DNA of 64,000 nucleotides. Origin: Dysgonomonas mossii DSM 22836 (lineage in GTDB: Bacteria; Bacteroidota; Bacteroidia; Bacteroidales; Dysgonomonadaceae). The notes below the pieces were generated by a model, which did not search any database, was not told where the DNA came from, and saw nothing but the letters and a program-made list of their open reading frames with translations. Shown here piece after piece: positions 1-64,000 of this stretch; position 1 is the stretch's first letter, and each line of letters opens with the position of its first letter. Location: contig NZ_GL892007.1 in assembly GCF_000213575.1 (NCBI RefSeq), forward strand, positions 1-64,000, written 5' to 3'. Made by a program: the position numbers and the translations under genes.

Positions 1-181
1 TTATGCGGTATTAGTCCGAATTTCTCCGGGTTATTCCCCTGATGTAGGTAGGTTGCATACGTGTTACTCACCCGTGCGCCGGTCGCCATCAAAGTATTGC
101 TACTCTATGCTGCCCCTCGACTTGCATGTGTTAGGCCTATCGCTAGCGTTCATCCTGAGCCAGGATCAAACTCTTCTTTGT
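1..181 (-). rRNA. 16S ribosomal RNA, 5' end only (partial)
   Basis: The reverse complement begins with the universal 5' segment GAGTTTGATCCTGGCTCAG followed by a Bacteroidetes-type GATGAACGCTAGCG and continues through the helix-6 region to position 1, where the window cuts it. Aligning with the known E. coli 5' end puts nucleotide 1 near position 181. The sequence is typical of Dysgonomonas-like Bacteroidales. Transcription runs off the left edge, so the rest of the operon is outside the window. Confidence 0.97.
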
Positions 182-403
182 ATATTCTTTTTTTCTAAGT
201 CTTTCGTGATCCTGTCCTGCTCTTTTTACTTATTAAGTAAATTGACGGTATAATATTTCTTAGCACCAAAGTGCTATTGTACTACACTCATATGTTGTCA
301 TTATTTCAAAGATCGTTTTCTAATCGCTTAGCGAAAATCTCCGGACTTAAACAAGTGGCCGAAACCCTCTTTTTATGCGCCGTGTTCTCTATCAAAGCGG
401 GTG

Positions 404-436
404 CAAAGATATGCATTTTATTTATACATCTCCAAA
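404..436 (-). promoter_or_regulatory. Predicted rRNA operon promoter
   Basis: On the minus strand a perfect Bacteroidetes -7 box TATCTTTG (404-411) is preceded by TTTG (433-436) with a 21-bp spacer. Transcription would start near 398, giving a leader of roughly 215 nt before the 16S 5' end. Confidence 0.6.
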
Positions 437-632
437 TATTTTAATGCCTTTTTTTAAAAATATTTTAACCGAAATATACAAACACCTTAAACAAAATAAC
501 TTAATCAATTATTGTTTATTGGTCATAAGATCATCCTTCAAAAAGATCAATCTAAACCTTACTATAATTATATATATGAAAAATATTTTGGAAAGAAATA
601 CTTGGGGAGAATCACATAATAATTATAATTAA

Positions 633-640
633 TATCTTTG
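633..640 (+). promoter_or_regulatory. -7 box upstream of the lipoprotein gene at 679
   Basis: TATCTTTG matches the Bacteroidetes -7 consensus TAnnTTTG exactly and lies 38 bp before the start codon. No well-spaced TTG element is obvious upstream. Confidence 0.5.
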
Positions 641-678
641 TTCCGCTAAATACTTATATAATATAACATGCATTATAC

Positions 679-1851
679 ATGAAAACATCTTTTTTTTCCA
701 AGTTATCTATTATTACTCTTGCGGTCATATCTTTTGCATCTTGTCAGAATAAAGGCCCTTATTTTACAGTAGAGGGTAAGATTGCCAATGCCGACACAAC
801 AATGCTATATCTAGAAAGACGGTCTTTAAATGAAACAACAATAATAGACTCAGTAAAACTAGATGCAGATGGAAACTTCAAGTTTAAAGAGCCTGCATTA
901 GGCTATCCAGAATTCTATCTACTAAGAATGGATAAGCAATCCATAAACTTAGCAATAGACTCTATAGAAACAATTACTGTACATGCTAGCAAGCCTACAT
1001 TTGCATCGGAATATACAATAGAAGGATCTGAAGGCTCTGTGAAAATAAAAGATATTGTTTTTGCCCAAAACAAGCTTAGTCGGACTGTGTCTGACTTGAG
1101 AAAACAATTTGAAAGTAAAGGAATATCACAAGATCAATATGTCGTAGAAATTCAAAAAGCACTGGATGAATACAAAACTAAAGCTAAAGATCTAATCTTG
1201 TCTGATTCAAAAAGCTTAGCCAGCTATTTTGCTTTATTTCAAAAGGTAGATGGATACCTTATATTCGATCCATATGATAAAAATGACTTAGTAGCTTTTA
1301 GGGCTGTTGCTACCGTTTGGGATTTGTATAAGTCAAAATCACCACGGGCAGAACATTTAAAGACTTTTACATTGACTACCTTGGCCGAGTTGAAACAAAT
1401 GGCTAGTCAGGAAGAAACAATGAAAAAGTTAGAGAATACGGCGGCGGCAGATCACAGTGTATTTTACAATATAACACTACCTGATATTAATAATAAGGAA
1501 GTAAGTTTATCTTCTTTGAAAGGAAAGGTTGTTATACTCGATTTTACCGCATATCAAACAGATTTTTCTCCGGCGCACAATATACTTATCAATAATGTAT
1601 ATAGTAAGAATAAAGGAAATGTAGAAGTATACCAAGTATCTTTTGACACGGATATACATGCATGGAAAAATGCAGCAACAAATTTACCTTGGGTATGTGT
1701 AAGAGATAGCAAACTACTCAACTCTGAATGGCTTGCAAAATTCAACATTCAAGGCTTCCCTACTACATATTTATTAAACAAGAATGGAGAGATTGTAAAA
1801 AGAATTTTATCTACTGATAACCTAGCTTCAGAAGTTCAAAAATTATTATAA
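679..1851 (+). CDS. DUF4369 / thioredoxin-fold lipoprotein lacking the CXXC active site
   Basis: This is a 390-residue predicted lipoprotein (signal peptide ending in the lipobox FASC, Cys22). The N-terminal third has the DUF4369 pattern (short beta strands after the lipid anchor). Residues about 265-390 form an AhpC/TlpA-type thioredoxin domain with KGKVVILDF and the cis-proline motif GFPTTYLL. Family members normally carry WCGPC after the DF strand. Here that place reads TAYQTDFSPAHN, so both redox cysteines are missing. The protein therefore probably binds or scaffolds rather than catalysing thiol exchange. It stands alone, with its own promoter box at 633-640. Confidence 0.85.
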   Translation: MKTSFFSKLSIITLAVISFASCQNKGPYFTVEGKIANADTTMLYLERRSLNETTIIDSVKLDADGNFKFKEPALGYPEFYLLRMDKQSINLAIDSIETITVHASKPTFASEYTIEGSEGSVKIKDIVFAQNKLSRTVSDLRKQFESKGISQDQYVVEIQKALDEYKTKAKDLILSDSKSLASYFALFQKVDGYLIFDPYDKNDLVAFRAVATVWDLYKSKSPRAEHLKTFTLTTLAELKQMASQEETMKKLENTAAADHSVFYNITLPDINNKEVSLSSLKGKVVILDFTAYQTDFSPAHNILINNVYSKNKGNVEVYQVSFDTDIHAWKNAATNLPWVCVRDSKLLNSEWLAKFNIQGFPTTYLLNKNGEIVKRILSTDNLASEVQKLL

Positions 1852-1866
1852 AAGTATTTCCAAATA

Positions 1867-1898
1867 TTTGAAAATACGAAAAATATACTATATCTTTG
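1867..1898 (+). promoter_or_regulatory. Promoter of greA
   Basis: TTTG (1867-1870) and TATCTTTG (1891-1898) are separated by exactly 20 bp, an ideal Bacteroidetes sigma-ABfr promoter. Predicted start is near 1905, leaving a leader of about 120 nt before greA. Confidence 0.7.
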
Positions 1899-1919
1899 TT
1901 TTTGATAAAATGAAAAAGG

Positions 1920-1963
1920 AAAAGGAGTTCTGGCCTTTAACGGCAGGAATTCTTTTTCTTTTT
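1920..1963 (+). terminator. Terminator-like hairpin inside the greA leader
   Basis: AAAAGGAGTTC (1920-1930) pairs with GGAATTCTTTTT (1946-1957, allowing G-U), continued by GCC/GGC closing the loop TTTAAC; CTTTTTG follows. It lies between the promoter and the greA start codon, so it would act on the leader transcript. It could be an attenuator or the 3' end of a short leader RNA. Confidence 0.5.
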
Positions 1964-2025
1964 GTCGCTTTAAAAACAATCAAAAATTTAAAAAACAGTA
2001 GGAATTAATTTAATTTTTAATTACC

Positions 2026-2496
2026 ATGGCTATCACTTACATGACCGCAGAAGGTTACAAAAAGTTGAAAGAAGAAATCAACACTCTTGAAACTACAGAA
2101 AGGCCTGCTATATCGAAACAAATAGCAGAGGCTAGAGACAAGGGAGACTTATCTGAAAATGCTGAATACGATGCCGCCAAAGAGGCTCAGGGGCTACTTG
2201 AAGCTAAAATAGCCCAAATGAAAAATCTATTGGCAAATGCTCGTCTGATCAATGAAGATTCAATAGGAACAGATGTTGTGCAAATATTGAACAAGGTTAC
2301 AATACGCAATACGAAAAATAACCAAAAGATGACATATACGATCGTTGCCGAAAGTGAAGCTAACTTGAAAGAAAACAAGATGGCTGTAAACACTCCTATC
2401 GCGCAAGGATTGATGGGGAAGAAAGTGGGAGATGTAGCCGAAATAAAAGTTCCTTCGGGAATTATGAGTTTCGAAATAATGGATATATCATTATAA
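2026..2496 (+). CDS. greA: Transcription elongation factor GreA
   Basis: GreA enters the secondary channel of stalled RNA polymerase and stimulates cleavage of backtracked RNA. The 156-residue product has the family length. It has the N-terminal antiparallel coiled coil (about 1-75) with the tip motif DLSENAEYDAAKE, whose acidic residues position the catalytic metal. A C-terminal FKBP-like domain ends with SPSG-type and FEI strands. The ATG at 2026 lies just upstream of the conserved YMTAEGYKKL start. The HIT gene follows after 4 bp, so the two are co-transcribed. Confidence 0.96.
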   Translation: MAITYMTAEGYKKLKEEINTLETTERPAISKQIAEARDKGDLSENAEYDAAKEAQGLLEAKIAQMKNLLANARLINEDSIGTDVVQILNKVTIRNTKNNQKMTYTIVAESEANLKENKMAVNTPIAQGLMGKKVGDVAEIKVPSGIMSFEIMDISL

Positions 2497-2500
2497 ACTT

Positions 2501-2893
2501 ATGCCTAGTATTTTCAGTAGAATTGTTAAGGGTGAGATACCATCATATAAGGTGGCTGAAGATGAGAGGTTCTTTGCATTCTTGGATATAAATCCGATGG
2601 CAAAAGGGCATACCCTTGTCATTCCTAAGCAAGAAGTCGATTATATATTCGATCTTGACGACGATATTTTAAAAGATATGGTCATTTTTGCAAAGAAAGT
2701 TGCAAAATCTATTGAGAAAACCATTACTTGCAAACGTGTAGGTATAATGGTTGTAGGCCTTGAAGTTCCTCATGCTCATATACACTTGGTTCCTATTAAT
2801 AAAGAATCAGATATGAGCCTTTCAAATCCAAGAATAAAGATTGAGCAATTTGAATTTGAAGAAATTGCAAAAAAAATCAGAGAAAACATCTAA
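2501..2893 (+). CDS. HIT family (histidine triad) nucleotide-binding protein
   Basis: This 130-residue protein starts with the family pattern IFSRIVKGEIPSYKV and carries the histidine triad HAHIHLVP near residues 91-98. The central His is the nucleophile in purine nucleoside phosphoramidases of the Hint class. Length and layout fit Hint-type HIT proteins. It is translated 4 bp after greA, an arrangement that suggests one mRNA ending at the hairpin at 2921-2950. The physiological substrate cannot be read from sequence. Confidence 0.93.
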   Translation: MPSIFSRIVKGEIPSYKVAEDERFFAFLDINPMAKGHTLVIPKQEVDYIFDLDDDILKDMVIFAKKVAKSIEKTITCKRVGIMVVGLEVPHAHIHLVPINKESDMSLSNPRIKIEQFEFEEIAKKIRENI

Positions 2894-2920
2894 GACTTAT
2901 AACAAATATAATACTGAATT

Positions 2921-2950
2921 GGTGGGAGTACATACTCTCACCTTTTTTAT
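2921..2950 (+). terminator. Rho-independent terminator of greA-HIT
   Basis: GGTGGGAG (2921-2928) pairs with CTCTCACC (2935-2942) around a 6-nt loop and is followed by TTTTTTATTTT. Confidence 0.8.
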
Positions 2951-3034
2951 TTTAGTTCATATCGTTTTATGGAATTTAGTAGAAAATCTATCTATATAGT
3001 AAATAGAATAATATTCACCAAAATTAGATGGATT

Positions 3035-4777
3035 ATGAAAACTTACAAAACAATCATTTTAGTACTTTCTGTTTTCCTATTATTTTCTTGTAGCAGTAAC
3101 AAAACAAAAGTACAAGATTCTAAGACAGCTGAAAATACAACAATCACACCTAAGACTGAATCTGAAACGAATCAATCTTCACCGCTAAGTGATGCATATA
3201 TAGTTCAAGACGAAAAGCAAATATCCTTAGGTGATGTGCGAAAAAGCAAGATGGATATATCTGTAGCCGATGTCAGTGCATTAGAGATGACAACAAGTCG
3301 TTCAATATCATCTTTAAGAATGGAATCTTCGCCATACGACAATCTGCAAGATGAAGAATATAGCCAATTTTCGGAAAATAGGTTTCGTTTAGCAAACGAA
3401 GATCCACTCTCTACATTTTCGGTAGATGTAGATGCAGCATCGTATAGCAATATGCGCCGTTTTATAAACCGGGGAAGTCTACCCAACAAAGATGCAGTGA
3501 GAATAGAAGAACTCATTAATTACTTTAGCTACAATTATACAGAACCTACAGGGAACGACCCTATAAAAATATCTACAGAAGTAGGCAATTGTCCTTGGAA
3601 TAGTCAAAATCGTTTGGTAAAAATCGGATTAAAGGCACGCAGTATGGCAGGAGAAAATCTCCCGGCTTCAAACTTTGTTTTTCTTATAGATGTTTCGGGA
3701 TCGATGTATGGCGCTACACGACTTGACCTTGTAAAGTCATCATTAAAACTACTGACAAACAATCTTAGAGAGAAAGATCGTGTAGCTATAGTTGTATATG
3801 CAGGCTCTGCAGGAGAAGTTTTACCTTCGACATCGGGAGCGAACAAACAAAAAATAAAAGAAGCGCTTGACAATCTGAACGCAGGAGGTTCGACTACAGG
3901 AGGAGCCGGTATACAACTTGCATATAAAATAGCAAAGCAAAACTTTATAAAAGGTGGTAATAATCGTATTATTTTATGCACAGATGGCGACTTCAATGTA
4001 GGGGTTTCAAGTAACGATGGTCTGCTAGCGTTGATAGAACAAGAGCGCAAGAGTGGAGTGTTTCTTTCCATATTAGGTTATGGAATGGGCAATTACAAAG
4101 ATAGCAAGATGCAAACTCTGGCACAAGCCGGAAATGGAAATCATGCATATATCGATAATTTACAAGAGGCAAATAAAGTCTTAGTAAACGAATTTGGGGC
4201 AACAATGTATACTGTAGCTAAAGATGTGAAATTACAAATAGAATTTAACCCAACAAAGGTACAAGCATACAGGCTAGTAGGTTACGAAACGAGATTACTA
4301 AACAAAGAAGACTTTAACGATGATACAAAAGATGCGGGAGAAATGGGTGCCGGTCATACAGTTACTGCATTTTATGAGGTTATACCCACAGGTATAAAAA
4401 GCAATCTAATAGGAAATGTTGATCCTCTAAAGTATCAGAAAGAAACCAGTGTATCCACTCAAAATATATTTGTAGCAAATAAATATCCTGATCTCTTAAC
4501 CGTAAAATTGAGATATAAACAACCAAACAGCGACCAAAGTCAGAAAATAGAAGTTCCGTTAATAGATGACAAGGGTGATAATGTTTCTGACGATTTTCGC
4601 TTTGCTTCGGCTGTTGCCATGTTCGGGCAAATTATAAAAGACTCTCAATACAAAGGAGAAGGTAGCTATAGCAAAGCTATTGCATTAGCTCAAAAAGGAT
4701 ATGGAGAAGATAAGCAGGGGTATCGCCGAGAATTTGTAAGATTAATGCAAACAGCTCAAGGATTAGCAAAAAATTGA
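3035..4777 (+). CDS. YfbK-like von Willebrand factor A lipoprotein
   Basis: The start at 3035 gives a clean lipoprotein signal (MKTYKTIILVLSVFLLFSCS); an ATG at 2969 would only add 22 unlikely residues before it. The 580-residue protein has a central VWA domain with the metal-ion-dependent adhesion site DVSGSM (Asp219, Ser221, Ser223) and a Thr/Gly-rich stretch GGSTTGGAG. It is preceded by the YfbK-type region (STFSVDVDAASYSNMRRF) and followed by a DUF3520-like C-terminus (RREFVRLMQTAQ). Such proteins are exported and probably bind protein partners, but their role in Bacteroidetes is not established. It is monocistronic between two terminators. Confidence 0.88.
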   Translation: MKTYKTIILVLSVFLLFSCSSNKTKVQDSKTAENTTITPKTESETNQSSPLSDAYIVQDEKQISLGDVRKSKMDISVADVSALEMTTSRSISSLRMESSPYDNLQDEEYSQFSENRFRLANEDPLSTFSVDVDAASYSNMRRFINRGSLPNKDAVRIEELINYFSYNYTEPTGNDPIKISTEVGNCPWNSQNRLVKIGLKARSMAGENLPASNFVFLIDVSGSMYGATRLDLVKSSLKLLTNNLREKDRVAIVVYAGSAGEVLPSTSGANKQKIKEALDNLNAGGSTTGGAGIQLAYKIAKQNFIKGGNNRIILCTDGDFNVGVSSNDGLLALIEQERKSGVFLSILGYGMGNYKDSKMQTLAQAGNGNHAYIDNLQEANKVLVNEFGATMYTVAKDVKLQIEFNPTKVQAYRLVGYETRLLNKEDFNDDTKDAGEMGAGHTVTAFYEVIPTGIKSNLIGNVDPLKYQKETSVSTQNIFVANKYPDLLTVKLRYKQPNSDQSQKIEVPLIDDKGDNVSDDFRFASAVAMFGQIIKDSQYKGEGSYSKAIALAQKGYGEDKQGYRREFVRLMQTAQGLAKN

Positions 4778-4807
4778 TTTGTAATTTATTGTAAATGAAA
4801 TAAGTTT

Positions 4808-4859
4808 AAATAAATTTGTAAGGCTTGAATTTAATTTTCAAGCCTTACAAATTTATTTT
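4808..4859. terminator. Perfect 22-bp inverted repeat, likely terminator
   Basis: Arms 4808-4829 and 4838-4859 are exact reverse complements around an 8-nt loop. AT-rich outer parts give a U-rich tail in either direction. It lies 30 bp after the VWA gene stop and just before the DUF1801 gene. Confidence 0.75.
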
Positions 4860-4881
4860 ATTAGAGCTAAACATTATAATT

Positions 4882-5223
4882 ATGCAAAATATAGATGGAT
4901 ATATAGCTTCATTTCCTGAGAACATTCAAGTATTGATGAAGAAACTAAGAACAACCATCAAAAAAGCCGCACCTGATGCTATAGAAAAAATCAGTTGGCA
5001 AATGCCCACATTTCATCAGAATGGGAATCTTATACACTTTGCAGGTCATAAAAAGCACATCGGTTTATACCCGGGTGTAGAAGCTATTATTGCCTTCGAA
5101 GAAGAACTTACTCAATACAAAACATCGAAAGGTACAATACAGTTACCTCTGGATAAACCTTTACCATTGAATCTAGTTACGAGGATCGTGAAGTTCAATA
5201 TAAAAAGGAATCTGAAAAAATAA
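4882..5223 (+). CDS. DUF1801 (YdhG-like) domain protein
   Basis: A 113-residue cytoplasmic protein with the DUF1801 pattern: IDGYIASFPENIQVLMKKLR at the start, then AAPDAIEKISWQMPTF, HFAGHKKHIGLYPG and a C-terminal ATR/RNIKRNLKK basic tail. The ATG at 4882 is preferred over 4825 because the upstream part overlaps the terminator hairpin. The molecular function of the family is unknown. The gene converges with the U32 gene, with stops only 5 bp apart. Confidence 0.85.
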   Translation: MQNIDGYIASFPENIQVLMKKLRTTIKKAAPDAIEKISWQMPTFHQNGNLIHFAGHKKHIGLYPGVEAIIAFEEELTQYKTSKGTIQLPLDKPLPLNLVTRIVKFNIKRNLKK

Positions 5224-5228
5224 TATTG

Positions 5229-6503
5229 CTATATTTTTTCCACAAACTTCTTCTTCCGTTCTACTTCAACCAACTTAAATAGTTTATCTGAAGGTCTGAT
5301 TTTTTCATTTACTTTAATAGAGAATTTTTCGCCTTTTACTGTCTCTTCTACAGGTTGAAGGTCAACTCTAATTTCATCTACGATCTGTGTTACAGCTCCA
5401 GTAGTAGGTCCGGTAATAAGTATTTCGTCACCAACCTTCAACGATTGTGTTTCCATCAAGAATTCGGCAACACCAAGATTTGAGAAATATTTAAGACCTT
5501 TACCTATGTATATTTTTCGTTTCGTTGCACCTGAGCCATAATTACTAGACCACTCCCCTAGTTTCTGACCAAGATAATAACCATCCCAAAATCCTCGATT
5601 AAAGACCGTAGCAAGGCGATCGTCCCACTTTTCAATCTTTTCTTCTGTATATGTATCCTCACAGTAGGCTTGCACTGCTTCTTTATAACATTCGACTACA
5701 GTGCGCACATATTCTGGCCCACGAGCACGCCCTTCTATTTTAAATACACGTACTCCAGCATCCATCATTTTGTTCATAAAATGAATGGTCTTCAAATCTT
5801 TTGGAGACATGATATATTCGTTGTCTATTTCGAGTTCGATATCCGATTCCTTATCTTTTACAATATAGCTGCGGCGGCACAGTTGATTGCATGCGCCCCT
5901 ATTTGCTGATAAATCTCTTTCGTGCAAGCTCAGATAACATTTACCTGACACAGCCATACACAAAGCTCCATGAGCAAACATTTCGATACGAATAAGCTCA
6001 CCTTTAGGGCCTCTTATGTTTTGCTCTACAATATCTTTATAGATAGAAGCTACCTGATCGAGATTGAGTTCGCGTGCCAGTACAACAACATCAGCAAATT
6101 GCCCGTAAAATTTTAAGGACTCTGTATTCGTAATATTCAATTGTGTAGATAAATGAACTTCAACACCGATACTGCGCGCATACATCATCACAGCTACATC
6201 CGAAGCAATTACGGCTGAAAGCTCAGCCTCTTTTGCAGCATTTACAATTTGGTGCATCAACGAGATATCATTGTCGTAAATAATTGTATTCACCGTCAGA
6301 TAGCTCTTTAGTCCATTTTCTTTACATATAGCCGCTATCTGCTTCAGGTCATCCATTGTAAAGTTATTAGAGGACTTGGCTCGCATATTCAGCCCTTCTA
6401 TTCCAAAGTAAATAGAGTTTGCCCCACCCTGTATAGCCGCAGCCAAAGAGTCGTAAGAGCCAACAGGTGCCATTATTTCAAAATCTGATATCTTCTTATT
6501 CAT
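5229..6503 (-). CDS. U32 peptidase-family protein (possible tRNA U34 hydroxylation enzyme, TrhP-like)
   Basis: The 424-residue product shows the U32 signature: ELMAPVGS-like N-terminus (FEIMAPVGSYDSLAAAIQ), FAHGALCMAVSGKCYLS, and the cysteine-rich SANRGACNQLCRRSY. The C-terminus is a small beta-barrel domain. Although named peptidases, bacterial YegQ-type members (TrhP) act with prephenate in forming 5-hydroxyuridine at tRNA position 34. This is family knowledge, and the specific subfamily here is inferred. Its -7 box is probably TAATTTTG at 6550-6557 (minus strand). Confidence 0.87.
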   Translation of the reverse strand: MNKKISDFEIMAPVGSYDSLAAAIQGGANSIYFGIEGLNMRAKSSNNFTMDDLKQIAAICKENGLKSYLTVNTIIYDNDISLMHQIVNAAKEAELSAVIASDVAVMMYARSIGVEVHLSTQLNITNTESLKFYGQFADVVVLARELNLDQVASIYKDIVEQNIRGPKGELIRIEMFAHGALCMAVSGKCYLSLHERDLSANRGACNQLCRRSYIVKDKESDIELEIDNEYIMSPKDLKTIHFMNKMMDAGVRVFKIEGRARGPEYVRTVVECYKEAVQAYCEDTYTEEKIEKWDDRLATVFNRGFWDGYYLGQKLGEWSSNYGSGATKRKIYIGKGLKYFSNLGVAEFLMETQSLKVGDEILITGPTTGAVTQIVDEIRVDLQPVEETVKGEKFSIKVNEKIRPSDKLFKLVEVERKKKFVEKI

Positions 6504-6549
6504 TTCTTTCTTTTGTATGTTTTTTTTAGTGCTTAAAAAAAGCAGTGCG

Positions 6550-6557
6550 CAAAATTA
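6550..6557 (-). promoter_or_regulatory. -7 box of the U32 peptidase-family gene
   Basis: Minus-strand TAATTTTG fits TAnnTTTG and lies 47 bp upstream of the start codon at 6503. Confidence 0.4.
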
Positions 6558-6902
6558 CCGTTTTTAGATGAAAAGGGCAAATAGAGATCAAGCTAAACCT
6601 TAAACCAATAAAAAGTTAAAACAAAGAACAAAATTCTTTGAAGAATAAAAAATAATTTGTATTTTAGCGTGAATAACAAACATTTATATACGTCTTTTAT
6701 AACGGTTCACTCTCATACAACTAAAAAAATCTGTATAAGTATCTATTACAAATAAATTATTTCAATAAAGAGATACTTTATTCTTAAATATTATGACATG
6801 ACTTTAATTATTCATTGAAGCAAGATAACATCTTTCAAGAACTCTCCGAAGGGAAAAGATGATATAAGTAGTTCTTAATAAATTAATAAAAAATAACACT
6901 AC

Positions 6903-6916
6903 GTAACATTTGTTAC
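6903..6916. promoter_or_regulatory. Crp/Fnr-type operator before nrfHA
   Basis: GTAACATTTGTTAC is a perfect 5-4-5 palindrome. The same palindrome (read on the other strand) recurs at 13300-13313 before hcp. Its centre (6909.5) is 29.5 bp upstream of the first base of the -7 box at 6939, i.e. near -41 from the predicted start, the classic position of a class II activator. Confidence 0.75.
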
Positions 6917-6938
6917 GGCAATTATCATATCTAAACAA

Positions 6939-6946
6939 TATCTTTG
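6939..6946 (+). promoter_or_regulatory. -7 box of the nrfHA promoter
   Basis: TATCTTTG matches the consensus exactly. No TTG is found at the usual -33 place; that position is occupied by the operator, as expected for an activator-dependent promoter. Confidence 0.65.
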
Positions 6947-6975
6947 TTTAATAACAGTATTCATTGGTAAATAAA

Positions 6976-7560
6976 ATGAGAAAACTTCTAGATCTAATAC
7001 CACGGAATTTTGTTGTTCCACTATTTGTTATAGCGGGAATGATAGCCGGACTTGGCGGATACACGGCCTATATGTCGCGGGCACATTCTTATCTGTCTGA
7101 TGAGCCCGAAGCTTGTATCAATTGCCATATAATGACCCCTTATTATCAAACATGGCAACACAGCGCACACCGAGAATGGGCCAATTGCAACGATTGCCAT
7201 GTACCACATGATAATGTCATAAATAAATATGCATTCAAAGCTATGGATGGACTTTACCATGCTGCAGTATTTACATTAAATGCTGAGCCACAGGTTATCC
7301 GTCCTCGAGATGCCAGTAAAAAAGTAATCATGGATAACTGCATTCGCTGTCATACTCAATTGAATACAGAATTTGTGAATACAGGTATGATAAACTATAC
7401 ACAAGTAAAAGAGGGCGAAGGAAAAGCGTGTTGGGATTGTCATCGGGAAGTTCCTCACACCATCGTGAGTAATCTATCTTCTTCACCGAACGCAATTGTT
7501 CCGTTACCAAAGTCAGCAGTACCTGACTGGTTGAATAATATTATGAAAAATAAAAAATAA
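6976..7560 (+). CDS. nrfH: Cytochrome c nitrite reductase small subunit NrfH (NapC/NirT family)
   Basis: NrfH anchors NrfA in the membrane and passes electrons from menaquinol to it. The 194-residue protein has one N-terminal membrane helix (about residues 14-34) followed by four haem-c motifs: CINCH, CNDCH, CIRCH and CWDCH. The first is followed by the MTPYY/TWQHSAHR segment typical of the family. ATG 6976 is chosen; a TTG four codons upstream is less likely. The gap to nrfA is 8 bp. Expression probably depends on the operator at 6903-6916. Confidence 0.95.
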   Translation: MRKLLDLIPRNFVVPLFVIAGMIAGLGGYTAYMSRAHSYLSDEPEACINCHIMTPYYQTWQHSAHREWANCNDCHVPHDNVINKYAFKAMDGLYHAAVFTLNAEPQVIRPRDASKKVIMDNCIRCHTQLNTEFVNTGMINYTQVKEGEGKACWDCHREVPHTIVSNLSSSPNAIVPLPKSAVPDWLNNIMKNKK

Positions 7561-7568
7561 GATCCAAT

Positions 7569-9065
7569 ATGTTAAAGAAATTAGCAGAAGCAATCAGGCG
7601 AAAACCGATCATTGGATGGGGGATTTTTGCAGTAGTAATGGTTTTGGTATTTATGCTTGGACTTTTAGCAGCATCTATTACAGAACGTAGAGCTGAAATA
7701 GCGACTCTGTATAATAATAAAAAGATAGAAATTACAGGAATTAATACCAATAGTGAAGAATGGGGTATCAATTATCCTCGTGAATACGATACTTGGAAAA
7801 AAACAAAAGAAATGGATTTTCGTAGTAAGCATTTAGGCAATATGCCTGAAGATGTACTCGAAAGTCGTCCCGAAATGGTTGTTCTTTGGGCAGGTTATGC
7901 ATTTTCCAGAGATTATTCGGCTCCACGCGGGCATATGTATACGATAGAAGATGTGACACATACTCTTCGTACCGGAACACCTGATCATGAGCACAAAGAC
8001 ATGCAACCGTCTACTTGCTGGGCTTGTAAGAGTCCTGATGTACCACGAATGATGCATGAAGTAGGAATAGAGAATTTTTACAAAGCCTCATGGAGTCAGT
8101 TTGGCAGTGAGATTGTAAATCCTGTAGGTTGTGCCGATTGTCACGATCCAAAAACGATGAATCTGACTATCACTCGCCCGGCTTTGATAGAGGCCTTTGA
8201 GCGTCAAGGCAAAGATATTACAAAAGCAACTCCTCAGGAAATGCGTTCACTGGTGTGTGCCCAATGTCATGTCGAATATTTCTTTAAGGGTGACGGTAAA
8301 TATCTAACCTTCCCTTGGGATGGAGGTATGACAGTAGAATCGATGGAAGAATATTATGACAATGCAAACTATACAGACTGGGTACATCATCTGAGCAAAG
8401 CTCCAATGCTAAAAGCACAGCATCCTGACTATGAAATTTTCCTTTTAGGACCACACGCTCAACGTGGATTGTCATGTGCCGACTGTCACATGCCATATAT
8501 GTCCGAAGGAGGTATTAAATACTCTAACCATCAGGTAATGAGTCCGCTTAAAAACGTATCATCAACATGCCAAACATGCCATAGAGATAGTGAAGAGAAT
8601 CTAAAAAATTATGTTTATCAATATCAGGATAAGGCATTAGAGATTAGAAACAGAATAGAAGTTGAACTGGCTAAAGCCCATGTAATGGCTAAAGCAGCAT
8701 GGGACAATGGTGCAGATGAAGCTAAAATGAAAGAGTCTTTGAAATTGATTCGCCAGGCTCAATGGCGTTGGGATTTTGCCGTGGCATCTCATGGCGCATC
8801 CTTCCATGCTCCTGTAGAAACTCAACGTATCCTTGCTCATAGCTTAGATCGTACTCTACAGGCACAATTGGAACTACAAAAAGTATTATTCACTCTTGGA
8901 GTTGCAGACGTTAAAATGCCGGATATTTCTACAAAATCAAAAGCTCAGGAATATATCGGATTGGATATGAAAAAGCTTCGTGAAGATAAAGATAAGTGGA
9001 TTAAAACAACACTTCCTACTTGGATAGAAAAAGCCAAATCAGAAGGAAAGCTGGCTATGAACTAA
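7569..9065 (+). CDS. nrfA: Ammonia-forming cytochrome c nitrite reductase NrfA
   Basis: NrfA reduces nitrite to ammonium with six electrons and can also reduce NO and hydroxylamine in the periplasm. The 498-residue protein has a signal anchor (about residues 16-36), the active-site haem motif CWACK (lysine as proximal ligand) and four CXXCH motifs: CADCH, CAQCH, CADCH and CQTCH. This gives the pentahaem pattern. The C-terminal helical dimerisation region (RQAQWRWDFAVASHGASFH) is present and the length is normal. It follows nrfH directly, and its haems would need the ccsA-linked maturation genes downstream. Confidence 0.97.
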   Translation: MLKKLAEAIRRKPIIGWGIFAVVMVLVFMLGLLAASITERRAEIATLYNNKKIEITGINTNSEEWGINYPREYDTWKKTKEMDFRSKHLGNMPEDVLESRPEMVVLWAGYAFSRDYSAPRGHMYTIEDVTHTLRTGTPDHEHKDMQPSTCWACKSPDVPRMMHEVGIENFYKASWSQFGSEIVNPVGCADCHDPKTMNLTITRPALIEAFERQGKDITKATPQEMRSLVCAQCHVEYFFKGDGKYLTFPWDGGMTVESMEEYYDNANYTDWVHHLSKAPMLKAQHPDYEIFLLGPHAQRGLSCADCHMPYMSEGGIKYSNHQVMSPLKNVSSTCQTCHRDSEENLKNYVYQYQDKALEIRNRIEVELAKAHVMAKAAWDNGADEAKMKESLKLIRQAQWRWDFAVASHGASFHAPVETQRILAHSLDRTLQAQLELQKVLFTLGVADVKMPDISTKSKAQEYIGLDMKKLREDKDKWIKTTLPTWIEKAKSEGKLAMN

Positions 9066-9083
9066 TTTTTTCTTACCTAGAGG

Positions 9084-9124
9084 GCGTCTGCATTCATCTA
9101 ATATAGCATTTGCAGGCGCTTTTT
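9084..9124 (+). terminator. Terminator after nrfA
   Basis: GCGTCTGCA (9084-9092) pairs with TGCAGGCGC (9111-9119, one G-U) and is followed by TTTTT. It separates nrfHA from the porin gene starting at 9139. Read-through may still supply the downstream genes, because no TAnnTTTG box is seen in the 15 bp after it. Confidence 0.65.
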
Positions 9125-9138
9125 AAACCATAATCATT

Positions 9139-10416
9139 ATGAGAAAGATTTTCATAATAGGGTTGCTATTACTCCCTCTCACATTATTAGCACAAGAGAA
9201 TAATCAAGAAGACATATTTTCCATATCGGCGCAACTACGATCACGCGGAGAATATCGCAATGGAGCCTTGTTCCCTAGAAATGAAGGAGAACGCCCTGCT
9301 ACATTCATTAACAACCGTGCTCGAATCTCTATGGACTTTCAACGTTCAAATCTGGAATTAAAATTATCAGGACAGCACGTTGGAGTTTGGGGACAAGATC
9401 CGCAAGTAGATAAAAATGGACGCTTCATGCTAAACGAAGCATGGGCTAAATTGTATTTTAACAACGGATTCTTTGCCCAATTAGGAAGACAAGCCTTATC
9501 TTATGACGATGAACGTATATTAGGCGGGCTCGATTGGAACGTTTCGGGACGCTATCATGATGTATTAAAGTTAGGGTATGCGGATAAAATAAACACTTTA
9601 CATTTAATGCTAGCATTAAACCAGAATGATGAAAAAATAAAAGGAGGAAGTTTTTATGAGACCGGAGGACAGCCTTATAAAAATATGCAAACACTTTGGT
9701 ATCACTATGGAAACAAAGAGAACCCATTCGGCATCTCATTACTTGCAATGAATCTGGGTCTTCAGTACGGAAGCGAAGAAGATTCATCCAACAAGTATAT
9801 GCAAACCTTTGGGACTTATTTGACTTATATAGCAAATGGTTGGGATATCAAAGGTTCTTTTTATTATCAAACAGGAAAAAATAAGTCAAATAAAGAAGTA
9901 TCAGCCTTTATGGGAAGTCTTTTTGCAGGTTTCAAAATAGACCCTAAATGGTCATTAGGTGTAGGCAGTGACTATCTGAGTGGAAACAAGCAAGATGACA
10001 CAAAGCAAAAAGCATTTGATCCGTTGTATGGCACACACCATAAGTTCTACGGAACAATGGATTACTTCTATGCATCTCCATTTGTGAATGGTATCAATCC
10101 GGGATTATGGGATAATCAACTTGCCATTTACTACAAGCCTTCGAAGAAAGTAGACCTATCTTTGAATTATCATTATTTCTTGACTGCAAATGAAGTTGTT
10201 GTATCAAATGAAAGAATAGACAAAGGTTTAGGTTCTGAGTTTGACTTTCAGGTAAATTGGTCTATCATGCCTGATGTAAAACTTATGGCAGGCTATTCGT
10301 TCATGCTTGGAAGTAAGTCGATGGATGTAGTAAAAGGTGGATACCATAAAAGCTGGCAAGATTGGGGATGGGTATCTATAAATATAACACCTAAACTATT
10401 CTCGACAAAAAAATAA
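9139..10416 (+). CDS. Outer-membrane porin of the alginate-export fold
   Basis: A 425-residue protein with a cleavable signal (MRKIFIIGLLLLPLTLLAQ) and alternating aromatic beta strands throughout. It has the alginate_exp-type segments LRSRGEYRNG, NNRARISMDF, LNEAWAKLYF and GRQALSYDDERILGGLDW. It ends with a C-terminal beta strand (VSINITPKLF). It would form an 18-stranded channel in the outer membrane. Lying directly behind nrfHA and before the cytochrome maturation genes, it may admit nitrite or another anion; this is inference from position only. Confidence 0.82.
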   Translation: MRKIFIIGLLLLPLTLLAQENNQEDIFSISAQLRSRGEYRNGALFPRNEGERPATFINNRARISMDFQRSNLELKLSGQHVGVWGQDPQVDKNGRFMLNEAWAKLYFNNGFFAQLGRQALSYDDERILGGLDWNVSGRYHDVLKLGYADKINTLHLMLALNQNDEKIKGGSFYETGGQPYKNMQTLWYHYGNKENPFGISLLAMNLGLQYGSEEDSSNKYMQTFGTYLTYIANGWDIKGSFYYQTGKNKSNKEVSAFMGSLFAGFKIDPKWSLGVGSDYLSGNKQDDTKQKAFDPLYGTHHKFYGTMDYFYASPFVNGINPGLWDNQLAIYYKPSKKVDLSLNYHYFLTANEVVVSNERIDKGLGSEFDFQVNWSIMPDVKLMAGYSFMLGSKSMDVVKGGYHKSWQDWGWVSINITPKLFSTKK

Positions 10417-10438
10417 TAGCTCTCTTCTATATAAGCAG

Positions 10439-11715
10439 ATGGAAAAAACAAATAATCGAAAAATGTGGCAACAGCCTTGGGGATATCCTGAAAGCATTGT
10501 TGCTACGTGCGGAATCCTTTTGGTCGGATTTCTCCTTCAACTCACAATTGGTAATTTTAATTTTTATTTATTGGCATTCCCTTCCAATCTTTTGGTCGGA
10601 GCTATTACACTGATTTTATGTATTCTTTCGCTTTTTGTGCGTAAGAGCCATTTCATACTATGGTTTAGTGGTATTCCCTCTTCAGTCTGTTTAATCTCAG
10701 CATTACTCATTCTTACGATCATCATGGGGCTTACACCACAAACGACAAACCATGCGGATGAAATATCGGCAAATATATTTTCACGTTTGGGTTTCGACAG
10801 CATGACAAGTTCATGGGCTTTTATACTAATTTACTTTATCACCCTACTATCGCTTGGCTGTCTTATCGTTCGCCGTTTGTTTAATTTTCGCAAGAAGGAC
10901 TACGCATTTTACTTGAATCATATCGGACTATGGATTACACTTTTCGCAGCAGGACTAGGACATGCTGATATTGAACGTTATCTGATGCACGTACGTGAAG
11001 GAGAATTAGAGTGGAGAGTTTATGATGAAGATGAAAACGTAAAAGAACTACCCATCGCCATACAGCTCAACGATTTTGATATGGAAGAATATCCTCCCAA
11101 GCTAACTATTATAGATCGTAAAAGTGGAAAACCTCTGCCAGAAGACAAACCGGACTATTATCAGATAGATACAGAAATAACTGAAGGACAACTTAATGAA
11201 TGGAAGATTGAATTGAAAGAATATATTCATCAGGCGGTGCGCAACAGCGATAGTACCTATAGGGAGGTACCTATGCCCGGAGCAACTCCGGCTGCCAAAA
11301 TACGGGCATTCAATGTATCTCAAGGTAAAGATACCACCGGATGGATATGCGGAGGAAATCAGGCACAACTTTATATGACCCTTCCCCTCGATGAACACCA
11401 GTGTGTGGTAATGAGCGTCCCTGAGCCAAAACGATTCATGTCGGATATAGAACATACACACCTGACGGCACAATAAAAAAAGGAACGGTAGAAGTAAATA
11501 AACCAATGCGTATAGGAAGCTGGACAATCTATCAATATGGATACGATAATCAGGCCGGACGCTTATCTTCATACAGTAGCATGGAACTTGTATACGATCC
11601 TTGGGTTATACCCGTATATATCGGATTTATTTTTATAGCTCTGGGTTCAATCGCTTTAATTTGGAATGGCAGATTGGTTAGAAACCGAAATGAGAATGAT
11701 AACAACAAAGAATAA
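10439..11715 (+). pseudogene. ResB/CcsB-like cytochrome c biogenesis gene, interrupted by a frameshift
   Basis: The first frame (10439-11476) codes for 345 residues: several membrane helices, then a periplasmic domain ending ...CVVMSVPEPKRFMSDIE. It then degenerates into HTHLTAQ and a stop. From about 11455 the natural continuation is in another frame (YTPDGTIKKGTVEVNKPMRI, then GSWTIYQYGYD) and runs to 11715, ending in a last membrane helix. Removing two bases or adding one near 11450-11455 would restore a protein of about 425 residues of the ResB type, partner of CcsA in system II haem attachment. It may be a real mutation or a sequencing error. No slippery heptamer lies at the junction. 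Confidence 0.8.
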
Positions 11716-11733
11716 TAGTACTAAGATAAGAAT

Positions 11734-12513
11734 ATGAATTGGAATAATTTTATATGGTTTGCACTTCCTGCTGTGATGCTCTGGTTTTCGGCCGGAATTA
11801 TAGTGTATCGACCTCAAAAGCGATTAGCTGATATATTAATGCTATGTGGTATTGCTGTATTTGCTGCATTTATCGCAGGCTTCTGGATACATATCGAACG
11901 TCCGCCAATGAGAACGATGGGTGAAACTCGCTTATGGTATTCTTTCTTTCTGTCTTCGGTCGGATACCTAGCTTATCGCAGATGGAAATATCCTTGGCTA
12001 TTATCTTTCTCTGCATTGGTAGCATCCGTTTTTGTGTTTATCAATTTATTTAAGCCCGAAATACATTCTAAAAATTTGATGCCTGCTCTCCAGAGCGAAT
12101 GGTTTGTACCTCATGTCACATCCTACATTCTTTCTTACGCTATGTTTGGAGCTGCTACTATCGGAGCTTTTGTGCAATTACGAAAAGTACATCGTAATGG
12201 CTATTCTGATGATAAGATATTTAATTTTATAGATAACATCGTTTATGTAGGATTTGGGTTCCTTATATTAGGAATGCTTATGGGTGCTGTATGGGCAAAA
12301 GAAGCATGGGGGCACTATTGGTCATGGGATCCTAAAGAAACATGGGCTTTTGTTACTTCCATGGCTTATCTCGCATATATACATATAAGACTGTATGGTA
12401 AATATGATAAAGTTGCGCTTTGGGCATTGCCTATTGCATTCATATTACTGATGATAACTTGGATTGGAGTAAATTACCTACCGGCCGCACAAGGTAGTGT
12501 ACATGTGTATTGA
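11734..12513 (+). CDS. ccsA: Cytochrome c biogenesis protein CcsA
   Basis: CcsA presents haem on the outer side of the membrane for attachment to CXXCH motifs. The 259-residue polytopic protein contains the tryptophan-rich haem-handling motif WGHYWSWDPKETWAF and conserved histidines (PHVTSYILSYA; a further His in YIHIRLYG). The family's C-terminal LTWxGVNYL pattern is present (TWIGVNYLPAAQG). It follows the ResB-like gene by 18 bp, so the two would form the system II synthase that matures NrfH and NrfA encoded just upstream. Confidence 0.93.
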   Translation: MNWNNFIWFALPAVMLWFSAGIIVYRPQKRLADILMLCGIAVFAAFIAGFWIHIERPPMRTMGETRLWYSFFLSSVGYLAYRRWKYPWLLSFSALVASVFVFINLFKPEIHSKNLMPALQSEWFVPHVTSYILSYAMFGAATIGAFVQLRKVHRNGYSDDKIFNFIDNIVYVGFGFLILGMLMGAVWAKEAWGHYWSWDPKETWAFVTSMAYLAYIHIRLYGKYDKVALWALPIAFILLMITWIGVNYLPAAQGSVHVY

Positions 12514-12591
12514 CAATACAGTAAGATAGAGATAATCAAATTTTTTGTTCTCAATTATTATTGAGTAAGGCAAAAAGTATTCGGATATCAA

Positions 12592-13254
12592 CTATCCTAA
12601 CAATTCTTTTATTTCATTATAGTTTAGTATTTTACCTTTACCTCCTTCAAATTCTATGATTCCACTGGCAGCCATTTCTGAAATAGCTCTGGATAGGGAA
12701 GGACGTTCTACACCAAAATACTCGGCAAGAGATGCGATACTCTTTCCTAATTCAAAAGATCCGTTTTTATCGTGCTGTAAAATGTAATATGCTATTTTAG
12801 CTTTAATTCCTTTTTGTGAGAATATTTTGAGCCTTTCGGATAAAAATTGTACACGATCTGCATTGAAGGCCATAAATCCTCGCAAAAATCCGGGACATTT
12901 AGCCATTTGTTTCTCCACAGAGTCTTTGGTGATAAATAAGATTTCGCTATCATCAAGCGCTATCACATCTACTGGAAAACGATTGTTTTCTGCAAAAATA
13001 AAGGCAGCTGCCAAAGGATAAGGAGCTGAAATTTCTTCTACTGATAGAGTAAGCCCTGAATCGGAAACGATCTCTGTTTTTACTTTCCCTTTAGACAACA
13101 TATATAGCTGCGAAATAACATCACCCTGATAGGCGATGTATTCTCCTTTTTTATAATGCTTTATAGTATGATCTATTGTACACTTTAGTCGGGCAATCTC
13201 GTCCTGAGATTTTTCGCGACACATTGTACAGAAAAAAAGTAAGTCAGGGTTCAT
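12592..13254 (-). CDS. Crp/Fnr-family regulator, probable nitrosative-stress (HcpR-like) regulator
   Basis: The 220-residue protein has a cyclic-nucleotide-binding-like sensor domain (about 35-125: YKKGEYIAYQGDVISQLYML) and a C-terminal winged helix (about 155-215) with the recognition helix FGVERPSLSRAISEM. The N-terminus carries Cys9, Cys12 and Cys25, a CX2CX12C arrangement that could bind a metal centre or haem; this is speculative. The gene diverges from hcp across a shared operator (13300-13313) that is also present before nrfHA. HcpR regulators of hcp are known in Porphyromonas; assignment here rests on context, fold and operator. Confidence 0.88.
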   Translation of the reverse strand: MNPDLLFFCTMCREKSQDEIARLKCTIDHTIKHYKKGEYIAYQGDVISQLYMLSKGKVKTEIVSDSGLTLSVEEISAPYPLAAAFIFAENNRFPVDVIALDDSEILFITKDSVEKQMAKCPGFLRGFMAFNADRVQFLSERLKIFSQKGIKAKIAYYILQHDKNGSFELGKSIASLAEYFGVERPSLSRAISEMAASGIIEFEGGKGKILNYNEIKELLG

Positions 13255-13272
13255 AGTCTTGTAATTTTTTTA

Positions 13273-13280
13273 CAAAGTTA
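13273..13280 (-). promoter_or_regulatory. -7 box of the Crp/Fnr regulator gene
   Basis: Minus-strand TAACTTTG fits TAnnTTTG and lies 18 bp before the start codon. The operator centre is 26.5 bp from it, 3 bp closer than at the nrf and hcp promoters, so autoregulation may be repression instead of activation. Confidence 0.5.
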
Positions 13281-13299
13281 TAAAAAATAATTTATAGTC

Positions 13300-13313
13300 G
13301 TAACAAATGTTAC
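13300..13313. promoter_or_regulatory. Crp/Fnr-type operator between the regulator gene and hcp
   Basis: GTAACAAATGTTAC is the reverse complement of the nrfHA operator at 6903-6916, identical over all 14 bp. The centre (13306.5) is 29.5 bp from the first base of the hcp -7 box, exactly the same spacing as at nrfHA. Confidence 0.8.
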
Positions 13314-13335
13314 GATTTTAGTTTCACTACCATCG

Positions 13336-13343
13336 TATGTTTG
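13336..13343 (+). promoter_or_regulatory. -7 box of the hcp operon
   Basis: TATGTTTG fits TAnnTTTG. The predicted start near 13350 gives a leader of about 110 nt before hcp, in which no further structure was recognised. Confidence 0.6.
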
Positions 13344-13460
13344 CATAGGAAATAACAGGTTGGTCACAATAATCAGGAGTTAAATTTACTATATAGCCAA
13401 TTTATCAGAAATAAAGGAATAATCATTCTATAAAAAATAATTAACTAAAAAACTAAGGAT

Positions 13461-15119
13461 ATGAATATGTTTTGTTATCAGTGTCAGGAAACAGCTCACA
13501 ATACAGGCTGTACGATAAAAGGTGTTTGTGGAAAAACTTCGGAGGTTGCTAATCTTCAAGACCTGTTAATGTTTCTTCTCAAAGGGATCTCATACAGTAC
13601 TGTAGAATTACGTAAAGCAGGTGTAAAGATACCCGCTTACACAAACCGCTTTGTAATGGAGTCATTATTTATGACAATCACCAATGCAAACTTCGACAAA
13701 GAGCGTTTCGTAATACGTGTACGTGAAGCTATAAATTTGCGAGACGAACTTTTACTCGAATTAAAAGCTAAAGGAGGCAACACTTCTCCCGACCTAGATT
13801 GTGACTGTATTACTTGGACTACCGAAAGCGTAAAAGAAATGGAAGTGAAGGCTGGAAATGTAGGAATCCTTGAAACCAAAAACGAAGATATTCGCTCGTT
13901 GCGAGAACTTCTTATTTATGGTATCAAAGGAATGGCTGCTTACGCTGAACATGCATCAAATCTAGGATATGAGGATGATGACATCCATGCTTTTATGCAA
14001 GAAGCTTTAGTAGCAACAACCCAAGAATTGAGTGGAGATGAGCTTACTGTACTTGTGCTTAAATGTGGTGAATATGGTGTAAAAACAATGGCTTTGCTTG
14101 ATAAGGCAAATACTTCTACATACGGAAACCCTGAAATTACAAAAGTAAATATCGGGGTTCGCAATAATCCGGGAATTCTTATCTCTGGTCACGACTTGCG
14201 TGATATGCAAGACCTATTGGAACAAACAGAAGGAACAGGCGTAGATGTGTACACACACAGCGAAATGCTCCCGGCACATTACTACCCTGCATTTAAGAAA
14301 TATAGCCATTTTGTAGGCAACTATGGTAGTGCTTGGTGGCGTCAGAACGAAGACTTTGAATCATTTAATGGCGTGATACTATTTACAACTAACTGTATTG
14401 TACCTCCACGATCTACTTCAACCTACGCAGATAAGGTATACACCACCGGTGCATCAGGGTTTACCGGCTTCCAACATATAGAAGACAGAAAAGACGGACA
14501 GCCTAAAGATTTTTCAAAATTGATAGAGCATGCAAAACAATGCAAAGCCCCTACTGAAATAGAGTCGGGAGAAATTATCGGAGGATTTGCTCACGCACAG
14601 GTATTCGCACTTGCTGATAAGGTAGTTGATGCTGTAAAAACAGGAGCTATACGTAAGTTCTTTGTAATGGCAGGTTGTGACGGTCGTATGAAAGGACGTA
14701 ACTATTATACTGAATTTGCAGAAAATCTACCTAAAGATACAGTTATCCTTACTGCCGGTTGTGCTAAGTATCGCTACAACAAATTGCCTCTAGGCGATAT
14801 AGGCGGTATCCCTCGTGTTCTAGATGCCGGACAATGTAACGACAGTTACTCTCTCGCTTTGATTGCACTAAAGCTTAAAGAAGTTTTCGAACTAAATGAC
14901 ATTAATGAATTACCGATTGCATACAACATTGCATGGTACGAGCAAAAAGCTGTTATCGTTCTTCTTGCATTGTTATCACTCGGTGTAAAAAATATTCACT
15001 TAGGGCCAACACTCCCTGCATTTTTATCGCCTAACGTGGCAAAAGTGCTGGTTGATAATTTTGGTATTGGCTCTATTACCACACCTGACGAAGATATGAA
15101 GATGTTTCTTGCTTCATAA
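13461..15119 (+). CDS. hcp: Hybrid cluster protein Hcp (NO/hydroxylamine reductase)
   Basis: Hcp protects anaerobes by reducing nitric oxide (older assays show hydroxylamine reduction). The 552-residue protein has the N-terminal cubane ligands in [15 protein letters not shown] and KGVCGK. It also carries ligands of the hybrid Fe-S-O cluster in [46 protein letters not shown] and the late AWYEQKAV. This is the usual length for the class with the short N-terminal cysteine spacing. It leads an operon with three small accessory genes and is preceded by the operator shared with nrfHA. Confidence 0.97.
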
Positions 15120-15150
15120 TGTCAGCACATAATTACATAAAACATTAAAA

Positions 15151-15480
15151 ATGGAAACAAATACATTCGCTAAAGCAACCGTATTCAATATTGCGGGGCA
15201 AATCGATTATTCCACAGGAGGAATAGTAAGCAAACAAATACTTAAAAACCGAGCAGGAAATGTTACATTATTTTCCTTCGACAAGGGGCAAGGACTTAGC
15301 GAGCATACAGCACCTTTCGATGCGCTTGTACAAGTACTGGATGGTGAGGCTGAAATTCGCATAAATGGAGAACCTCACAGGGTAAAGGCTGGTGAAATTA
15401 TTATAATGCCGGCTAACATAACTCATGCTCTTCAGGCTGTAGAGTCTTTTAAGATGTTATTAACCATGATAAAAGAATAA
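15151..15480 (+). CDS. Small cupin-domain protein
   Basis: A single 109-residue cupin: the first motif reads GQGLSEHTAPFDALVQVLDGEAEIRI (shown in part: G-X5-H) and the second PANITHALQAVESF supplies another metal-ligand His. This fits a metal-binding beta-barrel of the type often found beside hcp and other stress genes. It lies 31 bp after hcp and 3 bp before the next gene, so it belongs to the hcp operon. No substrate can be assigned. Confidence 0.85.
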   Translation: METNTFAKATVFNIAGQIDYSTGGIVSKQILKNRAGNVTLFSFDKGQGLSEHTAPFDALVQVLDGEAEIRINGEPHRVKAGEIIIMPANITHALQAVESFKMLLTMIKE

Positions 15481-15483
15481 GCG

Positions 15484-16710
15484 ATGAGCGAGCTAATCAA
15501 TAATTCCGAAAAAAGAAAAGAGTTACTTAAACATCTTATCCTTCAATTGCATAACGGCGAAGCTCCCGAACAAGTGAAAAGCCGTCTGATAAGTTTACTG
15601 CACTCGGTTCCATACAATGAGGTAGTAGAGGTAGAGCAGGAATTGATAGCTGAAGGTCTTCCCGAAGAAGATATATTACGTCTCTGTGATATACACACGG
15701 CTGTACTCGATGGAAGTATAGATACATCAACCGCTAAAGGTGTACCTGATGGACATCCTGTAGATACTTTTATCAAAGAAAACAGAGAACTGGAAAAGCG
15801 CATCGACCTGACTTATGGGATGTTTGATGTATTAAAGAACTTGAAAGATAGTGATATTGGAGATTATACGATGGGATTGCGAAGCCTCTTTAATCAACTA
15901 TCGGATGTAGATAAACACTATTTGCGCAAAGAATATCTATTGTTTCCATTTCTGGAGAAGGCAGGAATTACAGGTCCGCCGAAGGTGATGTGGGGAAAAC
16001 ACGATGAAACCCGGGAATTATTGAAAGCCGCTCATGAAGCTCTCAAAAGCGAACTGACAAAAGAAGAGCTGGAAACAGTTTGCTCTTTGGTTTTGCAGCC
16101 GGCCATCGATGCAATAGAAGGCATGATAATGAAAGAAGAACAAATTCTATTGCCAATGTGCTTGGATACACTCACTGACGAAAATTGGTATCAAATACAT
16201 AAGGAAACTACTATATATGGTTTTTGCCTTTATGATCCAAGCGTAGAGTGGAAACCCGAGCTTGTAAAGCAAGAAGAAGCCATCTTTATGCCCGGCAATG
16301 CAATTAAGCTATCTTCAGGAAGCTTTGATATGAAGGAGCTAGAAGCTCTTTTTGTAACTCTTCCGGTAGATATTACATTTGTTGATAAAGATGATAAAGT
16401 AAAGTTCTTTTCTCATAGTCCTAATCGTGTATTTGAGCGAAATCGTTCTATTATCGGGCGTGATGTACGTATGTGCCATCCTCCACACAGTGTTCATATC
16501 GTAGAACAAATCATAGAAGACTTCAAAACCGGCAAAGAAAACAAAGCCGCATTTTGGATATCTAATTTCAAAGGACGCTTTGTGCATATAGATTATACTG
16601 CTCTCAGAGGACAGGATGGTGAATATTTAGGCGTGATAGAAATTACTCAGGATATAACCGACTTGCGAAAGCTGGAAGGAGATCAGAGGTTACTTTCTTA
16701 TTCAAAATAA
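15484..16710 (+). CDS. DUF438-hemerythrin-PAS protein
   Basis: The 408-residue protein has three parts: an N-terminal DUF438 region (about 10-95), a hemerythrin HHE-like helical bundle (about 100-245) and a C-terminal PAS domain (about 290-405). The bundle has ligands in DVDKHYLRKEYLLFP, WGKHDETR and MKEEQILLPM; the PAS part has VDKDDKVKFFSHS and RFVHIDYTALRGQDGEYLG. A di-iron bundle plus PAS suggests sensing or handling of NO or oxygen. There is no output domain, so it is not a classical kinase. It sits in the hcp operon, 3 bp after the cupin gene and 6 bp before the next gene. Confidence 0.88.
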   Translation: MSELINNSEKRKELLKHLILQLHNGEAPEQVKSRLISLLHSVPYNEVVEVEQELIAEGLPEEDILRLCDIHTAVLDGSIDTSTAKGVPDGHPVDTFIKENRELEKRIDLTYGMFDVLKNLKDSDIGDYTMGLRSLFNQLSDVDKHYLRKEYLLFPFLEKAGITGPPKVMWGKHDETRELLKAAHEALKSELTKEELETVCSLVLQPAIDAIEGMIMKEEQILLPMCLDTLTDENWYQIHKETTIYGFCLYDPSVEWKPELVKQEEAIFMPGNAIKLSSGSFDMKELEALFVTLPVDITFVDKDDKVKFFSHSPNRVFERNRSIIGRDVRMCHPPHSVHIVEQIIEDFKTGKENKAAFWISNFKGRFVHIDYTALRGQDGEYLGVIEITQDITDLRKLEGDQRLLSYSK

Positions 16711-16716
16711 AGAGTC

Positions 16717-17232
16717 ATGGATATTAATCTGCATATAAAGGTTTCAGATTTGCTGGATGCATATCCTCACTTAGAGAGTACACTACTGGAGCTTTCTCCG
16801 GCATTCTCTAAACTGCGGAATCCTATTCTGCGCCGTACTGTGGCAAAGGTTACGACATTGCAGCAAGCTGCAAAAGTTGCAGGCATCTCTCCTATTCTAC
16901 TTCTTGAAACTCTGCGCCAAGCCGCCGGGTTACCTATTGATAATAATAGTGAATCAATAGATATAGAGAATGAACAAAAAGATAAGCCGGAATGGTTTGA
17001 AGAAACCAATATCACGATTAGGTTTGATGCTCGTCCTATTATAGTGTCGGGAGAAAACCCCATGCATGAGATTATCCGGTTATCAAAAGAATTGCAAAAC
17101 AATCAGATAATGGAATTAACTGCACCATTCAAGCCCGTACCAATCATGGATTTGCTAAAATCAAAAGGATTTGAAGTATGGTATAATAGTGGTAAAGCTT
17201 ATTTCATGCAACAAAATCATTGTGCCTTGTAA
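16717..17232 (+). CDS. DUF1858 / DUF2249 domain protein
   Basis: A 171-residue cytoplasmic protein with an N-terminal DUF1858 domain (VSDLLDAYPHLESTLLELSP, about 7-65) and a C-terminal DUF2249 domain (FDARPIIVSGENPMHEI to YFMQQNHCAL, about 100-171). DUF2249 has the TusA/SirA-like fold and is common next to hemerythrin-like and denitrification or NO-stress genes. It is the last gene of the hcp unit. The joint presence of DUF438, hemerythrin, DUF1858 and DUF2249 is typical of anaerobes handling reactive nitrogen; the exact reaction is unknown. Confidence 0.87.
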   Translation: MDINLHIKVSDLLDAYPHLESTLLELSPAFSKLRNPILRRTVAKVTTLQQAAKVAGISPILLLETLRQAAGLPIDNNSESIDIENEQKDKPEWFEETNITIRFDARPIIVSGENPMHEIIRLSKELQNNQIMELTAPFKPVPIMDLLKSKGFEVWYNSGKAYFMQQNHCAL

Positions 17233-17262
17233 GATTATAGAAATTAGACATTTAACCAAATT

Positions 17263-17297
17263 GAGAAGGGGATGCATACTAAATGTATCCCTTTCTC
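17263..17297 (+). other. Strong hairpin after the hcp operon
   Basis: GAGAAGGGGATGCAT (17263-17277) pairs with ATGTATCCCTTTCTC (17283-17297) with two G-U pairs. No T-tract follows on either strand, so it may be a 3'-end stabiliser or a factor-dependent end instead of an intrinsic terminator. Confidence 0.5.
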
Positions 17298-17423
17298 ATA
17301 AGGGAGCCACAATCTTTATAGCTGTGTAAGGAATCTATTTTCATTATGAGGCACTTCTTCAAGAATAAGAACTTTGCCCGGTAATCTTTTGAAGAAAATA
17401 ATACAGTCAATAGCTTAAATTCG

Positions 17424-17431
17424 TATTTTTG
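17424..17431 (+). promoter_or_regulatory. -7 box of the AddB-like gene
   Basis: TATTTTTG fits TAnnTTTG, 32 bp before the chosen ATG at 17463. Confidence 0.45.
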
Positions 17432-17462
17432 CATATAGTTGATTTACCTACTTTCGAAAATA

Positions 17463-20354
17463 ATGATTCCTTTTCTATACAATGTAGCTCAAGCATACTA
17501 TAAGGCCGATGGACAAAACATTAGTCGCTATACTTTTGTTTTTCCGAACCGTAGAGCCGGAGTTTTTTTCCAACATTACTTATCACAGATAGCGGATAAA
17601 CCTATATTTTCCCCTCAGATACTTACAATAGCTGACTTGTTCGAACAACTAAGTCCATATAAAAAAGCTGATCGTATTGAGATGCTCTTTATGTTGTTCA
17701 ATATATACAAACAAGTAGGTAAGACCAACGAAACTTTCGATGAATTTCTATATTGGGGAGAAATGCTGCTCAATGATTTTGACGACATCGATAAATATTT
17801 GGTTGATGCACAACAGCTGTTCAGAAATATAAAAGATTTAAAAGATATTGACGCCGGATTTTCATACTTAACCGAAACACAGATAGAGGTTATACGACGT
17901 TTCTGGTCAAACTTTTTGCCTGTAGGAGAAAATGAAAAGAAAAAAGACTTTCTCGAAATGTGGGAAGTACTCTTTCAGCTATACTCTTCTCTAAGATACC
18001 AACTTGCAGAAAAAGATCAAGCCTATGAAGGAATGATTTTTAGAGATGTAATAGATTCTTTTTCGAAGAATCCGGATTATGAACTTCCATACGAAAAAAT
18101 AATATTTATAGGGCTAAACGGACATAGCAAATCCGAAGAGAAACTGCTTACTTACCTCCATAAAAAAGGTATCGCCGATTTTTATTGGGATTACTCATCT
18201 CCTTTGGTGCGCGATCCTCAAAACAAAGCATCTTTTTTTATGGATAAAAATAAGGTGCAATTTCCATCTCAGCTATCATTACAACCCGAAGAATTAAGCT
18301 TTGATCAACCGACTGTTGAAGCCATTGGCATTCCGTCTTCTATAGGACAGGCTAAATATGTGCATACAATCATCAAATCTTTATTGGCAGAAAATCAGAT
18401 AGTGTCATCCGATCAAGCTATGAATACGGCATTGGTGCTGCCTGATGAAAATCTTTTATTGCCAACGCTTTACTCCATACCTCAAGAGATAGACAAGATA
18501 AACATAACAATGGGGTATAGCCTGAACAATAGTTCTGTTTCAGGACTGATGGAACACATTTTTGAATTGCAAAAGAATGTAAGAAGATCCGAAAACAGTG
18601 CAGGCTTTTATTATAAACCGGTACTGGCTATACTCAATCACCGATATATAACAAACATAGCCGGAGAAGAAGCTAAAAATCTGAGGCAAAGTATACTTCA
18701 ATACAATAAGATTATAGTATCTGTCAAAGAATTAGAAATTCATCCATTATTTATACTCATATTCAAAACAATAGATAATTGGTACGATGCACCTGAATAT
18801 TTAAAAAACATATTATCCACACTAAGAAAATCCCTGTATACTCAGAAAGAAAAAGAGAACGAAGATGAGCTAATAAGTGCCCGTTCGGTAGACATTGAAG
18901 GTGAATTCATTGTGGAATACTACAAGACGATCAATAAAATGAACGATGCTTTGCAAAACGTTTCCTTTGAAATGAATATCGAAACATATTTCAAGTTATT
19001 GAAAAAGTTGATAGTAAACATCAGCGTGCCATTTACGGGAGAGCCATTATCAGGATTACAAATTATGGGAGTGCTCGAAACTCGTGCTTTAGACTTCGAT
19101 AATCTTATTATCTTATCGATGAATGAAGGCATTTTCCCTCTCAAACGCGCTACCAGTTCTTTTATACCATACAATCTTCGAAAAGGATTTGATTTGCCGA
19201 CTTACGAGCATCAGGATAGCATTTTTGCTTATCACTTTTATCGTTTGATAAACCGGGCTAAACGAATCTATCTTTTGTATGATACTCGTACCGAAGGATT
19301 ACAATCGGGTGAAGTAAGCCGTTATTTTAAACAGATAAAACATTTATACGCCGATTCATTCGATATAAAGGAAAAACTCACTGTCTATAAAGTTTCTTCT
19401 ACCGAGAGTCTTCCCATTTCAATATCTAAAACTCCAGAGATACAGGAAAAGATGAATGTATTCTTGCAAGGAGGAGACAAACAACTATCTGCCAGTGCAA
19501 TCAATATGTATCTCAATTGTCCTCTACAATTTTATTTCTCTGTGGTAGAAAACATGGCAGAAGAGGATGAGGTAGTGGAGACGATAGAGGCTAGTATGTT
19601 TGGAACAATCTTTCACTCAATAATGGAATGGCTGTATGAGCCATTTAAGGGGAAAATGATTACTGCTGACTTGTTGCACAAAATCAGAAAGGATGAAAAG
19701 CTGTTGACTGAAAATATAGAACGATCTTTTGCCGAAAACTATTTCAAAACAGACAAAATAAAAAAGCTGACAGGACAGAATTATCTGACCGGAGAAGTGC
19801 TGCGAAAATACATCAAACAGGTTCTAGTTACTGATGCAGGGCTGACACCTTTTATCTATGTAGACTCAGAAGAAAGAATAAAAATGGAGTATAGTCTACC
19901 ATCTGGAAAAACTGTATCCTTAAAAGGATTTATCGACCGTGTAGATGAACTCAAAGGCCGAACCCGCATTATAGATTATAAAACAGGGAAGGGAGTTTTA
20001 CGATATAAAGAAATGAAAGATCTTTTTGATAAAGATCTTAAAGATCGCCCTAAAGCTGTGATGCAAGTATTTATGTATTCACATCTTTATATGCGAAAGT
20101 ATCCGAATAAAATTATAGAACCGGGCATATATTACCTTCGAAATTTATTCGACTCTAAATTTGAGCCGGGAGTAATCAATAAATCGGGACGCAACGATGA
20201 TCATATAACAGACTTCTCAATGTATAGAGAAGAATTCAAAGAGTATTTCGATATGTGCCTCGATGAGATATTCGACCCTGAAGTATCATTCACTCAAACA
20301 CCTACAGGAGAAGCTTGTAAGTGGTGTATATTCACGAATATTTGCAAGAAATAA
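17463..20354 (+). CDS. AddB-like helicase/exonuclease subunit with PD-(D/E)XK nuclease
   Basis: ATG 17463 (MIPFLYNVAQAYY) is preferred over a TTG at 17439. The 963-residue protein has an N-terminal inactivated helicase-like half (FVFPNRRAGVFFQHYLS replaces a Walker A). It has a C-terminal RecB-type nuclease: SASAINMYLNCPLQFYF, GTIFHSIMEWLY, FIDRVDELKG and the catalytic IIDYKTGKG. The tail CKWCIFTNICKK gives the late cysteines of the iron-sulfur staple, with the early Cys in YLNCPL. Such proteins process double-strand ends together with an AddA/UvrD-type partner. No partner gene is adjacent here. Confidence 0.88.
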   Translation: MIPFLYNVAQAYYKADGQNISRYTFVFPNRRAGVFFQHYLSQIADKPIFSPQILTIADLFEQLSPYKKADRIEMLFMLFNIYKQVGKTNETFDEFLYWGEMLLNDFDDIDKYLVDAQQLFRNIKDLKDIDAGFSYLTETQIEVIRRFWSNFLPVGENEKKKDFLEMWEVLFQLYSSLRYQLAEKDQAYEGMIFRDVIDSFSKNPDYELPYEKIIFIGLNGHSKSEEKLLTYLHKKGIADFYWDYSSPLVRDPQNKASFFMDKNKVQFPSQLSLQPEELSFDQPTVEAIGIPSSIGQAKYVHTIIKSLLAENQIVSSDQAMNTALVLPDENLLLPTLYSIPQEIDKINITMGYSLNNSSVSGLMEHIFELQKNVRRSENSAGFYYKPVLAILNHRYITNIAGEEAKNLRQSILQYNKIIVSVKELEIHPLFILIFKTIDNWYDAPEYLKNILSTLRKSLYTQKEKENEDELISARSVDIEGEFIVEYYKTINKMNDALQNVSFEMNIETYFKLLKKLIVNISVPFTGEPLSGLQIMGVLETRALDFDNLIILSMNEGIFPLKRATSSFIPYNLRKGFDLPTYEHQDSIFAYHFYRLINRAKRIYLLYDTRTEGLQSGEVSRYFKQIKHLYADSFDIKEKLTVYKVSSTESLPISISKTPEIQEKMNVFLQGGDKQLSASAINMYLNCPLQFYFSVVENMAEEDEVVETIEASMFGTIFHSIMEWLYEPFKGKMITADLLHKIRKDEKLLTENIERSFAENYFKTDKIKKLTGQNYLTGEVLRKYIKQVLVTDAGLTPFIYVDSEERIKMEYSLPSGKTVSLKGFIDRVDELKGRTRIIDYKTGKGVLRYKEMKDLFDKDLKDRPKAVMQVFMYSHLYMRKYPNKIIEPGIYYLRNLFDSKFEPGVINKSGRNDDHITDFSMYREEFKEYFDMCLDEIFDPEVSFTQTPTGEACKWCIFTNICKK

Positions 20355-20473
20355 GAAATCCGTAAATTCTCACCAAGAGCTTCTAAGATTGAATAAAGAG
20401 AGATGGAAAATTTATATTCTTTTCTCTTTTTATTTTTCGTATGCGGATATTGGCTCTTTCACATTAAATGTTT

Positions 20474-20481
20474 TACCTTTG
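20474..20481 (+). promoter_or_regulatory. -7 box of the AspT-like transporter gene
   Basis: TACCTTTG fits TAnnTTTG; it lies 26 bp before the start codon at 20508. Confidence 0.55.
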
Positions 20482-20507
20482 CAGTCCATTTATAAGTAGT
20501 AAATTGT

Positions 20508-22181
20508 ATGGATTGGTTTATGAAAACCATAATAGAATCACCATCGGTTCTATCAATTATAATTATATCTATAGTTTCTGCTGTTGGACTACAGCTAGGA
20601 AAACTAAAACTTCTCAATATCTCCCTTGGTATTACTTTTGTGTTCTTTGTAGGCATCGTTATTGGTCACTTCAATTTCGACCTTAACAAAGACATGCTCA
20701 ACTTTGCTCAAAACTTTGGGCTGATTCTTTTTGTTTATGCATTAGGGTTACAAGTAGGACCGGGATTCTTTTCATCCTTAAGGGCTGGAGGATTGAGAAT
20801 GAATATGCTTGCCTTGGGAGTTGTATTTCTCGGACTTATCCTCACCGTTATATTTAGCTATGCGAGTGACATATCCCTTCCTAATATGGTAGGAATATTA
20901 TGTGGTGCCACGACAAATACACCGGCTCTTGGTGCTGCTCAGCAGGCATTACAACAAATCAGTGGAAACTCAAGGGTAATAGCCGATATGGCTTTGGCTA
21001 CAGCCATTGCCTATCCATTAGGAGTAGTGGGAGTCATTCTGGCGATAATATTTCTCAGAAAGTGCTTTGTTCCAAACGAAGAATTTGCAAAGCTATCAGA
21101 AAAGAAAGAGAATGAAATGCACGTAGGTGAATTTCATATAACCAATCCGGCTATAGAAGGGAAATCAATAGTTGATATAATGAAATTAACTGCTAAACAT
21201 TTCGTTATTTCGCGTATCTGGCACGATGGTATAGTTACGATTCCTACTTCTGCGAGTATCCTCAGGCATAACGACCACCTGCTTATCATATCCAAAAAGA
21301 GCGATGTAGAGCATATCAAAGTTCTGTTTGGAGAACAAGAAAACGTCGACTGGAATAAAGAAGATATAGACTGGAACCACATAGATAATAGTCAATTAGT
21401 ATCGAGAAGAATCATTATCACCAATAGCAAAATAAACGGTGAAAAACTGGGGAGTCTAAAACTTCGCAATAATTATGGAATAAACATAACTCGTATCAAC
21501 CGTGCAGGTATAGACCTATTGGCATCATCTGATCTTATGCTACAAATTGGAGATAAACTTACTGTAGTGGGAGAAAAAGCATCGATAGATAATGTTGCTA
21601 AAATACTTGGTGATGAGGAGAAGCGATTGAATACACCAAATCTGATAGCAATATTTCTTGGGATCGCGCTAGGCCTTATACTTGGAGCCTTACCTATACC
21701 TTTTCCGGGGATGGATTTTCCGATCAGGTTAGGGATTGCCGGCGGTCCTATTATTGTAGGAATTTTGATGGGGTCATTTGGCCCTCGATTTCATATTACT
21801 ACTTATACAACACAAAGTGCCAATTTACTAATGCGACAGTTTGGATTGACTGTATATCTGGCTTGCCTGGGTATCGGAGCAGGAGAACATTTCTTCGAAA
21901 CAGTATTCCAAACCGAAGGACTGATATGGATTGGATTTGGATTTATACTCACAGTTGTACCGGTACTTATTGTTGCATTGATAGCGATGAAAGTATATAA
22001 GATCGACTTTGCCCGGAATGTAGGAATGCTTTGTGGCAGTATGGCTAATCCGATGGCTTTAAGCTATGTCAATTCGACTATCGACGGTGATGAACCTGCC
22101 GTTGCTTATGCTACAGTGTATCCGGTATCCATGTTTGCTCGGATCGTTTTCACACAATTGTTGCTGATGTTGTTTTTCTGA
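20508..22181 (+). CDS. AspT/YidE-like transporter with two TrkA-C domains
   Basis: The 557-residue protein has two sets of membrane helices (about 10-190 and 380-557) flanking two soluble TrkA-C (RCK-C) domains (about 200-285 and 290-375). The membrane halves share internal similarity: GILCGATTNTPALGAAQQAL in the first and GMLCGSMANPMALSYVNS in the second. This is the layout of the aspartate:alanine exchanger family (YidE/YbjL/AspT). The transported substrate in Bacteroidetes is unknown. A TGG-rich N-terminus (MDWFMKT) follows a good promoter box; both ATGs (20508 and 20520) are possible starts. Confidence 0.9.
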   Translation: MDWFMKTIIESPSVLSIIIISIVSAVGLQLGKLKLLNISLGITFVFFVGIVIGHFNFDLNKDMLNFAQNFGLILFVYALGLQVGPGFFSSLRAGGLRMNMLALGVVFLGLILTVIFSYASDISLPNMVGILCGATTNTPALGAAQQALQQISGNSRVIADMALATAIAYPLGVVGVILAIIFLRKCFVPNEEFAKLSEKKENEMHVGEFHITNPAIEGKSIVDIMKLTAKHFVISRIWHDGIVTIPTSASILRHNDHLLIISKKSDVEHIKVLFGEQENVDWNKEDIDWNHIDNSQLVSRRIIITNSKINGEKLGSLKLRNNYGINITRINRAGIDLLASSDLMLQIGDKLTVVGEKASIDNVAKILGDEEKRLNTPNLIAIFLGIALGLILGALPIPFPGMDFPIRLGIAGGPIIVGILMGSFGPRFHITTYTTQSANLLMRQFGLTVYLACLGIGAGEHFFETVFQTEGLIWIGFGFILTVVPVLIVALIAMKVYKIDFARNVGMLCGSMANPMALSYVNSTIDGDEPAVAYATVYPVSMFARIVFTQLLLMLFF

Positions 22182-22215
22182 GATAATTATAAGTAACATC
22201 ATAGATCTTAACACT

Positions 22216-22247
22216 TTTGTACTATCATAACTTTTTGTATACTTTTG
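22216..22247 (+). promoter_or_regulatory. Promoter of the L,D-transpeptidase gene
   Basis: TTTG (22216-22219) and TACTTTTG (22240-22247) are spaced by 20 bp, 39 bp before the ATG at 22287. Confidence 0.6.
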
Positions 22248-22286
22248 TCTTTCTAAAAACACTTGTACTTGATCAACTTTACTTTT

Positions 22287-24065
22287 ATGAAAAAAATATT
22301 ATCCATTTCTTTAGTCTTAGCATTCTTAATTTTTAGCTTCACGGACTGTAAAGAAAAGGAAACTACAAAGCTTAGCGAATCAACAAATAAACAGGTAGCT
22401 AAGTCTAAATTTGCACGACTATACCCCGATTATAACCCGCAGCAGATAAAAGAGACTATACATGACCTTATTCTAAAAGACTCCCTATTATTGCCATTTT
22501 ATAGCGAAGATGTATATCATCCTATTTGGTCACATGATACATTGGATGTAGATAAATTAAAAAACTTTGTCTCTATTCTAAATGAGAGCAATATACATGG
22601 ATTATCTCCTGAGTATTTCTCTGTAAGTAGAATAAAAGCTATTACAGATTCCATAGACGCAGGTCTGTATAACCTTGACGACTTGTATAACAAGATGGTT
22701 GACTTGGAGCTGACATCTTCACTGTCTGCCGTGAAATACATCAAAGGGATGAAATACGGCTTTATCAACCCCAAAAAGCTTTACAAAAAAGATTATGATA
22801 TATCAATATTAACCCCTGACTCTACTTTCTACCAAGAGATATACAAGGAGTTGAAAGAAGATCCAATCTCGAGTATCATTAATTCGGTTCCTACAGATGC
22901 TATTTATCTGAGACTTCAAAAAGAATATCAGGAACTGAAAGAGAAAAAAGAGCAAGGGTTTAAAACGATAACAAGTACAGCAACCTATAAACTGGGAGAT
23001 AAGAATAAACATATATCAGAGATTGCTCAAAGACTCGCCCTAACGGGAGAATATGTTATCGCAGAAAGTGATTCTATCAGGGATGATTCTTCTGAGATGA
23101 TGCTGGATGAAAATCTGCTAGAGGCAATAAATATATTCCGTAAAAAGAACTCATATCCGGAAGAAAAAGAAATAGGTAAGCTGACTATAGATGCGCTAAA
23201 TAGACCATTGGATTACTATCTCGAAAAGCTACAGGCTAACATGGAACGTTATCGCTGGAAAATGACAAAAGCAAAGCATAACAAGCATATCGAAGTAAAT
23301 GTAGCATCGGCATACCTTACGGCAACGGAGCAAGACAGTCTCCCTCTGATTATGAAGGTTTGTGTTGGTACTGCGACTAATAAAACGCCTTTATTACAAA
23401 GTGACATCAGCTACTTGAACCTGAATCCGATATGGAATATTCCAACAAGTATAGCACAGAAAGAAGTAGCTGTATTACAGAAAAAAGATCCAACATACAT
23501 TAAGCGTCACAACATGAAACTGTATAGGAACGGTAAAGAAGTAGATATTACGACTATTAACTGGAAAGAAGTTGACCCTTCTAAATTTTCATATACAATT
23601 CGTCAAAGTCCCGGAGAAAGTAATGCTCTTGGCTTAGTAAAATTCATGTTCAGCAACGCATTTTCAGTATACTTACACGACACCCCATCTAAAGCGGCAT
23701 TCGGACGAAAAAACAGAGCCGTAAGTCATGGATGTGTCAGAGTACAAAAACCTTTCGATCTGGCTTTCTTTTGTATGTCGACCACATCAGACGACATATA
23801 CAAAGATCGATTATTTTATAGTATAGATAAACAACCTATATCAAAAGCTGGCAAGAAGCTCGCACAGGAAAACAAATTAAAAAAGTTACCTGATATTCTT
23901 AATCCTAAAGAAAAGATCTCTTTATTCATCGATTATTATACAGTCTACATGTATCCTGACGACGATATGCTATACTATGCTGATGATGTGTATGAATATG
24001 ATAGTGCAATACTGAATGCACTAAAGCCGCAACATAGTAAAGTAAAGAAAGAGCAAAAGAATTAA
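22287..24065 (+). CDS. YcbB-like L,D-transpeptidase, putative lipoprotein
   Basis: ATG 22287 gives a signal sequence ending near FTDC (possible lipobox); the upstream TTG at 22263 does not. The 592-residue protein has an N-terminal scaffold with a peptidoglycan-binding-like segment (TYKLGDKNKHISEIAQRLAL). Its YkuD catalytic domain carries NPIWNIPTSIAQKEV, a capping loop and the active-site motif SHGCVRVQKP with the nucleophilic Cys. Enzymes of this type make 3-3 crosslinks in peptidoglycan or attach proteins to it. Stop codon is 15 bp from the converging folC stop. Confidence 0.9.
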   Translation: MKKILSISLVLAFLIFSFTDCKEKETTKLSESTNKQVAKSKFARLYPDYNPQQIKETIHDLILKDSLLLPFYSEDVYHPIWSHDTLDVDKLKNFVSILNESNIHGLSPEYFSVSRIKAITDSIDAGLYNLDDLYNKMVDLELTSSLSAVKYIKGMKYGFINPKKLYKKDYDISILTPDSTFYQEIYKELKEDPISSIINSVPTDAIYLRLQKEYQELKEKKEQGFKTITSTATYKLGDKNKHISEIAQRLALTGEYVIAESDSIRDDSSEMMLDENLLEAINIFRKKNSYPEEKEIGKLTIDALNRPLDYYLEKLQANMERYRWKMTKAKHNKHIEVNVASAYLTATEQDSLPLIMKVCVGTATNKTPLLQSDISYLNLNPIWNIPTSIAQKEVAVLQKKDPTYIKRHNMKLYRNGKEVDITTINWKEVDPSKFSYTIRQSPGESNALGLVKFMFSNAFSVYLHDTPSKAAFGRKNRAVSHGCVRVQKPFDLAFFCMSTTSDDIYKDRLFYSIDKQPISKAGKKLAQENKLKKLPDILNPKEKISLFIDYYTVYMYPDDDMLYYADDVYEYDSAILNALKPQHSKVKKEQKN

Positions 24066-24080
24066 TACCCTGCATTGCTT

Positions 24081-25373
24081 CTATTCATAGCCGAATTCGA
24101 TAAGTGCATCAGCTACAACGAAATTGCTTCCTCCTATAAATATAAAATCACTTGGTGTAGCCCAATCTTTTGCTGCACGAATAGCTTCTTTCACCGTAGG
24201 GTATGAATAGCCTGTAAGTCCTTTTTTGACAGCTAATTCTTGCAAGCTTCGTTCGTTCATCGACCGAGGTACAGATGCTTTAGTAAAGTAATAAATAGCT
24301 TTTTTAGGGAGTAAGGATAATACGGAAGAAATATCCTTATCATTTACCATACCTAGAATAATATGTAAGGTATCATAACGCTCATTCACAAGCTGTTCCG
24401 ATATATATTTCATTCCGGCTTCATTATGCCCTGTATCACATACAATTTTGGGATTGTAATCTTGTAATATTTGCCAGCGTCCCATCAGTCCGGTATATTC
24501 ATTCACATAGGCAAAACTATTATATACGGCCTTCGATGGTATTATATAGCCCTGCTTTTGAAGTTCACGTATAGCACATAGTACTGTCGCCGTATTTTTT
24601 ATCTGGGCATAACCCGAAAGTTCACCTTTGAGTTGCTGATAGTATTTTGTATCATACAACCACCCACTGGCAGTACGCAAGCTTGAGTGTATTAGTTTTT
24701 CATCTTCTGCAAAAACAATCGGAGCCCCTACTCTCTTTGCTGTATCGTCAAATACTTTGCGGACATCCTCTTCGGCTTCACCAATAATAACAGGAATATC
24801 TTTCTTGATTATACCAGCTTTTTCAGCCGCAATTTTCTCTAGTGTATTACCCAAAAACTGCATATGATCGAAGCTAATATTGGTGATTATGCTCAAAATC
24901 GGTGTTATAATATTAGTACTATCCAGTCTTCCTCCGAGTCCGACTTCTATAATAGCAATGTCAACATTCGTGTCGGCAAAATACTGAAAAGCCATCATCA
25001 TCGTCAATTCAAAGAAAGAAGGCTGTATCGGTTCGTAAGCTTCTCTGTGTTTTGTTACAAAATCCAAAACATATTGTTTCGATATCTTCTCACCATTTAC
25101 ACGGATACGCTCTCTGAAGTCAACTAGATGAGGAGAAGTATATAGTCCAACCTTATATCCTGATTGTTGCAAAACTGCGGCTAATAAATGTGAGGTAGAA
25201 CCTTTTCCGTTTGTTCCTGCAATATGAATTGTCTTATACTTGGTATGAGGGTGTGAAAAATATTTATCGAGAGATAGACTGTTGTCCAATCCTTCTTTAT
25301 AGGCAGTACCTCCTACTTTTTGATAAACAGGTAATTGATTATATAAGTATTCTAGTGTTTCTTCGTAATTCAT
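24081..25373 (-). CDS. folC: Bifunctional dihydrofolate synthase / folylpolyglutamate synthase
   Basis: FolC adds glutamate to dihydropteroate and to folates in an ATP-dependent Mur-ligase-type reaction. The 430-residue protein shows the P-loop HIAGTNGKGSTSHLL, the omega-loop region TSPHLVDFRERIRVNG and the IIEVGLGGRLDSTNII motif. The C-terminal domain carries CDTGHNEAG and a late GGSNFVVADAL. Length is normal for the bifunctional bacterial enzyme. It is downstream of radA (114-bp gap) on the same strand. Confidence 0.95.
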   Translation of the reverse strand: MNYEETLEYLYNQLPVYQKVGGTAYKEGLDNSLSLDKYFSHPHTKYKTIHIAGTNGKGSTSHLLAAVLQQSGYKVGLYTSPHLVDFRERIRVNGEKISKQYVLDFVTKHREAYEPIQPSFFELTMMMAFQYFADTNVDIAIIEVGLGGRLDSTNIITPILSIITNISFDHMQFLGNTLEKIAAEKAGIIKKDIPVIIGEAEEDVRKVFDDTAKRVGAPIVFAEDEKLIHSSLRTASGWLYDTKYYQQLKGELSGYAQIKNTATVLCAIRELQKQGYIIPSKAVYNSFAYVNEYTGLMGRWQILQDYNPKIVCDTGHNEAGMKYISEQLVNERYDTLHIILGMVNDKDISSVLSLLPKKAIYYFTKASVPRSMNERSLQELAVKKGLTGYSYPTVKEAIRAAKDWATPSDFIFIGGSNFVVADALIEFGYE

Positions 25374-25487
25374 TCTAAACTATTCTTTTATCCTTTTCTT
25401 TATCAGTTGCAATATAACGGGAGAGACACCTTATCAAACCACCAAATAACGTAATAAGCAAAAAAGATATGTCATATCGTTATATTT

Positions 25488-26852
25488 TCATCCAAATAGC
25501 TGCCTGAAAGCTTCTTCTACTTTTCGTACTTGCACGATCTCAATATTCACTTTCGAGGTAAATCCTTTCAGGTTATTTTGAGGAACAAGTATCTTAGAAA
25601 AGCCCAGCTTCTCTGCTTCCAATATTCTTTGTTCAATACGGTTTACGGGACGTATTTCACCCGACAAGCCCACTTCGCCAGTCATACAAACATGCTTCTC
25701 GATGGAAATATCCAAGCTTGAAGACAGTACCGCACTGATTACAGACAAATCCATTGCGGGGTCATTTACTCTAAGCCCTCCTGCAATATTAAGAAATACA
25801 TCTTTTTGTATCAGCTTAAAACCTGCTCTTTTCTCTAATACCGCAAGTAACATATTCATCCGTCGCAGATCAAAACCTGTAGCCGAACGTTGAGGAGTCC
25901 CATAAGCAGCAGTACTTACCAAAGCCTGAGTTTCTATAAGAAACGGACGTATTCCTTCTATAGCTGCGGCAATAGAAACACCGCTCAGCCCTTCGTGATT
26001 CTGAGTTAACAGCAATTCAGACGGATTACTAACTTCACGAAGCCCATTCTGTCTCATTTCGTAAATACCGAGTTCGGCAGTACTCCCAAAACGGTTTTTT
26101 ATACTTCGCAAGATACGATACATATAATGCTGATCTCCTTCGAATTGCAGTACTGTATCTACAATATGCTCCAGCACTTTTGGTCCGGCAATACTTCCTT
26201 CTTTATTTATATGCCCGATAAGAACCACAGGGGTTCCTGTCTCTTTAGCAAACTTAAGTATTGAAGCCGAACATTCACGGACTTGAGATACACTACCCGG
26301 AGACGATTCTACTGTTTCTGTGAAGATTGTCTGTATAGAGTCTATGATAACAAAATCCGGTTTCAGATTTTGTATATGTACGAATATCTGTTCGAGATTT
26401 GTTTCACATACGATAAAACAGTTCTCACTATTGGAGTTTATACGATCGGCACGTAATTTCAATTGCCTGGCACTCTCTTCTCCCGAAACATATAATGTTT
26501 TTATTTTTCTCAGCCCTAAGACTGTTTGTAAAACGAGTGTCGACTTTCCGATGCCCGGTTCACCACCAATCAGCACCAATGAACCGGGAACCAGTCCTCC
26601 TCCAAGCACACGGTTCAATTCTCCATCGTGCAAGTCTATACGAGGTTCTTCTCCCGTTTCTACTTCTTTCAATAATAAGGGCTTCGCCTTAGATGTTTCA
26701 AATAAGTTGGAATTCCCTCTCGATGAGCTTTCTTTAGTGACAATCTCTTCGACATAGGTATTCCATTCTCCACATACAGGGCACTTCCCTAGCCATTTAG
26801 GAGAATCATTTCCACAGTTGTTACAAACATATACTGTTTTGGTTTTAGCCAT
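25488..26852 (-). CDS. radA: DNA repair protein RadA
   Basis: RadA (Sms) is a RecA-like ATPase that drives branch migration in recombination. Starting at 26852 gives the standard N-terminus MAKTKTVYVCNNCG. An upstream extension to 26951 has no family support and overlaps the protease gene. The 454-residue protein contains the zinc ribbon CNNCG...CPVCGEW, Walker A GGEPGIGKST, the RadA-specific motif KNRFGST and a C-terminal Lon-like domain (VFLNIAGGLRVNDPAMDL, TGEVGLSGEIRPV). It lies 23 bp after the protease gene in the aroK-protease-radA-folC row. Confidence 0.95.
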   Translation of the reverse strand: MAKTKTVYVCNNCGNDSPKWLGKCPVCGEWNTYVEEIVTKESSSRGNSNLFETSKAKPLLLKEVETGEEPRIDLHDGELNRVLGGGLVPGSLVLIGGEPGIGKSTLVLQTVLGLRKIKTLYVSGEESARQLKLRADRINSNSENCFIVCETNLEQIFVHIQNLKPDFVIIDSIQTIFTETVESSPGSVSQVRECSASILKFAKETGTPVVLIGHINKEGSIAGPKVLEHIVDTVLQFEGDQHYMYRILRSIKNRFGSTAELGIYEMRQNGLREVSNPSELLLTQNHEGLSGVSIAAAIEGIRPFLIETQALVSTAAYGTPQRSATGFDLRRMNMLLAVLEKRAGFKLIQKDVFLNIAGGLRVNDPAMDLSVISAVLSSSLDISIEKHVCMTGEVGLSGEIRPVNRIEQRILEAEKLGFSKILVPQNNLKGFTSKVNIEIVQVRKVEEAFRQLFG

Positions 26853-26875
26853 TTTATTATTGAATCTTTCTTCTT

Positions 26876-28489
26876 TTACTTCATTACTTTTAACGACTTC
26901 GTAGATCTTCCCGAAACATCCACAGAGACAATATATACTCCCGGACGCCATCCATAGAACGTTTCTTCAAATATAGAAGAATCAAAACCTGTGGTTTTAG
27001 TATACAATATTCGTCCGTTTAAGTCTGCAATACTTACTTTCTTTAATATATCTTTAGCATATATGCGCAAGACATCACCTTTAAAATATACGAGGAATTC
27101 CGGCTGTTGATCAGGATTTGGATCATTGGTTCCAAGCGAACTCAACCCCTTCAACTTAGTAGCACCTGTATTATTGGGATCTAAATATTTAGACATATGT
27201 TGATCCGAATCATAGTACTGATCCCAATGAAACCAAAATTTACCAAAAGAATCAGCTAATCCCAAATTTGAACAATTGCTTTCACCTCCGGATAATGTGC
27301 CTACCACATAACCGTTTTGGTTAAATAGAGGAGCACCCGAAGAACCTCCCTCAGTTGCGCCTTTATAGTAATTTACAATCCATTGAGTACCATCTGGTTC
27401 GTCTTCAGAGTCCGGATCCCATTTCCCCGAAGTTAGAGACTTATTAAATAGAGAGATTTTTTTCACATCTCCCAGAGGATGATGAATTACAGCTCCACCT
27501 GTTACGCTTGCGCCATCATTTGTTCTATCCCAGCCATTGTAGTATACATCCCATGTATCGGGAATTGGCTCAGACAACTTAAGCAGAGCGCCGTCAGAAC
27601 CATCATCAATTGAATTAAGTACCAATGGCTTTGCGCCTTTATGATATTTATAGTTGGGTCTGTTTTCTATTTCACATTCGGGAGTCTCGTAATCAAAAAA
27701 GAATTCAGTATTAGATATTATTGACGACGATAAGTATTCAAAACAATGATATGCAGTTAACACATAAGGCGTTTTATCTTCACTCGTATTATTAATTAAC
27801 GTACCCGAGCAAAGATAAGTACTACCTCCTCTTTTGACACGCAACTGCAGTACTCCTTTTTTCTGATTCTTCCAAAAGCCGCCTTCTGCACAATTTATAT
27901 TTACCATACAAGAATTAGATGTGTTATCAAAGCCACTGATAGGGTCGCCTTGTTCATCAACATATTTATACCCTACATCGGATATATGCAATCGTGGAAT
28001 TCCTAGATTTTGTGGTGCAACATATTCTAATACGACATTATCTCCTTTCAGATTTTCGATAGAATAAGCTCCTCCTTGAGGATTATCTTCATGTTTGTAT
28101 ACAATAGCATTTTTCACATTGCTTTTTTCATATACATATAATTGAGACCCTTCCGGTAAATAAAAATCATCAAATCCTATATAAAAACCTTTGGCATCGG
28201 GAATATCAAAAGACAATTTCCAAACATTTTCTTTTGTAGGCAATACTGACCATGTGCCAACTGTGTCGGAAGCTATATCTAATGTATAAATCTTAGCTTC
28301 TTTGAGCGGAAGACCTCTTCTTTTTACATTATTTTTTACTACTAATAATTTTGTGTTTTCTTTTTCAACAATGAGAGTCAATTTCGATTTATCTTTATTG
28401 AAACTATATTGCTTTTCTTGGGCAGAGAGTGAAATAATACAGGATAATAAAGTAATACCTGCTAAAAAACGAATCAGACTTAAGTTCAT
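26876..28489 (-). CDS. Lysyl-endopeptidase-like serine protease with type IX secretion tail
   Basis: The 537-residue protein has a signal peptide (cut near SLSAQ) and a prodomain of about 170 residues. Its trypsin-fold domain has the triad His248 (LTAYHCFE), Asp299 (SDGALLKL) and Ser384 (GGSSGAPLF). The segment HHPLGDVKKISLF is characteristic of Achromobacter lysyl-endopeptidase relatives, and several paired cysteines are present. The last 75 residues resemble a type A C-terminal sorting domain for type IX secretion (KVSIADLNGRILYTK, GVYIVSVDVSG, SLKVMK), so it is probably secreted or surface-attached. It overlaps aroK by 4 bp, an odd place for an exported protease. Confidence 0.88.
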   Translation of the reverse strand: MNLSLIRFLAGITLLSCIISLSAQEKQYSFNKDKSKLTLIVEKENTKLLVVKNNVKRRGLPLKEAKIYTLDIASDTVGTWSVLPTKENVWKLSFDIPDAKGFYIGFDDFYLPEGSQLYVYEKSNVKNAIVYKHEDNPQGGAYSIENLKGDNVVLEYVAPQNLGIPRLHISDVGYKYVDEQGDPISGFDNTSNSCMVNINCAEGGFWKNQKKGVLQLRVKRGGSTYLCSGTLINNTSEDKTPYVLTAYHCFEYLSSSIISNTEFFFDYETPECEIENRPNYKYHKGAKPLVLNSIDDGSDGALLKLSEPIPDTWDVYYNGWDRTNDGASVTGGAVIHHPLGDVKKISLFNKSLTSGKWDPDSEDEPDGTQWIVNYYKGATEGGSSGAPLFNQNGYVVGTLSGGESNCSNLGLADSFGKFWFHWDQYYDSDQHMSKYLDPNNTGATKLKGLSSLGTNDPNPDQQPEFLVYFKGDVLRIYAKDILKKVSIADLNGRILYTKTTGFDSSIFEETFYGWRPGVYIVSVDVSGRSTKSLKVMK

Positions 28490-29007
28490 AATAATTTTAT
28501 TAATTTCCGAACATACTCATTTACATCTTCACGAGTGACCAACACCTCAGTTTCATATATAATTTTAGCTTTGGAATAAAAAGGCTCTCTTTTCTCTAGG
28601 GTATCTGTTACAAACCTTAGAAGTTCCTCCTCATTTTTATCTTTTATCAGAGGGCGTTTATCTTTACAATCATTCAATCGGGAAGCCAGCACATCAGCCG
28701 ATGCTTTCAAATAAATGGTTGTACCTACTTTATTCATATAGTCTATATTATCAAAAAAGCAAGGTGTCCCTCCTCCGGTAGATATTACGACATCTTCGAA
28801 CTCACCTACTTCTTTCAGAACGCTCTTTTCAATATTGCGAAATTCGCTTTCTCCAACATCTGCAAAAATCTGTCCTACTGTTTTTTGATAGCGAGCCTGT
28901 ATGAAGTGGTCTAAATCAACAAATTCAAGATCGAGCTCTTTTGCAAGCTCTCTCCCTGCTGTGGTTTTTCCAGCGCCCATATATCCTATCAGGAATATTC
29001 TTCTCAT
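28486..29007 (-). CDS. aroK: Shikimate kinase
   Basis: AroK phosphorylates shikimate in the chorismate pathway. The 173-residue protein has the Walker A GYMGAGKTTAG, the shikimate-binding FVDLDHFI, ISTGGGTPCF and the lid RPLIKD. ATG 29007 is used; a TTG three codons upstream is less likely. The stop overlaps the protease start (ATGA-type 4-bp overlap). Candidate -7 boxes TATTTTTG (29026-29033) and TATATTTG (29018-29025) on the minus strand imply a very short leader. Confidence 0.95.
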   Translation of the reverse strand: MRRIFLIGYMGAGKTTAGRELAKELDLEFVDLDHFIQARYQKTVGQIFADVGESEFRNIEKSVLKEVGEFEDVVISTGGGTPCFFDNIDYMNKVGTTIYLKASADVLASRLNDCKDKRPLIKDKNEEELLRFVTDTLEKREPFYSKAKIIYETEVLVTREDVNEYVRKLIKLL

Positions 29008-29106
29008 CTTAAACAATCAAATATACAAAAATATAAATAAAATAAATAAAGAAGCTTTTTTACAACACCGATTCTTTAGCGAATAACCATTAATTGTACT
29101 TTAATG

Positions 29107-29272
29107 GTAACTTTTCTGACATTCTTTATATAATGTATAGCAGAAAAGTGACAATTCGAAATATCCCACAATACGATATATTCCAAACAGTTACATAACA
29201 AAAGGTGACAAAGGTGACACTTTTTTATATAATTATTATTGTCACTTTTCTGCTATACATTATGTAAGGAAT
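29107..29272. repeat. Long inverted-repeat element between divergent genes
   Basis: Arms 29121-29155 and 29238-29272 are 35 bp long, with only two T/C differences that become U-G pairs in the + strand RNA, around an 82-bp spacer. A third copy of the core CAGAAAAGTGAC (29141-29152; 29241-29252 reversed) occurs reversed with one mismatch at 29107-29118. The spacer has a 9-bp tandem repeat AAAGGTGAC (29201-29218). It lies upstream of both aroK and the HAD gene, so it is not a simple terminator. A MITE-like element or a divergent regulatory element is possible. The remaining DNA in this 29008-29430 gap holds only promoter boxes. Confidence 0.65.
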
Positions 29273-29370
29273 AGGCGATATAATTGAATTTAGGGTTCAA
29301 TCGTAACAGTACTTTATTATAGATATTTTAGACAAAAAAATATAGTAACTCTTTACAAGTCAAACGCTAA

Positions 29371-29401
29371 TTGTTAATGACGATTTAAAACCTTACCTTT
29401 G
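29371..29401 (+). promoter_or_regulatory. Promoter of the HAD hydrolase gene
   Basis: TTG (29371-29373) and TACCTTTG (29394-29401) are spaced by 20 bp, 29 bp before the start codon. Confidence 0.65.
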
Positions 29402-29430
29402 CAGCGGAAAAGAAGAAATAATATTGAAAT

Positions 29431-30069
29431 ATGACAAAAATAACAACCGTACTGTTTGACTTTGATGGGGTAATAGCCAATACCGAACCTCAATATGATA
29501 TATACATTGATGCATTAGGCGAAAAATATAATCTGGGTATCGAAAATTTTGCTTTGAAAGTAAAAGGAACAACTAGTCCGGACATATTAAAAAAATATTT
29601 TAGCCACTTACCCAAAGAAGAAGTAAAAACAGTAGAGAAAGAATTAGGCGAATTCGAATTACAAATGGACTTTCCATTGGTAGACGGTGTCATGGAGTTT
29701 ATTGAGTATCTGAAAAACAATAACTATAAAATAGGATTGGTAACCAGTTCGCAGGACTTCAAAATGAAACGTGCTTTGGATATTTTAAATTTATCTGAGA
29801 TATTCGATACCGAAGTTACAGCGGCACGCATAACCAAAGGTAAACCTAATCCGGCATGCTACCTGTTAGCTGCGGAAGACCTGAATGTATCTCCTTCAGA
29901 ATGCGTTGTATTCGAAGATTCTTTTCATGGAATACGAGCGGGCAAAGATGCAGGAATGCGTGTTGTAGGTGTTTCCACTACAATTCCCGAAAATGAACTT
30001 CAAGGTAAAGCTGATTTTATAATTTCAGATTTTTCAGATATACAGCAAGTCATCAAGTATATCAACTAG
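29431..30069 (+). CDS. HAD-superfamily phosphatase, beta-phosphoglucomutase-like
   Basis: This 212-residue enzyme shows all HAD motifs: motif I VLFDFDGVIANTEP with the nucleophile Asp and acid/base Asp, motif II VTSSQ, motif III with Lys in ARITKGKPNPACY and motif IV FEDSFHGIRAGKDAGM. A helical cap sits between motifs I and II. The pattern is that of the beta-phosphoglucomutase / small-sugar-phosphatase subgroup; the actual substrate cannot be read. It converges with the NUDIX gene, stops 7 bp apart. Confidence 0.9.
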   Translation: MTKITTVLFDFDGVIANTEPQYDIYIDALGEKYNLGIENFALKVKGTTSPDILKKYFSHLPKEEVKTVEKELGEFELQMDFPLVDGVMEFIEYLKNNNYKIGLVTSSQDFKMKRALDILNLSEIFDTEVTAARITKGKPNPACYLLAAEDLNVSPSECVVFEDSFHGIRAGKDAGMRVVGVSTTIPENELQGKADFIISDFSDIQQVIKYIN

Positions 30070-30076
30070 ATTAAGA

Positions 30077-30595
30077 CTACTGTTGAGCTATATTTTGAGA
30101 GCCTTTGTGTAGGAACAACCTGAAGTCGGATTCAAAATTTAAGGTAAATACATCTTTACCCAACTCTTTTTGTATCTCATCGATCGTCCAAAACCGTCCG
30201 TCGGCAAGTTCTTCCATATTTAGCTTAAAACTTCCATCGTATATAGCGCAATAACAATAGCTTAATTCACGTTCCCTATCCGTCTCTATAATATATTTTG
30301 TTATATAGTGAGGCTTAATATCCGATATGTTTAATTCTTCGGAGGCCTCGCGCAATGCTGCATTTTCGGGTGTTTCGTGCAAATCTATATGCCCCGCTAC
30401 AGATGAATCCCATCTATTGGGCTGTACATCTTTTGTCGCAGAACGTTTTTGTAAATACAATTCACCTTTAGAATTAAAGATGTGGAGATGAATTACAGGG
30501 TGTAACAACTTTGACCCATCATGACAGACACTACGTGGTGCTTGCCCAACTACAATGCCTTGTTCATCTACCAGGGGAAATATTTCTTCTTGCAT
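30077..30595 (-). CDS. NUDIX hydrolase (Idi-like subgroup)
   Basis: The 172-residue protein carries a full Nudix box, G-H-I-D-L-H-E-T then REASEELNI, which binds the divalent metal for pyrophosphate hydrolysis. The start EIFPLVDEQGIVVGQAPRSVCH and the LHIFNSKGELYLQKRS segment resemble the isopentenyl-diphosphate-isomerase-like NUDIX group often found in gut anaerobes. The conserved Cys and Glu of true isomerases are not convincingly present, so hydrolysis of an unknown nucleotide is more likely. Confidence 0.88.
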   Translation of the reverse strand: MQEEIFPLVDEQGIVVGQAPRSVCHDGSKLLHPVIHLHIFNSKGELYLQKRSATKDVQPNRWDSSVAGHIDLHETPENAALREASEELNISDIKPHYITKYIIETDRERELSYCYCAIYDGSFKLNMEELADGRFWTIDEIQKELGKDVFTLNFESDFRLFLHKGSQNIAQQ

Positions 30596-30762
30596 TAAAG
30601 TCTTTTTTATTATTCCAACAAAGATAAAATTTACACCGAAGTATACACTTAATTTCTTCTCATTTTTTATTCAATTCTCATCTAAAACAGAATAATATAT
30701 AGCATTATATAGTTGCAGAAATTAGAACTGTATTTCTTATTTCGATATTACCTCTATTTTAT

Positions 30763-30770
30763 TAACTTTG
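30763..30770 (+). promoter_or_regulatory. -7 box of purM
   Basis: TAACTTTG fits TAnnTTTG; 24 bp before the start codon at 30795. Confidence 0.5.
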
Positions 30771-30794
30771 CAGCTTAAATATATTCATATAATA

Positions 30795-31961
30795 ATGAGT
30801 GACCAACGATACAACCAGCGTGGCGTTTCAGCATCGAAAGAAGATGTACATAATGCTATAAAAAACATCGATAAAGGAATATTCCCTAAGGCTTTTTGTA
30901 AAATAATCCCCGATATATTAGGCGGTGATGCCGAATACTGCAATATTATGCATGCCGACGGAGCAGGAACAAAGTCTTCGTTAGCGTATATGTATTGGAA
31001 AGAAACCGGCGACCTGTCGGTTTGGAAAGGTATTGCACAAGATGCATTGATAATGAATATAGACGACCTCCTGTGTGTAGGAGCTACAGACAACATTCTA
31101 TTGTCGTCTACTATAGGACGTAATAAAATGCTGATTCCGGGCGAAGTAATCTCAGCTATTATACAGGGAACAAACGATCTTTGTGAAGAATTATCGTCAC
31201 TAGGAGTAAATATATATCCTACCGGAGGCGAAACTGCCGATGTAGGCGACCTCGTGCGTACAATAATAGTAGACAGTACGGTTACCTGCCGTATGAAAAA
31301 ATCGGATGTAATATCTAACAACAAGATACAGGATGGTGACGTTATTGTAGGTCTATCTTCATACGGACAAGCCACATACGAAAAAGAGTACAATGGCGGT
31401 ATGGGTAGCAACGGATTAACATCTGCCCGCCATGATGTATTTGCTAACTATTTAGCAACCAAGTATCCTGAAAGCTACGATTCGTCTATTCCGTCCAATT
31501 TGGTTTATTCAGGCAATATGAAATTAACGGATATGATCGAAGGATTAGGAATTGATGCCGGTAAACTGGTTCTCTCTCCTACTCGTACTTATGCACCAGT
31601 TATCAAGCAAATATTAGATAAATTACGCCCGGTGATACATGGTATGGTACACTGTTCGGGAGGAGCACAAACAAAGGTTCTCCACTTTGTAGATAAAGTA
31701 AAGATAACAAAGAACAACTTGTTCCCTGTGCCTCCTTTATTTAAACTGATACAAGAACAATCGGGAACCGATTGGAAAGAAATGTACAAAGTATTCAATA
31801 TGGGGCATCGTATGGAAATATACTTACCTTCGGAATACGCCGAGGCAGTAATCGATATATCAAAGTCTTTCGGCATTGATGCTCAAATTGTGGGATACGT
31901 TGAGAAGTCGGACAAGACAGAACTGCTTATCGATAGTGAATTTGGTCGTTTTGAATATTAA
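30795..31961 (+). CDS. purM: Phosphoribosylformylglycinamidine cyclo-ligase (AIR synthase)
   Basis: PurM closes the imidazole ring in purine synthesis using ATP. ATG 30795 (MSDQRYNQRGVSASKEDVHNA) is taken; the frame could extend nine codons upstream, but only into the promoter box. The 388-residue protein has the DGAGTKS substrate/phosphate loop (HADGAGTKSSLAY), NIDDLLCVGATD, GGETADVGD and the late HMVHCSGGAQTK-type segment (MVHCSGGAQTK). It is longer than the E. coli enzyme and belongs to the divergent Bacteroidetes form. No other purine gene is adjacent. Confidence 0.88.
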   Translation: MSDQRYNQRGVSASKEDVHNAIKNIDKGIFPKAFCKIIPDILGGDAEYCNIMHADGAGTKSSLAYMYWKETGDLSVWKGIAQDALIMNIDDLLCVGATDNILLSSTIGRNKMLIPGEVISAIIQGTNDLCEELSSLGVNIYPTGGETADVGDLVRTIIVDSTVTCRMKKSDVISNNKIQDGDVIVGLSSYGQATYEKEYNGGMGSNGLTSARHDVFANYLATKYPESYDSSIPSNLVYSGNMKLTDMIEGLGIDAGKLVLSPTRTYAPVIKQILDKLRPVIHGMVHCSGGAQTKVLHFVDKVKITKNNLFPVPPLFKLIQEQSGTDWKEMYKVFNMGHRMEIYLPSEYAEAVIDISKSFGIDAQIVGYVEKSDKTELLIDSEFGRFEY

Positions 31962-32030
31962 TTAGGAATAGTTACTGTATTTGATTATCAAATTTAACTT
32001 TAGTTAATTAAATTCTATTTGATTTGCTAT

Positions 32031-32038
32031 TATATTTG
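32031..32038 (+). promoter_or_regulatory. -7 box of the Cys/Lys-rich small protein gene
   Basis: TATATTTG fits TAnnTTTG, 43 bp before the ATG at 32082. Confidence 0.5.
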
Positions 32039-32081
32039 TATTCAAACAAAATATTAATATTCACTTAATAGCGTACAAAGT

Positions 32082-32321
32082 ATGAAAAAAATGATCATGT
32101 CGGCAATTATGTGTTTAGCTTTAATTGCATCAACAAGTGTAATGGCTCAAGACAAAGCACCTAAAAAAGATTGTCCTAAATCAAAAACAGAATGTACTAA
32201 AGACGGAGAAAAGAAAGCATGCTGTAAAGACAAAGCTGCTGCCGACAAAAAAGCTTGTACAAAAGACGGAGATAAAAAAGCTTGTTGCAAAGACAAAGCT
32301 GCTGCAGATAAGAAAAAGTAA
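32082..32321 (+). CDS. Exported Cys/Lys-rich small repeat protein
   Basis: A 79-residue protein with a clear signal peptide (cut after SVMAQ), leaving a mature chain of about 56 residues. That chain has seven cysteines and many lysines. It consists mainly of two 21-residue units with the core CTKDGxKKACCKDKAAADKK, preceded by a degenerate CPKSKTEC. I do not recognise a family. The CC pairs could bind a metal or form disulfides in the periplasm. It has its own promoter box and a strong terminator, so it is a self-contained, possibly abundant product. Confidence 0.85.
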   Translation: MKKMIMSAIMCLALIASTSVMAQDKAPKKDCPKSKTECTKDGEKKACCKDKAAADKKACTKDGDKKACCKDKAAADKKK

Positions 32322-32341
32322 TTAAAACTTAAGGTAAAAAT

Positions 32342-32375
32342 AAGAGCTATCAATGGATGATAGCTCTTTCTTTTT
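32342..32375. terminator. Terminator between the small Cys-rich gene and topB
   Basis: AAGAGCTATCA (32342-32352) pairs exactly with TGATAGCTCTT (32358-32368) around a 5-nt loop, then TCTTTTT follows on the + strand. It serves the + strand gene and may also help end the converging topB transcript. Confidence 0.85.
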
Positions 32376-32402
32376 ATATATGATCGATTAATAGAATAGA
32401 AA

Positions 32403-34487
32403 CTAAGACTTATATTTCGTTTCAAATATTGCTTTTAGTTCATCATCAGTCAAATTATCACCAACTTCATCAAAGGTCAAACGGAAGGTACAGCCCTGTT
32501 TCCACTCAGAACATCCGTAAGCCGTTTTCCCTTTCAATATTTTACCGACTTTGCACAACGGACAAGATAGAGGCTCGCTATTTTTAGATTCGGTTTTCTT
32601 TTCTTTCTTAGGCTTTGGGGTTGTTTTTTTATCGCTGGTTTTCTTTTCCTTAGTCGGTTTCTTTGTTGATTTTGCCTCTTCTTTTACGGCTTCTTGTATT
32701 GTTATAGTCGTACCCCAATCATTTTTCACATTGGCTACAATCTCGGTTAGCATTTGCTTGAGTTCGTCGATAAACTGACGAGGATCATATTCATTTCGTT
32801 CTATCTGACGTAACTTTTTCTCCCAGATTCCGGTTAGTTCGGCTGATTTGAGCAGCTCTTCTTTGATTGTACCAATAAGCTCAACCCCTGTTTGAGTAGC
32901 ATACAGATTCTTTCGTTCCTTGCGGATATAGTTCCGTTTAAACAATGTTTCTATTATTGCTGCCCGTGTAGAAGGACGACCTATACCATTTTCTTTTAGA
33001 GCATCACGTAACTCGTCATCATCCACAAGTTTTCCGGCCGTTTCCATAGCCCGCAATAAAGTTGCTTCGGTATAATATTTAGGTGGCTGAGTCCACTTTT
33101 CATTCAAGGCTGGGATATGAGGTCCTGATTCTCCTTTTTCGAAAGCAGGCAGTATGTTATCATCGGCATCCTCTTCTTTTTCATCCTGATTTTCTACTTG
33201 CTTTTCAAATACTACTCGCCAGCCGGGTTCCAGAATTTGTTTGCCCGTTACCTTAAATTCTATTTTATTTACTTCACCCAGAACGGTCGTAGTTGCTATT
33301 TTACAATTTGGATAAAAAGCTGAAATAAAACGCCTTGTTATAAGATCATAAACCTTTTGTTCGTTACCTGCTATCGCATTCGCCCTTACACCTGTAGGTA
33401 TAATAGCGTGGTGATCGGTAACTTTACTGTTATCAAAAACCTTTTTTGATTTCGGAATCTTTGCCAATACCAATAAAGGCTTCACAAGTTCTTCATATCC
33501 ACTTATTCCTCGTAAAATAGCAGGAATTTTAGGATAAATATCATCACTAAGGAATGTAGTATCAACACGAGGATATGTCACCAGTTTCTTTTCATACAAT
33601 GACTGTATCGTCTTTAATGTATCTTCTGCCGAGAATGCATACTTTTTATTGCATTCCACCTGTAGAGCAGTAAGGTCGAACAAGCGTGGAGGTGCCTCTT
33701 CTCCTTTCTTAACTGATACATCCGTTACTTCAAAATCAGCTTGCTTTATTTCTTCAAGAAACTTTTCACCTTCTTCTTTGACCAGAAACCGTCCTTTTGT
33801 TGCAGAGAATGTTGTTTCTCTATATACTGTTTTTAGCTCCCAATAAGGTTCTGGCTTAAAGTTCTCAATCTCGAGTTGACGGTTGACAATTAGTGCCAAT
33901 GTAGGTGTTTGCACTCGTCCGATAGACAGTACCGATCTATTTTGTCCATACTTTACGGTATATAATCGGGTGGCATTCATACCTAACAGCCAATCGCCTA
34001 TTGCTCTGGACAATCCGGCTTCATAAAGCTTATCGAAGACCTGCTCTTCTTTAAGATTGTTAAACCCTTCGCGTATCGAATCCTCTGTCAATGATGATAT
34101 CCATAAACGTTTTACAGGAACTTTGCATTGAGCTTTTTGTAATACCCAACGTTGAATTAATTCTCCTTCCTGTCCGGCATCCCCACAATTTATAACCTCA
34201 GCAGCTCGGGAGATTAAGGTTTCAATAACCGAGAATTGCTTCTTAACACCATCATTATCAATAATTTTTATACCAAAACGAGGAGGGATCATTGGTAATA
34301 CGAACAGAGACCATTTCTTCCATTCTTGGGTGTATTCGTGCGGCTCTTTAAGCGTACAGAAGTGTCCGAAGGTCCATGTCACCTGATAGCCATTGCCCTC
34401 AAAATAACCATCTTTACGAGCATTCGCTCCTAAAATACTTGCTATCTCTCTTGCAACACTTGGTTTTTCTGCAATACAAACCTTCAT
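32403..34487 (-). CDS. topB: Type IA DNA topoisomerase III
   Basis: TopB relaxes and decatenates DNA through a transient tyrosine-linked single-strand break. The 694-residue protein has the TOPRIM start MKVCIAEKPSVAREIA with the acidic GDAGQEGELI. The SIGRVQTPTLALIV motif follows, then the active-site region LVTYPRVDTTFLS, where YPR supplies the catalytic Tyr. A Lys/Thr-rich linker leads to a C-terminal zinc-finger segment CPLCKVGKILKGKTAYGCSEW. The family usually has YPRTDS; here it reads YPRVDT, a conservative variant. It lies 72 bp after panB on the same strand. Confidence 0.94.
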   Translation of the reverse strand: MKVCIAEKPSVAREIASILGANARKDGYFEGNGYQVTWTFGHFCTLKEPHEYTQEWKKWSLFVLPMIPPRFGIKIIDNDGVKKQFSVIETLISRAAEVINCGDAGQEGELIQRWVLQKAQCKVPVKRLWISSLTEDSIREGFNNLKEEQVFDKLYEAGLSRAIGDWLLGMNATRLYTVKYGQNRSVLSIGRVQTPTLALIVNRQLEIENFKPEPYWELKTVYRETTFSATKGRFLVKEEGEKFLEEIKQADFEVTDVSVKKGEEAPPRLFDLTALQVECNKKYAFSAEDTLKTIQSLYEKKLVTYPRVDTTFLSDDIYPKIPAILRGISGYEELVKPLLVLAKIPKSKKVFDNSKVTDHHAIIPTGVRANAIAGNEQKVYDLITRRFISAFYPNCKIATTTVLGEVNKIEFKVTGKQILEPGWRVVFEKQVENQDEKEEDADDNILPAFEKGESGPHIPALNEKWTQPPKYYTEATLLRAMETAGKLVDDDELRDALKENGIGRPSTRAAIIETLFKRNYIRKERKNLYATQTGVELIGTIKEELLKSAELTGIWEKKLRQIERNEYDPRQFIDELKQMLTEIVANVKNDWGTTITIQEAVKEEAKSTKKPTKEKKTSDKKTTPKPKKEKKTESKNSEPLSCPLCKVGKILKGKTAYGCSEWKQGCTFRLTFDEVGDNLTDDELKAIFETKYKS

Positions 34488-34559
34488 TTATTTGTCAATT
34501 CCTTATATATATATATATTATTCAATACATTAGCTATACTCTGCAACAGAGATCACGCT

Positions 34560-35378
34560 CTAATAACTTTCGTCTTCATTCGGGAAATCAGAAGTCTTCA
34601 CATCCTTGATATAATTCTGAACGGCCTCAGTCATTACGGAATGTAAATCTGCATAACGACGTAAAAATTTAGGAGAGAAATTTTTATTTATCCCAAGCAT
34701 ATCATGTACCACTAAGACCTGTCCGTCAGCATGAGGTCCCGCCCCTATACCGATAGTAGGAATTGATAGTTTTGATGTGACTTGTTTTGTCAGCTCTGTA
34801 GGTATCTTTTCTAATACGACACCAAAACAACCTACTTCCTGAAGTTTAAGAGCATCCTTTAGCAGCTTATCTGCTTCCGTCTGATCTTTTGCTCTCACAT
34901 TATACGTACCATATTTATTTATAGATTGTGGCATAAGCCCTAAGTGCCCCATTACTGGAATACCGGCATCGATTATCTTCTTGATATCCGAGATAACTTC
35001 TTCTCCACCCTCTACTTTAATAGCATCGGCTCCGGTTTCTTTCATCATGCGGATTGCATATTCCAGAGACTTTAATGGATTACCTGACACTGTACCGAAG
35101 GGCATGTCAACAACAACTAAAGACCGTTTAACGGCATTCATGACAGAACGCCCATGATAAATCATTTGTTCCAACGTCATCGGAAGAGTAGTAACATTAC
35201 CAACCATTACATTAGAGGCTGAGTCACCAACTAAGATAACATCCATTCCTGCCTGATCGATGATAGATGCCATTGAAAAATCGTACGCTGTAAGCATTGA
35301 AATTTTTTCGCCACGCTGTTTCATTTCTATCAGGCGACGAGTAGTGACCTTGCGGTTATCTTCTGTGTATGTAGACAT
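34560..35378 (-). CDS. panB: 3-methyl-2-oxobutanoate hydroxymethyltransferase
   Basis: PanB makes ketopantoate for pantothenate and CoA synthesis, using methylene-tetrahydrofolate. The 272-residue protein shows [18 protein letters not shown], the metal-binding [36 protein letters not shown] and the late [15 protein letters not shown]; length is normal. A consensus -7 box (TATCTTTG at 35419-35426, minus) lies 41 bp upstream. The other pan genes are not in the window. Confidence 0.95.
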
Positions 35379-35418
35379 AATCTCCTTTTTATGGTTAAAA
35401 ATTATGGATTTAAAGACA

Positions 35419-35426
35419 CAAAGATA
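35419..35426 (-). promoter_or_regulatory. -7 box of panB
   Basis: Minus-strand TATCTTTG matches the consensus exactly; no well-spaced TTG was found. Confidence 0.5.
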
Positions 35427-35582
35427 TGATTAAAGTATCAATTTAAGGGTTAATATTACCCTGATATAATTTCTCTTTGTTAAAACAATGCAATTACAGA
35501 ATCGTGTTAAGAAAGGAGAATATACGCTGCATTCTCTTCTATTTTATGCACTTATATACTTATTGGTATCCCCAATATTAAG

Positions 35583-35618
35583 CATAAAAAGCCGAATGTT
35601 TTTCACATCCGGCCTTTT
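35583..35618 (-). terminator. Terminator of the beta-helix lipoprotein gene
   Basis: On the minus strand GCCGGATGT (35605-35613) pairs with ACATTCGGC (35591-35599, one G-U) and is followed by a T-tract, 30 bp after the stop codon at 35644. Confidence 0.8.
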
Positions 35619-35643
35619 CTCATTTTGAAAATTTCTGTTATTA

Positions 35644-37170
35644 TTAGTAAGTAGTGTTTTGAGGATCAAAATTTGTCCATCCTTGCAACCAATTATCATT
35701 GCTAGAGTCACTGGCAAAGGCACCTGAATAGGTTACTTTAGTGAAGAATGAATCTGATAACGAAGCATTTGTAAATGAAGCTAATCCGAGTACAGGGCTG
35801 CCTGAAACAGGACCGTAGTTAGGACTACCCGCTTTACTATTTGGTTGTTTCAATTTCAGGTCTGAAACACTAGTCAAAACTTTATTATTATTAGCTGAAA
35901 GTTTAAAGAATGTACTTGAGAATGATGCTTTTGTTTCGTCTGTTATAGATGTTCCATTTGTTGACAATTGATCTGTCCATGTCGGAGATTGTTTGTTAAT
36001 GTCAGCTCCAAGTACTCCCATACCTGCAAAAACATTGTTCTGCAATTTAATAATACCGTCTTCAGCCCATTTTTGAGTAGTTCCTTTTTGGTTATCTAAT
36101 ATTAAACCTACCGGATAGCCTGTAGCAACAGAGTTGAAAAGATTCAAACGAGAGTTGCGACGAATTTGTATTGCAGCTTGGAATACACCGAGTCTCGACC
36201 CATTATTCGGATTTACCCCATTGCCTGTAATGTATTGAGTTGTATTAGCAAAATCTGTAGTTTGTCCGATTGGCCCGATTAGCGTCACATTACTAAATAC
36301 AGCTTTTGTATATGGCTCGTCCGTTGTACCATTCGCATTGTTGTCTGATTCGAAACCATTAGATAAAGATTGGTCTGCAATTTGAGGATTTCTAACACCT
36401 AAAAGGAATTGAAGATTACCTGAATAACCATTATCTGTATCGAAATCATCGTCCCATCCGTGATATGCTACAAGATATTTAGCATTTACAGTTCCGCCAA
36501 ACCATTCGAAAGAGTCATCATTAGAGTAAGATACTTGCACGTGATCTATTTGTGTACCACGACCTACAGAACCCATTGTCAAACCATTGATCTCTTGGTC
36601 TGTTGCAAAAGGAAATCCGGCATACTCAATTCTCACATAGCTGATTATACCAGAGTTATCATTATCGTCATTACCGCCATGTTTGGCATTTACTCCACCT
36701 TCTATTTGCATTCCATCCACGATATCAATATTATTTTTTGCTCTACCGCAAAGTATAATACCTCCCCAGTCTCCCGGCTTACGGCTTCCTGCCGCCTGAT
36801 TAGAAGTAAATACAATAGGTGCAGAAGCTGTTCCTTTGGCGATTAGCTTGCCGCCTCTTTTTGCTATAATTGCTGCTTTTGTATTTTTATCACCTTTGAT
36901 AATAGTACCCGGTTCGATAGTCAGCGTAGCACCATCTTCGATGTATACCCAACCTTTCAACACATAAGTACCTTTGGCTAGTGTATGGCTCTCTTTTATG
37001 CTAAATTCCTGCTCACCATTGCCTATTTCGGTACCATTGTTAAATAAGATCTGCTCTTTAGACGGATCTACTGTTGGATCATCATTACCATTATCAGAAC
37101 AAGCTGATAGAATAGCAATAGATGCGACTAAAAATAATTTTCCAAATAAATTTAATGTCTTCATATTCAT
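35644..37170 (-). CDS. Right-handed beta-helix lipoprotein paired with a TonB receptor
   Basis: The 508-residue protein has a lipoprotein signal (SIAILSAC). After a short linker there are beta-helix coils: TLAKGTYVLKGWVYIEDGA, LTIEPGTIIKGD, IAKRGGKLIAKGTASAPI, VFTSN and SYVRIEYAG. An acidic, aromatic stretch follows (SNDDSFEWFGGTVNAKYLVA, then GWDDDFDTDNGYSG). This family is common in Bacteroidetes beside TonB-dependent receptors of the type encoded just upstream (41-bp gap). It takes the place a SusD-like protein would occupy, so it probably captures the ligand at the cell surface. The ligand is unknown; some databases label relatives as transporters, which the sequence does not support. Confidence 0.82.
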   Translation of the reverse strand: MNMKTLNLFGKLFLVASIAILSACSDNGNDDPTVDPSKEQILFNNGTEIGNGEQEFSIKESHTLAKGTYVLKGWVYIEDGATLTIEPGTIIKGDKNTKAAIIAKRGGKLIAKGTASAPIVFTSNQAAGSRKPGDWGGIILCGRAKNNIDIVDGMQIEGGVNAKHGGNDDNDNSGIISYVRIEYAGFPFATDQEINGLTMGSVGRGTQIDHVQVSYSNDDSFEWFGGTVNAKYLVAYHGWDDDFDTDNGYSGNLQFLLGVRNPQIADQSLSNGFESDNNANGTTDEPYTKAVFSNVTLIGPIGQTTDFANTTQYITGNGVNPNNGSRLGVFQAAIQIRRNSRLNLFNSVATGYPVGLILDNQKGTTQKWAEDGIIKLQNNVFAGMGVLGADINKQSPTWTDQLSTNGTSITDETKASFSSTFFKLSANNNKVLTSVSDLKLKQPNSKAGSPNYGPVSGSPVLGLASFTNASLSDSFFTKVTYSGAFASDSSNDNWLQGWTNFDPQNTTY

Positions 37171-37211
37171 ATTATTAAAATGTATTACTTTCTTATTTAT
37201 AATTTGTTTGT

Positions 37212-40067
37212 TTAAAAAGAGTATCTAGCTGTTAATGATATATTTTGTCCGGTCTTAAATTCTTTTGTTATTTGTTCTCTTTCCTGTGTATTGCCATCTG
37301 CATCTATGAACTTAGGAAATTGAGCGTACTTTACTTTTGCGGCAAGTATATCTTTTACTGCTGCATTCAGCTCAAAATGCTTCCCGAATTTTTTAGTTAT
37401 AATAAAGTCTACCACACTTCTTGGCATCTCATACATATCAGGAATATCATTGTTCACAGATCCACCCGAAGTAGTAGATACACGGCCAATACCAACTATA
37501 CGTTTCCCAATTATATTATAGAGCGCCGTTGCATTAATTCCCAATTTTTCATTCTGATAGAAAATACCTGTATTTACCAGATAAGGAGATTGACCTTGCA
37601 TAGGGCGGTCGTAGTTGGCACTACTTCTTTCTTTAAACTTTACCTCGCTTTTTATCAGAGATCCGTTGAAGATCAAAGAGAAGTTGTTAAGCCCTATAAA
37701 ATCTAAACTTTTCTTTATATCTACTTCAATACCATAATTATCCGCATTATCCGCATTTTTGAACGTATAGATATATGTTCCACCTCCATCGAGATAAGTC
37801 CATTCTATCGGATTCGTAAAGTTTTTGTAAAATAGAGCTACCGAGAAGATTTCTGAGTTGGAAGGATAAAACTCATATCTTAAGTCAAAATTATTGACAT
37901 ATGCAGGTTTTAAATCAGGATTACCCGAAACAAAACTGAACAAATCGAAGTCATAGTATGACGAAGATGATATTTCTCTAAATTCCTGTCTGTTTGTAGA
38001 TCGTCCATAAGCCAATCTTACCAAATGATCGCTAGACAAATTGTAAGAAGCATTCAATGAAGGAAATATATCTGTATAGTTATAATCTGATGTTTTTGAT
38101 TTATCTCCTGATATTGTTGTATAGCTTTTCAAAGACATTTTGTTGTGCTCTAAGCGAACTCCGGTATAAATATTCAATTTATTCAGTGGAATATTGAAGC
38201 CGATATAGCTTGCAGCCTGTGTATTTGTTCCCGAATAATCATTTAATCGATCGGTATCATCATAAACATACAGCTTAGTTGCTCCATAGTTTTGGGGGAT
38301 CAGCATTTGAGTATAAACATCTTTATATCCAAAATCTTCATCGAGATTCTCAGGAATCCAGCGATATTTAAAATAGCGTGTATTGTAATTCCGATCTCTA
38401 TACTCTCCATATACACCTGCTTTTATAGACGGTTTAAATCCATTATCAAAAGAGAAATCATGTGTATAATTGGCAGAAAAGGAATAATTATATTCGTTTA
38501 GTTTGTTATAGTCACGTGTTATATCATTTTGATCGATTTGATATTCCATATAATGAGCATCACCCGGATAACCATTTTGCTCCCAATTGATAATACGTCT
38601 GTCGGGTTGATTTCTATTACTGTAAGAAAAGCCTAATACCCAATCCAGTTTATCTTTTTCAGTCAAGGTGTGTTTCCCTGCGAATTGCGCCGAATAAGCA
38701 AGACGACTGCTATAGATATATTCTGCTTTTCGTTGCCCATAGAAACCACTTGTATTTTGATACCCTTCACGCTCAGTATATCTATTTTTACCTATTTGGT
38801 TCAATATATTTCGAAATTCGAAATGGTGCTTATCGTTCGGCATGTATATCAGGTTAGCCAAAGCCCCTACCCTTGCATCATTGTTATACTGATTGTCTTT
38901 ATACTTAAATGTAAAATATGGTTTATCATTGTCCGAATCATAGACTCCATATCGGGAGTTTTCCATATCGGTAAAAGTCTTGCTTGTATTGCTATAATTC
39001 AGAGCAGCTATCAGCCCCCACATACTGTTATTCGCACCTGTATATTTTCGGTTGATAACAAAACCTAAACGCTGATCGGGTAATGGTTTTTTGTTTTTTA
39101 CAAGCCAATCGTTATTGAATCCGTTTTGGGTAAGATCTGTTACTTGCTGAGAATTATCATTATCTATACGTCCCGATGAAAATGCACTCGAAAGACTTCT
39201 CATACCGTTATCAAATCCAAGAAAATCTGTTGCACTACCTTTACTATATTTAAAATCCTTAAATTGAGTTTGCGTATTTATACCCGCTCCGTAACTGACT
39301 TGTATAGAGTTTTCATTCGGAATTCCTTTTGTTTCTACTTTAATGAAACCTCCCGAAAAGTCAGCCGGTAGCTCCGGTTGCGGAGATTTTACAATCATAA
39401 TATTTTCTATCTGTGAGCTTGGCAATATATCGAATGAGAAAGATCGGCTATCTGCTTCAGAGCTTGGTATAGTACTATTATTTACCCATACATTATTATA
39501 TCTTTGAGAAAGCCCTCTGGCAACAACAAACTTATCATCTATAATAGATATGCCGGGAATACGTCTTATCACCTCCGATGCATCTCTATCCTGACTTTTT
39601 GCAATTTGCTGTGAGGATACTCCACTGACTACTGCATTCGACTTTCGTATAGAGCTCAGTAAAGACACTTCGGAATTTATACGTCCCAAGGCTACAACAT
39701 ATACTTCGCCTAATGTATGCGATGCTTCTATCATGGGAATATCTACTACCGTGGGCTCTCCTTTCTTGATCTCTACATCTGTAATTTCTAATGGTTGATA
39801 TGAAATGTAAGAAGTTACGATGGTATATTTCCCCGGAGTAAGCTTCAACTCATATTTTCCATCTTCGTCAGAAATAGCACCTATTGTTGTGTTCTTAACA
39901 GAAATGGTAACTCCCGGTAGAGATTCTTTTGTTTTTGCATCTATAATACTTCCGGTAAGAATGGTCTGACCCGAAAGTGTAGTTATTGATAATAACGTAA
40001 ATACAAGCAACATTGATTTTAGTAAGTTGCGGTTCTTCTTTTTCACTGAATAGTCAATTTTAAACAT
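37212..40067 (-). CDS. TonB-dependent receptor with N-terminal carboxypeptidase-regulatory-like domain
   Basis: Starting at 40067 gives 951 residues (a Met at 40013 is an alternative). A signal segment ends near TTLSGQ. The CarboxypepD_reg-like domain (ILTGSIIDAKTKESLPGVTI to about residue 105) is followed by a plug domain with RDASEVIRRIPGISIIDDKFV and ARGLSQRYNNVWVNN. A 22-stranded barrel ends in ISLTARYSF. There is no SusD gene; the partner is the beta-helix lipoprotein downstream. The plug motif RGLSQRYN marks the receptor subclass that travels with such lipoproteins. The substrate is not known. No canonical -7 box was found upstream. Confidence 0.92.
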   Translation of the reverse strand: MFKIDYSVKKKNRNLLKSMLLVFTLLSITTLSGQTILTGSIIDAKTKESLPGVTISVKNTTIGAISDEDGKYELKLTPGKYTIVTSYISYQPLEITDVEIKKGEPTVVDIPMIEASHTLGEVYVVALGRINSEVSLLSSIRKSNAVVSGVSSQQIAKSQDRDASEVIRRIPGISIIDDKFVVARGLSQRYNNVWVNNSTIPSSEADSRSFSFDILPSSQIENIMIVKSPQPELPADFSGGFIKVETKGIPNENSIQVSYGAGINTQTQFKDFKYSKGSATDFLGFDNGMRSLSSAFSSGRIDNDNSQQVTDLTQNGFNNDWLVKNKKPLPDQRLGFVINRKYTGANNSMWGLIAALNYSNTSKTFTDMENSRYGVYDSDNDKPYFTFKYKDNQYNNDARVGALANLIYMPNDKHHFEFRNILNQIGKNRYTEREGYQNTSGFYGQRKAEYIYSSRLAYSAQFAGKHTLTEKDKLDWVLGFSYSNRNQPDRRIINWEQNGYPGDAHYMEYQIDQNDITRDYNKLNEYNYSFSANYTHDFSFDNGFKPSIKAGVYGEYRDRNYNTRYFKYRWIPENLDEDFGYKDVYTQMLIPQNYGATKLYVYDDTDRLNDYSGTNTQAASYIGFNIPLNKLNIYTGVRLEHNKMSLKSYTTISGDKSKTSDYNYTDIFPSLNASYNLSSDHLVRLAYGRSTNRQEFREISSSSYYDFDLFSFVSGNPDLKPAYVNNFDLRYEFYPSNSEIFSVALFYKNFTNPIEWTYLDGGGTYIYTFKNADNADNYGIEVDIKKSLDFIGLNNFSLIFNGSLIKSEVKFKERSSANYDRPMQGQSPYLVNTGIFYQNEKLGINATALYNIIGKRIVGIGRVSTTSGGSVNNDIPDMYEMPRSVVDFIITKKFGKHFELNAAVKDILAAKVKYAQFPKFIDADGNTQEREQITKEFKTGQNISLTARYSF

Positions 40068-40303
40068 ATATTTATTTGATATTTTACATTGCAAATCACT
40101 TACATTTTTGTTACAAGAGAACTACACCCTCAATAAGTTTAGTTCAAGAAAACGTTTCATTTTAGTTACGATGCATCAATATCTAAACTAGCCAACAGAT
40201 TAGACCTAAAGATGATCTATTTGTCGATAAAACAGACTTATTCATCGATTACCATTGTATAGCGAAATCCTCAGATATACTTTTGAGAAAAAAGAGAAAC
40301 AAA

Positions 40304-40873
40304 ATGAGGAAAATATTACTGATAACATCCCTTGCTATAGTATGTGGTAGTCTTGCTGCACAAAGCTCTATGGGTGGTATGGGAGGAGGAAGACCTCCCG
40401 GAGGAGGCAAAGGACGAGGGGAAGGCCATGCCCCTATGCATCAAGGTAATTCTCGAGACGAGAGCTTTTTTATTATGGGTATACCTGATATTCCGAACCT
40501 AACCCTTGAACAACGAGAGAAATTGAGTAAAACGATTTCGGATGAACGGAAGGATATCTTCAAATTGATGCAAGAGAAACAAGAGCTAAAAATGAGATCA
40601 GAGAATCCCGGAATAGCGAATAAAGAAAGATTAAAACTTACAGAAAAAATAAGTAAAACAGACGAGAAGATTAAGACTAAACAAGAGAAATACGACAAAA
40701 AGTACAAGTCTATACTTACAGCCGAACAATACCACATATTTGCTGAAAAGAAACAAAGCGTGGAGTTCCGCGAACCACCCAGAAGGAGACTCGATGAGAA
40801 TCGGGATCAACGCCCTTCAGGGATGCCTAACGAAGGTACAGCTCCAGAAGAATCACCAGACGGAATGTTTTGA
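40304..40873 (+). CDS. Spy/CpxP-like periplasmic protein, first gene of the efflux operon
   Basis: ATG 40304 (MRKILLITSLAIVCGSLAAQ) gives a proper signal peptide; the TTG at 40283 does not. The mature protein of about 170 residues starts with a Gly/Pro/Arg/His/Met-rich stretch (SSMGGMGGGRPPGGGKGRG). It continues with an LTxxQ-like helix (NLTLEQREKLSKTISDERKD) and a long charged coiled coil, and ends in a disordered RPSGMPNEG tail. The helical part resembles Spy/CpxP-type periplasmic chaperones or metal sensors. It lies 23 bp before the TolC-like gene and probably informs or buffers the two-component system at the operon end. Confidence 0.78.
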   Translation: MRKILLITSLAIVCGSLAAQSSMGGMGGGRPPGGGKGRGEGHAPMHQGNSRDESFFIMGIPDIPNLTLEQREKLSKTISDERKDIFKLMQEKQELKMRSENPGIANKERLKLTEKISKTDEKIKTKQEKYDKKYKSILTAEQYHIFAEKKQSVEFREPPRRRLDENRDQRPSGMPNEGTAPEESPDGMF

Positions 40874-40896
40874 AAACATTAAGATAAAATTTAAAC

Positions 40897-42231
40897 ATGA
40901 GCATTTATTTTACTAAAAGTTTGTTAGGTTTAGTAATGGCAGTAACCGGACTCTTCATTCCGGTTGCTGCTTTCTCTCAAAAAAAATGGACATTAAGAGA
41001 ATGCATAGACTATGCCAGACAAGAAAATATTCAAGTAAAGAAGTCCATTATTACTACAGAAAGTTACAATGTGGATATTTCGCAATCGAAGGCTGCATTG
41101 TTTCCGAGTTTAAGCGGAAGTATTTCGCAGCGATACACAAACTCTCAGTCACCGGATGGTGCCGGAGATTATCATTATGAAGGATTGTTCAATGGGCAAT
41201 ATACATTAAATGCAAACTGGACATTATACAATGGCGGAAAGAATAAAAATAACATCAAACAAGCTCAACTAAAAAAAGAAGCTCAAAGCCTGAATACGGA
41301 AAATATCCAGAATCAGACAGAGATAGCTATTACACAGGCTTATTTACAAATTTTATATAGTAGAGAGTCTATAAAAAATAATGAAAATATTGTAGCGTCG
41401 GACGAAGAGCAATTGAAACAGAGCAAAGAGTTTCTTGATGCGGGAAGTATTACACACAGTGAATATGCTCAAGTGGAAGCTCAATATAGCTCCGATAAGT
41501 ACAATCTGGTACAAGCACAAAGCTCTTACGAAAGTTACAAATTACAACTGAAGCAATTGCTCGAATTAGATTATGATGAAGATATAGACATTGTATTTCC
41601 AGAGATAAATGACGAGGATATACTATTATTTATTCCTTCGAAATATGAAGTCTACAGAAGATCTCTGAATATAATGCCCGAAGTAGCAAATAGTAAATTA
41701 AATATCCAGCTGGCTAATCTCAGTAAATCATCTGCAAAGGCAGGCTATCTACCTACTATCTCTGTTACAGGAAGTATAGGTACGGGTAATATATTTAATA
41801 ATTCCCCCTCTTTTGCTACACAAATAGGACGAAATTTCAATCAGTCTATAGGGCTTACACTTAGTGTGCCTATTTTCGATAATAAACAAAACAAGTCAAA
41901 CGTAAAAAAGGCTGAGCTCGACATACAGACAGCTCAACTAGAATTGATAGATACAGAAAAAACATTATTAAAGACGATAGAAACCTTATATCAGGATGCA
42001 GTATCGGGGCAAAGCAAGTATAGAGCTGCCAAGGATCAAGTAAAATCTTCGGAATTGAGTTATCAGCTTGTACTAGAGCAATATTCATTAGGAATACGCA
42101 ATACTGTAGAACTCACTACCGAAAAAAATAATTATGCCAATGCTTTACAGTCTTTACTACAAGCCAAATATACAGCATTACTAAGTTTGAAATTATTAAA
42201 TTTCTATCAAGGACAAGAATTAACGCTTTAA
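40897..42231 (+). CDS. TolC-family outer-membrane efflux protein
   Basis: The 444-residue protein has a signal peptide (cut near AAFSQ) and the two-fold repeated outer-membrane-factor helices and strands. The first half opens with WTLRECIDYARQENIQVKKS, followed by LNANWTLYNGGKNKNNIKQA. The second half contains LSVPIFDNKQNKSNVKKAEL and ends with TTEKNNYANALQSLLQAKY. It would form the trimeric channel for the MacA/MacB-type pump encoded directly downstream (7-bp gap). Confidence 0.93.
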   Translation: MSIYFTKSLLGLVMAVTGLFIPVAAFSQKKWTLRECIDYARQENIQVKKSIITTESYNVDISQSKAALFPSLSGSISQRYTNSQSPDGAGDYHYEGLFNGQYTLNANWTLYNGGKNKNNIKQAQLKKEAQSLNTENIQNQTEIAITQAYLQILYSRESIKNNENIVASDEEQLKQSKEFLDAGSITHSEYAQVEAQYSSDKYNLVQAQSSYESYKLQLKQLLELDYDEDIDIVFPEINDEDILLFIPSKYEVYRRSLNIMPEVANSKLNIQLANLSKSSAKAGYLPTISVTGSIGTGNIFNNSPSFATQIGRNFNQSIGLTLSVPIFDNKQNKSNVKKAELDIQTAQLELIDTEKTLLKTIETLYQDAVSGQSKYRAAKDQVKSSELSYQLVLEQYSLGIRNTVELTTEKNNYANALQSLLQAKYTALLSLKLLNFYQGQELTL

Positions 42232-42238
42232 TGAGATA

Positions 42239-43465
42239 ATGATGAAAAGAAAATCCAAAAAATATCTGATAATAGGTGCTATACTACTCGTTTTATGTTG
42301 TATAGCTTTTCTTATATTTCCACAAGGGAAAAAGACAATAACTACATTAATAACAGCTAAGGTAGAAAAAGGAAATCTTTCTATAGCCGTCACAGCGACA
42401 GGAACGATAGAACCTATCACCCTGGTAGAAGTAGGCACACAGGTTTCTGGTGTAATATCTAAAATATATGTGGATTACAATTCGGAGGTCAAGGCCGGAC
42501 AAGTACTTGCAGAATTGGATAAACGCCTACTCGCATCAGAACTGGAAAATGCAAATGCAGCACTTCAATCGAGACTAGTAGATCTGGATCTCCAAAAGAA
42601 AAATTATGAGAGGCAAAAAAGCCTTTGGGAAAAACAAGCAATCAGCAAAGTTGATTGGGAAAATGCCGAATCGACATACAAAACGGCTCAACTTGCTGTA
42701 ACATCATCCAAAGCTGCCGTATTAAAGGCTCAAACCAATCTTGGATATGCAACCATTACTTCTACAATAGACGGAGTAGTTGTTTCCCGTGCTGTAGAAC
42801 AAGGACAAACGGTAGCTGCATCTTTCAGTACGCCAACCCTTTTCACCATCGCAAACGACCTCACTAAGATGCGCGTAATAGCCAATGTAGATGAAGCCGA
42901 TATAGGTGGAGTAAAAGAAGGACAACGAGTATCTTTTACTGTGGATGCTTTTCCCGAAGACGAATTTGAAGGAAAAGTAGTGCAGGTAAGACTGGAAGCA
43001 ACAACTACATCTAACGTAGTTACATACCAAGTTGTAATAGATGCACCCAACCCTGATCTAAAATTAAAACCAGGGCTGACAGCAAACGTAAACATTTATA
43101 CAATGGAAGAAAAGGATTTACTATTGATTCCATCAAAAGCTTTACGTTTCAACCCTGTTCCCGAAGTAATGAAAGACATAGAAGGGCTAAAGGTATCTGA
43201 ACAAAAAGATCATGTTGATCCTAGTAATAAGACTCAAAAAATAGTATGGGTAAAGGAAGGAGACAAGCTATTACCTAAACATATTGTTATTGGCCAAACC
43301 GACGGCATACATACAGCTATAATAGAAGGACTACATGCAGGGAAAGAAATTGTAACCGGAATAGCACAAAAGACAAATGGCGATAAACCTGAAGCACAAG
43401 CAAATGGAAATGGAGAGTCTAGCCCTTTTATGCCAAAACGCCCCGAAGACAACAAGAAAAAATAA
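42239..43465 (+). CDS. MacA-like periplasmic adaptor (HlyD/RND-MFP family)
   Basis: The 408-residue adaptor has one N-terminal membrane helix (about 10-27). The barrel-sandwich domain carries the lipoyl-type halves VEVGTQVSGVISKIYVDYNS and LGYATITSTIDGVVVSRAVE. An alpha-hairpin (about 100-165), a beta-barrel (RVIANVDEADIGGVKEGQ) and a membrane-proximal domain with a longer-than-usual loop follow. The Gly/Asn/Pro/Lys-rich tail ends PKRPEDNKKK. It links the TolC-like channel to the MacB-type permease. The gene ends 4 bp before the ATPase start. Confidence 0.93.
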   Translation: MMKRKSKKYLIIGAILLVLCCIAFLIFPQGKKTITTLITAKVEKGNLSIAVTATGTIEPITLVEVGTQVSGVISKIYVDYNSEVKAGQVLAELDKRLLASELENANAALQSRLVDLDLQKKNYERQKSLWEKQAISKVDWENAESTYKTAQLAVTSSKAAVLKAQTNLGYATITSTIDGVVVSRAVEQGQTVAASFSTPTLFTIANDLTKMRVIANVDEADIGGVKEGQRVSFTVDAFPEDEFEGKVVQVRLEATTTSNVVTYQVVIDAPNPDLKLKPGLTANVNIYTMEEKDLLLIPSKALRFNPVPEVMKDIEGLKVSEQKDHVDPSNKTQKIVWVKEGDKLLPKHIVIGQTDGIHTAIIEGLHAGKEIVTGIAQKTNGDKPEAQANGNGESSPFMPKRPEDNKKK

Positions 43466-43469
43466 CGTA

Positions 43470-44210
43470 ATGAATAAAGAAATCATAAGAGTTGAAAACC
43501 TTAAGCGAAATTATATTGTTGGAGATGAAATAGTTCATGCTTTGAGAGGAATAGACTTTAGTATATCCGAAGGAGAATTTGTTACAATCATGGGTACAAG
43601 CGGGTCGGGTAAATCTACATTATTGAATATACTGGGCTGTTTGGATACCCCCTCGGATGGTGAATATTATCTGGATGGGATTTCTGTACGCAAAATGGGT
43701 AAAAATGAAAGGGCAACTCTCCGCAATCGTAAGATTGGATTTATATTTCAGTCTTACAATTTACTGGCAAAAACGACCGCTGTTGAAAACGTAGAACTAC
43801 CATTGATGTACAATCCTGATATATCTGCAAAAGATCGCCATCAGAGAGCCATAAAGGCCTTGCAAGATGTAGGATTGGGAGACCGACTGAATCATAAATC
43901 GAATCAAATGTCGGGAGGGCAAATGCAACGGGTAGCCATTGCCAGGGCATTAGTAAACAAGCCTGTAATCATATTAGCAGACGAAGCAACAGGAAATCTG
44001 GACACTCGTACTTCGTTCGAAATATTATCACTGATGCAGCGGTTACACTCTCAAGGACGTACTATTATATTTGTTACACACAACCTCGAAATATCGGCAT
44101 TTAGCAGTCGCAATATTGTTATACGAGACGGACGTATCAAGGAAGATACAAGGAATACAAATATTCAGTCAGCAAAAGAATTTCTGGCTAAATTACCGGT
44201 AGAAAACTGA
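43470..44210 (+). CDS. MacB-type ABC transporter ATPase
   Basis: ATG 43470 (MNKEIIRVENLKRNYIVGDE) is chosen, because earlier starts overlap the adaptor gene. The 246-residue ATPase has Walker A GTSGSGKST, Q-loop IFQSYNLLAKTT, the signature MSGGQMQRVAIARAL, Walker B VIILADEATGNLD and H-loop FVTHN. It is of the LolD/MacB class, which couples to permeases that move substrates in the periplasm. In E. coli MacB the ATPase is fused to the permease; here the parts are separate genes 9 bp apart. Confidence 0.95.
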   Translation: MNKEIIRVENLKRNYIVGDEIVHALRGIDFSISEGEFVTIMGTSGSGKSTLLNILGCLDTPSDGEYYLDGISVRKMGKNERATLRNRKIGFIFQSYNLLAKTTAVENVELPLMYNPDISAKDRHQRAIKALQDVGLGDRLNHKSNQMSGGQMQRVAIARALVNKPVIILADEATGNLDTRTSFEILSLMQRLHSQGRTIIFVTHNLEISAFSSRNIVIRDGRIKEDTRNTNIQSAKEFLAKLPVEN

Positions 44211-44219
44211 TATATTAAA

Positions 44220-45440
44220 ATGAATTTCATCAATCTTTTTAAAATAGCATTAAGAGCCCTTAGCGGGAACAAATTTAGGGGATTCCTTACTATGCTTGGT
44301 ATAATTATCGGTGTAGCTGCCGTTATCACGATGCTTGCAATAGGTCAAGGATCTAAAAAAAGTATACAGGATCAGATCTCTACAATGGGCTCTAATATGA
44401 TAAATATACGTCCCGGAACCGGACAATTTGGAGGTGTGCGTCAAAGCGCATCCAGCATGCAAACATTAAAGCTGGAAGATTATCAGGCAATAGTAGATCA
44501 GGCGGAATTCATTTCTGCGGCATCGCCCGAGGTTCAATCTTCGGGGCAAGTAATTTTTGGAGCAAATAATGCCCCAACATCTATTTATGGGGTAAATCCT
44601 TCTTTTCTTGATATCCGCAAATACACAATAGCACAAGGTGAAATGTTTACAGATGCGGACGTGAAGACATCTGCTAAAGTGTGCGTGATCGGACAAACTG
44701 TAGTTGATAACCTGTTTACCAATGGTGAAGACCCTGTAGGGCAATCGATACGTTTCAATAAAATCCCATTCAAAGTCATTGGTGTATTAACATCAAAAGG
44801 GGATAATACAATGGGTATGGATCAGGATGACCTGATAATATCACCCTACACTACTGTACAAAAGCGTATATTGGCAATAACTTATATACAATCCATATCG
44901 GTTTCGGCGGTTAGCGAAGATGCTACAGATCAAGCCATTTCGAGTATAGAGAATATAATGCGACAACAACATAAAATAACAGGGAATCAGGAAGACGACT
45001 TCAATGTACGATCGCAAAAGGAACTAATATCCATGATGAGCTCTACAACCGACATGATGACTATCTTGCTGGCATGTATAGCCGGAATATCTCTCTTTGT
45101 AGGTGGTATTGGCATAATGAATATCATGTATGTATCGGTAACAGAGCGCACAAGGGAAATAGGCTTGCGAATGTCTATCGGAGCCAAGGGATTTGATATA
45201 TTGATGCAGTTCCTTATAGAATCTATATTATTGAGCGTTACAGGAGGCGTAATAGGTGTAATCATTGGTATTGGCAGTGCATATATTGTGAAAAATATTT
45301 TAGCATGGCCTATAGATATTCAAGTTTATACTATAGCTTTGTCTTTTATAGTATGTACCGCTACCGGAATATTTTTTGGGTGGTATCCGGCAAAAAAAGC
45401 ATCAACCCTCGACCCTATAGACGCACTCAGATACGAATAA
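44220..45440 (+). CDS. MacB-type ABC transporter permease
   Basis: The 406-residue permease has the four-helix MacB/FtsX layout. One helix lies near the start (SGNKFRGFLTMLGIIIGVAAV) and is followed by a large periplasmic domain (about 45-275, MacB_PCD type). Three C-terminal helices carry ACIAGISLFVGGIGIMNIMY, VTERTREIGLRMSIGAKG and FGWYPAKKASTLDPIDALRY. It works by transmitting ATP hydrolysis to periplasmic conformational change. Together with the three preceding genes it forms a complete tripartite exporter of peptides, lipids or macrolide-like compounds. Confidence 0.94.
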   Translation: MNFINLFKIALRALSGNKFRGFLTMLGIIIGVAAVITMLAIGQGSKKSIQDQISTMGSNMINIRPGTGQFGGVRQSASSMQTLKLEDYQAIVDQAEFISAASPEVQSSGQVIFGANNAPTSIYGVNPSFLDIRKYTIAQGEMFTDADVKTSAKVCVIGQTVVDNLFTNGEDPVGQSIRFNKIPFKVIGVLTSKGDNTMGMDQDDLIISPYTTVQKRILAITYIQSISVSAVSEDATDQAISSIENIMRQQHKITGNQEDDFNVRSQKELISMMSSTTDMMTILLACIAGISLFVGGIGIMNIMYVSVTERTREIGLRMSIGAKGFDILMQFLIESILLSVTGGVIGVIIGIGSAYIVKNILAWPIDIQVYTIALSFIVCTATGIFFGWYPAKKASTLDPIDALRYE

Positions 45441-45442
45441 AA

Positions 45443-46531
45443 ATGAGAAACTTTATAAAAATATTTCCACATGTACTTATCTGGACAATTGTTTTAATTG
45501 TTCCTACCTATCTGATGTCAAGAGAAGGGGTATTTGATAGCAAACCTTTTTACAATTATTGCATACGTATTTCTCTACTAGCTATACTATTCTACTTCAA
45601 TTATTTATATTTAATAGAGAAGTTTCTATTCAACCGTAAGATTATTACCTATATAAGCATAAATATTGTTCTTGTCATTATTATTGTGGCATTACAAACA
45701 ACAATATCAGACCTACTCGCCTTTTCCATACCTGTCAATATGCAGGAACATCCAAAAGATTTTCCACGAATGGAGGATCATCGAAGAGGTGGTCCCGGAG
45801 GACCTCCTTTAATGAAATTTGTTATAGACTATATGTCTATCTTCTTTCTGATTGGTCTTAGCGTTGCCATAAAAATGACGGCTCGTTGGTATAAAGATTC
45901 TATAACCTTCGAGAAAATAAAAAGTGTACAATTAGAAGCGGATTTACGAAATCTTAGAAGTCAGCTAAATCCTCATTTTCTATTCAACACGTTAAATAAC
46001 ATATACTCGCTCATTGCTATAGATCAAAACGGAGCTCAGGATGCCATACATCGCTTGAGCAACTTGTTGAGATATGTTATGTATGACAATGATCAGAAAT
46101 TTGTTCCATTGGATAAAGAACTGGAATTCACAAAAAATTACATAGATTTGATGAGACTTCGTCTTAGTTCGATGGTAAAGCTGAATGTTGAAATAAATAG
46201 TGCAGAGAGCAAAGACCTGATTGCATCTCTGATGTTTATTACACTTATTGAAAATGCTTTTAAACACGGAATAAATAACGGAGAGAATAGCTTCATTAAT
46301 ATAAGTATCTTGGTTGATGCGGGAAAAGGTGTTTTATGCACTGTAGAAAATAGCTTGATTGAAAAAGCTGAAAATATGGAAACTCATAATTCAGGAATAG
46401 GACTTGTAAATCTTACGAAGAGGTTGGAGTTGTTATATCCCGACAGATATGAATTTATTGCAGAGAGACGCCCTGATCGCTTCTTTACATTATTGAAGAT
46501 AGATTTCAAAAAAATAGAAATAACAGCATGA
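45443..46531 (+). CDS. LytS/YehU-type sensor histidine kinase
   Basis: ATG 45443 (MRNFIKIFPHVLIWTIV) is chosen, since longer frames run through the permease gene. The 362-residue protein has four membrane helices. A linker after helix three is rich in Gly/Pro/Arg/His/Met (MQEHPKDFPRMEDHRRGGPG). The His_kinase domain follows with the phospho-acceptor box QLNPHFLFNTLNNIYSL, the N-box LIENAFKHGI and the G-box GIGLVNLTKRL. The exposed linker resembles in composition the N-terminus of the Spy-like protein that opens the operon. It overlaps the response regulator by 4 bp. Confidence 0.92.
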   Translation: MRNFIKIFPHVLIWTIVLIVPTYLMSREGVFDSKPFYNYCIRISLLAILFYFNYLYLIEKFLFNRKIITYISINIVLVIIIVALQTTISDLLAFSIPVNMQEHPKDFPRMEDHRRGGPGGPPLMKFVIDYMSIFFLIGLSVAIKMTARWYKDSITFEKIKSVQLEADLRNLRSQLNPHFLFNTLNNIYSLIAIDQNGAQDAIHRLSNLLRYVMYDNDQKFVPLDKELEFTKNYIDLMRLRLSSMVKLNVEINSAESKDLIASLMFITLIENAFKHGINNGENSFINISILVDAGKGVLCTVENSLIEKAENMETHNSGIGLVNLTKRLELLYPDRYEFIAERRPDRFFTLLKIDFKKIEITA

Positions 46532-47229
46532 CACTCAAATGTATAATAATAGACGATGAACCTTTGGCTATTGATTTACTAAAATCATACGTCTTAAAGA
46601 CATCTTATCTGGAGCTAGTTGGAACATTTAATAGTGCACTAGCTGCTATCAGTACAATAAATGAGAGACAGATAGATCTACTATTTCTTGATATCAACAT
46701 GCCTCAAATTAATGGACTTGAGTTTTCAAAAACAATACACGCATCTACACGTATTATTTTCACTACGGCGTACGATCAATATGCAGTTGAAGGCTTCCGC
46801 GTAAACGCTTTGGACTACCTTCTTAAGCCGATAAATTACACAGATTTCTTACAGGCAACAAACAAAGCATTAGAGTGGTTCAAAATGGCAAATATATCTC
46901 ATTCTACAACAAGTATATTTATAAAATCGGGTTATAGAATGGAAAAAATAGATTTTGACAATATTTTGTATATAGAGAACCAGAAAGATTATGTGAAATT
47001 CCATCTCGAAAGTCAAAAAGAACCAATTAGCTCTTTAATGAGTATGCAATCACTTGAAGAAAAACTACCAAGTAAATTATTTATGAGAGTGCATCGTTCT
47101 TTTATTGTCAATCTGAACAAAATAAAAACAATAGAACGAAATTGTATCGTTTTCGGAAAAGAATACATCCCTGTCTCCGAATCATATAAAAGCAAATTCA
47201 TGGAATTTCTTAACAAACATTTTTTTTAA
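46528..47229 (+). CDS. LytTR-type response regulator
   Basis: The 233-residue regulator has an N-terminal receiver domain: acidic IIDDEPLA, phospho-acceptor Asp in LLFLDINMPQ, TTAY and a Lys in YLLKP. The C-terminal LytTR DNA-binding domain reads IFIKSGYRMEKIDFDNILYI, KLFMRVHRSFIVNLNKI. It is translationally coupled to the kinase through an ATGA overlap. Location at the end of the pump operon suggests it controls that operon. LytTR sites could not be identified with confidence in the 236-bp region before 40304. Confidence 0.95.
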   Translation: MTLKCIIIDDEPLAIDLLKSYVLKTSYLELVGTFNSALAAISTINERQIDLLFLDINMPQINGLEFSKTIHASTRIIFTTAYDQYAVEGFRVNALDYLLKPINYTDFLQATNKALEWFKMANISHSTTSIFIKSGYRMEKIDFDNILYIENQKDYVKFHLESQKEPISSLMSMQSLEEKLPSKLFMRVHRSFIVNLNKIKTIERNCIVFGKEYIPVSESYKSKFMEFLNKHFF

Positions 47230-47242
47230 ATGTCTTCTTAAT

Positions 47243-47261
47243 TCACGATTTTTCATCGTGA
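47243..47261 (+). other. Small hairpin after the LytTR gene
   Basis: TCACGAT (47243-47249) pairs with ATCGTGA (47255-47261) around TTTTC. No good T-tract follows, so it is only a possible weak terminator for the pump operon. The rest of the 47230-47405 gap is AT-rich with nothing recognised before the TetR promoter. Confidence 0.4.
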
Positions 47262-47371
47262 CAAATAATCATCTTCCATTATAATCTATATACTAAAAAG
47301 ATTAGCGATAATCGTATAGATTGAATATCCAAACCTAAGCATTTGTAAAATATTTTTTAACACAAAAGATA

Positions 47372-47401
47372 TTGCATTTTTAAATTTTATCATGATCTTT
47401 G
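47372..47401 (+). promoter_or_regulatory. Promoter of the TetR-family gene
   Basis: TTG (47372-47374) and GATCTTTG (47394-47401, one mismatch to TAnnTTTG) are 19 bp apart. Predicted transcription start is near 47408, inside the operator palindrome. Confidence 0.55.
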
Positions 47402-47405
47402 CAAT

Positions 47406-47421
47406 GTGAACGATCGTTCAC
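47406..47421. promoter_or_regulatory. TetR operator overlapping the transcription start
   Basis: GTGAACGATCGTTCAC is a perfect 16-bp palindrome directly downstream of the -7 box and 24 bp before the regulator's ATG. Its position would block initiation, fitting autorepression. A related site lies at 48082-48097. Confidence 0.8.
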
Positions 47422-47444
47422 ACCTTTTATTTTTAACTCAAATA

Positions 47445-48062
47445 ATGAAATATAGTAGAGAATATATATTAAGGAGAGCCTTTGATGTTTTCATGAATAA
47501 AGGCTATGATAGTGCTTCAATATCTGTGTTACAAGAAGAATTACAGATGTCTAGGGGTGCTTTGTATCGCTATTTTAAAAATAAAGAAGAGCTTTTTAAC
47601 GCTGTAATAGATGAATATTTCTTTAAAATATTCGATAAGCTGCAGCACAATATGGATAAGCATACCTACTCTCTAGAGAAATTTATAGAGGTAATGCATA
47701 GACGACAAAAAATAGTTGTCAATGCTTTTACCAGAGCAGGTGTTACCCATACTATCTTCTTAAATTATACAGCTCTTATAATACAAGCCGGCAAGCATTA
47801 TCCTGAATTTTTAGAACGATTTAGAATAATAAATAATCGATCCTTAGAATCATGGAAAGATGCTATGCGGAACAGTATAAATGCGGGAGAGATTAAAGAT
47901 GATATAGATATAGATATCTTAGCAATCTTGTTTAATAATACAAGTGTGAAAGAGACCTCTGACAGGGATTGTGACGATTCTTCATTCGCTATTAATGTAA
48001 TGCAGGATATGAATCGGAGGATGGAAGTAATGCGTTATTTATATAGCCTAATAAAAGTATAG
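47445..48062 (+). CDS. TetR/AcrR-family transcriptional repressor
   Basis: ATG 47445 is chosen: an in-frame GTG at 47406 lies within the operator and is not a credible start. The 205-residue protein has the N-terminal TetR helix-turn-helix (YILRRAFDVFMNKGYDSASI, then SVLQEELQMSRGALYRYFKN). A helical ligand domain follows, without a recognised subfamily. It probably represses itself and the downstream lipid-related genes through the two similar operators. The inducer is unknown; a fatty acid or acyl-CoA would fit the neighbourhood but is inference. Confidence 0.92.
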   Translation: MKYSREYILRRAFDVFMNKGYDSASISVLQEELQMSRGALYRYFKNKEELFNAVIDEYFFKIFDKLQHNMDKHTYSLEKFIEVMHRRQKIVVNAFTRAGVTHTIFLNYTALIIQAGKHYPEFLERFRIINNRSLESWKDAMRNSINAGEIKDDIDIDILAILFNNTSVKETSDRDCDDSSFAINVMQDMNRRMEVMRYLYSLIKV

Positions 48063-48081
48063 CTCTAATGAACAATGAAAT

Positions 48082-48097
48082 GTGAATGAATGTTCAT
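48082..48097. promoter_or_regulatory. Second TetR operator-like site, before the pldA-like gene
   Basis: GTGAATGAATGTTCAT matches the palindrome at 47406-47421 in 12 of 16 positions, keeping the outer TGAA...TTCA halves. It lies 103 bp before the next gene. No TAnnTTTG box is visible in this gap, so the downstream genes may also be read from the TetR promoter. Confidence 0.55.
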
Positions 48098-48199
48098 TAT
48101 AAAACAGCAACATAGAAAACGAAATCACAAGATAACCGCTCAGAAATGAGAATTCATTTATTTACTCATCATTAGACAATTTATAATACTAATCACCTC

Positions 48200-49105
48200 A
48201 TGTTAAGAAGCTATATATTTATAATACTTATTATTTCATCAGTTACACTACTAGCTCAAAATGATACAGATTTAATGTATCTAGGTAACGATAGCATACG
48301 GCAGCAGTACGACAGTGCAATGAAAGACCCTCATATTTTTCGCCCAAGGCATTTAGAAATATCAGAGAGGGATGCTATAAAAATGGCAGACCGTATGCCT
48401 GCATTCGCTGTATATAGAGACACTTATTTTGTTACCGGGGTACCACTGGATGAGAAGATTTCAGAAAACAGTGCTGATGTAACTTTCCAGCTGAGTATAA
48501 GACAACGACTGACTAGAAGTATCTTACCTTTTAAATCATTCTTGTATTTAACTTATACACAAAAATCATTTTGGAACATATACGCTCAATCGAGCCCATT
48601 CAGAGATACAAATTATAATCCGGGTGTAGGGCTTGGAAAGTATATATTGTATAAAGACAGAGTGGTTGGTGCCGCCTTTGTACAGTTGAAACATGAATCG
48701 AACGGACGAGATGAGGAAGAATCCAGAAGCTGGAACTATTTAAGTTTATCAATGAAATATTATTTCAACGCCCGATTCAATATCTCTGGAGAAGTTTGGA
48801 TTCCATATGTGGATGGGGGAAACAATAAAGATCTGCTAGATTATAGAGGGCTTGGCTTTGTTTCGTTCAACTACACAAGTGATAAACATCGATGGTGGCT
48901 TTCAGCAGATATCAATCCGCGAAAAGGATGGGGTAATGTGAATACGACTCTCACCGCTGCATTTAAAATGTCAGACAGATCGAACCAGTATCTATTTGCT
49001 CGTTTCTACCAAGGGTACGGAGAAAGTCTGCTCGGCTACAATCAATATACAATGAATATAAGAGTAGGTATTTGTATAAAACCTAATTTCTATAATTTCT
49101 TTTAA
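48200..49105 (+). CDS. pldA: Outer-membrane phospholipase A (OMPLA) homologue
   Basis: OMPLA is a dimeric outer-membrane barrel that hydrolyses phospholipids that have leaked into the outer leaflet. The 301-residue protein has a signal peptide (cut near TLLAQ). The family motifs are TYTQKSFWNIYAQSSPFRDT, NYNPGVGLGKY and the catalytic strand KHESNGRDEEESRSWN, which keeps His, Ser and Asn of the triad. A barrel of normal size ends in MNIRVGICIKPNFYNFF. It heads the cluster behind the TetR gene and is followed after 2 bp by the thioredoxin-like gene. Confidence 0.88.
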   Translation: MLRSYIFIILIISSVTLLAQNDTDLMYLGNDSIRQQYDSAMKDPHIFRPRHLEISERDAIKMADRMPAFAVYRDTYFVTGVPLDEKISENSADVTFQLSIRQRLTRSILPFKSFLYLTYTQKSFWNIYAQSSPFRDTNYNPGVGLGKYILYKDRVVGAAFVQLKHESNGRDEEESRSWNYLSLSMKYYFNARFNISGEVWIPYVDGGNNKDLLDYRGLGFVSFNYTSDKHRWWLSADINPRKGWGNVNTTLTAAFKMSDRSNQYLFARFYQGYGESLLGYNQYTMNIRVGICIKPNFYNFF

Positions 49106-49107
49106 AA

Positions 49108-49545
49108 ATGTTTGATTTAAAAAAAATTCGTTTCAAAACATGGCATTTCGTTGTACTATTTGTCCTTTTTTTTATTCTGGTAAACATTATAGGACTAATA
49201 TCTATAAGCGGGAACTCATACTCTATTGAAAATGAAATTGCACAAATAGAAGAAATATATGATTTGTCGGAAATAGAGAATTCTGCTGAGATTGTGTCTA
49301 TTATTTTTTACAAAGAAGACTCGAACATTTGTGGAAAAATGATGCACAATATAAATCAGCTAACAAACAAGAATAGTAAGTTTTACAGATCGGAAGTAAA
49401 TAAGAACTCCGAATTATATAAAAAGCATAATATATCCGGAGTTCCTTGTACTTTGATACTTAAAAATGGAGAAGAAATAAGTCGTATTATGGGTTTAGTT
49501 CCAACCTCTAATATGGAAATTATCTATAGTAGGATTGCAAAATAG
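49108..49545 (+). CDS. Membrane-anchored thioredoxin-like protein with a single active-site cysteine
   Basis: A 145-residue protein with one N-terminal membrane helix (about 12-34) and a thioredoxin-like domain. The strand SIIFYKED is followed by SNICGKMMH, where CXXC would be expected; only the first Cys remains. A second Cys follows the cis-Pro (GVPCTLIL). The domain ends GLVPTSNMEIIYSRI. It is anchored with the domain probably in the periplasm. It sits between the phospholipase and the ketosynthase genes, so a role in that pathway is inferred only from position. Confidence 0.75.
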   Translation: MFDLKKIRFKTWHFVVLFVLFFILVNIIGLISISGNSYSIENEIAQIEEIYDLSEIENSAEIVSIIFYKEDSNICGKMMHNINQLTNKNSKFYRSEVNKNSELYKKHNISGVPCTLILKNGEEISRIMGLVPTSNMEIIYSRIAK

Positions 49546-49574
49546 TTGTAGATAATATAAAACAACACACTAAT

Positions 49575-50522
49575 ATGTTTATTAACTCAATTGGATGTTA
49601 CGTCCCGAAAACAAGGATTCCAAACGATTACTTCACCGAAATAAACGGATTAACAAGTGATTGGATAAATCAACGTACAGGAATCTTAACTCGTTCAAGA
49701 GCTTCGCAGGAAGAAACGATAGACTATATGTCTAGCAAAGCCATAGAGTCGGCATTACCGGATCTTCCCTACAATATAGAAGATATAGATCTGATAATTT
49801 TTGCATCATATACGCCTAGTGATACAATTGTTACAACAGGGCATTATGTACAGCGCAAATACAATATATCAAATGCAAAAGTATTTTTTGTATCATCGGC
49901 ATGTTCGTCAGGGCTGAATGCTATAGAAATTATATATTCTTTCTTTACATCGCAGATAGCAGAAAAAGCATTACTTATCTGCGCCGATCGCAACTCTACA
50001 TATTCAGATGATACAGATTGCATATCAGGGCATTTGTGGGGAGATGGAGCTACTGCTTACTTTTTTTCAACCGAATCCTATTCAGAAAAAGATCCTCAGA
50101 TTATAGATATCACAACACAAGGATTAGGACATATAGGGTTAGCTTCGAGAGCGGTTTATCTTAATCCGAAAGAAGATGGTTTGAAAATGCCTCATGGCAA
50201 AGATGTATTTATACAGGCTTGCACATATATGGCGCAAAACACGAAGGATATAGTCGAAATGAACGGATATTCGTTAGATGATTTAACCTTTTTTATAGGG
50301 CATCAGGCTAATATGAGAATATTAAAGAATGTCGCGAAACAACTCGCTATACCCGAAGAAAAGGTATTATCTAATATTGAAGAGTTAGGCAACACCGGCT
50401 CAACAAGTGCCTTGTTGGTATTGGCACAAAACATAAAAAAAATAGCACGAGGAGACCTAATATGTATATCGGTCTTCGGTGGGGGGTATTCTACAGGCTC
50501 ATGCCTGATCAAGATTCCCTAA
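49575..50522 (+). CDS. FabH-like 3-oxoacyl-ACP synthase III
   Basis: The 315-residue ketosynthase III has the full triad: Cys in SSACSSGLNAIEI (near residue 112), His in GHQANMRILKNVA and Asn in ELGNTGSTSALL. The glycine-rich C-terminal ISVFGGGYSTGSCLI is present. Housekeeping FabH starts fatty-acid synthesis with acetyl-CoA. This copy sits in a TetR-controlled cluster away from other fab genes, and its N-terminal (INSIGCYVPKTRIPNDYFTE) is divergent, so a specialised acyl starter is likely. Substrate unknown. Confidence 0.88.
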   Translation: MFINSIGCYVPKTRIPNDYFTEINGLTSDWINQRTGILTRSRASQEETIDYMSSKAIESALPDLPYNIEDIDLIIFASYTPSDTIVTTGHYVQRKYNISNAKVFFVSSACSSGLNAIEIIYSFFTSQIAEKALLICADRNSTYSDDTDCISGHLWGDGATAYFFSTESYSEKDPQIIDITTQGLGHIGLASRAVYLNPKEDGLKMPHGKDVFIQACTYMAQNTKDIVEMNGYSLDDLTFFIGHQANMRILKNVAKQLAIPEEKVLSNIEELGNTGSTSALLVLAQNIKKIARGDLICISVFGGGYSTGSCLIKIP

Positions 50523-50546
50523 ATATAAAATTAAAGAATTATTATT

Positions 50547-51524
50547 ATGGTTTATCAACGTACTTTAAAAAATAGTTTTTCCCTACAAGGGAAAGGATTG
50601 CATACAGGACTAAATATACATATCACATTCAACCCGGCACCTGAAAATTTTGGATATAAGATCAGACGTGTAGATATGCCGGGAAAACCGATAATAAATG
50701 CTTTGGCAGAAAACGTTACGGCGACCCAAAGAGGAACTGTAGTATCAGCCAATAATGTTAATGTAAGCACGGTAGAGCATGCTATGGCTGCATTATATGC
50801 ATGTGAAATAGACAATTGCCTGATAGATGTAGATGGACCCGAATTCCCTATATTAGATGGAAGTTCTATTTTGTATGTAAGTAAAATAAAAGAAGTCGGC
50901 ACAGAAATACAGAATACAGCAAGAGAATATATTTCGATAAAACGCAAAAAAATTAAGGTTGTAGATAAAGCCACCGGATCGTCAATGATATTGATCCCTG
51001 ATGACTCTTTTAGTATAGAATCACACATATCATTCAACTCTACATTCCTAAAAAGGCAAGATGCAACAATGCATGATCTGTCTGAATTTCCAAAAGACTT
51101 TGCTTCTGCAAGAACATTTGTGTTTGTAAAAGAAATCGAATCTCTACTCAATAATGACTTAGTGAAAGGTGGAGATTTAGATAACGCCATTGTTATATAT
51201 GATAAGCCAATAGAGCAAGAAAAGTTTGATCTATTAGCAGACATGTTGGGTGCAAAGAGAAAAGATTCTACAAAGTTAGGATACATTATGAACAAACCTT
51301 TGCTTTATCCAAACGAACCGGCCAGGCATAAATTGTTAGACATCGTAGGTGATTTGGCTTTAGTAGGTCGTTTCATAAAGGGAAAAGTTATAGCTAATTG
51401 TCCGGGACATAAAATAAACAATATGTTTGCCAGAGCCATTAGAGAAGCCGTATTCCCTAGTGTACAAGAAGAATCGATTATACTAACAGAAAATAGTCAT
51501 GCAGGTCTATATTCTTTAGCTTAA
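50547..51524 (+). CDS. lpxC: Stand-alone LpxC (UDP-3-O-acyl-GlcNAc deacetylase)
   Basis: LpxC performs the committed step of lipid A synthesis using zinc. The 325-residue protein contains the start LQGKGLHTGLNIHITFNPA, the first zinc His in NVSTVEHAMAALYA, the second ligand pair in ARHKLLDIVGDLAL and the catalytic His in NCPGHKINNMFAR. All key residues are therefore kept. Bacteroidetes usually carry LpxC fused to FabZ (about 460 residues); this one ends without any dehydratase domain. Together with its neighbours it looks like a second, regulated copy for lipid A or a lipid A-like molecule. Confidence 0.9.
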   Translation: MVYQRTLKNSFSLQGKGLHTGLNIHITFNPAPENFGYKIRRVDMPGKPIINALAENVTATQRGTVVSANNVNVSTVEHAMAALYACEIDNCLIDVDGPEFPILDGSSILYVSKIKEVGTEIQNTAREYISIKRKKIKVVDKATGSSMILIPDDSFSIESHISFNSTFLKRQDATMHDLSEFPKDFASARTFVFVKEIESLLNNDLVKGGDLDNAIVIYDKPIEQEKFDLLADMLGAKRKDSTKLGYIMNKPLLYPNEPARHKLLDIVGDLALVGRFIKGKVIANCPGHKINNMFARAIREAVFPSVQEESIILTENSHAGLYSLA

Positions 51525-51530
51525 TCAATA

Positions 51531-51725
51531 ATGAAAGATATATTACAATTCATATTACACAATAAAATTGTACTGATAGGTATGTTCATCGGTTTCATTG
51601 CCGCATATATCTATTGGTACTATTTTGCATGTTACTGGGGAACATATCCCCTTTCGTCTGAATCTTGGGTAAATTGTGGTTTTGGAACAATATTAGGCGG
51701 CTTATTTGTTACGTTAATCAATTAA
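51531..51725 (+). CDS. DUF6132-like small membrane protein
   Basis: A 64-residue protein with two membrane helices (about 10-30 and 48-63) separated by a loop ACYWGTYPLSSESWVNCG. It resembles the DUF6132 family, where the loop reads like CxxGTCPI; here the second Cys is replaced by Tyr and another Cys appears later. It begins 6 bp after lpxC, so it is the last gene of that unit. Function unknown. Confidence 0.72.
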   Translation: MKDILQFILHNKIVLIGMFIGFIAAYIYWYYFACYWGTYPLSSESWVNCGFGTILGGLFVTLIN

Positions 51726-51782
51726 AATTAGTATATTTACATATAAGGTAAGCTTTATTTAACCAAACTAAAACTATTCGCC

Positions 51783-52007
51783 ATGCTAAGAAAAGATATT
51801 CGTATAAACGCCACAGCTATTTGGCAGTATCTGTCAGAGAAAGGCAAGATGTCGGTTCAGGAAATCGAAGAATTAACACATTACAAAAATTCGTTGATAC
51901 TTCTTGCGTTAGGTTGGCTCTCGAAGGAAAACAAAGTACGTTTTTCAGTCAAAAATGACAACCTATATGTTGAACTAAGTAGTACTCCTACTGAAATATA
52001 TTACTAG
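51783..52007 (+). CDS. Small winged-helix protein (DUF2582-like)
   Basis: A 74-residue protein predicted to form one winged helix: NATAIWQYLSEKGKMSVQEI, then EELTHYKNSLILLALGWLSK and a hairpin ENKVRFSVKNDNLYVEL. This is the pattern of the DUF2582 family, short Bacteroidetes proteins of unknown role that may bind DNA. It is separated from the lpxC unit by 57 bp with a near-consensus box TATATTTA (51731-51738). Confidence 0.8.
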   Translation: MLRKDIRINATAIWQYLSEKGKMSVQEIEELTHYKNSLILLALGWLSKENKVRFSVKNDNLYVELSSTPTEIYY

Positions 52008-52165
52008 GAAGTGACTAAATTCGGGAACTATATCATATTCTCAGAAGGAAATATGATAAATTATCCCAGAAGATTTTAGCGTTAAAAAGCATTAATTTAC
52101 AAAACTAAAAACTTCTGCCACAAAATCATTGTGTAACTTTATCAGCATTTCTTTTAGAATAATTT

Positions 52166-53272
52166 ATGAATATTAAGAATCTCTTACTATTTATCTTGTC
52201 TATGCTGAGTATTACTTCATGCATTAAAGATGAGCCGCTCAATATGGAGGCGGACATTATAGATATGAAAGTTGAAGATGAAGCATTTATAACTCGGGCT
52301 ATAACAGAGCATACTGTTCAGCTTTTCGTCTCTGATAATGCTGATTACTCACACCTTACACCAATAATTGAAGTTACTGCCGGAGCTACGATCGAACCCA
52401 AATCGGGAACTTCTCAAGATTTCTCAAATGGAAAAAATGTTATCTATACAGTAACTTCCGAAGATGGTAAATATACCAAAACATATACTGTAACAGTAAC
52501 CTCCAAGATTAGTCTTAAAAATACGTTCGAAGAATGGACAACAGCGGGTACTGAAAAAGCTCCATATCCGATTTTAAGTGATCTCTTATGGAGTAATGCA
52601 AATTCGGGACTATCCATTTTGGTAGGCACCGGATCATTAACTTTGGATCATTATCCTACTGATAAAACGACCGACTGCGTTAATGGAAAATATGCGGCAA
52701 TACTACGCACGATAAAAGGGACAAAAGTTTTTGGAACAGACTACCCTATTTTTTCCGGATCACTTTTTAGAGGTGCTTTCTCCGCGAATATGTCTAACCC
52801 TTTAAAGTCACTAATATTAGGACAAGCTCATCTGAAAGAAAGTGGTAAACCGATCATGTTCAACGGCTACTACAAATATACCCCGGGCGATATTTTTACA
52901 GGTAAAGACGGAAAGGTTATAGCAAACAAAACAGATTCGCTGTCGATGTATGCTACGATATTTAAAGTGAGTAAAGGAGCTCCTGCAAACGAAGAGTTTC
53001 TTGATGGGGAATCAATTCTTACGTCTCCTAGAGTTGTAGGAACAGCCAAATGGTCTCATACAGACAAGAGTATAGTGGAAACACCTGCAAGCAATGGATT
53101 TATACAATTTTCTATTCCATTCAGGTATAAAGAAGAACTCGATTTTACGAAAAATGATTATCGCCTTACCATCGTATTGGCTTCAAGCAAAGATGGAAAC
53201 GAATATCAGGGAGCTGTAGGCAGCACTCTTATTGCTGATGATCTTGAACTAGTATGTGATCCTATAAAATAA
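52166..53272 (+). CDS. PCMD-domain lipoprotein (putative carbohydrate metabolism domain)
   Basis: The 368-residue protein has a lipoprotein signal (LSITSC). Next comes a DUF5018-type Ig-like domain (about 30-115, repeating VTAGATIEPKSGTSQDFSNG and YTVTVTSK). The large C-terminal domain (FEEWTTAGTEKAPYPILSDL to IADDLELVCDP) has the PCMD pattern: N-terminal FEEW, a central GAAFRG-like LFRGAFSANM and a final DDLEL. Such proteins are exported and probably bind glycans, but this is a family-name guess. It is followed after 11 bp by a beta-barrel gene, probably in the same transcript. Confidence 0.8.
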   Translation: MNIKNLLLFILSMLSITSCIKDEPLNMEADIIDMKVEDEAFITRAITEHTVQLFVSDNADYSHLTPIIEVTAGATIEPKSGTSQDFSNGKNVIYTVTSEDGKYTKTYTVTVTSKISLKNTFEEWTTAGTEKAPYPILSDLLWSNANSGLSILVGTGSLTLDHYPTDKTTDCVNGKYAAILRTIKGTKVFGTDYPIFSGSLFRGAFSANMSNPLKSLILGQAHLKESGKPIMFNGYYKYTPGDIFTGKDGKVIANKTDSLSMYATIFKVSKGAPANEEFLDGESILTSPRVVGTAKWSHTDKSIVETPASNGFIQFSIPFRYKEELDFTKNDYRLTIVLASSKDGNEYQGAVGSTLIADDLELVCDPIK

Positions 53273-53283
53273 GAATATATACG

Positions 53284-54048
53284 ATGAGATTAAAATATAA
53301 CATCATCTTAATATTTGCAACAGTATTAATGATAAGTAATAATATTTCAGCGCAGAATTCTGATAACAGAACATTCGATCTGAGCTTTATACTAGGCTTT
53401 AATATGGGAGCAACTGCACCTGTACCTATTCCGGCTGAAGTAAGAGAGATTAATAGTTACAACCCAAAATTCAACCCTCAATTAGGATTCAATCTGGTCT
53501 ACAACCTCAACGAACGATGGAGTGTAGGTACAGGGTTAACTCTTGATTGGAAAGGCATGCGGGTTTCCGATCATGTGAAATACATGTATACAAGTGTTAC
53601 TCTGAGCGAAGGGAGCGAAAAGTTGACAGGTTACTTTGTAGGAAAAAATGTAACGAATGTAAATATGACTTATCTTACCGTACCTATATATGGTACATAC
53701 CGATTCAATAACAAATGGCAAGTTAAACTGGGTATATATGCAGCAAGAACTCTCTCATCCAAGTTTGACGGATATGTAAATGATGGTTACATCAGAATCG
53801 ATTCTCCGGTAGGTCAAAAACAAGAGATAAGCGGGGACGGTGCAACATTCGACTTTGGTGACGACTCCCGTGACTATGATTTTGGACTATTAGCAGGAGG
53901 TGAATATCGCTTAAATAATCGTATCGGGTTTTATGGCAGTTTCACATGGGGGCTTCTTCCTTATTTTTATTCGGGATCAAACCCTATTAAATTCACGTTC
54001 TACAATATATACGGTACACTAGGTATCACCTATCGATTAAGCAAATAA
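53284..54048 (+). CDS. Outer-membrane beta-barrel protein
   Basis: A 254-residue protein with signal peptide (cut near NISAQ) and eight or more amphipathic strands ending in TFYNIYGTLGITYRL. The pattern NPQLGFNLVYNLNERWSVGTG matches the PorT/OmpA-like barrel group of Bacteroidetes. It has no periplasmic OmpA domain. It follows the PCMD lipoprotein gene by 11 bp and precedes the DUF3667 gene by 22 bp. No specific role can be assigned. Confidence 0.8.
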   Translation: MRLKYNIILIFATVLMISNNISAQNSDNRTFDLSFILGFNMGATAPVPIPAEVREINSYNPKFNPQLGFNLVYNLNERWSVGTGLTLDWKGMRVSDHVKYMYTSVTLSEGSEKLTGYFVGKNVTNVNMTYLTVPIYGTYRFNNKWQVKLGIYAARTLSSKFDGYVNDGYIRIDSPVGQKQEISGDGATFDFGDDSRDYDFGLLAGGEYRLNNRIGFYGSFTWGLLPYFYSGSNPIKFTFYNIYGTLGITYRLSK

Positions 54049-54070
54049 CTATAATAGCTTTTTTTGAACT

Positions 54071-55048
54071 ATGAGTAAACATAAGATCAGGATCAACAAG
54101 ACTTGCCAAAATTGCGGGGCTTTTGTTGAGCAGCACTACTGTCCTAAATGTGGACAAGAAAACAGTGAAAGCAGGCAATCTTTCCATCATGTATTTACTC
54201 ATTTTGTATTCGATTTTTTGCATTACGACAGCTCATTTTGGAGAACAGCAAAATATCTTTTTCTTTCTCCCGGTAAACTCTCATTGGAGTATATGAATGG
54301 AAAACGGAAATCGTACGTAAATCCTTTTACTCTTTATATATTCATCAGTTTCATTGCCTTTTTTATCCCCCCTCTCCTTCCCGAAGTATCAACACCAGAC
54401 AAAGAAAAAATAGAACAAGAGATCAGCGAGAATGTAAATAGTGACTCTTTAGATACGATTATCACAAAGCTGGATGTAAATAATAAGAAACTCATTAATG
54501 AGGCTAAAATACCTGAAAAGATTAATAAGATAGAAGATAAAATTAATAATGCGGGAGTAGATGAAAAGACGGGGAATAAGACAAAACAATTTATAGCAGG
54601 TATATTAGAGAATGTAAAAGATAAACAAAAAGGAGAAAAAGCCATCGAGTTCTTCATTCACAATATCCCCAAAGTTCTCTTTATATATATGCCTCTCTTT
54701 GCCTTTTGGTTATGGTTGTTTCATAATAAAAAGAAAAAGTATTATTTCGACAGCGCAGTTTTTACATTGCATTTCTTTTCTACGACCTTGCTAACGATAA
54801 CGATAGCAACAATTCTAAGCTGTCTGTTCGATTGGTTAAACTTAAATACAACATTCTATTTTCTTTTATATTCTTTTGCTACTCTATATGTAACATTCTA
54901 TTTTTTCAGAGGAAATAGAGTATTCTTTGAAGAGAACAGATTGATATCCAATTTGAAATCTTTTGTTCTGATAAGTATAAATAGCTTTTTTATCTTCCTT
55001 ACTTTTACATTGTATGTTGTATTTGTAGTGTATATGATATATACTTAA
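54071..55048 (+). CDS. DUF3667 membrane protein with N-terminal zinc ribbon
   Basis: The 325-residue protein starts with a zinc ribbon CQNCGAFVEQHYCPKCGQEN (Cys pairs near residues 14/17 and 26/29). The DUF3667 region SRQSFHHVFTHFVFDFLHYD and SLEYMNGKRKSYVNPFTLY leads into a first membrane helix. A charged coiled-coil segment of about 100 residues follows, then four or more C-terminal helices. Family function is unknown. The stop overlaps the converging YcaQ-like gene by 4 bp. Confidence 0.85.
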   Translation: MSKHKIRINKTCQNCGAFVEQHYCPKCGQENSESRQSFHHVFTHFVFDFLHYDSSFWRTAKYLFLSPGKLSLEYMNGKRKSYVNPFTLYIFISFIAFFIPPLLPEVSTPDKEKIEQEISENVNSDSLDTIITKLDVNNKKLINEAKIPEKINKIEDKINNAGVDEKTGNKTKQFIAGILENVKDKQKGEKAIEFFIHNIPKVLFIYMPLFAFWLWLFHNKKKKYYFDSAVFTLHFFSTTLLTITIATILSCLFDWLNLNTTFYFLLYSFATLYVTFYFFRGNRVFFEENRLISNLKSFVLISINSFFIFLTFTLYVVFVVYMIYT

Positions 55049-56094
55049 AGTAGGTATTTTTTATATCCTTCGATAGCTTTAGTAACCAAATTCTGCGTTT
55101 TCTTATTTGATGTGCAAAAGAACTCGGTATCAAGAATTTCATTCTTTTTTGATGACTTTTTCCAAGTACCAATAACTTTGCCATCAAGGCTGATAGCAGG
55201 TCTGAATATTCCCGGACTTGTTATTATTTTATGGTGATGGTCTATATGCAGACTTTCTTTTCTATCCTTATAGCTAACTGTAAATTCATCAAAAGCAGGT
55301 AAAAGATTGATCAAATTATTACTGCTGACTAGTTTAGAGTCTCTATGAAAAATATATGTTTGATCATTTATTGTTTCATGAATAAAATCGTCCCCTATCA
55401 GAGCTATTCCTTGTCTGGCTTCTGCTGTAGTCAATCCCGACCACCAAACAAAATCCTGTAAAGTAGCAGGGCCATGACTCCTAAAATATTTGAATGCTAA
55501 TTTATACAGGCATTCATCTTTATCGAAATGATCTGTCGTTTTTTCAACTTTTTCTTGCAACAAAGCATACGTCTGTTTTTTGCCTTTCGTCTCTCCATTG
55601 CATACAACGCCATCCAACTCGGCATGCATCATTATATGATTAACGGTTCTATTGTCAGCATCTATACCTGCCCTATTTATTACATCTTTCAGCTCTTGAC
55701 GTGTTAATGAATTTCCCTGAAGTGCCTTTTCTATAATTGAATTTGTACGGGCTATTAATGATTCGGTAAGTCCCAGATCCTTATCATAAGATCGCATTGC
55801 AGTTTTCACTCTCGGAAGACTCAAATAAAGCATCCAGTATATATCGTCCTTAGATACAAAATGCCATGTAGGACGTAAGATATGAAGACGCAAAATATCA
55901 CCCTTGTTCAAAGCCTCTTCAATCTTCTGATCGGGAATCTCGGGAATACGTATACCGATGCCCCATTTCGCCATATTGTAGTCTTGTGCCTGAATAGCTC
56001 CCATCCACGAAACCAACTCGTATGCTTCGCCCACGAATGTACCATCCAACTGATGATTAGATAAGCGTAAGGATAGAATTTCTTCTGCTTTCAT
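55045..56094 (-). CDS. Winged-helix DNA-binding domain protein (HTH_42, YcaQ-like)
   Basis: The 349-residue protein matches the HTH_42 family: LSLRLSNHQLDG, VSWMGAIQAQDYNMAKWGIG, LRLHILRPTWHFVSKDDI, then HAELDGVVCNG and the later LAFKYFRSHGPATLQDFVWW and LLPAFDEFTVSYKDR. Relatives include glycosylases that unhook interstrand DNA crosslinks (AlkX/YcaQ and AlkZ). The glycosylase QxQ-type motif region (AIQAQD) is present, so such activity is plausible but unproven. It follows nadC by 16 bp and may share the nad transcript. Confidence 0.85.
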   Translation of the reverse strand: MKAEEILSLRLSNHQLDGTFVGEAYELVSWMGAIQAQDYNMAKWGIGIRIPEIPDQKIEEALNKGDILRLHILRPTWHFVSKDDIYWMLYLSLPRVKTAMRSYDKDLGLTESLIARTNSIIEKALQGNSLTRQELKDVINRAGIDADNRTVNHIMMHAELDGVVCNGETKGKKQTYALLQEKVEKTTDHFDKDECLYKLAFKYFRSHGPATLQDFVWWSGLTTAEARQGIALIGDDFIHETINDQTYIFHRDSKLVSSNNLINLLPAFDEFTVSYKDRKESLHIDHHHKIITSPGIFRPAISLDGKVIGTWKKSSKKNEILDTEFFCTSNKKTQNLVTKAIEGYKKYLL

Positions 56095-56110
56095 GGTAAT
56101 TCAGATAAAA

Positions 56111-56971
56111 TTAAAAGGCTTTAAGGCTTAAATCAATATTTGGGGCAGAGTATATAATTGCTCCCGAAGAAATATAATCGACTCCCGTCTTAGCTATATC
56201 ATGCACCATATCTTCTGTAATACCGCCCGAAGCTTCAACTTTTACTCTACCATTTATTAGCTTTACAGCAGCACTCATTTCAGATAAAGACATATTATCG
56301 AGCATAATAACATCCACAGCACCTGTAGCCAAGGCTTCTTCTACTTCTTTCAGGTTGCGTGTTTCCACCTCTATTCGTAGATTTTTATTATTCTCTTTCA
56401 GATATTTTACTGTGGCCTCTACAGCTTTGGTTATTCCTCCGGCATAATCATTATGATTATCTTTGAGCATGATCATATCAAAAAGTCCAAAGCGATGATT
56501 TTGACCTCCACCTATATAAACAGCCCATTTCTCACACATACGAAACATTGGTGCCGTTTTTCGGGTATCCAGAATGCGAGTATTTGTATCTGCCAGCAGC
56601 TCTACCATCCGATGCGTATATGTAGCTATTCCACTCATGCGCTGCATACAATTTAGTACTAGGCGTTCCATTGTGAGAATCGACCGAGCCGCACCTGATA
56701 CTATAAATGCGATCTCGCCCTCTTTTACTTGATCCCCATCATTTTTGAGGATTTCTATTTTCAGATTTTTATCATAATAATGAAATATCTCTCGTGCCAG
56801 ATCAATTCCAGCCAAGATGCAATCATGTTTTATGATCAAATGTGCTCTTTGTTGCAGATCAGCAGGCACGCTGGCCAATGTAGAGTGATCTCCGTCGCCA
56901 ATATCTTCTTTAATGGCCTCATCAATAAAATGATATAATCTACTATCAGTTACGTATGAAGGTCTATTCAT
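56111..56971 (-). CDS. nadC: Nicotinate-nucleotide pyrophosphorylase (quinolinate phosphoribosyltransferase)
   Basis: NadC turns quinolinate and PRPP into nicotinate mononucleotide. The 286-residue protein shows DHSTLASVP near the start, NCMQRMSGIATYT, the substrate-binding DTRKTAPMFRMCEKWAV, GGGQNHRFGLFD and the late VEASGGITEDM. The normal start region overlaps the end of nadB by 8 bp. It forms nadA-nadB-nadC with the two upstream genes. Confidence 0.96.
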   Translation of the reverse strand: MNRPSYVTDSRLYHFIDEAIKEDIGDGDHSTLASVPADLQQRAHLIIKHDCILAGIDLAREIFHYYDKNLKIEILKNDGDQVKEGEIAFIVSGAARSILTMERLVLNCMQRMSGIATYTHRMVELLADTNTRILDTRKTAPMFRMCEKWAVYIGGGQNHRFGLFDMIMLKDNHNDYAGGITKAVEATVKYLKENNKNLRIEVETRNLKEVEEALATGAVDVIMLDNMSLSEMSAAVKLINGRVKVEASGGITEDMVHDIAKTGVDYISSGAIIYSAPNIDLSLKAF

Positions 56972-58547
56972 GGATATCTAAATCTTTATTATAAAATGTA
57001 CCTCTATTTTCTGTTTGTTCTATACTTTGAGTTATAATCAGATAAGCCACACTAGCCAGATTTCTTAATTCTGAGAGTTGCGGCGATAGTATCGAAAATT
57101 TATATATTTCTTTTACAGACTTGTATATTTCTTCTTCTTTTTGCTTTGCCATTTTCAGACGGGCATTGCTACGCACAATACCGACAAGATCGCTCATCAA
57201 AGTCTGCAATTCTTTTCGAAGATAATTTAGTAAAACCATTTCTTCATTCACTCTCATTCCTTCCTGATTCCATTCGGGAATTTTTAGAAGATGATCGTAA
57301 TTAAAATTATCTTCATGCAGCCGTTCTATCGTTTTCATTGCTGCACGATGTGCAAAAACGAGAGCCTCAAGCAAAGAATTGGATGCCAAACGATTTGCGC
57401 CGTGAAGTCCTGTATTCGAACATTCGCCCACAGCAAACATATTCTTTATTGTACTTTGCCCAAATGAATCTACATCGATTCCTCCACATAGATAATGGCT
57501 TGCCGGTACCACAGGAATCAAATCCATGAACATATCCAGCCCTTCATCCTTAGATTGCTTATAGATATTGGGAAAATGTTCGAGAAACTTTCGTTGATCT
57601 AAGTGTCGGCAATCCAAACAAACATAATCGTCTCCACGCAGCTTCATTTCATTATCAATGGCTCGTGCTACAATATCCCGTGATGCCAGCTCTTCCCTAT
57701 CATCGTATTTATGCATAAATGGCTCTCCTGATGCAGTGCGCAATTTAGCACCAAAGCCTCTTACAGCCTCCGATATTAAAGGAAGTTGACCTGTCGTATT
57801 ACTATAGAATGCAGTCGGGTGAAACTGAATAAATTGCATATTGCTGATTCTGGCTTTTGCACGATGAGCCAAGCCAATACCGTCACCTGTAGCTATAGTC
57901 GGGTTTGTCGTATTTTTGTAGACATGACCACATCCTCCGGTAGCCATTAGTGTAATTTTTGCCGTCATCTTAATAATCCGGCTGGCTTTCATATCCAACA
58001 CGTATGCTCCATAACAATGGAGATTATATTTATCAAATTCAGATCGAGGTACTTGATGCTCGGTAAGCAAATCGATAACATAGTGATGGTTGAGCAAAGT
58101 AACATTCTCGAGTCGCTCTACAGCTTGCAACAAAGCTCTTTCTATTTCTGCTCCGGTTATATCCTTATGATGCACTACCCTATTTTCGGTATGTCCTCCT
58201 TCACGCCCCAGATCATAACTTTGAAACTCGTCTTTATCAAAATTAGCACCCCACTCCACCATTTCGCGGATACGCTCCGGGCCTTCTTTCACCACGATCT
58301 CTACCACTTCACGTTTACATAAGCCGTCTCCCGCTCGTAATGTATCCTCAATATGCTTATCAAAGCTATCTTTTTCGAAATTGGTTACAACAGCAACCCC
58401 ACCTTGGGCATACTTGGTACTCGATTCTTCATCGTCTGATTTTGTGATAATTGTTATCCTAGTATCGGGCCTTTGTTGCGCTATTTTTAAAGCATACGAC
58501 AGGCCGGATATTCCTGAACCTATCACCAAAACATCAGTATATATCAT
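56964..58547 (-). CDS. nadB: L-aspartate oxidase
   Basis: NadB oxidises aspartate to iminoaspartate with FAD, feeding NadA. The 527-residue protein has the dinucleotide fold GSGISGLSYALKIAQQ, the succinate-dehydrogenase-like SSTKYAQGGVAVV, GGHTENRVVHHKDITG, QFIQFHPTAFY and GGIDVDSFGQ. The C-terminal helical domain follows, and the length is typical. In the anaerobe fumarate would be the electron acceptor. Gap to nadA is 85 bp and the 3' end overlaps nadC. Confidence 0.96.
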   Translation of the reverse strand: MIYTDVLVIGSGISGLSYALKIAQQRPDTRITIITKSDDEESSTKYAQGGVAVVTNFEKDSFDKHIEDTLRAGDGLCKREVVEIVVKEGPERIREMVEWGANFDKDEFQSYDLGREGGHTENRVVHHKDITGAEIERALLQAVERLENVTLLNHHYVIDLLTEHQVPRSEFDKYNLHCYGAYVLDMKASRIIKMTAKITLMATGGCGHVYKNTTNPTIATGDGIGLAHRAKARISNMQFIQFHPTAFYSNTTGQLPLISEAVRGFGAKLRTASGEPFMHKYDDREELASRDIVARAIDNEMKLRGDDYVCLDCRHLDQRKFLEHFPNIYKQSKDEGLDMFMDLIPVVPASHYLCGGIDVDSFGQSTIKNMFAVGECSNTGLHGANRLASNSLLEALVFAHRAAMKTIERLHEDNFNYDHLLKIPEWNQEGMRVNEEMVLLNYLRKELQTLMSDLVGIVRSNARLKMAKQKEEEIYKSVKEIYKFSILSPQLSELRNLASVAYLIITQSIEQTENRGTFYNKDLDIHE

Positions 58548-58632
58548 TCTTTGTTATGAATTATAAATTACGGATTACAAACACACAACATTACGTGCTC
58601 ACAATTCATAAATCATCACTTTTTGTTATTTT

Positions 58633-59637
58633 TTATTTAATAGCCTTAGACATCTCCAACATTCTATTTATAGGCTTCAAAGCCTTTAGTCGGATTTCTT
58701 CTTCCATTAATATCTCCGGCTGCTCATACTTCATACACAAATACAATTTCTCCATTGTATTTAATTTCATAAAATGACACTCGCTACAATTGCATTTATC
58801 ATCAATCGTCAGAGCAGGAATTAGTGTTTTGTGCGGTGCACGTTTTCTCATTTCATGCAATATACCTTCCTCTGTAGCCACAATAAATTCCTGACTGCTA
58901 TCATTCACCACATAGTTGAGAAGGTTGGCTGTAGAGCCAATATAATGAGCTACCTGTAAAACAGGCTTTTGAGCTTCAGGGTGAGCTATAAGTTTAGCCT
59001 TCGGATGTTCCAACATCTGCTGTGCAATCCGTTCCAGAGAGAATGCTTCATGCACAATACAAGCTCCATCCCAAAGTATCATATTTCTCCCCGTCACTTG
59101 ATTTATATATCTACCCAGATTTTTATCAGGGGCAAATATAATTTCTTGATTTTCCGGCAAAGAGTTTATGATGTGCTCGGCATTGGATGATGTAACAATT
59201 ATATCACTCTCAGCTTTAACTGTAGAGTCACAATTAATATAACTAACAACGATGGCATTCGGATATTTCTTCTTCATTTCACGAATCCCCTCTCCTGATG
59301 CCGAGTCTGCCAAAGAACAACCGGCTAATAAATCAGGGAGAACTACCTTTTTGGTCGGATTCAAAATTTTAGCCGTTTCGGCCATAAAGTGCACTCCGCA
59401 GAATACGATCAGGTCTGCATTCGTTTTTTCGGCGGCACGTGCCAGTTGCAAACTGTCACCCAAAAAATCGGCTATATCCTGAATATCACCTGTCTGATAA
59501 TAATGCGCAAGAATGATAGCATTCTTTTCTTTTCGCATTTTATTAATCTCTTCTACCAGATTGATACCTTTCGGAATTTCCATATTCAGATATCCTTTTA
59601 TAGGGAGTGCGGCAACTGCTTTTTCTAACATAGTCAT
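58633..59637 (-). CDS. nadA: Quinolinate synthase
   Basis: NadA joins iminoaspartate and dihydroxyacetone phosphate into quinolinate at a 4Fe-4S cluster. The 334-residue protein has ILAHYYQTGDIQDIADFLGD, FCGVHFMAETAKIL and the cluster cysteines in LAGCSLADS, WDGACIVHE and CNCSECHFMKLNTMEK. A minus-strand -7 box TATTTTTG at 59683-59690 gives a likely operon promoter. The order nadA-nadB-nadC is the usual one in Bacteroidales. Confidence 0.96.
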   Translation of the reverse strand: MTMLEKAVAALPIKGYLNMEIPKGINLVEEINKMRKEKNAIILAHYYQTGDIQDIADFLGDSLQLARAAEKTNADLIVFCGVHFMAETAKILNPTKKVVLPDLLAGCSLADSASGEGIREMKKKYPNAIVVSYINCDSTVKAESDIIVTSSNAEHIINSLPENQEIIFAPDKNLGRYINQVTGRNMILWDGACIVHEAFSLERIAQQMLEHPKAKLIAHPEAQKPVLQVAHYIGSTANLLNYVVNDSSQEFIVATEEGILHEMRKRAPHKTLIPALTIDDKCNCSECHFMKLNTMEKLYLCMKYEQPEILMEEEIRLKALKPINRMLEMSKAIK

Positions 59638-59682
59638 ATAATAGTCCAGATAAAATAAAACGACAAATAGTTATTTGCAAGG

Positions 59683-59690
59683 CAAAAATA
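59683..59690 (-). promoter_or_regulatory. -7 box of the nadABC operon
   Basis: Minus-strand TATTTTTG fits TAnnTTTG, 46 bp before the nadA start. It lies between the hexokinase terminator and nadA. Confidence 0.45.
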
Positions 59691-59724
59691 CTTATAAAAA
59701 GTGACTTAACCGATATTGATTATA

Positions 59725-59756
59725 AGAAAAAAGGGATTTGGAAACATCCAAACCCC
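59725..59756 (-). terminator. Terminator of the hexokinase gene
   Basis: On the minus strand GGGGTTTGGA (59747-59756) pairs with TCCAAATCCC (59733-59742, one G-U), followed by TTTTTTCTTA. It lies 23 bp after the hexokinase stop. Confidence 0.85.
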
Positions 59757-59778
59757 TACTTGCTATTATATCTTTAGT

Positions 59779-60987
59779 TTACGACAAAGCAGCTATAGCG
59801 GAACCTATAAGATTTGCATTGTCCATTTGAGCTACATGTACATGAACATCTGCATGATTAAACTCTGCAAGAAGTTTTTGTAACTCAGACATTACCATAT
59901 CTTTATAGTTCTTACCTTTTCTGTATTCACTCCAGAATAAGCTACCTTCGGCAACCAATCTTATTTTCTTGATAGAAGGATCATGTGATACAAGTACCAA
60001 AACCAATCCGGCGATAGATGCAGCAACTAATTTCGCCGATCTTTCGTATATTGAACGAGCAATCTCCACATATCTTTTCTTATGAATATCAGGATAATTC
60101 ATGATATTAGTCAGCTTCTGAGCATCAAATCGTTGTTCAAACTCATCGCATGGGAAAACTGATTTAAGGATTTCTCCCAAATACATACCCGATACAGCTT
60201 TTTCGAAACGTTGAGCACCCTTTGCATCAGAGCAAGCATCTACCTTATCATCGATAGCTGTTAGATGAGGAGGGTTAAAGTTACCCGACTCTAGGTTTAC
60301 AGGAATCAATCCGCTTAGTTTGTAATCAGGATTTAGTTTCTTTATCTTATCAGCATTGATAAAAGTAGCCATATTTGTTCCTGTTCCAACAATCAGCCCA
60401 ATATAAGCGTCATAACTGGAATCAGTAAGTCCGGCAAATAAGCTAGCTACTGTATCATTGATTACCTTTACACCATTGAATTTTACATCATTACGTTGAT
60501 TTAGATAATCTACCAATGGTTGTCCTACCGGTTGACCTACCATTTCTTTGATGTCAACACCTTTTGTCCATCTAAGAAGCTTGGCATCTCCGTTTTGCAG
60601 AGATTCAGCCGGATAAGAAAAACAATATCCGATAGGAGTTTCTTGATCACGCTTGATTTCACCTATTGGATCGGCTTGTTCTTTAAACAAATCTTCTTCG
60701 GTAAAGCCCGGAGTTTTCATAACAGATAAATCCTTCTTCCATCCATTTTCAGGATGAATTGTTGGTTTACCATCAACGAAGTCAACTACAGCAACCCGAT
60801 AGTTCGTTCCCCCTAAATCTAAAACAGTAGCCTTACCGTTCACACTGGTTGTTTTAGGTATAATGTAAGTAGGAATACACTGTATTTCGGCATTCTCTTT
60901 ACTCAGACCAACCTCTACCTTGTGTTGGAGCGACTGGGCTATTTCTTTTAGTTGTTTCGATTTAAGATGAAAAATATCTTTCTTCAT
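59779..60987 (-). CDS. Hexokinase family protein
   Basis: The 402-residue protein belongs to the eukaryote-like hexokinase family (not the short bacterial ROK type). It has phosphate-1 loop VLDLGGTNYRVAVVDF, sugar-binding FSYPAES and LLRWTKGVD, VINDTVASLFAGL with the catalytic Asp, and IGLIVGTGTNMATF. The late adenosine loop region is IRLVAEGSLFWS. It would phosphorylate glucose or other hexoses with ATP. It is monocistronic, with a minus-strand -7 box TATATTTG at 61025-61032 and its own terminator. Confidence 0.93.
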   Translation of the reverse strand: MKKDIFHLKSKQLKEIAQSLQHKVEVGLSKENAEIQCIPTYIIPKTTSVNGKATVLDLGGTNYRVAVVDFVDGKPTIHPENGWKKDLSVMKTPGFTEEDLFKEQADPIGEIKRDQETPIGYCFSYPAESLQNGDAKLLRWTKGVDIKEMVGQPVGQPLVDYLNQRNDVKFNGVKVINDTVASLFAGLTDSSYDAYIGLIVGTGTNMATFINADKIKKLNPDYKLSGLIPVNLESGNFNPPHLTAIDDKVDACSDAKGAQRFEKAVSGMYLGEILKSVFPCDEFEQRFDAQKLTNIMNYPDIHKKRYVEIARSIYERSAKLVAASIAGLVLVLVSHDPSIKKIRLVAEGSLFWSEYRKGKNYKDMVMSELQKLLAEFNHADVHVHVAQMDNANLIGSAIAALS

Positions 60988-61024
60988 AAGGTATCTTTAT
61001 GTATAGGTTATTTTTTAAACTCTA

Positions 61025-61032
61025 CAAATATA
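61025..61032 (-). promoter_or_regulatory. -7 box of the hexokinase gene
   Basis: Minus-strand TATATTTG fits TAnnTTTG, 38 bp before the start codon. Confidence 0.5.
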
Positions 61033-61249
61033 ACTATCTCATTTGAATATTGAGTCATTACACAGGCAATGAATCTGAATAAATAACTATTTTTAGGACA
61101 TTCCAGAACATCACTTTTTAAAGACATTTTATAATCCTATCACACTTCTATTTTAAATATTGTATTTGTAAAACTGTTTCACACAAAACTTAAAAAACAT
61201 TGAGAATAAACAATAAGGAGAAAGAAAATGACCGGAAGAAAACATCTTA

Positions 61250-61285
61250 TTTAATTTTTGTTTAGTAATGCAAACAAAAATTAAA
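61250..61285. repeat. Inverted repeat before the RND efflux operon
   Basis: TTTAATTTTTGTTT (61250-61263) and AAACAAAAATTAAA (61272-61285) are exact reverse complements around AGTAATGC. It lies 86 bp before the adaptor start. It could be an operator or a hairpin in the leader; no regulator gene is adjacent. Confidence 0.55.
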
Positions 61286-61371
61286 ATACATCCAATAAAT
61301 TAAACCTTTCCTTTTATTTCAAATCGTATTCTTGGAAACCTCTATTATAAGCCCAAAACAGAATATTTACT

Positions 61372-62469
61372 ATGAACAAAAAAACAAAAATAGGACTTCT
61401 GATTGTTATTATTTTATTTATTGCCGGAATGGCTTTTTATCCAAAGATCAAAGGTCTTTTAACGACGAATGCCGACCCTTCACCAACTCCTCCGGGGAAT
61501 AAAGGGACAGGTCGTACAGTACTGAATGTTAATGCCCAGATCTTAAAATACGGTAATCTTGATAATACCATCAGAGTGAAAGGGGTATTGATTCCTGATG
61601 AAGAAGTAGATCTATCATTCGAGACCACGGGAATGATAACAGAAATACACTTCAAAGAGGGTTCGAGTGTGAAAAAAGGCCAGCTTTTAGCCAAAGTGAA
61701 CGATAAACCACTACAAGCTGAGTTGAAGAAATTACAAACACAAATACCTTTAGCCGAAGACAGGGTTTACCGTCAAAAGGCATTATTGGCAAAAGACGCC
61801 GTAAGTCAGGAAGCTTATGAATCTGTCAATACAGAGTTAGAAAAATTGAAGGCTGATATTGAGTTAGTGAAAACAAGGATTGCGCAGACTGAACTGCGTG
61901 CACCATTCGATGGTATTATAGGTTTGAGACAAGTAAGTGAAGGAACATATGCTTCTCCTTCCATAATAATATCTCGGCTTACCAAAATAACTCCATTAAA
62001 AATAGAGTTTTCGGTAAATGAATCGGAAGTAAATAATGTAAAACCCGGAACACCTCTCACTTTTACATTCGATAATGATTTAAACAAATACCAAGCGACG
62101 GTTTATGCTGTAGAGTCTAACCTCGATAGGCAAACGCTCACTCTAAAAGCCAGAGCTTTGTATGCCAATCCGGGAGGAAGATTAAAGCCGGGTCTCTCCA
62201 CGAATGTTGAGATAAAATTGCAGGAGATAAAGAATACTTTAGTCATCCCTAGTTTATCTACAGTAGCCGAAATGGGACGTGATATTGCATACGTATATAA
62301 GAATGGCTTAGCCCATCAAATAGTACTAAAGAAAGGTATGCGTACAGCCTCATCCGTTCAGGTATTAAACGGACTAAATGTTGGCGATACTCTTTTGGTA
62401 ACGGGTGTCATGCAATTGCGTGACGGTTTGCCTGTTATTATCGATAATCTTATAGAAAGCAATCAGTAA
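61372..62469 (+). CDS. RND efflux periplasmic adaptor (HlyD/MFP family)
   Basis: The 365-residue adaptor has one N-terminal hydrophobic segment (about 7-23) and a Pro/Gly linker (PSPTPPGNKGTG). A lipoyl-like sandwich follows (VDLSFETTGMITEIHFKEGS; RAPFDGIIGLRQVSEGTY), then an alpha-hairpin (about 115-165). The beta-barrel reads IEFSVNESEVNNVKPG, and a membrane-proximal domain ends GVMQLRDGLPVII. It is shorter than AcrA and of the MdtA/MexC-like type. The RND pump gene starts 67 bp later. Confidence 0.93.
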   Translation: MNKKTKIGLLIVIILFIAGMAFYPKIKGLLTTNADPSPTPPGNKGTGRTVLNVNAQILKYGNLDNTIRVKGVLIPDEEVDLSFETTGMITEIHFKEGSSVKKGQLLAKVNDKPLQAELKKLQTQIPLAEDRVYRQKALLAKDAVSQEAYESVNTELEKLKADIELVKTRIAQTELRAPFDGIIGLRQVSEGTYASPSIIISRLTKITPLKIEFSVNESEVNNVKPGTPLTFTFDNDLNKYQATVYAVESNLDRQTLTLKARALYANPGGRLKPGLSTNVEIKLQEIKNTLVIPSLSTVAEMGRDIAYVYKNGLAHQIVLKKGMRTASSVQVLNGLNVGDTLLVTGVMQLRDGLPVIIDNLIESNQ

Positions 62470-62536
62470 AATAATTTATATAATAGCTTCGGATATTTAA
62501 GATCATAGATTTCTAAACATCCAAAACCACTAAAAG

Positions 62537-64000
62537 ATGACTATATCTGAATTAAGTATAAAGCGACCGGTATTAGCCACTGTATTTGTATTGATTATAT
62601 TCCTTTTAGGACTGATCGGATATACATATCTAGGTGTACGCGAATATCCCAACATAGATAACCCCATTATTTCGGTAGATGTAAGTTATCCCGGAGCTAA
62701 TGCCGAAATCATAGAGAATCAGATCACAGAACCACTAGAACAAAATATAAATGGGATACCCGGCATCAGGTCTTTGACAAGTAGTAGTAGTCAGGGTTCA
62801 TGCCGTATAACAGTGGAATTTGAATTATCTGTAGACCTCGAAACAGCAGCAAATGATGTGCGGGATAAAGTCTCACGGGCACAACGTTATCTGCCTCGCG
62901 ACTGCGACCCTCCTACTGTATCTAAGGCTGATGCCGATGCCAACCCGATTATACAAATAAGTATACAAAGCGAAAAGCGTTCTTTGCTCGAACTAAGTGA
63001 AATAGCGGAGTTGACAGTAAAAGAGCGGTTACAAACCATACCCAATGTAAGTGCAGTGGAAATCTGGGGACAAAACCGCTATTCGATGCGACTATGGCTC
63101 GATCCGGTAAAAATGGCATCATATGGCATTACCCCTATGGATGTAAAAAGCGCCGTAGACAAAGAAAACGTAGAATTGCCTTCGGGCAGCATAGAAGGTG
63201 ACAATCTTGAACTTTCTATACGAACATTAGGATTGATGCAAACTCCCGAAGAATTCAACAATATGATTATCAAAGAAGACAATTATAATGTTGTAAGGTT
63301 TAGAGACGTAGGTACAGCGGAGCTGGGTACAGAAAACTATAAGAGTATTATGCGCCGAAATGGTGTTCCTGCTGTAAGTACCGTTATTATTCCACAACCG
63401 GGAGCTAATCAGATTGAGATTTCTGATGAAGCGATGGTTCGTCTCGAACAGCTAAAGAAAGACTTACCGGAGGATGTCAAAATAGATGTTGCCTTCGATA
63501 ATACTAAATTTATAAGGGCTTCGATAGCTGAAGTGGAAGAAACCGTGTATATAGCATTTGCGTTGGTAGTTATAATAATATTCCTTTTCCTTCGCGACTG
63601 GCGTGTGACGTTGGTTCCTTGCGTCGTTATTCCCGTATCACTGGTGGGGGCTTTCTTTGTGATGTATGTTGCAGGATTCTCGATCAATGTCTTATCCATG
63701 TTGGCCGTAGTTCTGGCTGTGGGATTGGTAGTCGATGATGCTATTGTGGTCACCGAGAACATCTATCTGAAAATTGAAGGAGGTATGACTCCCAAGCAAG
63801 CAGGAATAGAGGGTTCTAAAGAAATATTCTTCGCGGTTATCTCAACAACGGTGTCTGTGGTTGCGGTATTTTTCCCTATTGTCTTTCTCGAAGGGATGAC
63901 AGGGCGTTTGTTCCGTGAATTTAGTATTGTAATTGCCGGGGCTGTCCTTATTTCAGCATTTGTAGCTCTTACGTTTACACCGATGCTTGCTACCAAGTTA
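62537..64000 (+). CDS. RND-family efflux pump (HAE-1, AcrB-like), partial
   Basis: The frame starts at ATG 62537 (MTISELSIKRPVLATVFVLI) and is open to the right edge (488 codons), so the 3' half is missing. It shows the first membrane helix and the porter-domain start YPNIDNPIISVDVSYPGA. Further on come VSRAQRYLPRDCDPPTVSKA and the proton-relay helix GLVVDDAIVVTENI with the two key Asp residues, followed by EFSIVIAGAVLISAFVALTF and LTPMLATK-like end (TFTPMLATKL). Together with the adaptor it forms a tripartite multidrug or lipid exporter; an outer-membrane factor may follow beyond the window. Confidence 0.95.
   Translation, partial: MTISELSIKRPVLATVFVLIIFLLGLIGYTYLGVREYPNIDNPIISVDVSYPGANAEIIENQITEPLEQNINGIPGIRSLTSSSSQGSCRITVEFELSVDLETAANDVRDKVSRAQRYLPRDCDPPTVSKADADANPIIQISIQSEKRSLLELSEIAELTVKERLQTIPNVSAVEIWGQNRYSMRLWLDPVKMASYGITPMDVKSAVDKENVELPSGSIEGDNLELSIRTLGLMQTPEEFNNMIIKEDNYNVVRFRDVGTAELGTENYKSIMRRNGVPAVSTVIIPQPGANQIEISDEAMVRLEQLKKDLPEDVKIDVAFDNTKFIRASIAEVEETVYIAFALVVIIIFLFLRDWRVTLVPCVVIPVSLVGAFFVMYVAGFSINVLSMLAVVLAVGLVVDDAIVVTENIYLKIEGGMTPKQAGIEGSKEIFFAVISTTVSVVAVFFPIVFLEGMTGRLFREFSIVIAGAVLISAFVALTFTPMLATKL

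What the first reader, a model, noticed from the sequence alone, without database searches (positions are those of the whole stretch)
47406..51725. TetR-controlled outer-membrane lipid cluster: OMPLA, thioredoxin-like, FabH-like, stand-alone LpxC, DUF6132
A perfect operator palindrome covers the predicted transcription start of the TetR gene, and a 12/16 match lies before the OMPLA gene. The genes downstream are spaced by 2-29 bp. They join phospholipid removal from the outer leaflet (OMPLA), a dedicated acyl-chain starter (FabH-like) and the committed step of lipid A synthesis (LpxC), with a membrane-anchored thioredoxin-like protein. I know of no described system with this set. It could rebuild the outer leaflet, or make a lipid A-like glycolipid, under a specific signal.
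Basis: partly seen in the sequence, partly recalled or inferred. Interest (0 to 1): 0.72.

Follow-up and report, generated by a model that had tools for sequence, protein, structure and literature searches.

The report
Repressor-controlled outer-membrane lipid gene cluster
In Dysgonomonas bacteria one switch protein appears to control a conserved set of genes that may strip misplaced lipids from the cell's outer surface and start making its proper lipid, which offers a testable case of how such bacteria keep their outer membrane in order.

Summary
The 16/16 palindrome (47406-47421) overlies the TetR promoter start; the 12/16 site (48082-48097) lies before OMPLA. Sites of this form recur at these two places in 19 TetR loci (window included): 34 of 35 pattern hits in 1.66 Mb of fetched loci. 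The genes are conserved: FabH-like directly beside stand-alone LpxC in 12 of 18 near-complete genomes of the window's genus. An SxxC thioredoxin-like gene beside stand-alone LpxC recurs in 13 of 19 further family stretches, several behind RND pumps or OMPLA. A second module, with RND pump and patatins instead of OMPLA, lies on contig 7 of the same genome. Stand-alone LpxC looks like an old paralogue of LpxC-FabZ. LpxB and LpxD are single-copy, which speaks against a separate glycolipid pathway. Most likely: an inducible module that removes outer-leaflet phospholipid and raises acyl-chain and lipid A synthesis, like the E. coli PldA-LpxC loop but wired by transcription. Repression, ligand, activities and lipid output are inferred, not shown.

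The parts
47406..47421 (.). operator 1, perfect 16-bp palindrome at the predicted TetR transcription start, just behind a TTTGC box
   Evidence: pattern found upstream of TetR in 12 of 19 operator-bearing TetR loci
47445..48062 (+). TetR-family regulator, probable repressor (start ATG 47445)
   Evidence: PF00440 E 9.5e-14; start conserved; helical AlphaFold2 model pLDDT 85.5
48082..48097 (.). operator 2 between TetR and OMPLA, 12/16 match to operator 1
   Evidence: a site in the same gap in 18 of 19 loci
48200..49105 (+). OMPLA/PldA-type outer membrane phospholipase A
   Evidence: PF02253 E 2.6e-42; His-Ser-Asn motif aligned with 1qd6, kept in 12 of 12 rows, window included
49108..49545 (+). 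thioredoxin-like protein with N-terminal hydrophobic helix and SxxC instead of CxxC
   Evidence: PF00085 E 9.5e-6; S72/C75 invariant in 12 rows; model pLDDT 80.9: helix 11-34, then alternating strands and helices
49575..50522 (+). FabH-like KASIII of a Bacteroidales subfamily (here FabH2)
   Evidence: PF08541/PF08545; below the NCBIfam fabH cut-offs; C-H-N motifs present
50547..51524 (+). stand-alone LpxC (here LpxC2)
   Evidence: PF03331 E 1e-79; TIGR00325 210.1 bits over cut-off 187.25; catalytic residues invariant in 13 rows
51531..51725 (+). small membrane protein, DUF6132-like
   Evidence: PF19628 E 0.031, cut-off not reached; conserved next to LpxC2
51783..52007 (+). winged-helix DUF2582 protein behind the cluster
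   Evidence: PF10771 E 3.8e-16; present in 6 of 8 loci with the full layout, window included

Best explanation
An autoregulated TetR unit for restoring the outer-membrane outer leaflet. Shown by sequence: TetR with two conserved operators, one at its own transcription start and one before the next gene; closely spaced genes on one strand; intact catalytic motifs of OMPLA, KASIII and LpxC; conserved neighbourhood. Inferred: in the resting state TetR represses the unit. A hydrophobic or acyl ligand, such as fatty acid or acyl-CoA that builds up when phospholipids reach the outer leaflet, or an envelope-active amphiphile, releases it. OMPLA then degrades misplaced phospholipids, FabH2 starts new acyl chains, and LpxC2 adds lipid A capacity outside the control of the housekeeping LpxC-FabZ. 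The membrane-anchored SxxC thioredoxin-like protein and the DUF6132-like protein would be accessory factors at the inner membrane. In relatives a Kdo-kinase-like enzyme or RND pump joins the set.
For: Operators at the two places in 19 loci; 34 of 35 pattern hits in 1.66 Mb lie there. Footprint on a TTTGC box in 12 of 13 promoters. In 7 whole genomes of the genus the 37 hits outside the clusters are about as many as the 35 of the reversed control pattern, so the regulon looks local. FabH2-LpxC2 adjacent in 12 of 18 genus genomes. TetR and operators of this kind front different subsets: TetR-LpxC2 (L194), TetR-OMPLA-LpxC2 (L196), TetR-FabH2 (Bacteroides-type loci). Phospholipase in the module comes as OMPLA or, on contig 7, as patatin. 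LpxB and LpxD single-copy. E. coli precedent: PldA-made fatty acids raise LpxC through acyl-CoA (PMC5874903, abstract and discussion). Among the top structural neighbours of the TetR model is B. subtilis FadR with stearoyl-CoA.
Against: The TetR fold match is weak (TM 0.54 to FadR) and drug-binding TetRs (SmeT, TtgR, QacR, MexL) score alike, so the ligand is open. Of 18 genus genomes 3 have no LpxC2 and 3 have it without FabH2 beside it. Of 19 family stretches around other stand-alone LpxC genes, 6 show no Trx-like neighbour by my profiles, and most lack OMPLA, FabH2 and this TetR. Only 19 of 102 loci with a TetR upstream of FabH2 or LpxC carry the operator; the Parabacteroides-type ones do not. 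No promoter box was found at operator 2. The contig-7 module has no operator of the pattern. Two module Trx-like proteins lack the SxxC Cys. No expression or lipid data.
Confidence: 0.5

Rival explanations
1. Acyl-chain remodelling: FabH2 uses a different starter (straight against branched) and LpxC2 prefers the resulting 3-hydroxyacyl substrate, so the unit changes which lipid A is made rather than how much.
For: FabH2 is a KASIII subfamily clearly apart from housekeeping FabH (E at most 2e-102 against 1e-31 to 1e-49; tree); in two Parabacteroides loci it is followed by a FabG-like SDR (read by eye); LpxC2 is 59% identical to the LpxC part of the fused gene and forms a separate group.
Against: FabH2 without LpxC2 and LpxC2 without FabH2 are both common; starter specificity was not tested.
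Confidence: 0.22
2. Defence against an envelope-active compound: TetR senses it, an RND pump exports it, and spare FabH and LpxC isozymes are poorly inhibited copies of targets.
For: RND, MFP or TolC genes lie near stand-alone LpxC in L186-L188, L192, L193, L198, L199 and L202-L204 and beside the contig-7 copy; TetR resembles efflux regulators as much as FadR.
Against: Does not explain OMPLA, patatin, the Kdo-kinase-like gene or the SxxC thioredoxin-like gene; the window cluster itself holds no pump.
Confidence: 0.2
3. A separate lipid A-like glycolipid is made by the cluster.
For: Extra LpxC and acyl starter in one cluster.
Against: LpxB and LpxD are single-copy in this genome and no acyl- or glycosyltransferase was recognised in the cluster. 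LpxA, LpxH and LpxK were not counted.
Confidence: 0.05
4. Neighbours by chance without joint function.
For: Layouts vary between lineages.
Against: Conserved adjacency and operators in many genomes.
Confidence: 0.03

Closest known systems
E. coli PldA-FadD-acyl-CoA-LpxC homeostasis loop (May and Silhavy 2018, PMC5874903, abstract and discussion read; lysophospholipid arm PMC13170283, abstract read)
   Same: OMPLA and LpxC coupled to restore outer-leaflet lipid balance
   Different: In E. coli coupled through LpxC degradation by FtsH; here adjacent genes behind a TetR, with an extra stand-alone LpxC and a KASIII
Bacteroidota LpxC-FabZ fusion (NF009667)
   Same: LpxC domain, 59% identical to that of the host's own fused enzyme
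   Different: The window protein lacks FabZ and scores 402.6 against a cut-off of 465; separate group in the tree
FabH/KASIII (TIGR00747, PRK09352)
   Same: Cys-His-Asn motifs, near full-length alignment to 2ebd
   Different: 177.8 and 216.1 bits, under the cut-offs 292.1 and 249; a TetR just upstream in 100 of 123 rows
E. coli CnoX thioredoxin domain (PMC8129009, passages seen)
   Same: SxxC in place of CxxC
   Different: CnoX acts in the cytoplasm and carries TPR repeats; this one has an N-terminal membrane helix and no TPR
B. subtilis FadR (3whc)
   Same: TetR fold, structure with stearoyl-CoA, among top fold matches
   Different: Weak similarity, ligand untested

Membership tests
TetR regulators | N-terminal TetR HTH | tested here: met
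   PF00440 51.4 bits, cut-off 24
TetR regulators | palindromic operator at own promoter | tested here: met
   (sequence only; binding not tested)
TetR regulators | ligand that releases DNA | not testable with these tools
   fold search not discriminating
OMPLA/PldA (PF02253) | His-Ser-Asn catalytic residues | tested here: met
   alignment with 1qd6, 12 of 12 rows; roles of the residues recalled
OMPLA/PldA (PF02253) | outer-membrane location and phospholipase activity | not testable with these tools
   signal-like N-terminus seen by eye only
LpxC | family cut-off and zinc/catalytic residues | tested here: met
   residue roles recalled from E. coli LpxC
LpxC-FabZ bifunctional enzyme | C-terminal FabZ domain | tested here: not met
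   325 aa, no FabZ
FabH (NCBIfam fabH) | curated cut-off | tested here: not met
   but KASIII domains over Pfam cut-offs
FabH (NCBIfam fabH) | Cys-His-Asn triad motifs | tested here: met
   window; 118 of 123 subfamily rows fit the strict motifs; L020, L102, L106, L144, L155 do not
thioredoxin | CxxC active site | tested here: not met
   SxxC in 20 of 24 rows; of the other four, L078 and L103 are ordinary CxxC thioredoxins outside the module, L193 and L195 are module members without the Cys
DUF6132 (PF19628) | curated cut-off | tested here: not met
   14.3 bits against 23.2
PldA-LpxC lipid-signal loop | OMPLA and LpxC present and coupled | tested here: inconclusive
   linked by gene order and operators; function not tested
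PldA-LpxC lipid-signal loop | FadD-type acyl-CoA step and FtsH/LapB control | not tested
   no call made

The most novel reading that the evidence does not exclude
Dysgonomonadaceae have re-invented the PldA-to-LpxC feedback as a transcriptional circuit: fatty acids freed by OMPLA become the ligand of a dedicated TetR, which then switches on OMPLA, a KASIII and a proteolysis-independent extra LpxC, with an SxxC thioredoxin-like/DUF6132-like membrane pair as a new lipid A accessory unit.
Probability: 0.25. Interest if true: 0.8.

Novelty: new variant of a known kind. Interest (0 to 1): 0.6.

Why it matters
How Bacteroidota, whose usual LpxC is fused to FabZ, balance lipid A against phospholipid is to my knowledge open. 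May and Silhavy ask in their discussion whether PldA-dependent control of LPS reaches other Gram-negative species. Here OMPLA, an acyl starter and a spare LpxC share one switch with a defined operator, so the question becomes directly testable by band shift, knockout and lipidomics.

Tried and rejected
Trx-DUF6132 mixed-disulfide idea: rejected as a requirement, because the Trx-like protein loses its Cys in L193 and L195 while the DUF6132-like proteins there keep theirs, and in L187 the DUF6132-like protein has lost the loop cysteines while Trx keeps its own. Independent recruitment of FabH2 into the window and contig-7 modules: the trees place them apart, but the AU test does not reject one clade (p 0.248); left open. 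An E. coli-like LpxC degron at the free C-terminus (degron recalled): tails vary, several ending near FYW; no support. TetR control of the contig-7 module: no site of the pattern in L005, only a partial match at L005:1357. Wider regulon: none apparent in 7 genomes. Similar half-sites at C3:174278 and C3:174922 flank another TetR and an SMR-type transporter (named by eye). Sigma-70-type promoter scan: 24 sites against 26.4 in shuffles, no use.

Literature: I saw only listings for (0 papers; 36: 0; 61: 11 listed; 65: 15 of 1,879 listed; 105: 10 of 31 listed; 106: 1; 107: 1, not on DUF6132 by its title). No title or abstract start shown there describes this gene set. Only open-licence PMC papers are held.

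Distribution limits: the list was cut, so its statement on stand-alone LpxC over the order covers the rows shown; there, frames under 400 aa belong to the window's family except three rows with a stop inside the match (G221, G311, G137), which were not followed. Neighbourhood names come from my own profiles seeded with the two clusters.
Full report
Observation. The window is G000:C4:1-64000 of a 3.95-Mb genome; the nearest named records are mostly Dysgonomonas, so I call its genus that. The five genes behind TetR are as described, on one strand, 2-29 bp apart. The TetR start should be ATG 47445: ATG-K-Y stands there in 12 of 16 aligned rows and GTG-K-Y in the 4 Bacteroides-type rows; the listed GTG 47406 lies inside the operator.

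Operators. The 16/16 palindrome has no other match with up to 3 mismatches in the window. I scanned 142 loci (1,658,750 bases, a few places fetched twice, window 40001-56000 included) with RTGAAYN4RTTCAY: 35 hits, of which 34 lie just upstream of TetR or in the gap behind it, in 19 loci; the odd one is L048:8482. The 19 are among 102 loci with a TetR upstream of FabH2 or LpxC: 14 Dysgonomonadaceae-type and 5 Bacteroides-type; Parabacteroides-type loci have none. A site lies upstream in 12 of the 19 and in the gap in 18. L015 and L098 hold too little upstream sequence to judge; L014, L016, L018 and L019 have imperfect upstream versions; L010's has a decayed right half and L025 lacks the gap site. 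In 12 of 13 aligned promoters the operator sits right behind a TTTGC box, starting 31-42 bases before the ATG; the box resembles the Bacteroidota -7 element as I recall it. At the second site no promoter box is evident, so it may act on its own promoter or on read-through. In 7 whole genomes of the genus the pattern gives 5-12 hits each against 0-8 for the reversed control. Outside the clusters that is 37 against 35 in all, so the regulator looks local.

Conservation. FabH2 separates cleanly from housekeeping FabH. Among 18 genus genomes at least 90% complete (own included), 15 have a stand-alone LpxC and 12 have FabH2 directly beside it. In G008 FabH2 ends at a contig edge and LpxC2 is on another contig; in G013 they lie about 24 kb apart; G014 has no FabH2; G011, G025 and G027 have no stand-alone LpxC. 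Of 19 other stretches around stand-alone LpxC genes of the family (L186-L204), 13 have the Trx-like gene beside it, 12 of these also the DUF6132-like gene (L195's shows). The trio stands alone in L189-L191, L200 and L201, behind RND pumps in L187, L192, L198, L199 and L203, and with OMPLA in L193 and L204. L194 is TetR-LpxC2 and L196 TetR-OMPLA-LpxC2, both with the operators. In the order sample (295 genomes) the SxxC Trx family scores below 1e-50 in three genomes, all of the window's family (5 in the sample); the next best elsewhere is 2.4e-23. In a phylum sample of 392 genomes only the window's own passes 1e-28. FabH2 itself is wider: 47 of 295 genomes of the order at E 1e-80. A TetR lies just upstream in 100 of 123 FabH2 rows, some of them the same place fetched twice.

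Second module. Contig 7 of the same genome carries patatin, MFP, RND, TolC, Trx-like, Kdo-kinase-like (21.2 bits, just under the Pfam cut-off 21.3), FabH2, LpxC2, DUF6132-like, patatin (the first patatin, the MFP and the DUF6132-like protein by my own profile). FabH2 and LpxC2 there are each 62% identical to the window's. No operator of the pattern is present. A phospholipase of another family in the same setting is, to my mind, the best hint that phospholipid removal is part of the job.

Ancestry and activity. In a tree of 66 LpxC domains, 32 stand-alone and 34 fused sequences part at one branch (SH-aLRT 97, quick method, unrooted, three long rows). This fits an old paralogue rather than recent loss of FabZ. 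The catalytic residues are invariant in 13 rows. The OMPLA motif is present in 12 of 12 rows. The thioredoxin-like protein keeps SxxC in 20 of 24 rows; two of the other four are ordinary thioredoxins and two are module members. Its model (pLDDT 80.9) has a helix 11-34 and then a strand-helix order that fits a thioredoxin fold; no fold search was run on it. From the positively charged N-terminus I infer a periplasmic domain.

Mechanism. LpxB and LpxD are single-copy, so LpxC2 most simply feeds the normal lipid A route. In E. coli, OMPLA-made fatty acids become acyl-CoA and stabilise LpxC, raising LPS (PMC5874903, abstract and discussion read); lysophospholipids form a second arm (PMC13170283, abstract). 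The cluster would do the like by transcription. Shown: parts, motifs, operators, conservation. Inferred: repression, co-transcription, ligand, activities, output. The TetR model (pLDDT 85.5) ranks FadR with stearoyl-CoA second in PDB, but at TM 0.54, with multidrug TetRs close behind.

Limits. MAG-derived loci may be incomplete; several trees are 'quick'; neighbourhood names come from my own profiles except where Pfam or NCBIfam is named.

Noticed in passing
L005 (G000:C7:128000-147000), 293-11121: Second copy of the module in the same genome, with MFP-RND-TolC, a Kdo-kinase-like gene and two patatins.
   Followed up: yes
L009:7330-7632, L012:6434-6736, L013:6573-6875, L098:370-672, L196:5020-5322: A conserved 100-residue ORF stands between TetR and the next cluster gene in 10 loci (also L010, L011, L099, L205, L212); faint likeness to TM1506 (E 0.002-0.15), FeMo-cofactor (0.1) and MrpORP (about 6e-4) models, none over a cut-off. 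No hit in the window, L211, L025, L106 or L194.
   Followed up: partly
window 40897-47229: OEP, HlyD-type, ABC and MacB-type genes (a MacAB-TolC-like export set), then a His_kinase and a LytTR regulator, lie directly upstream on the same strand.
   Followed up: partly
L026:8367-11391, L056:8358-11388: In Parabacteroides the FabH2 gene follows a different TetR and is followed by a FabG-like SDR and an RluA-like gene (read by eye): a widespread TetR-KASIII pair of unknown role.
   Followed up: partly
L129 (G000:C3:168000-184000), 5936-6940: Another TetR with an SMR-type transporter (by eye) and similar TGAAC-N4-GTTCA sites.
   Followed up: partly
window 61372 to about G000:C4:67003: MFP-RND-TolC set about 10 kb downstream of the cluster.
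   Followed up: no
window 52166-54048: PCMD-domain protein followed by an OMP beta-barrel protein, just behind the cluster.
   Followed up: no
L187, L198, L199, L203: DUF6132-like proteins of one genus lack the CYWGTYP cysteine motif that most others keep.
   Followed up: partly
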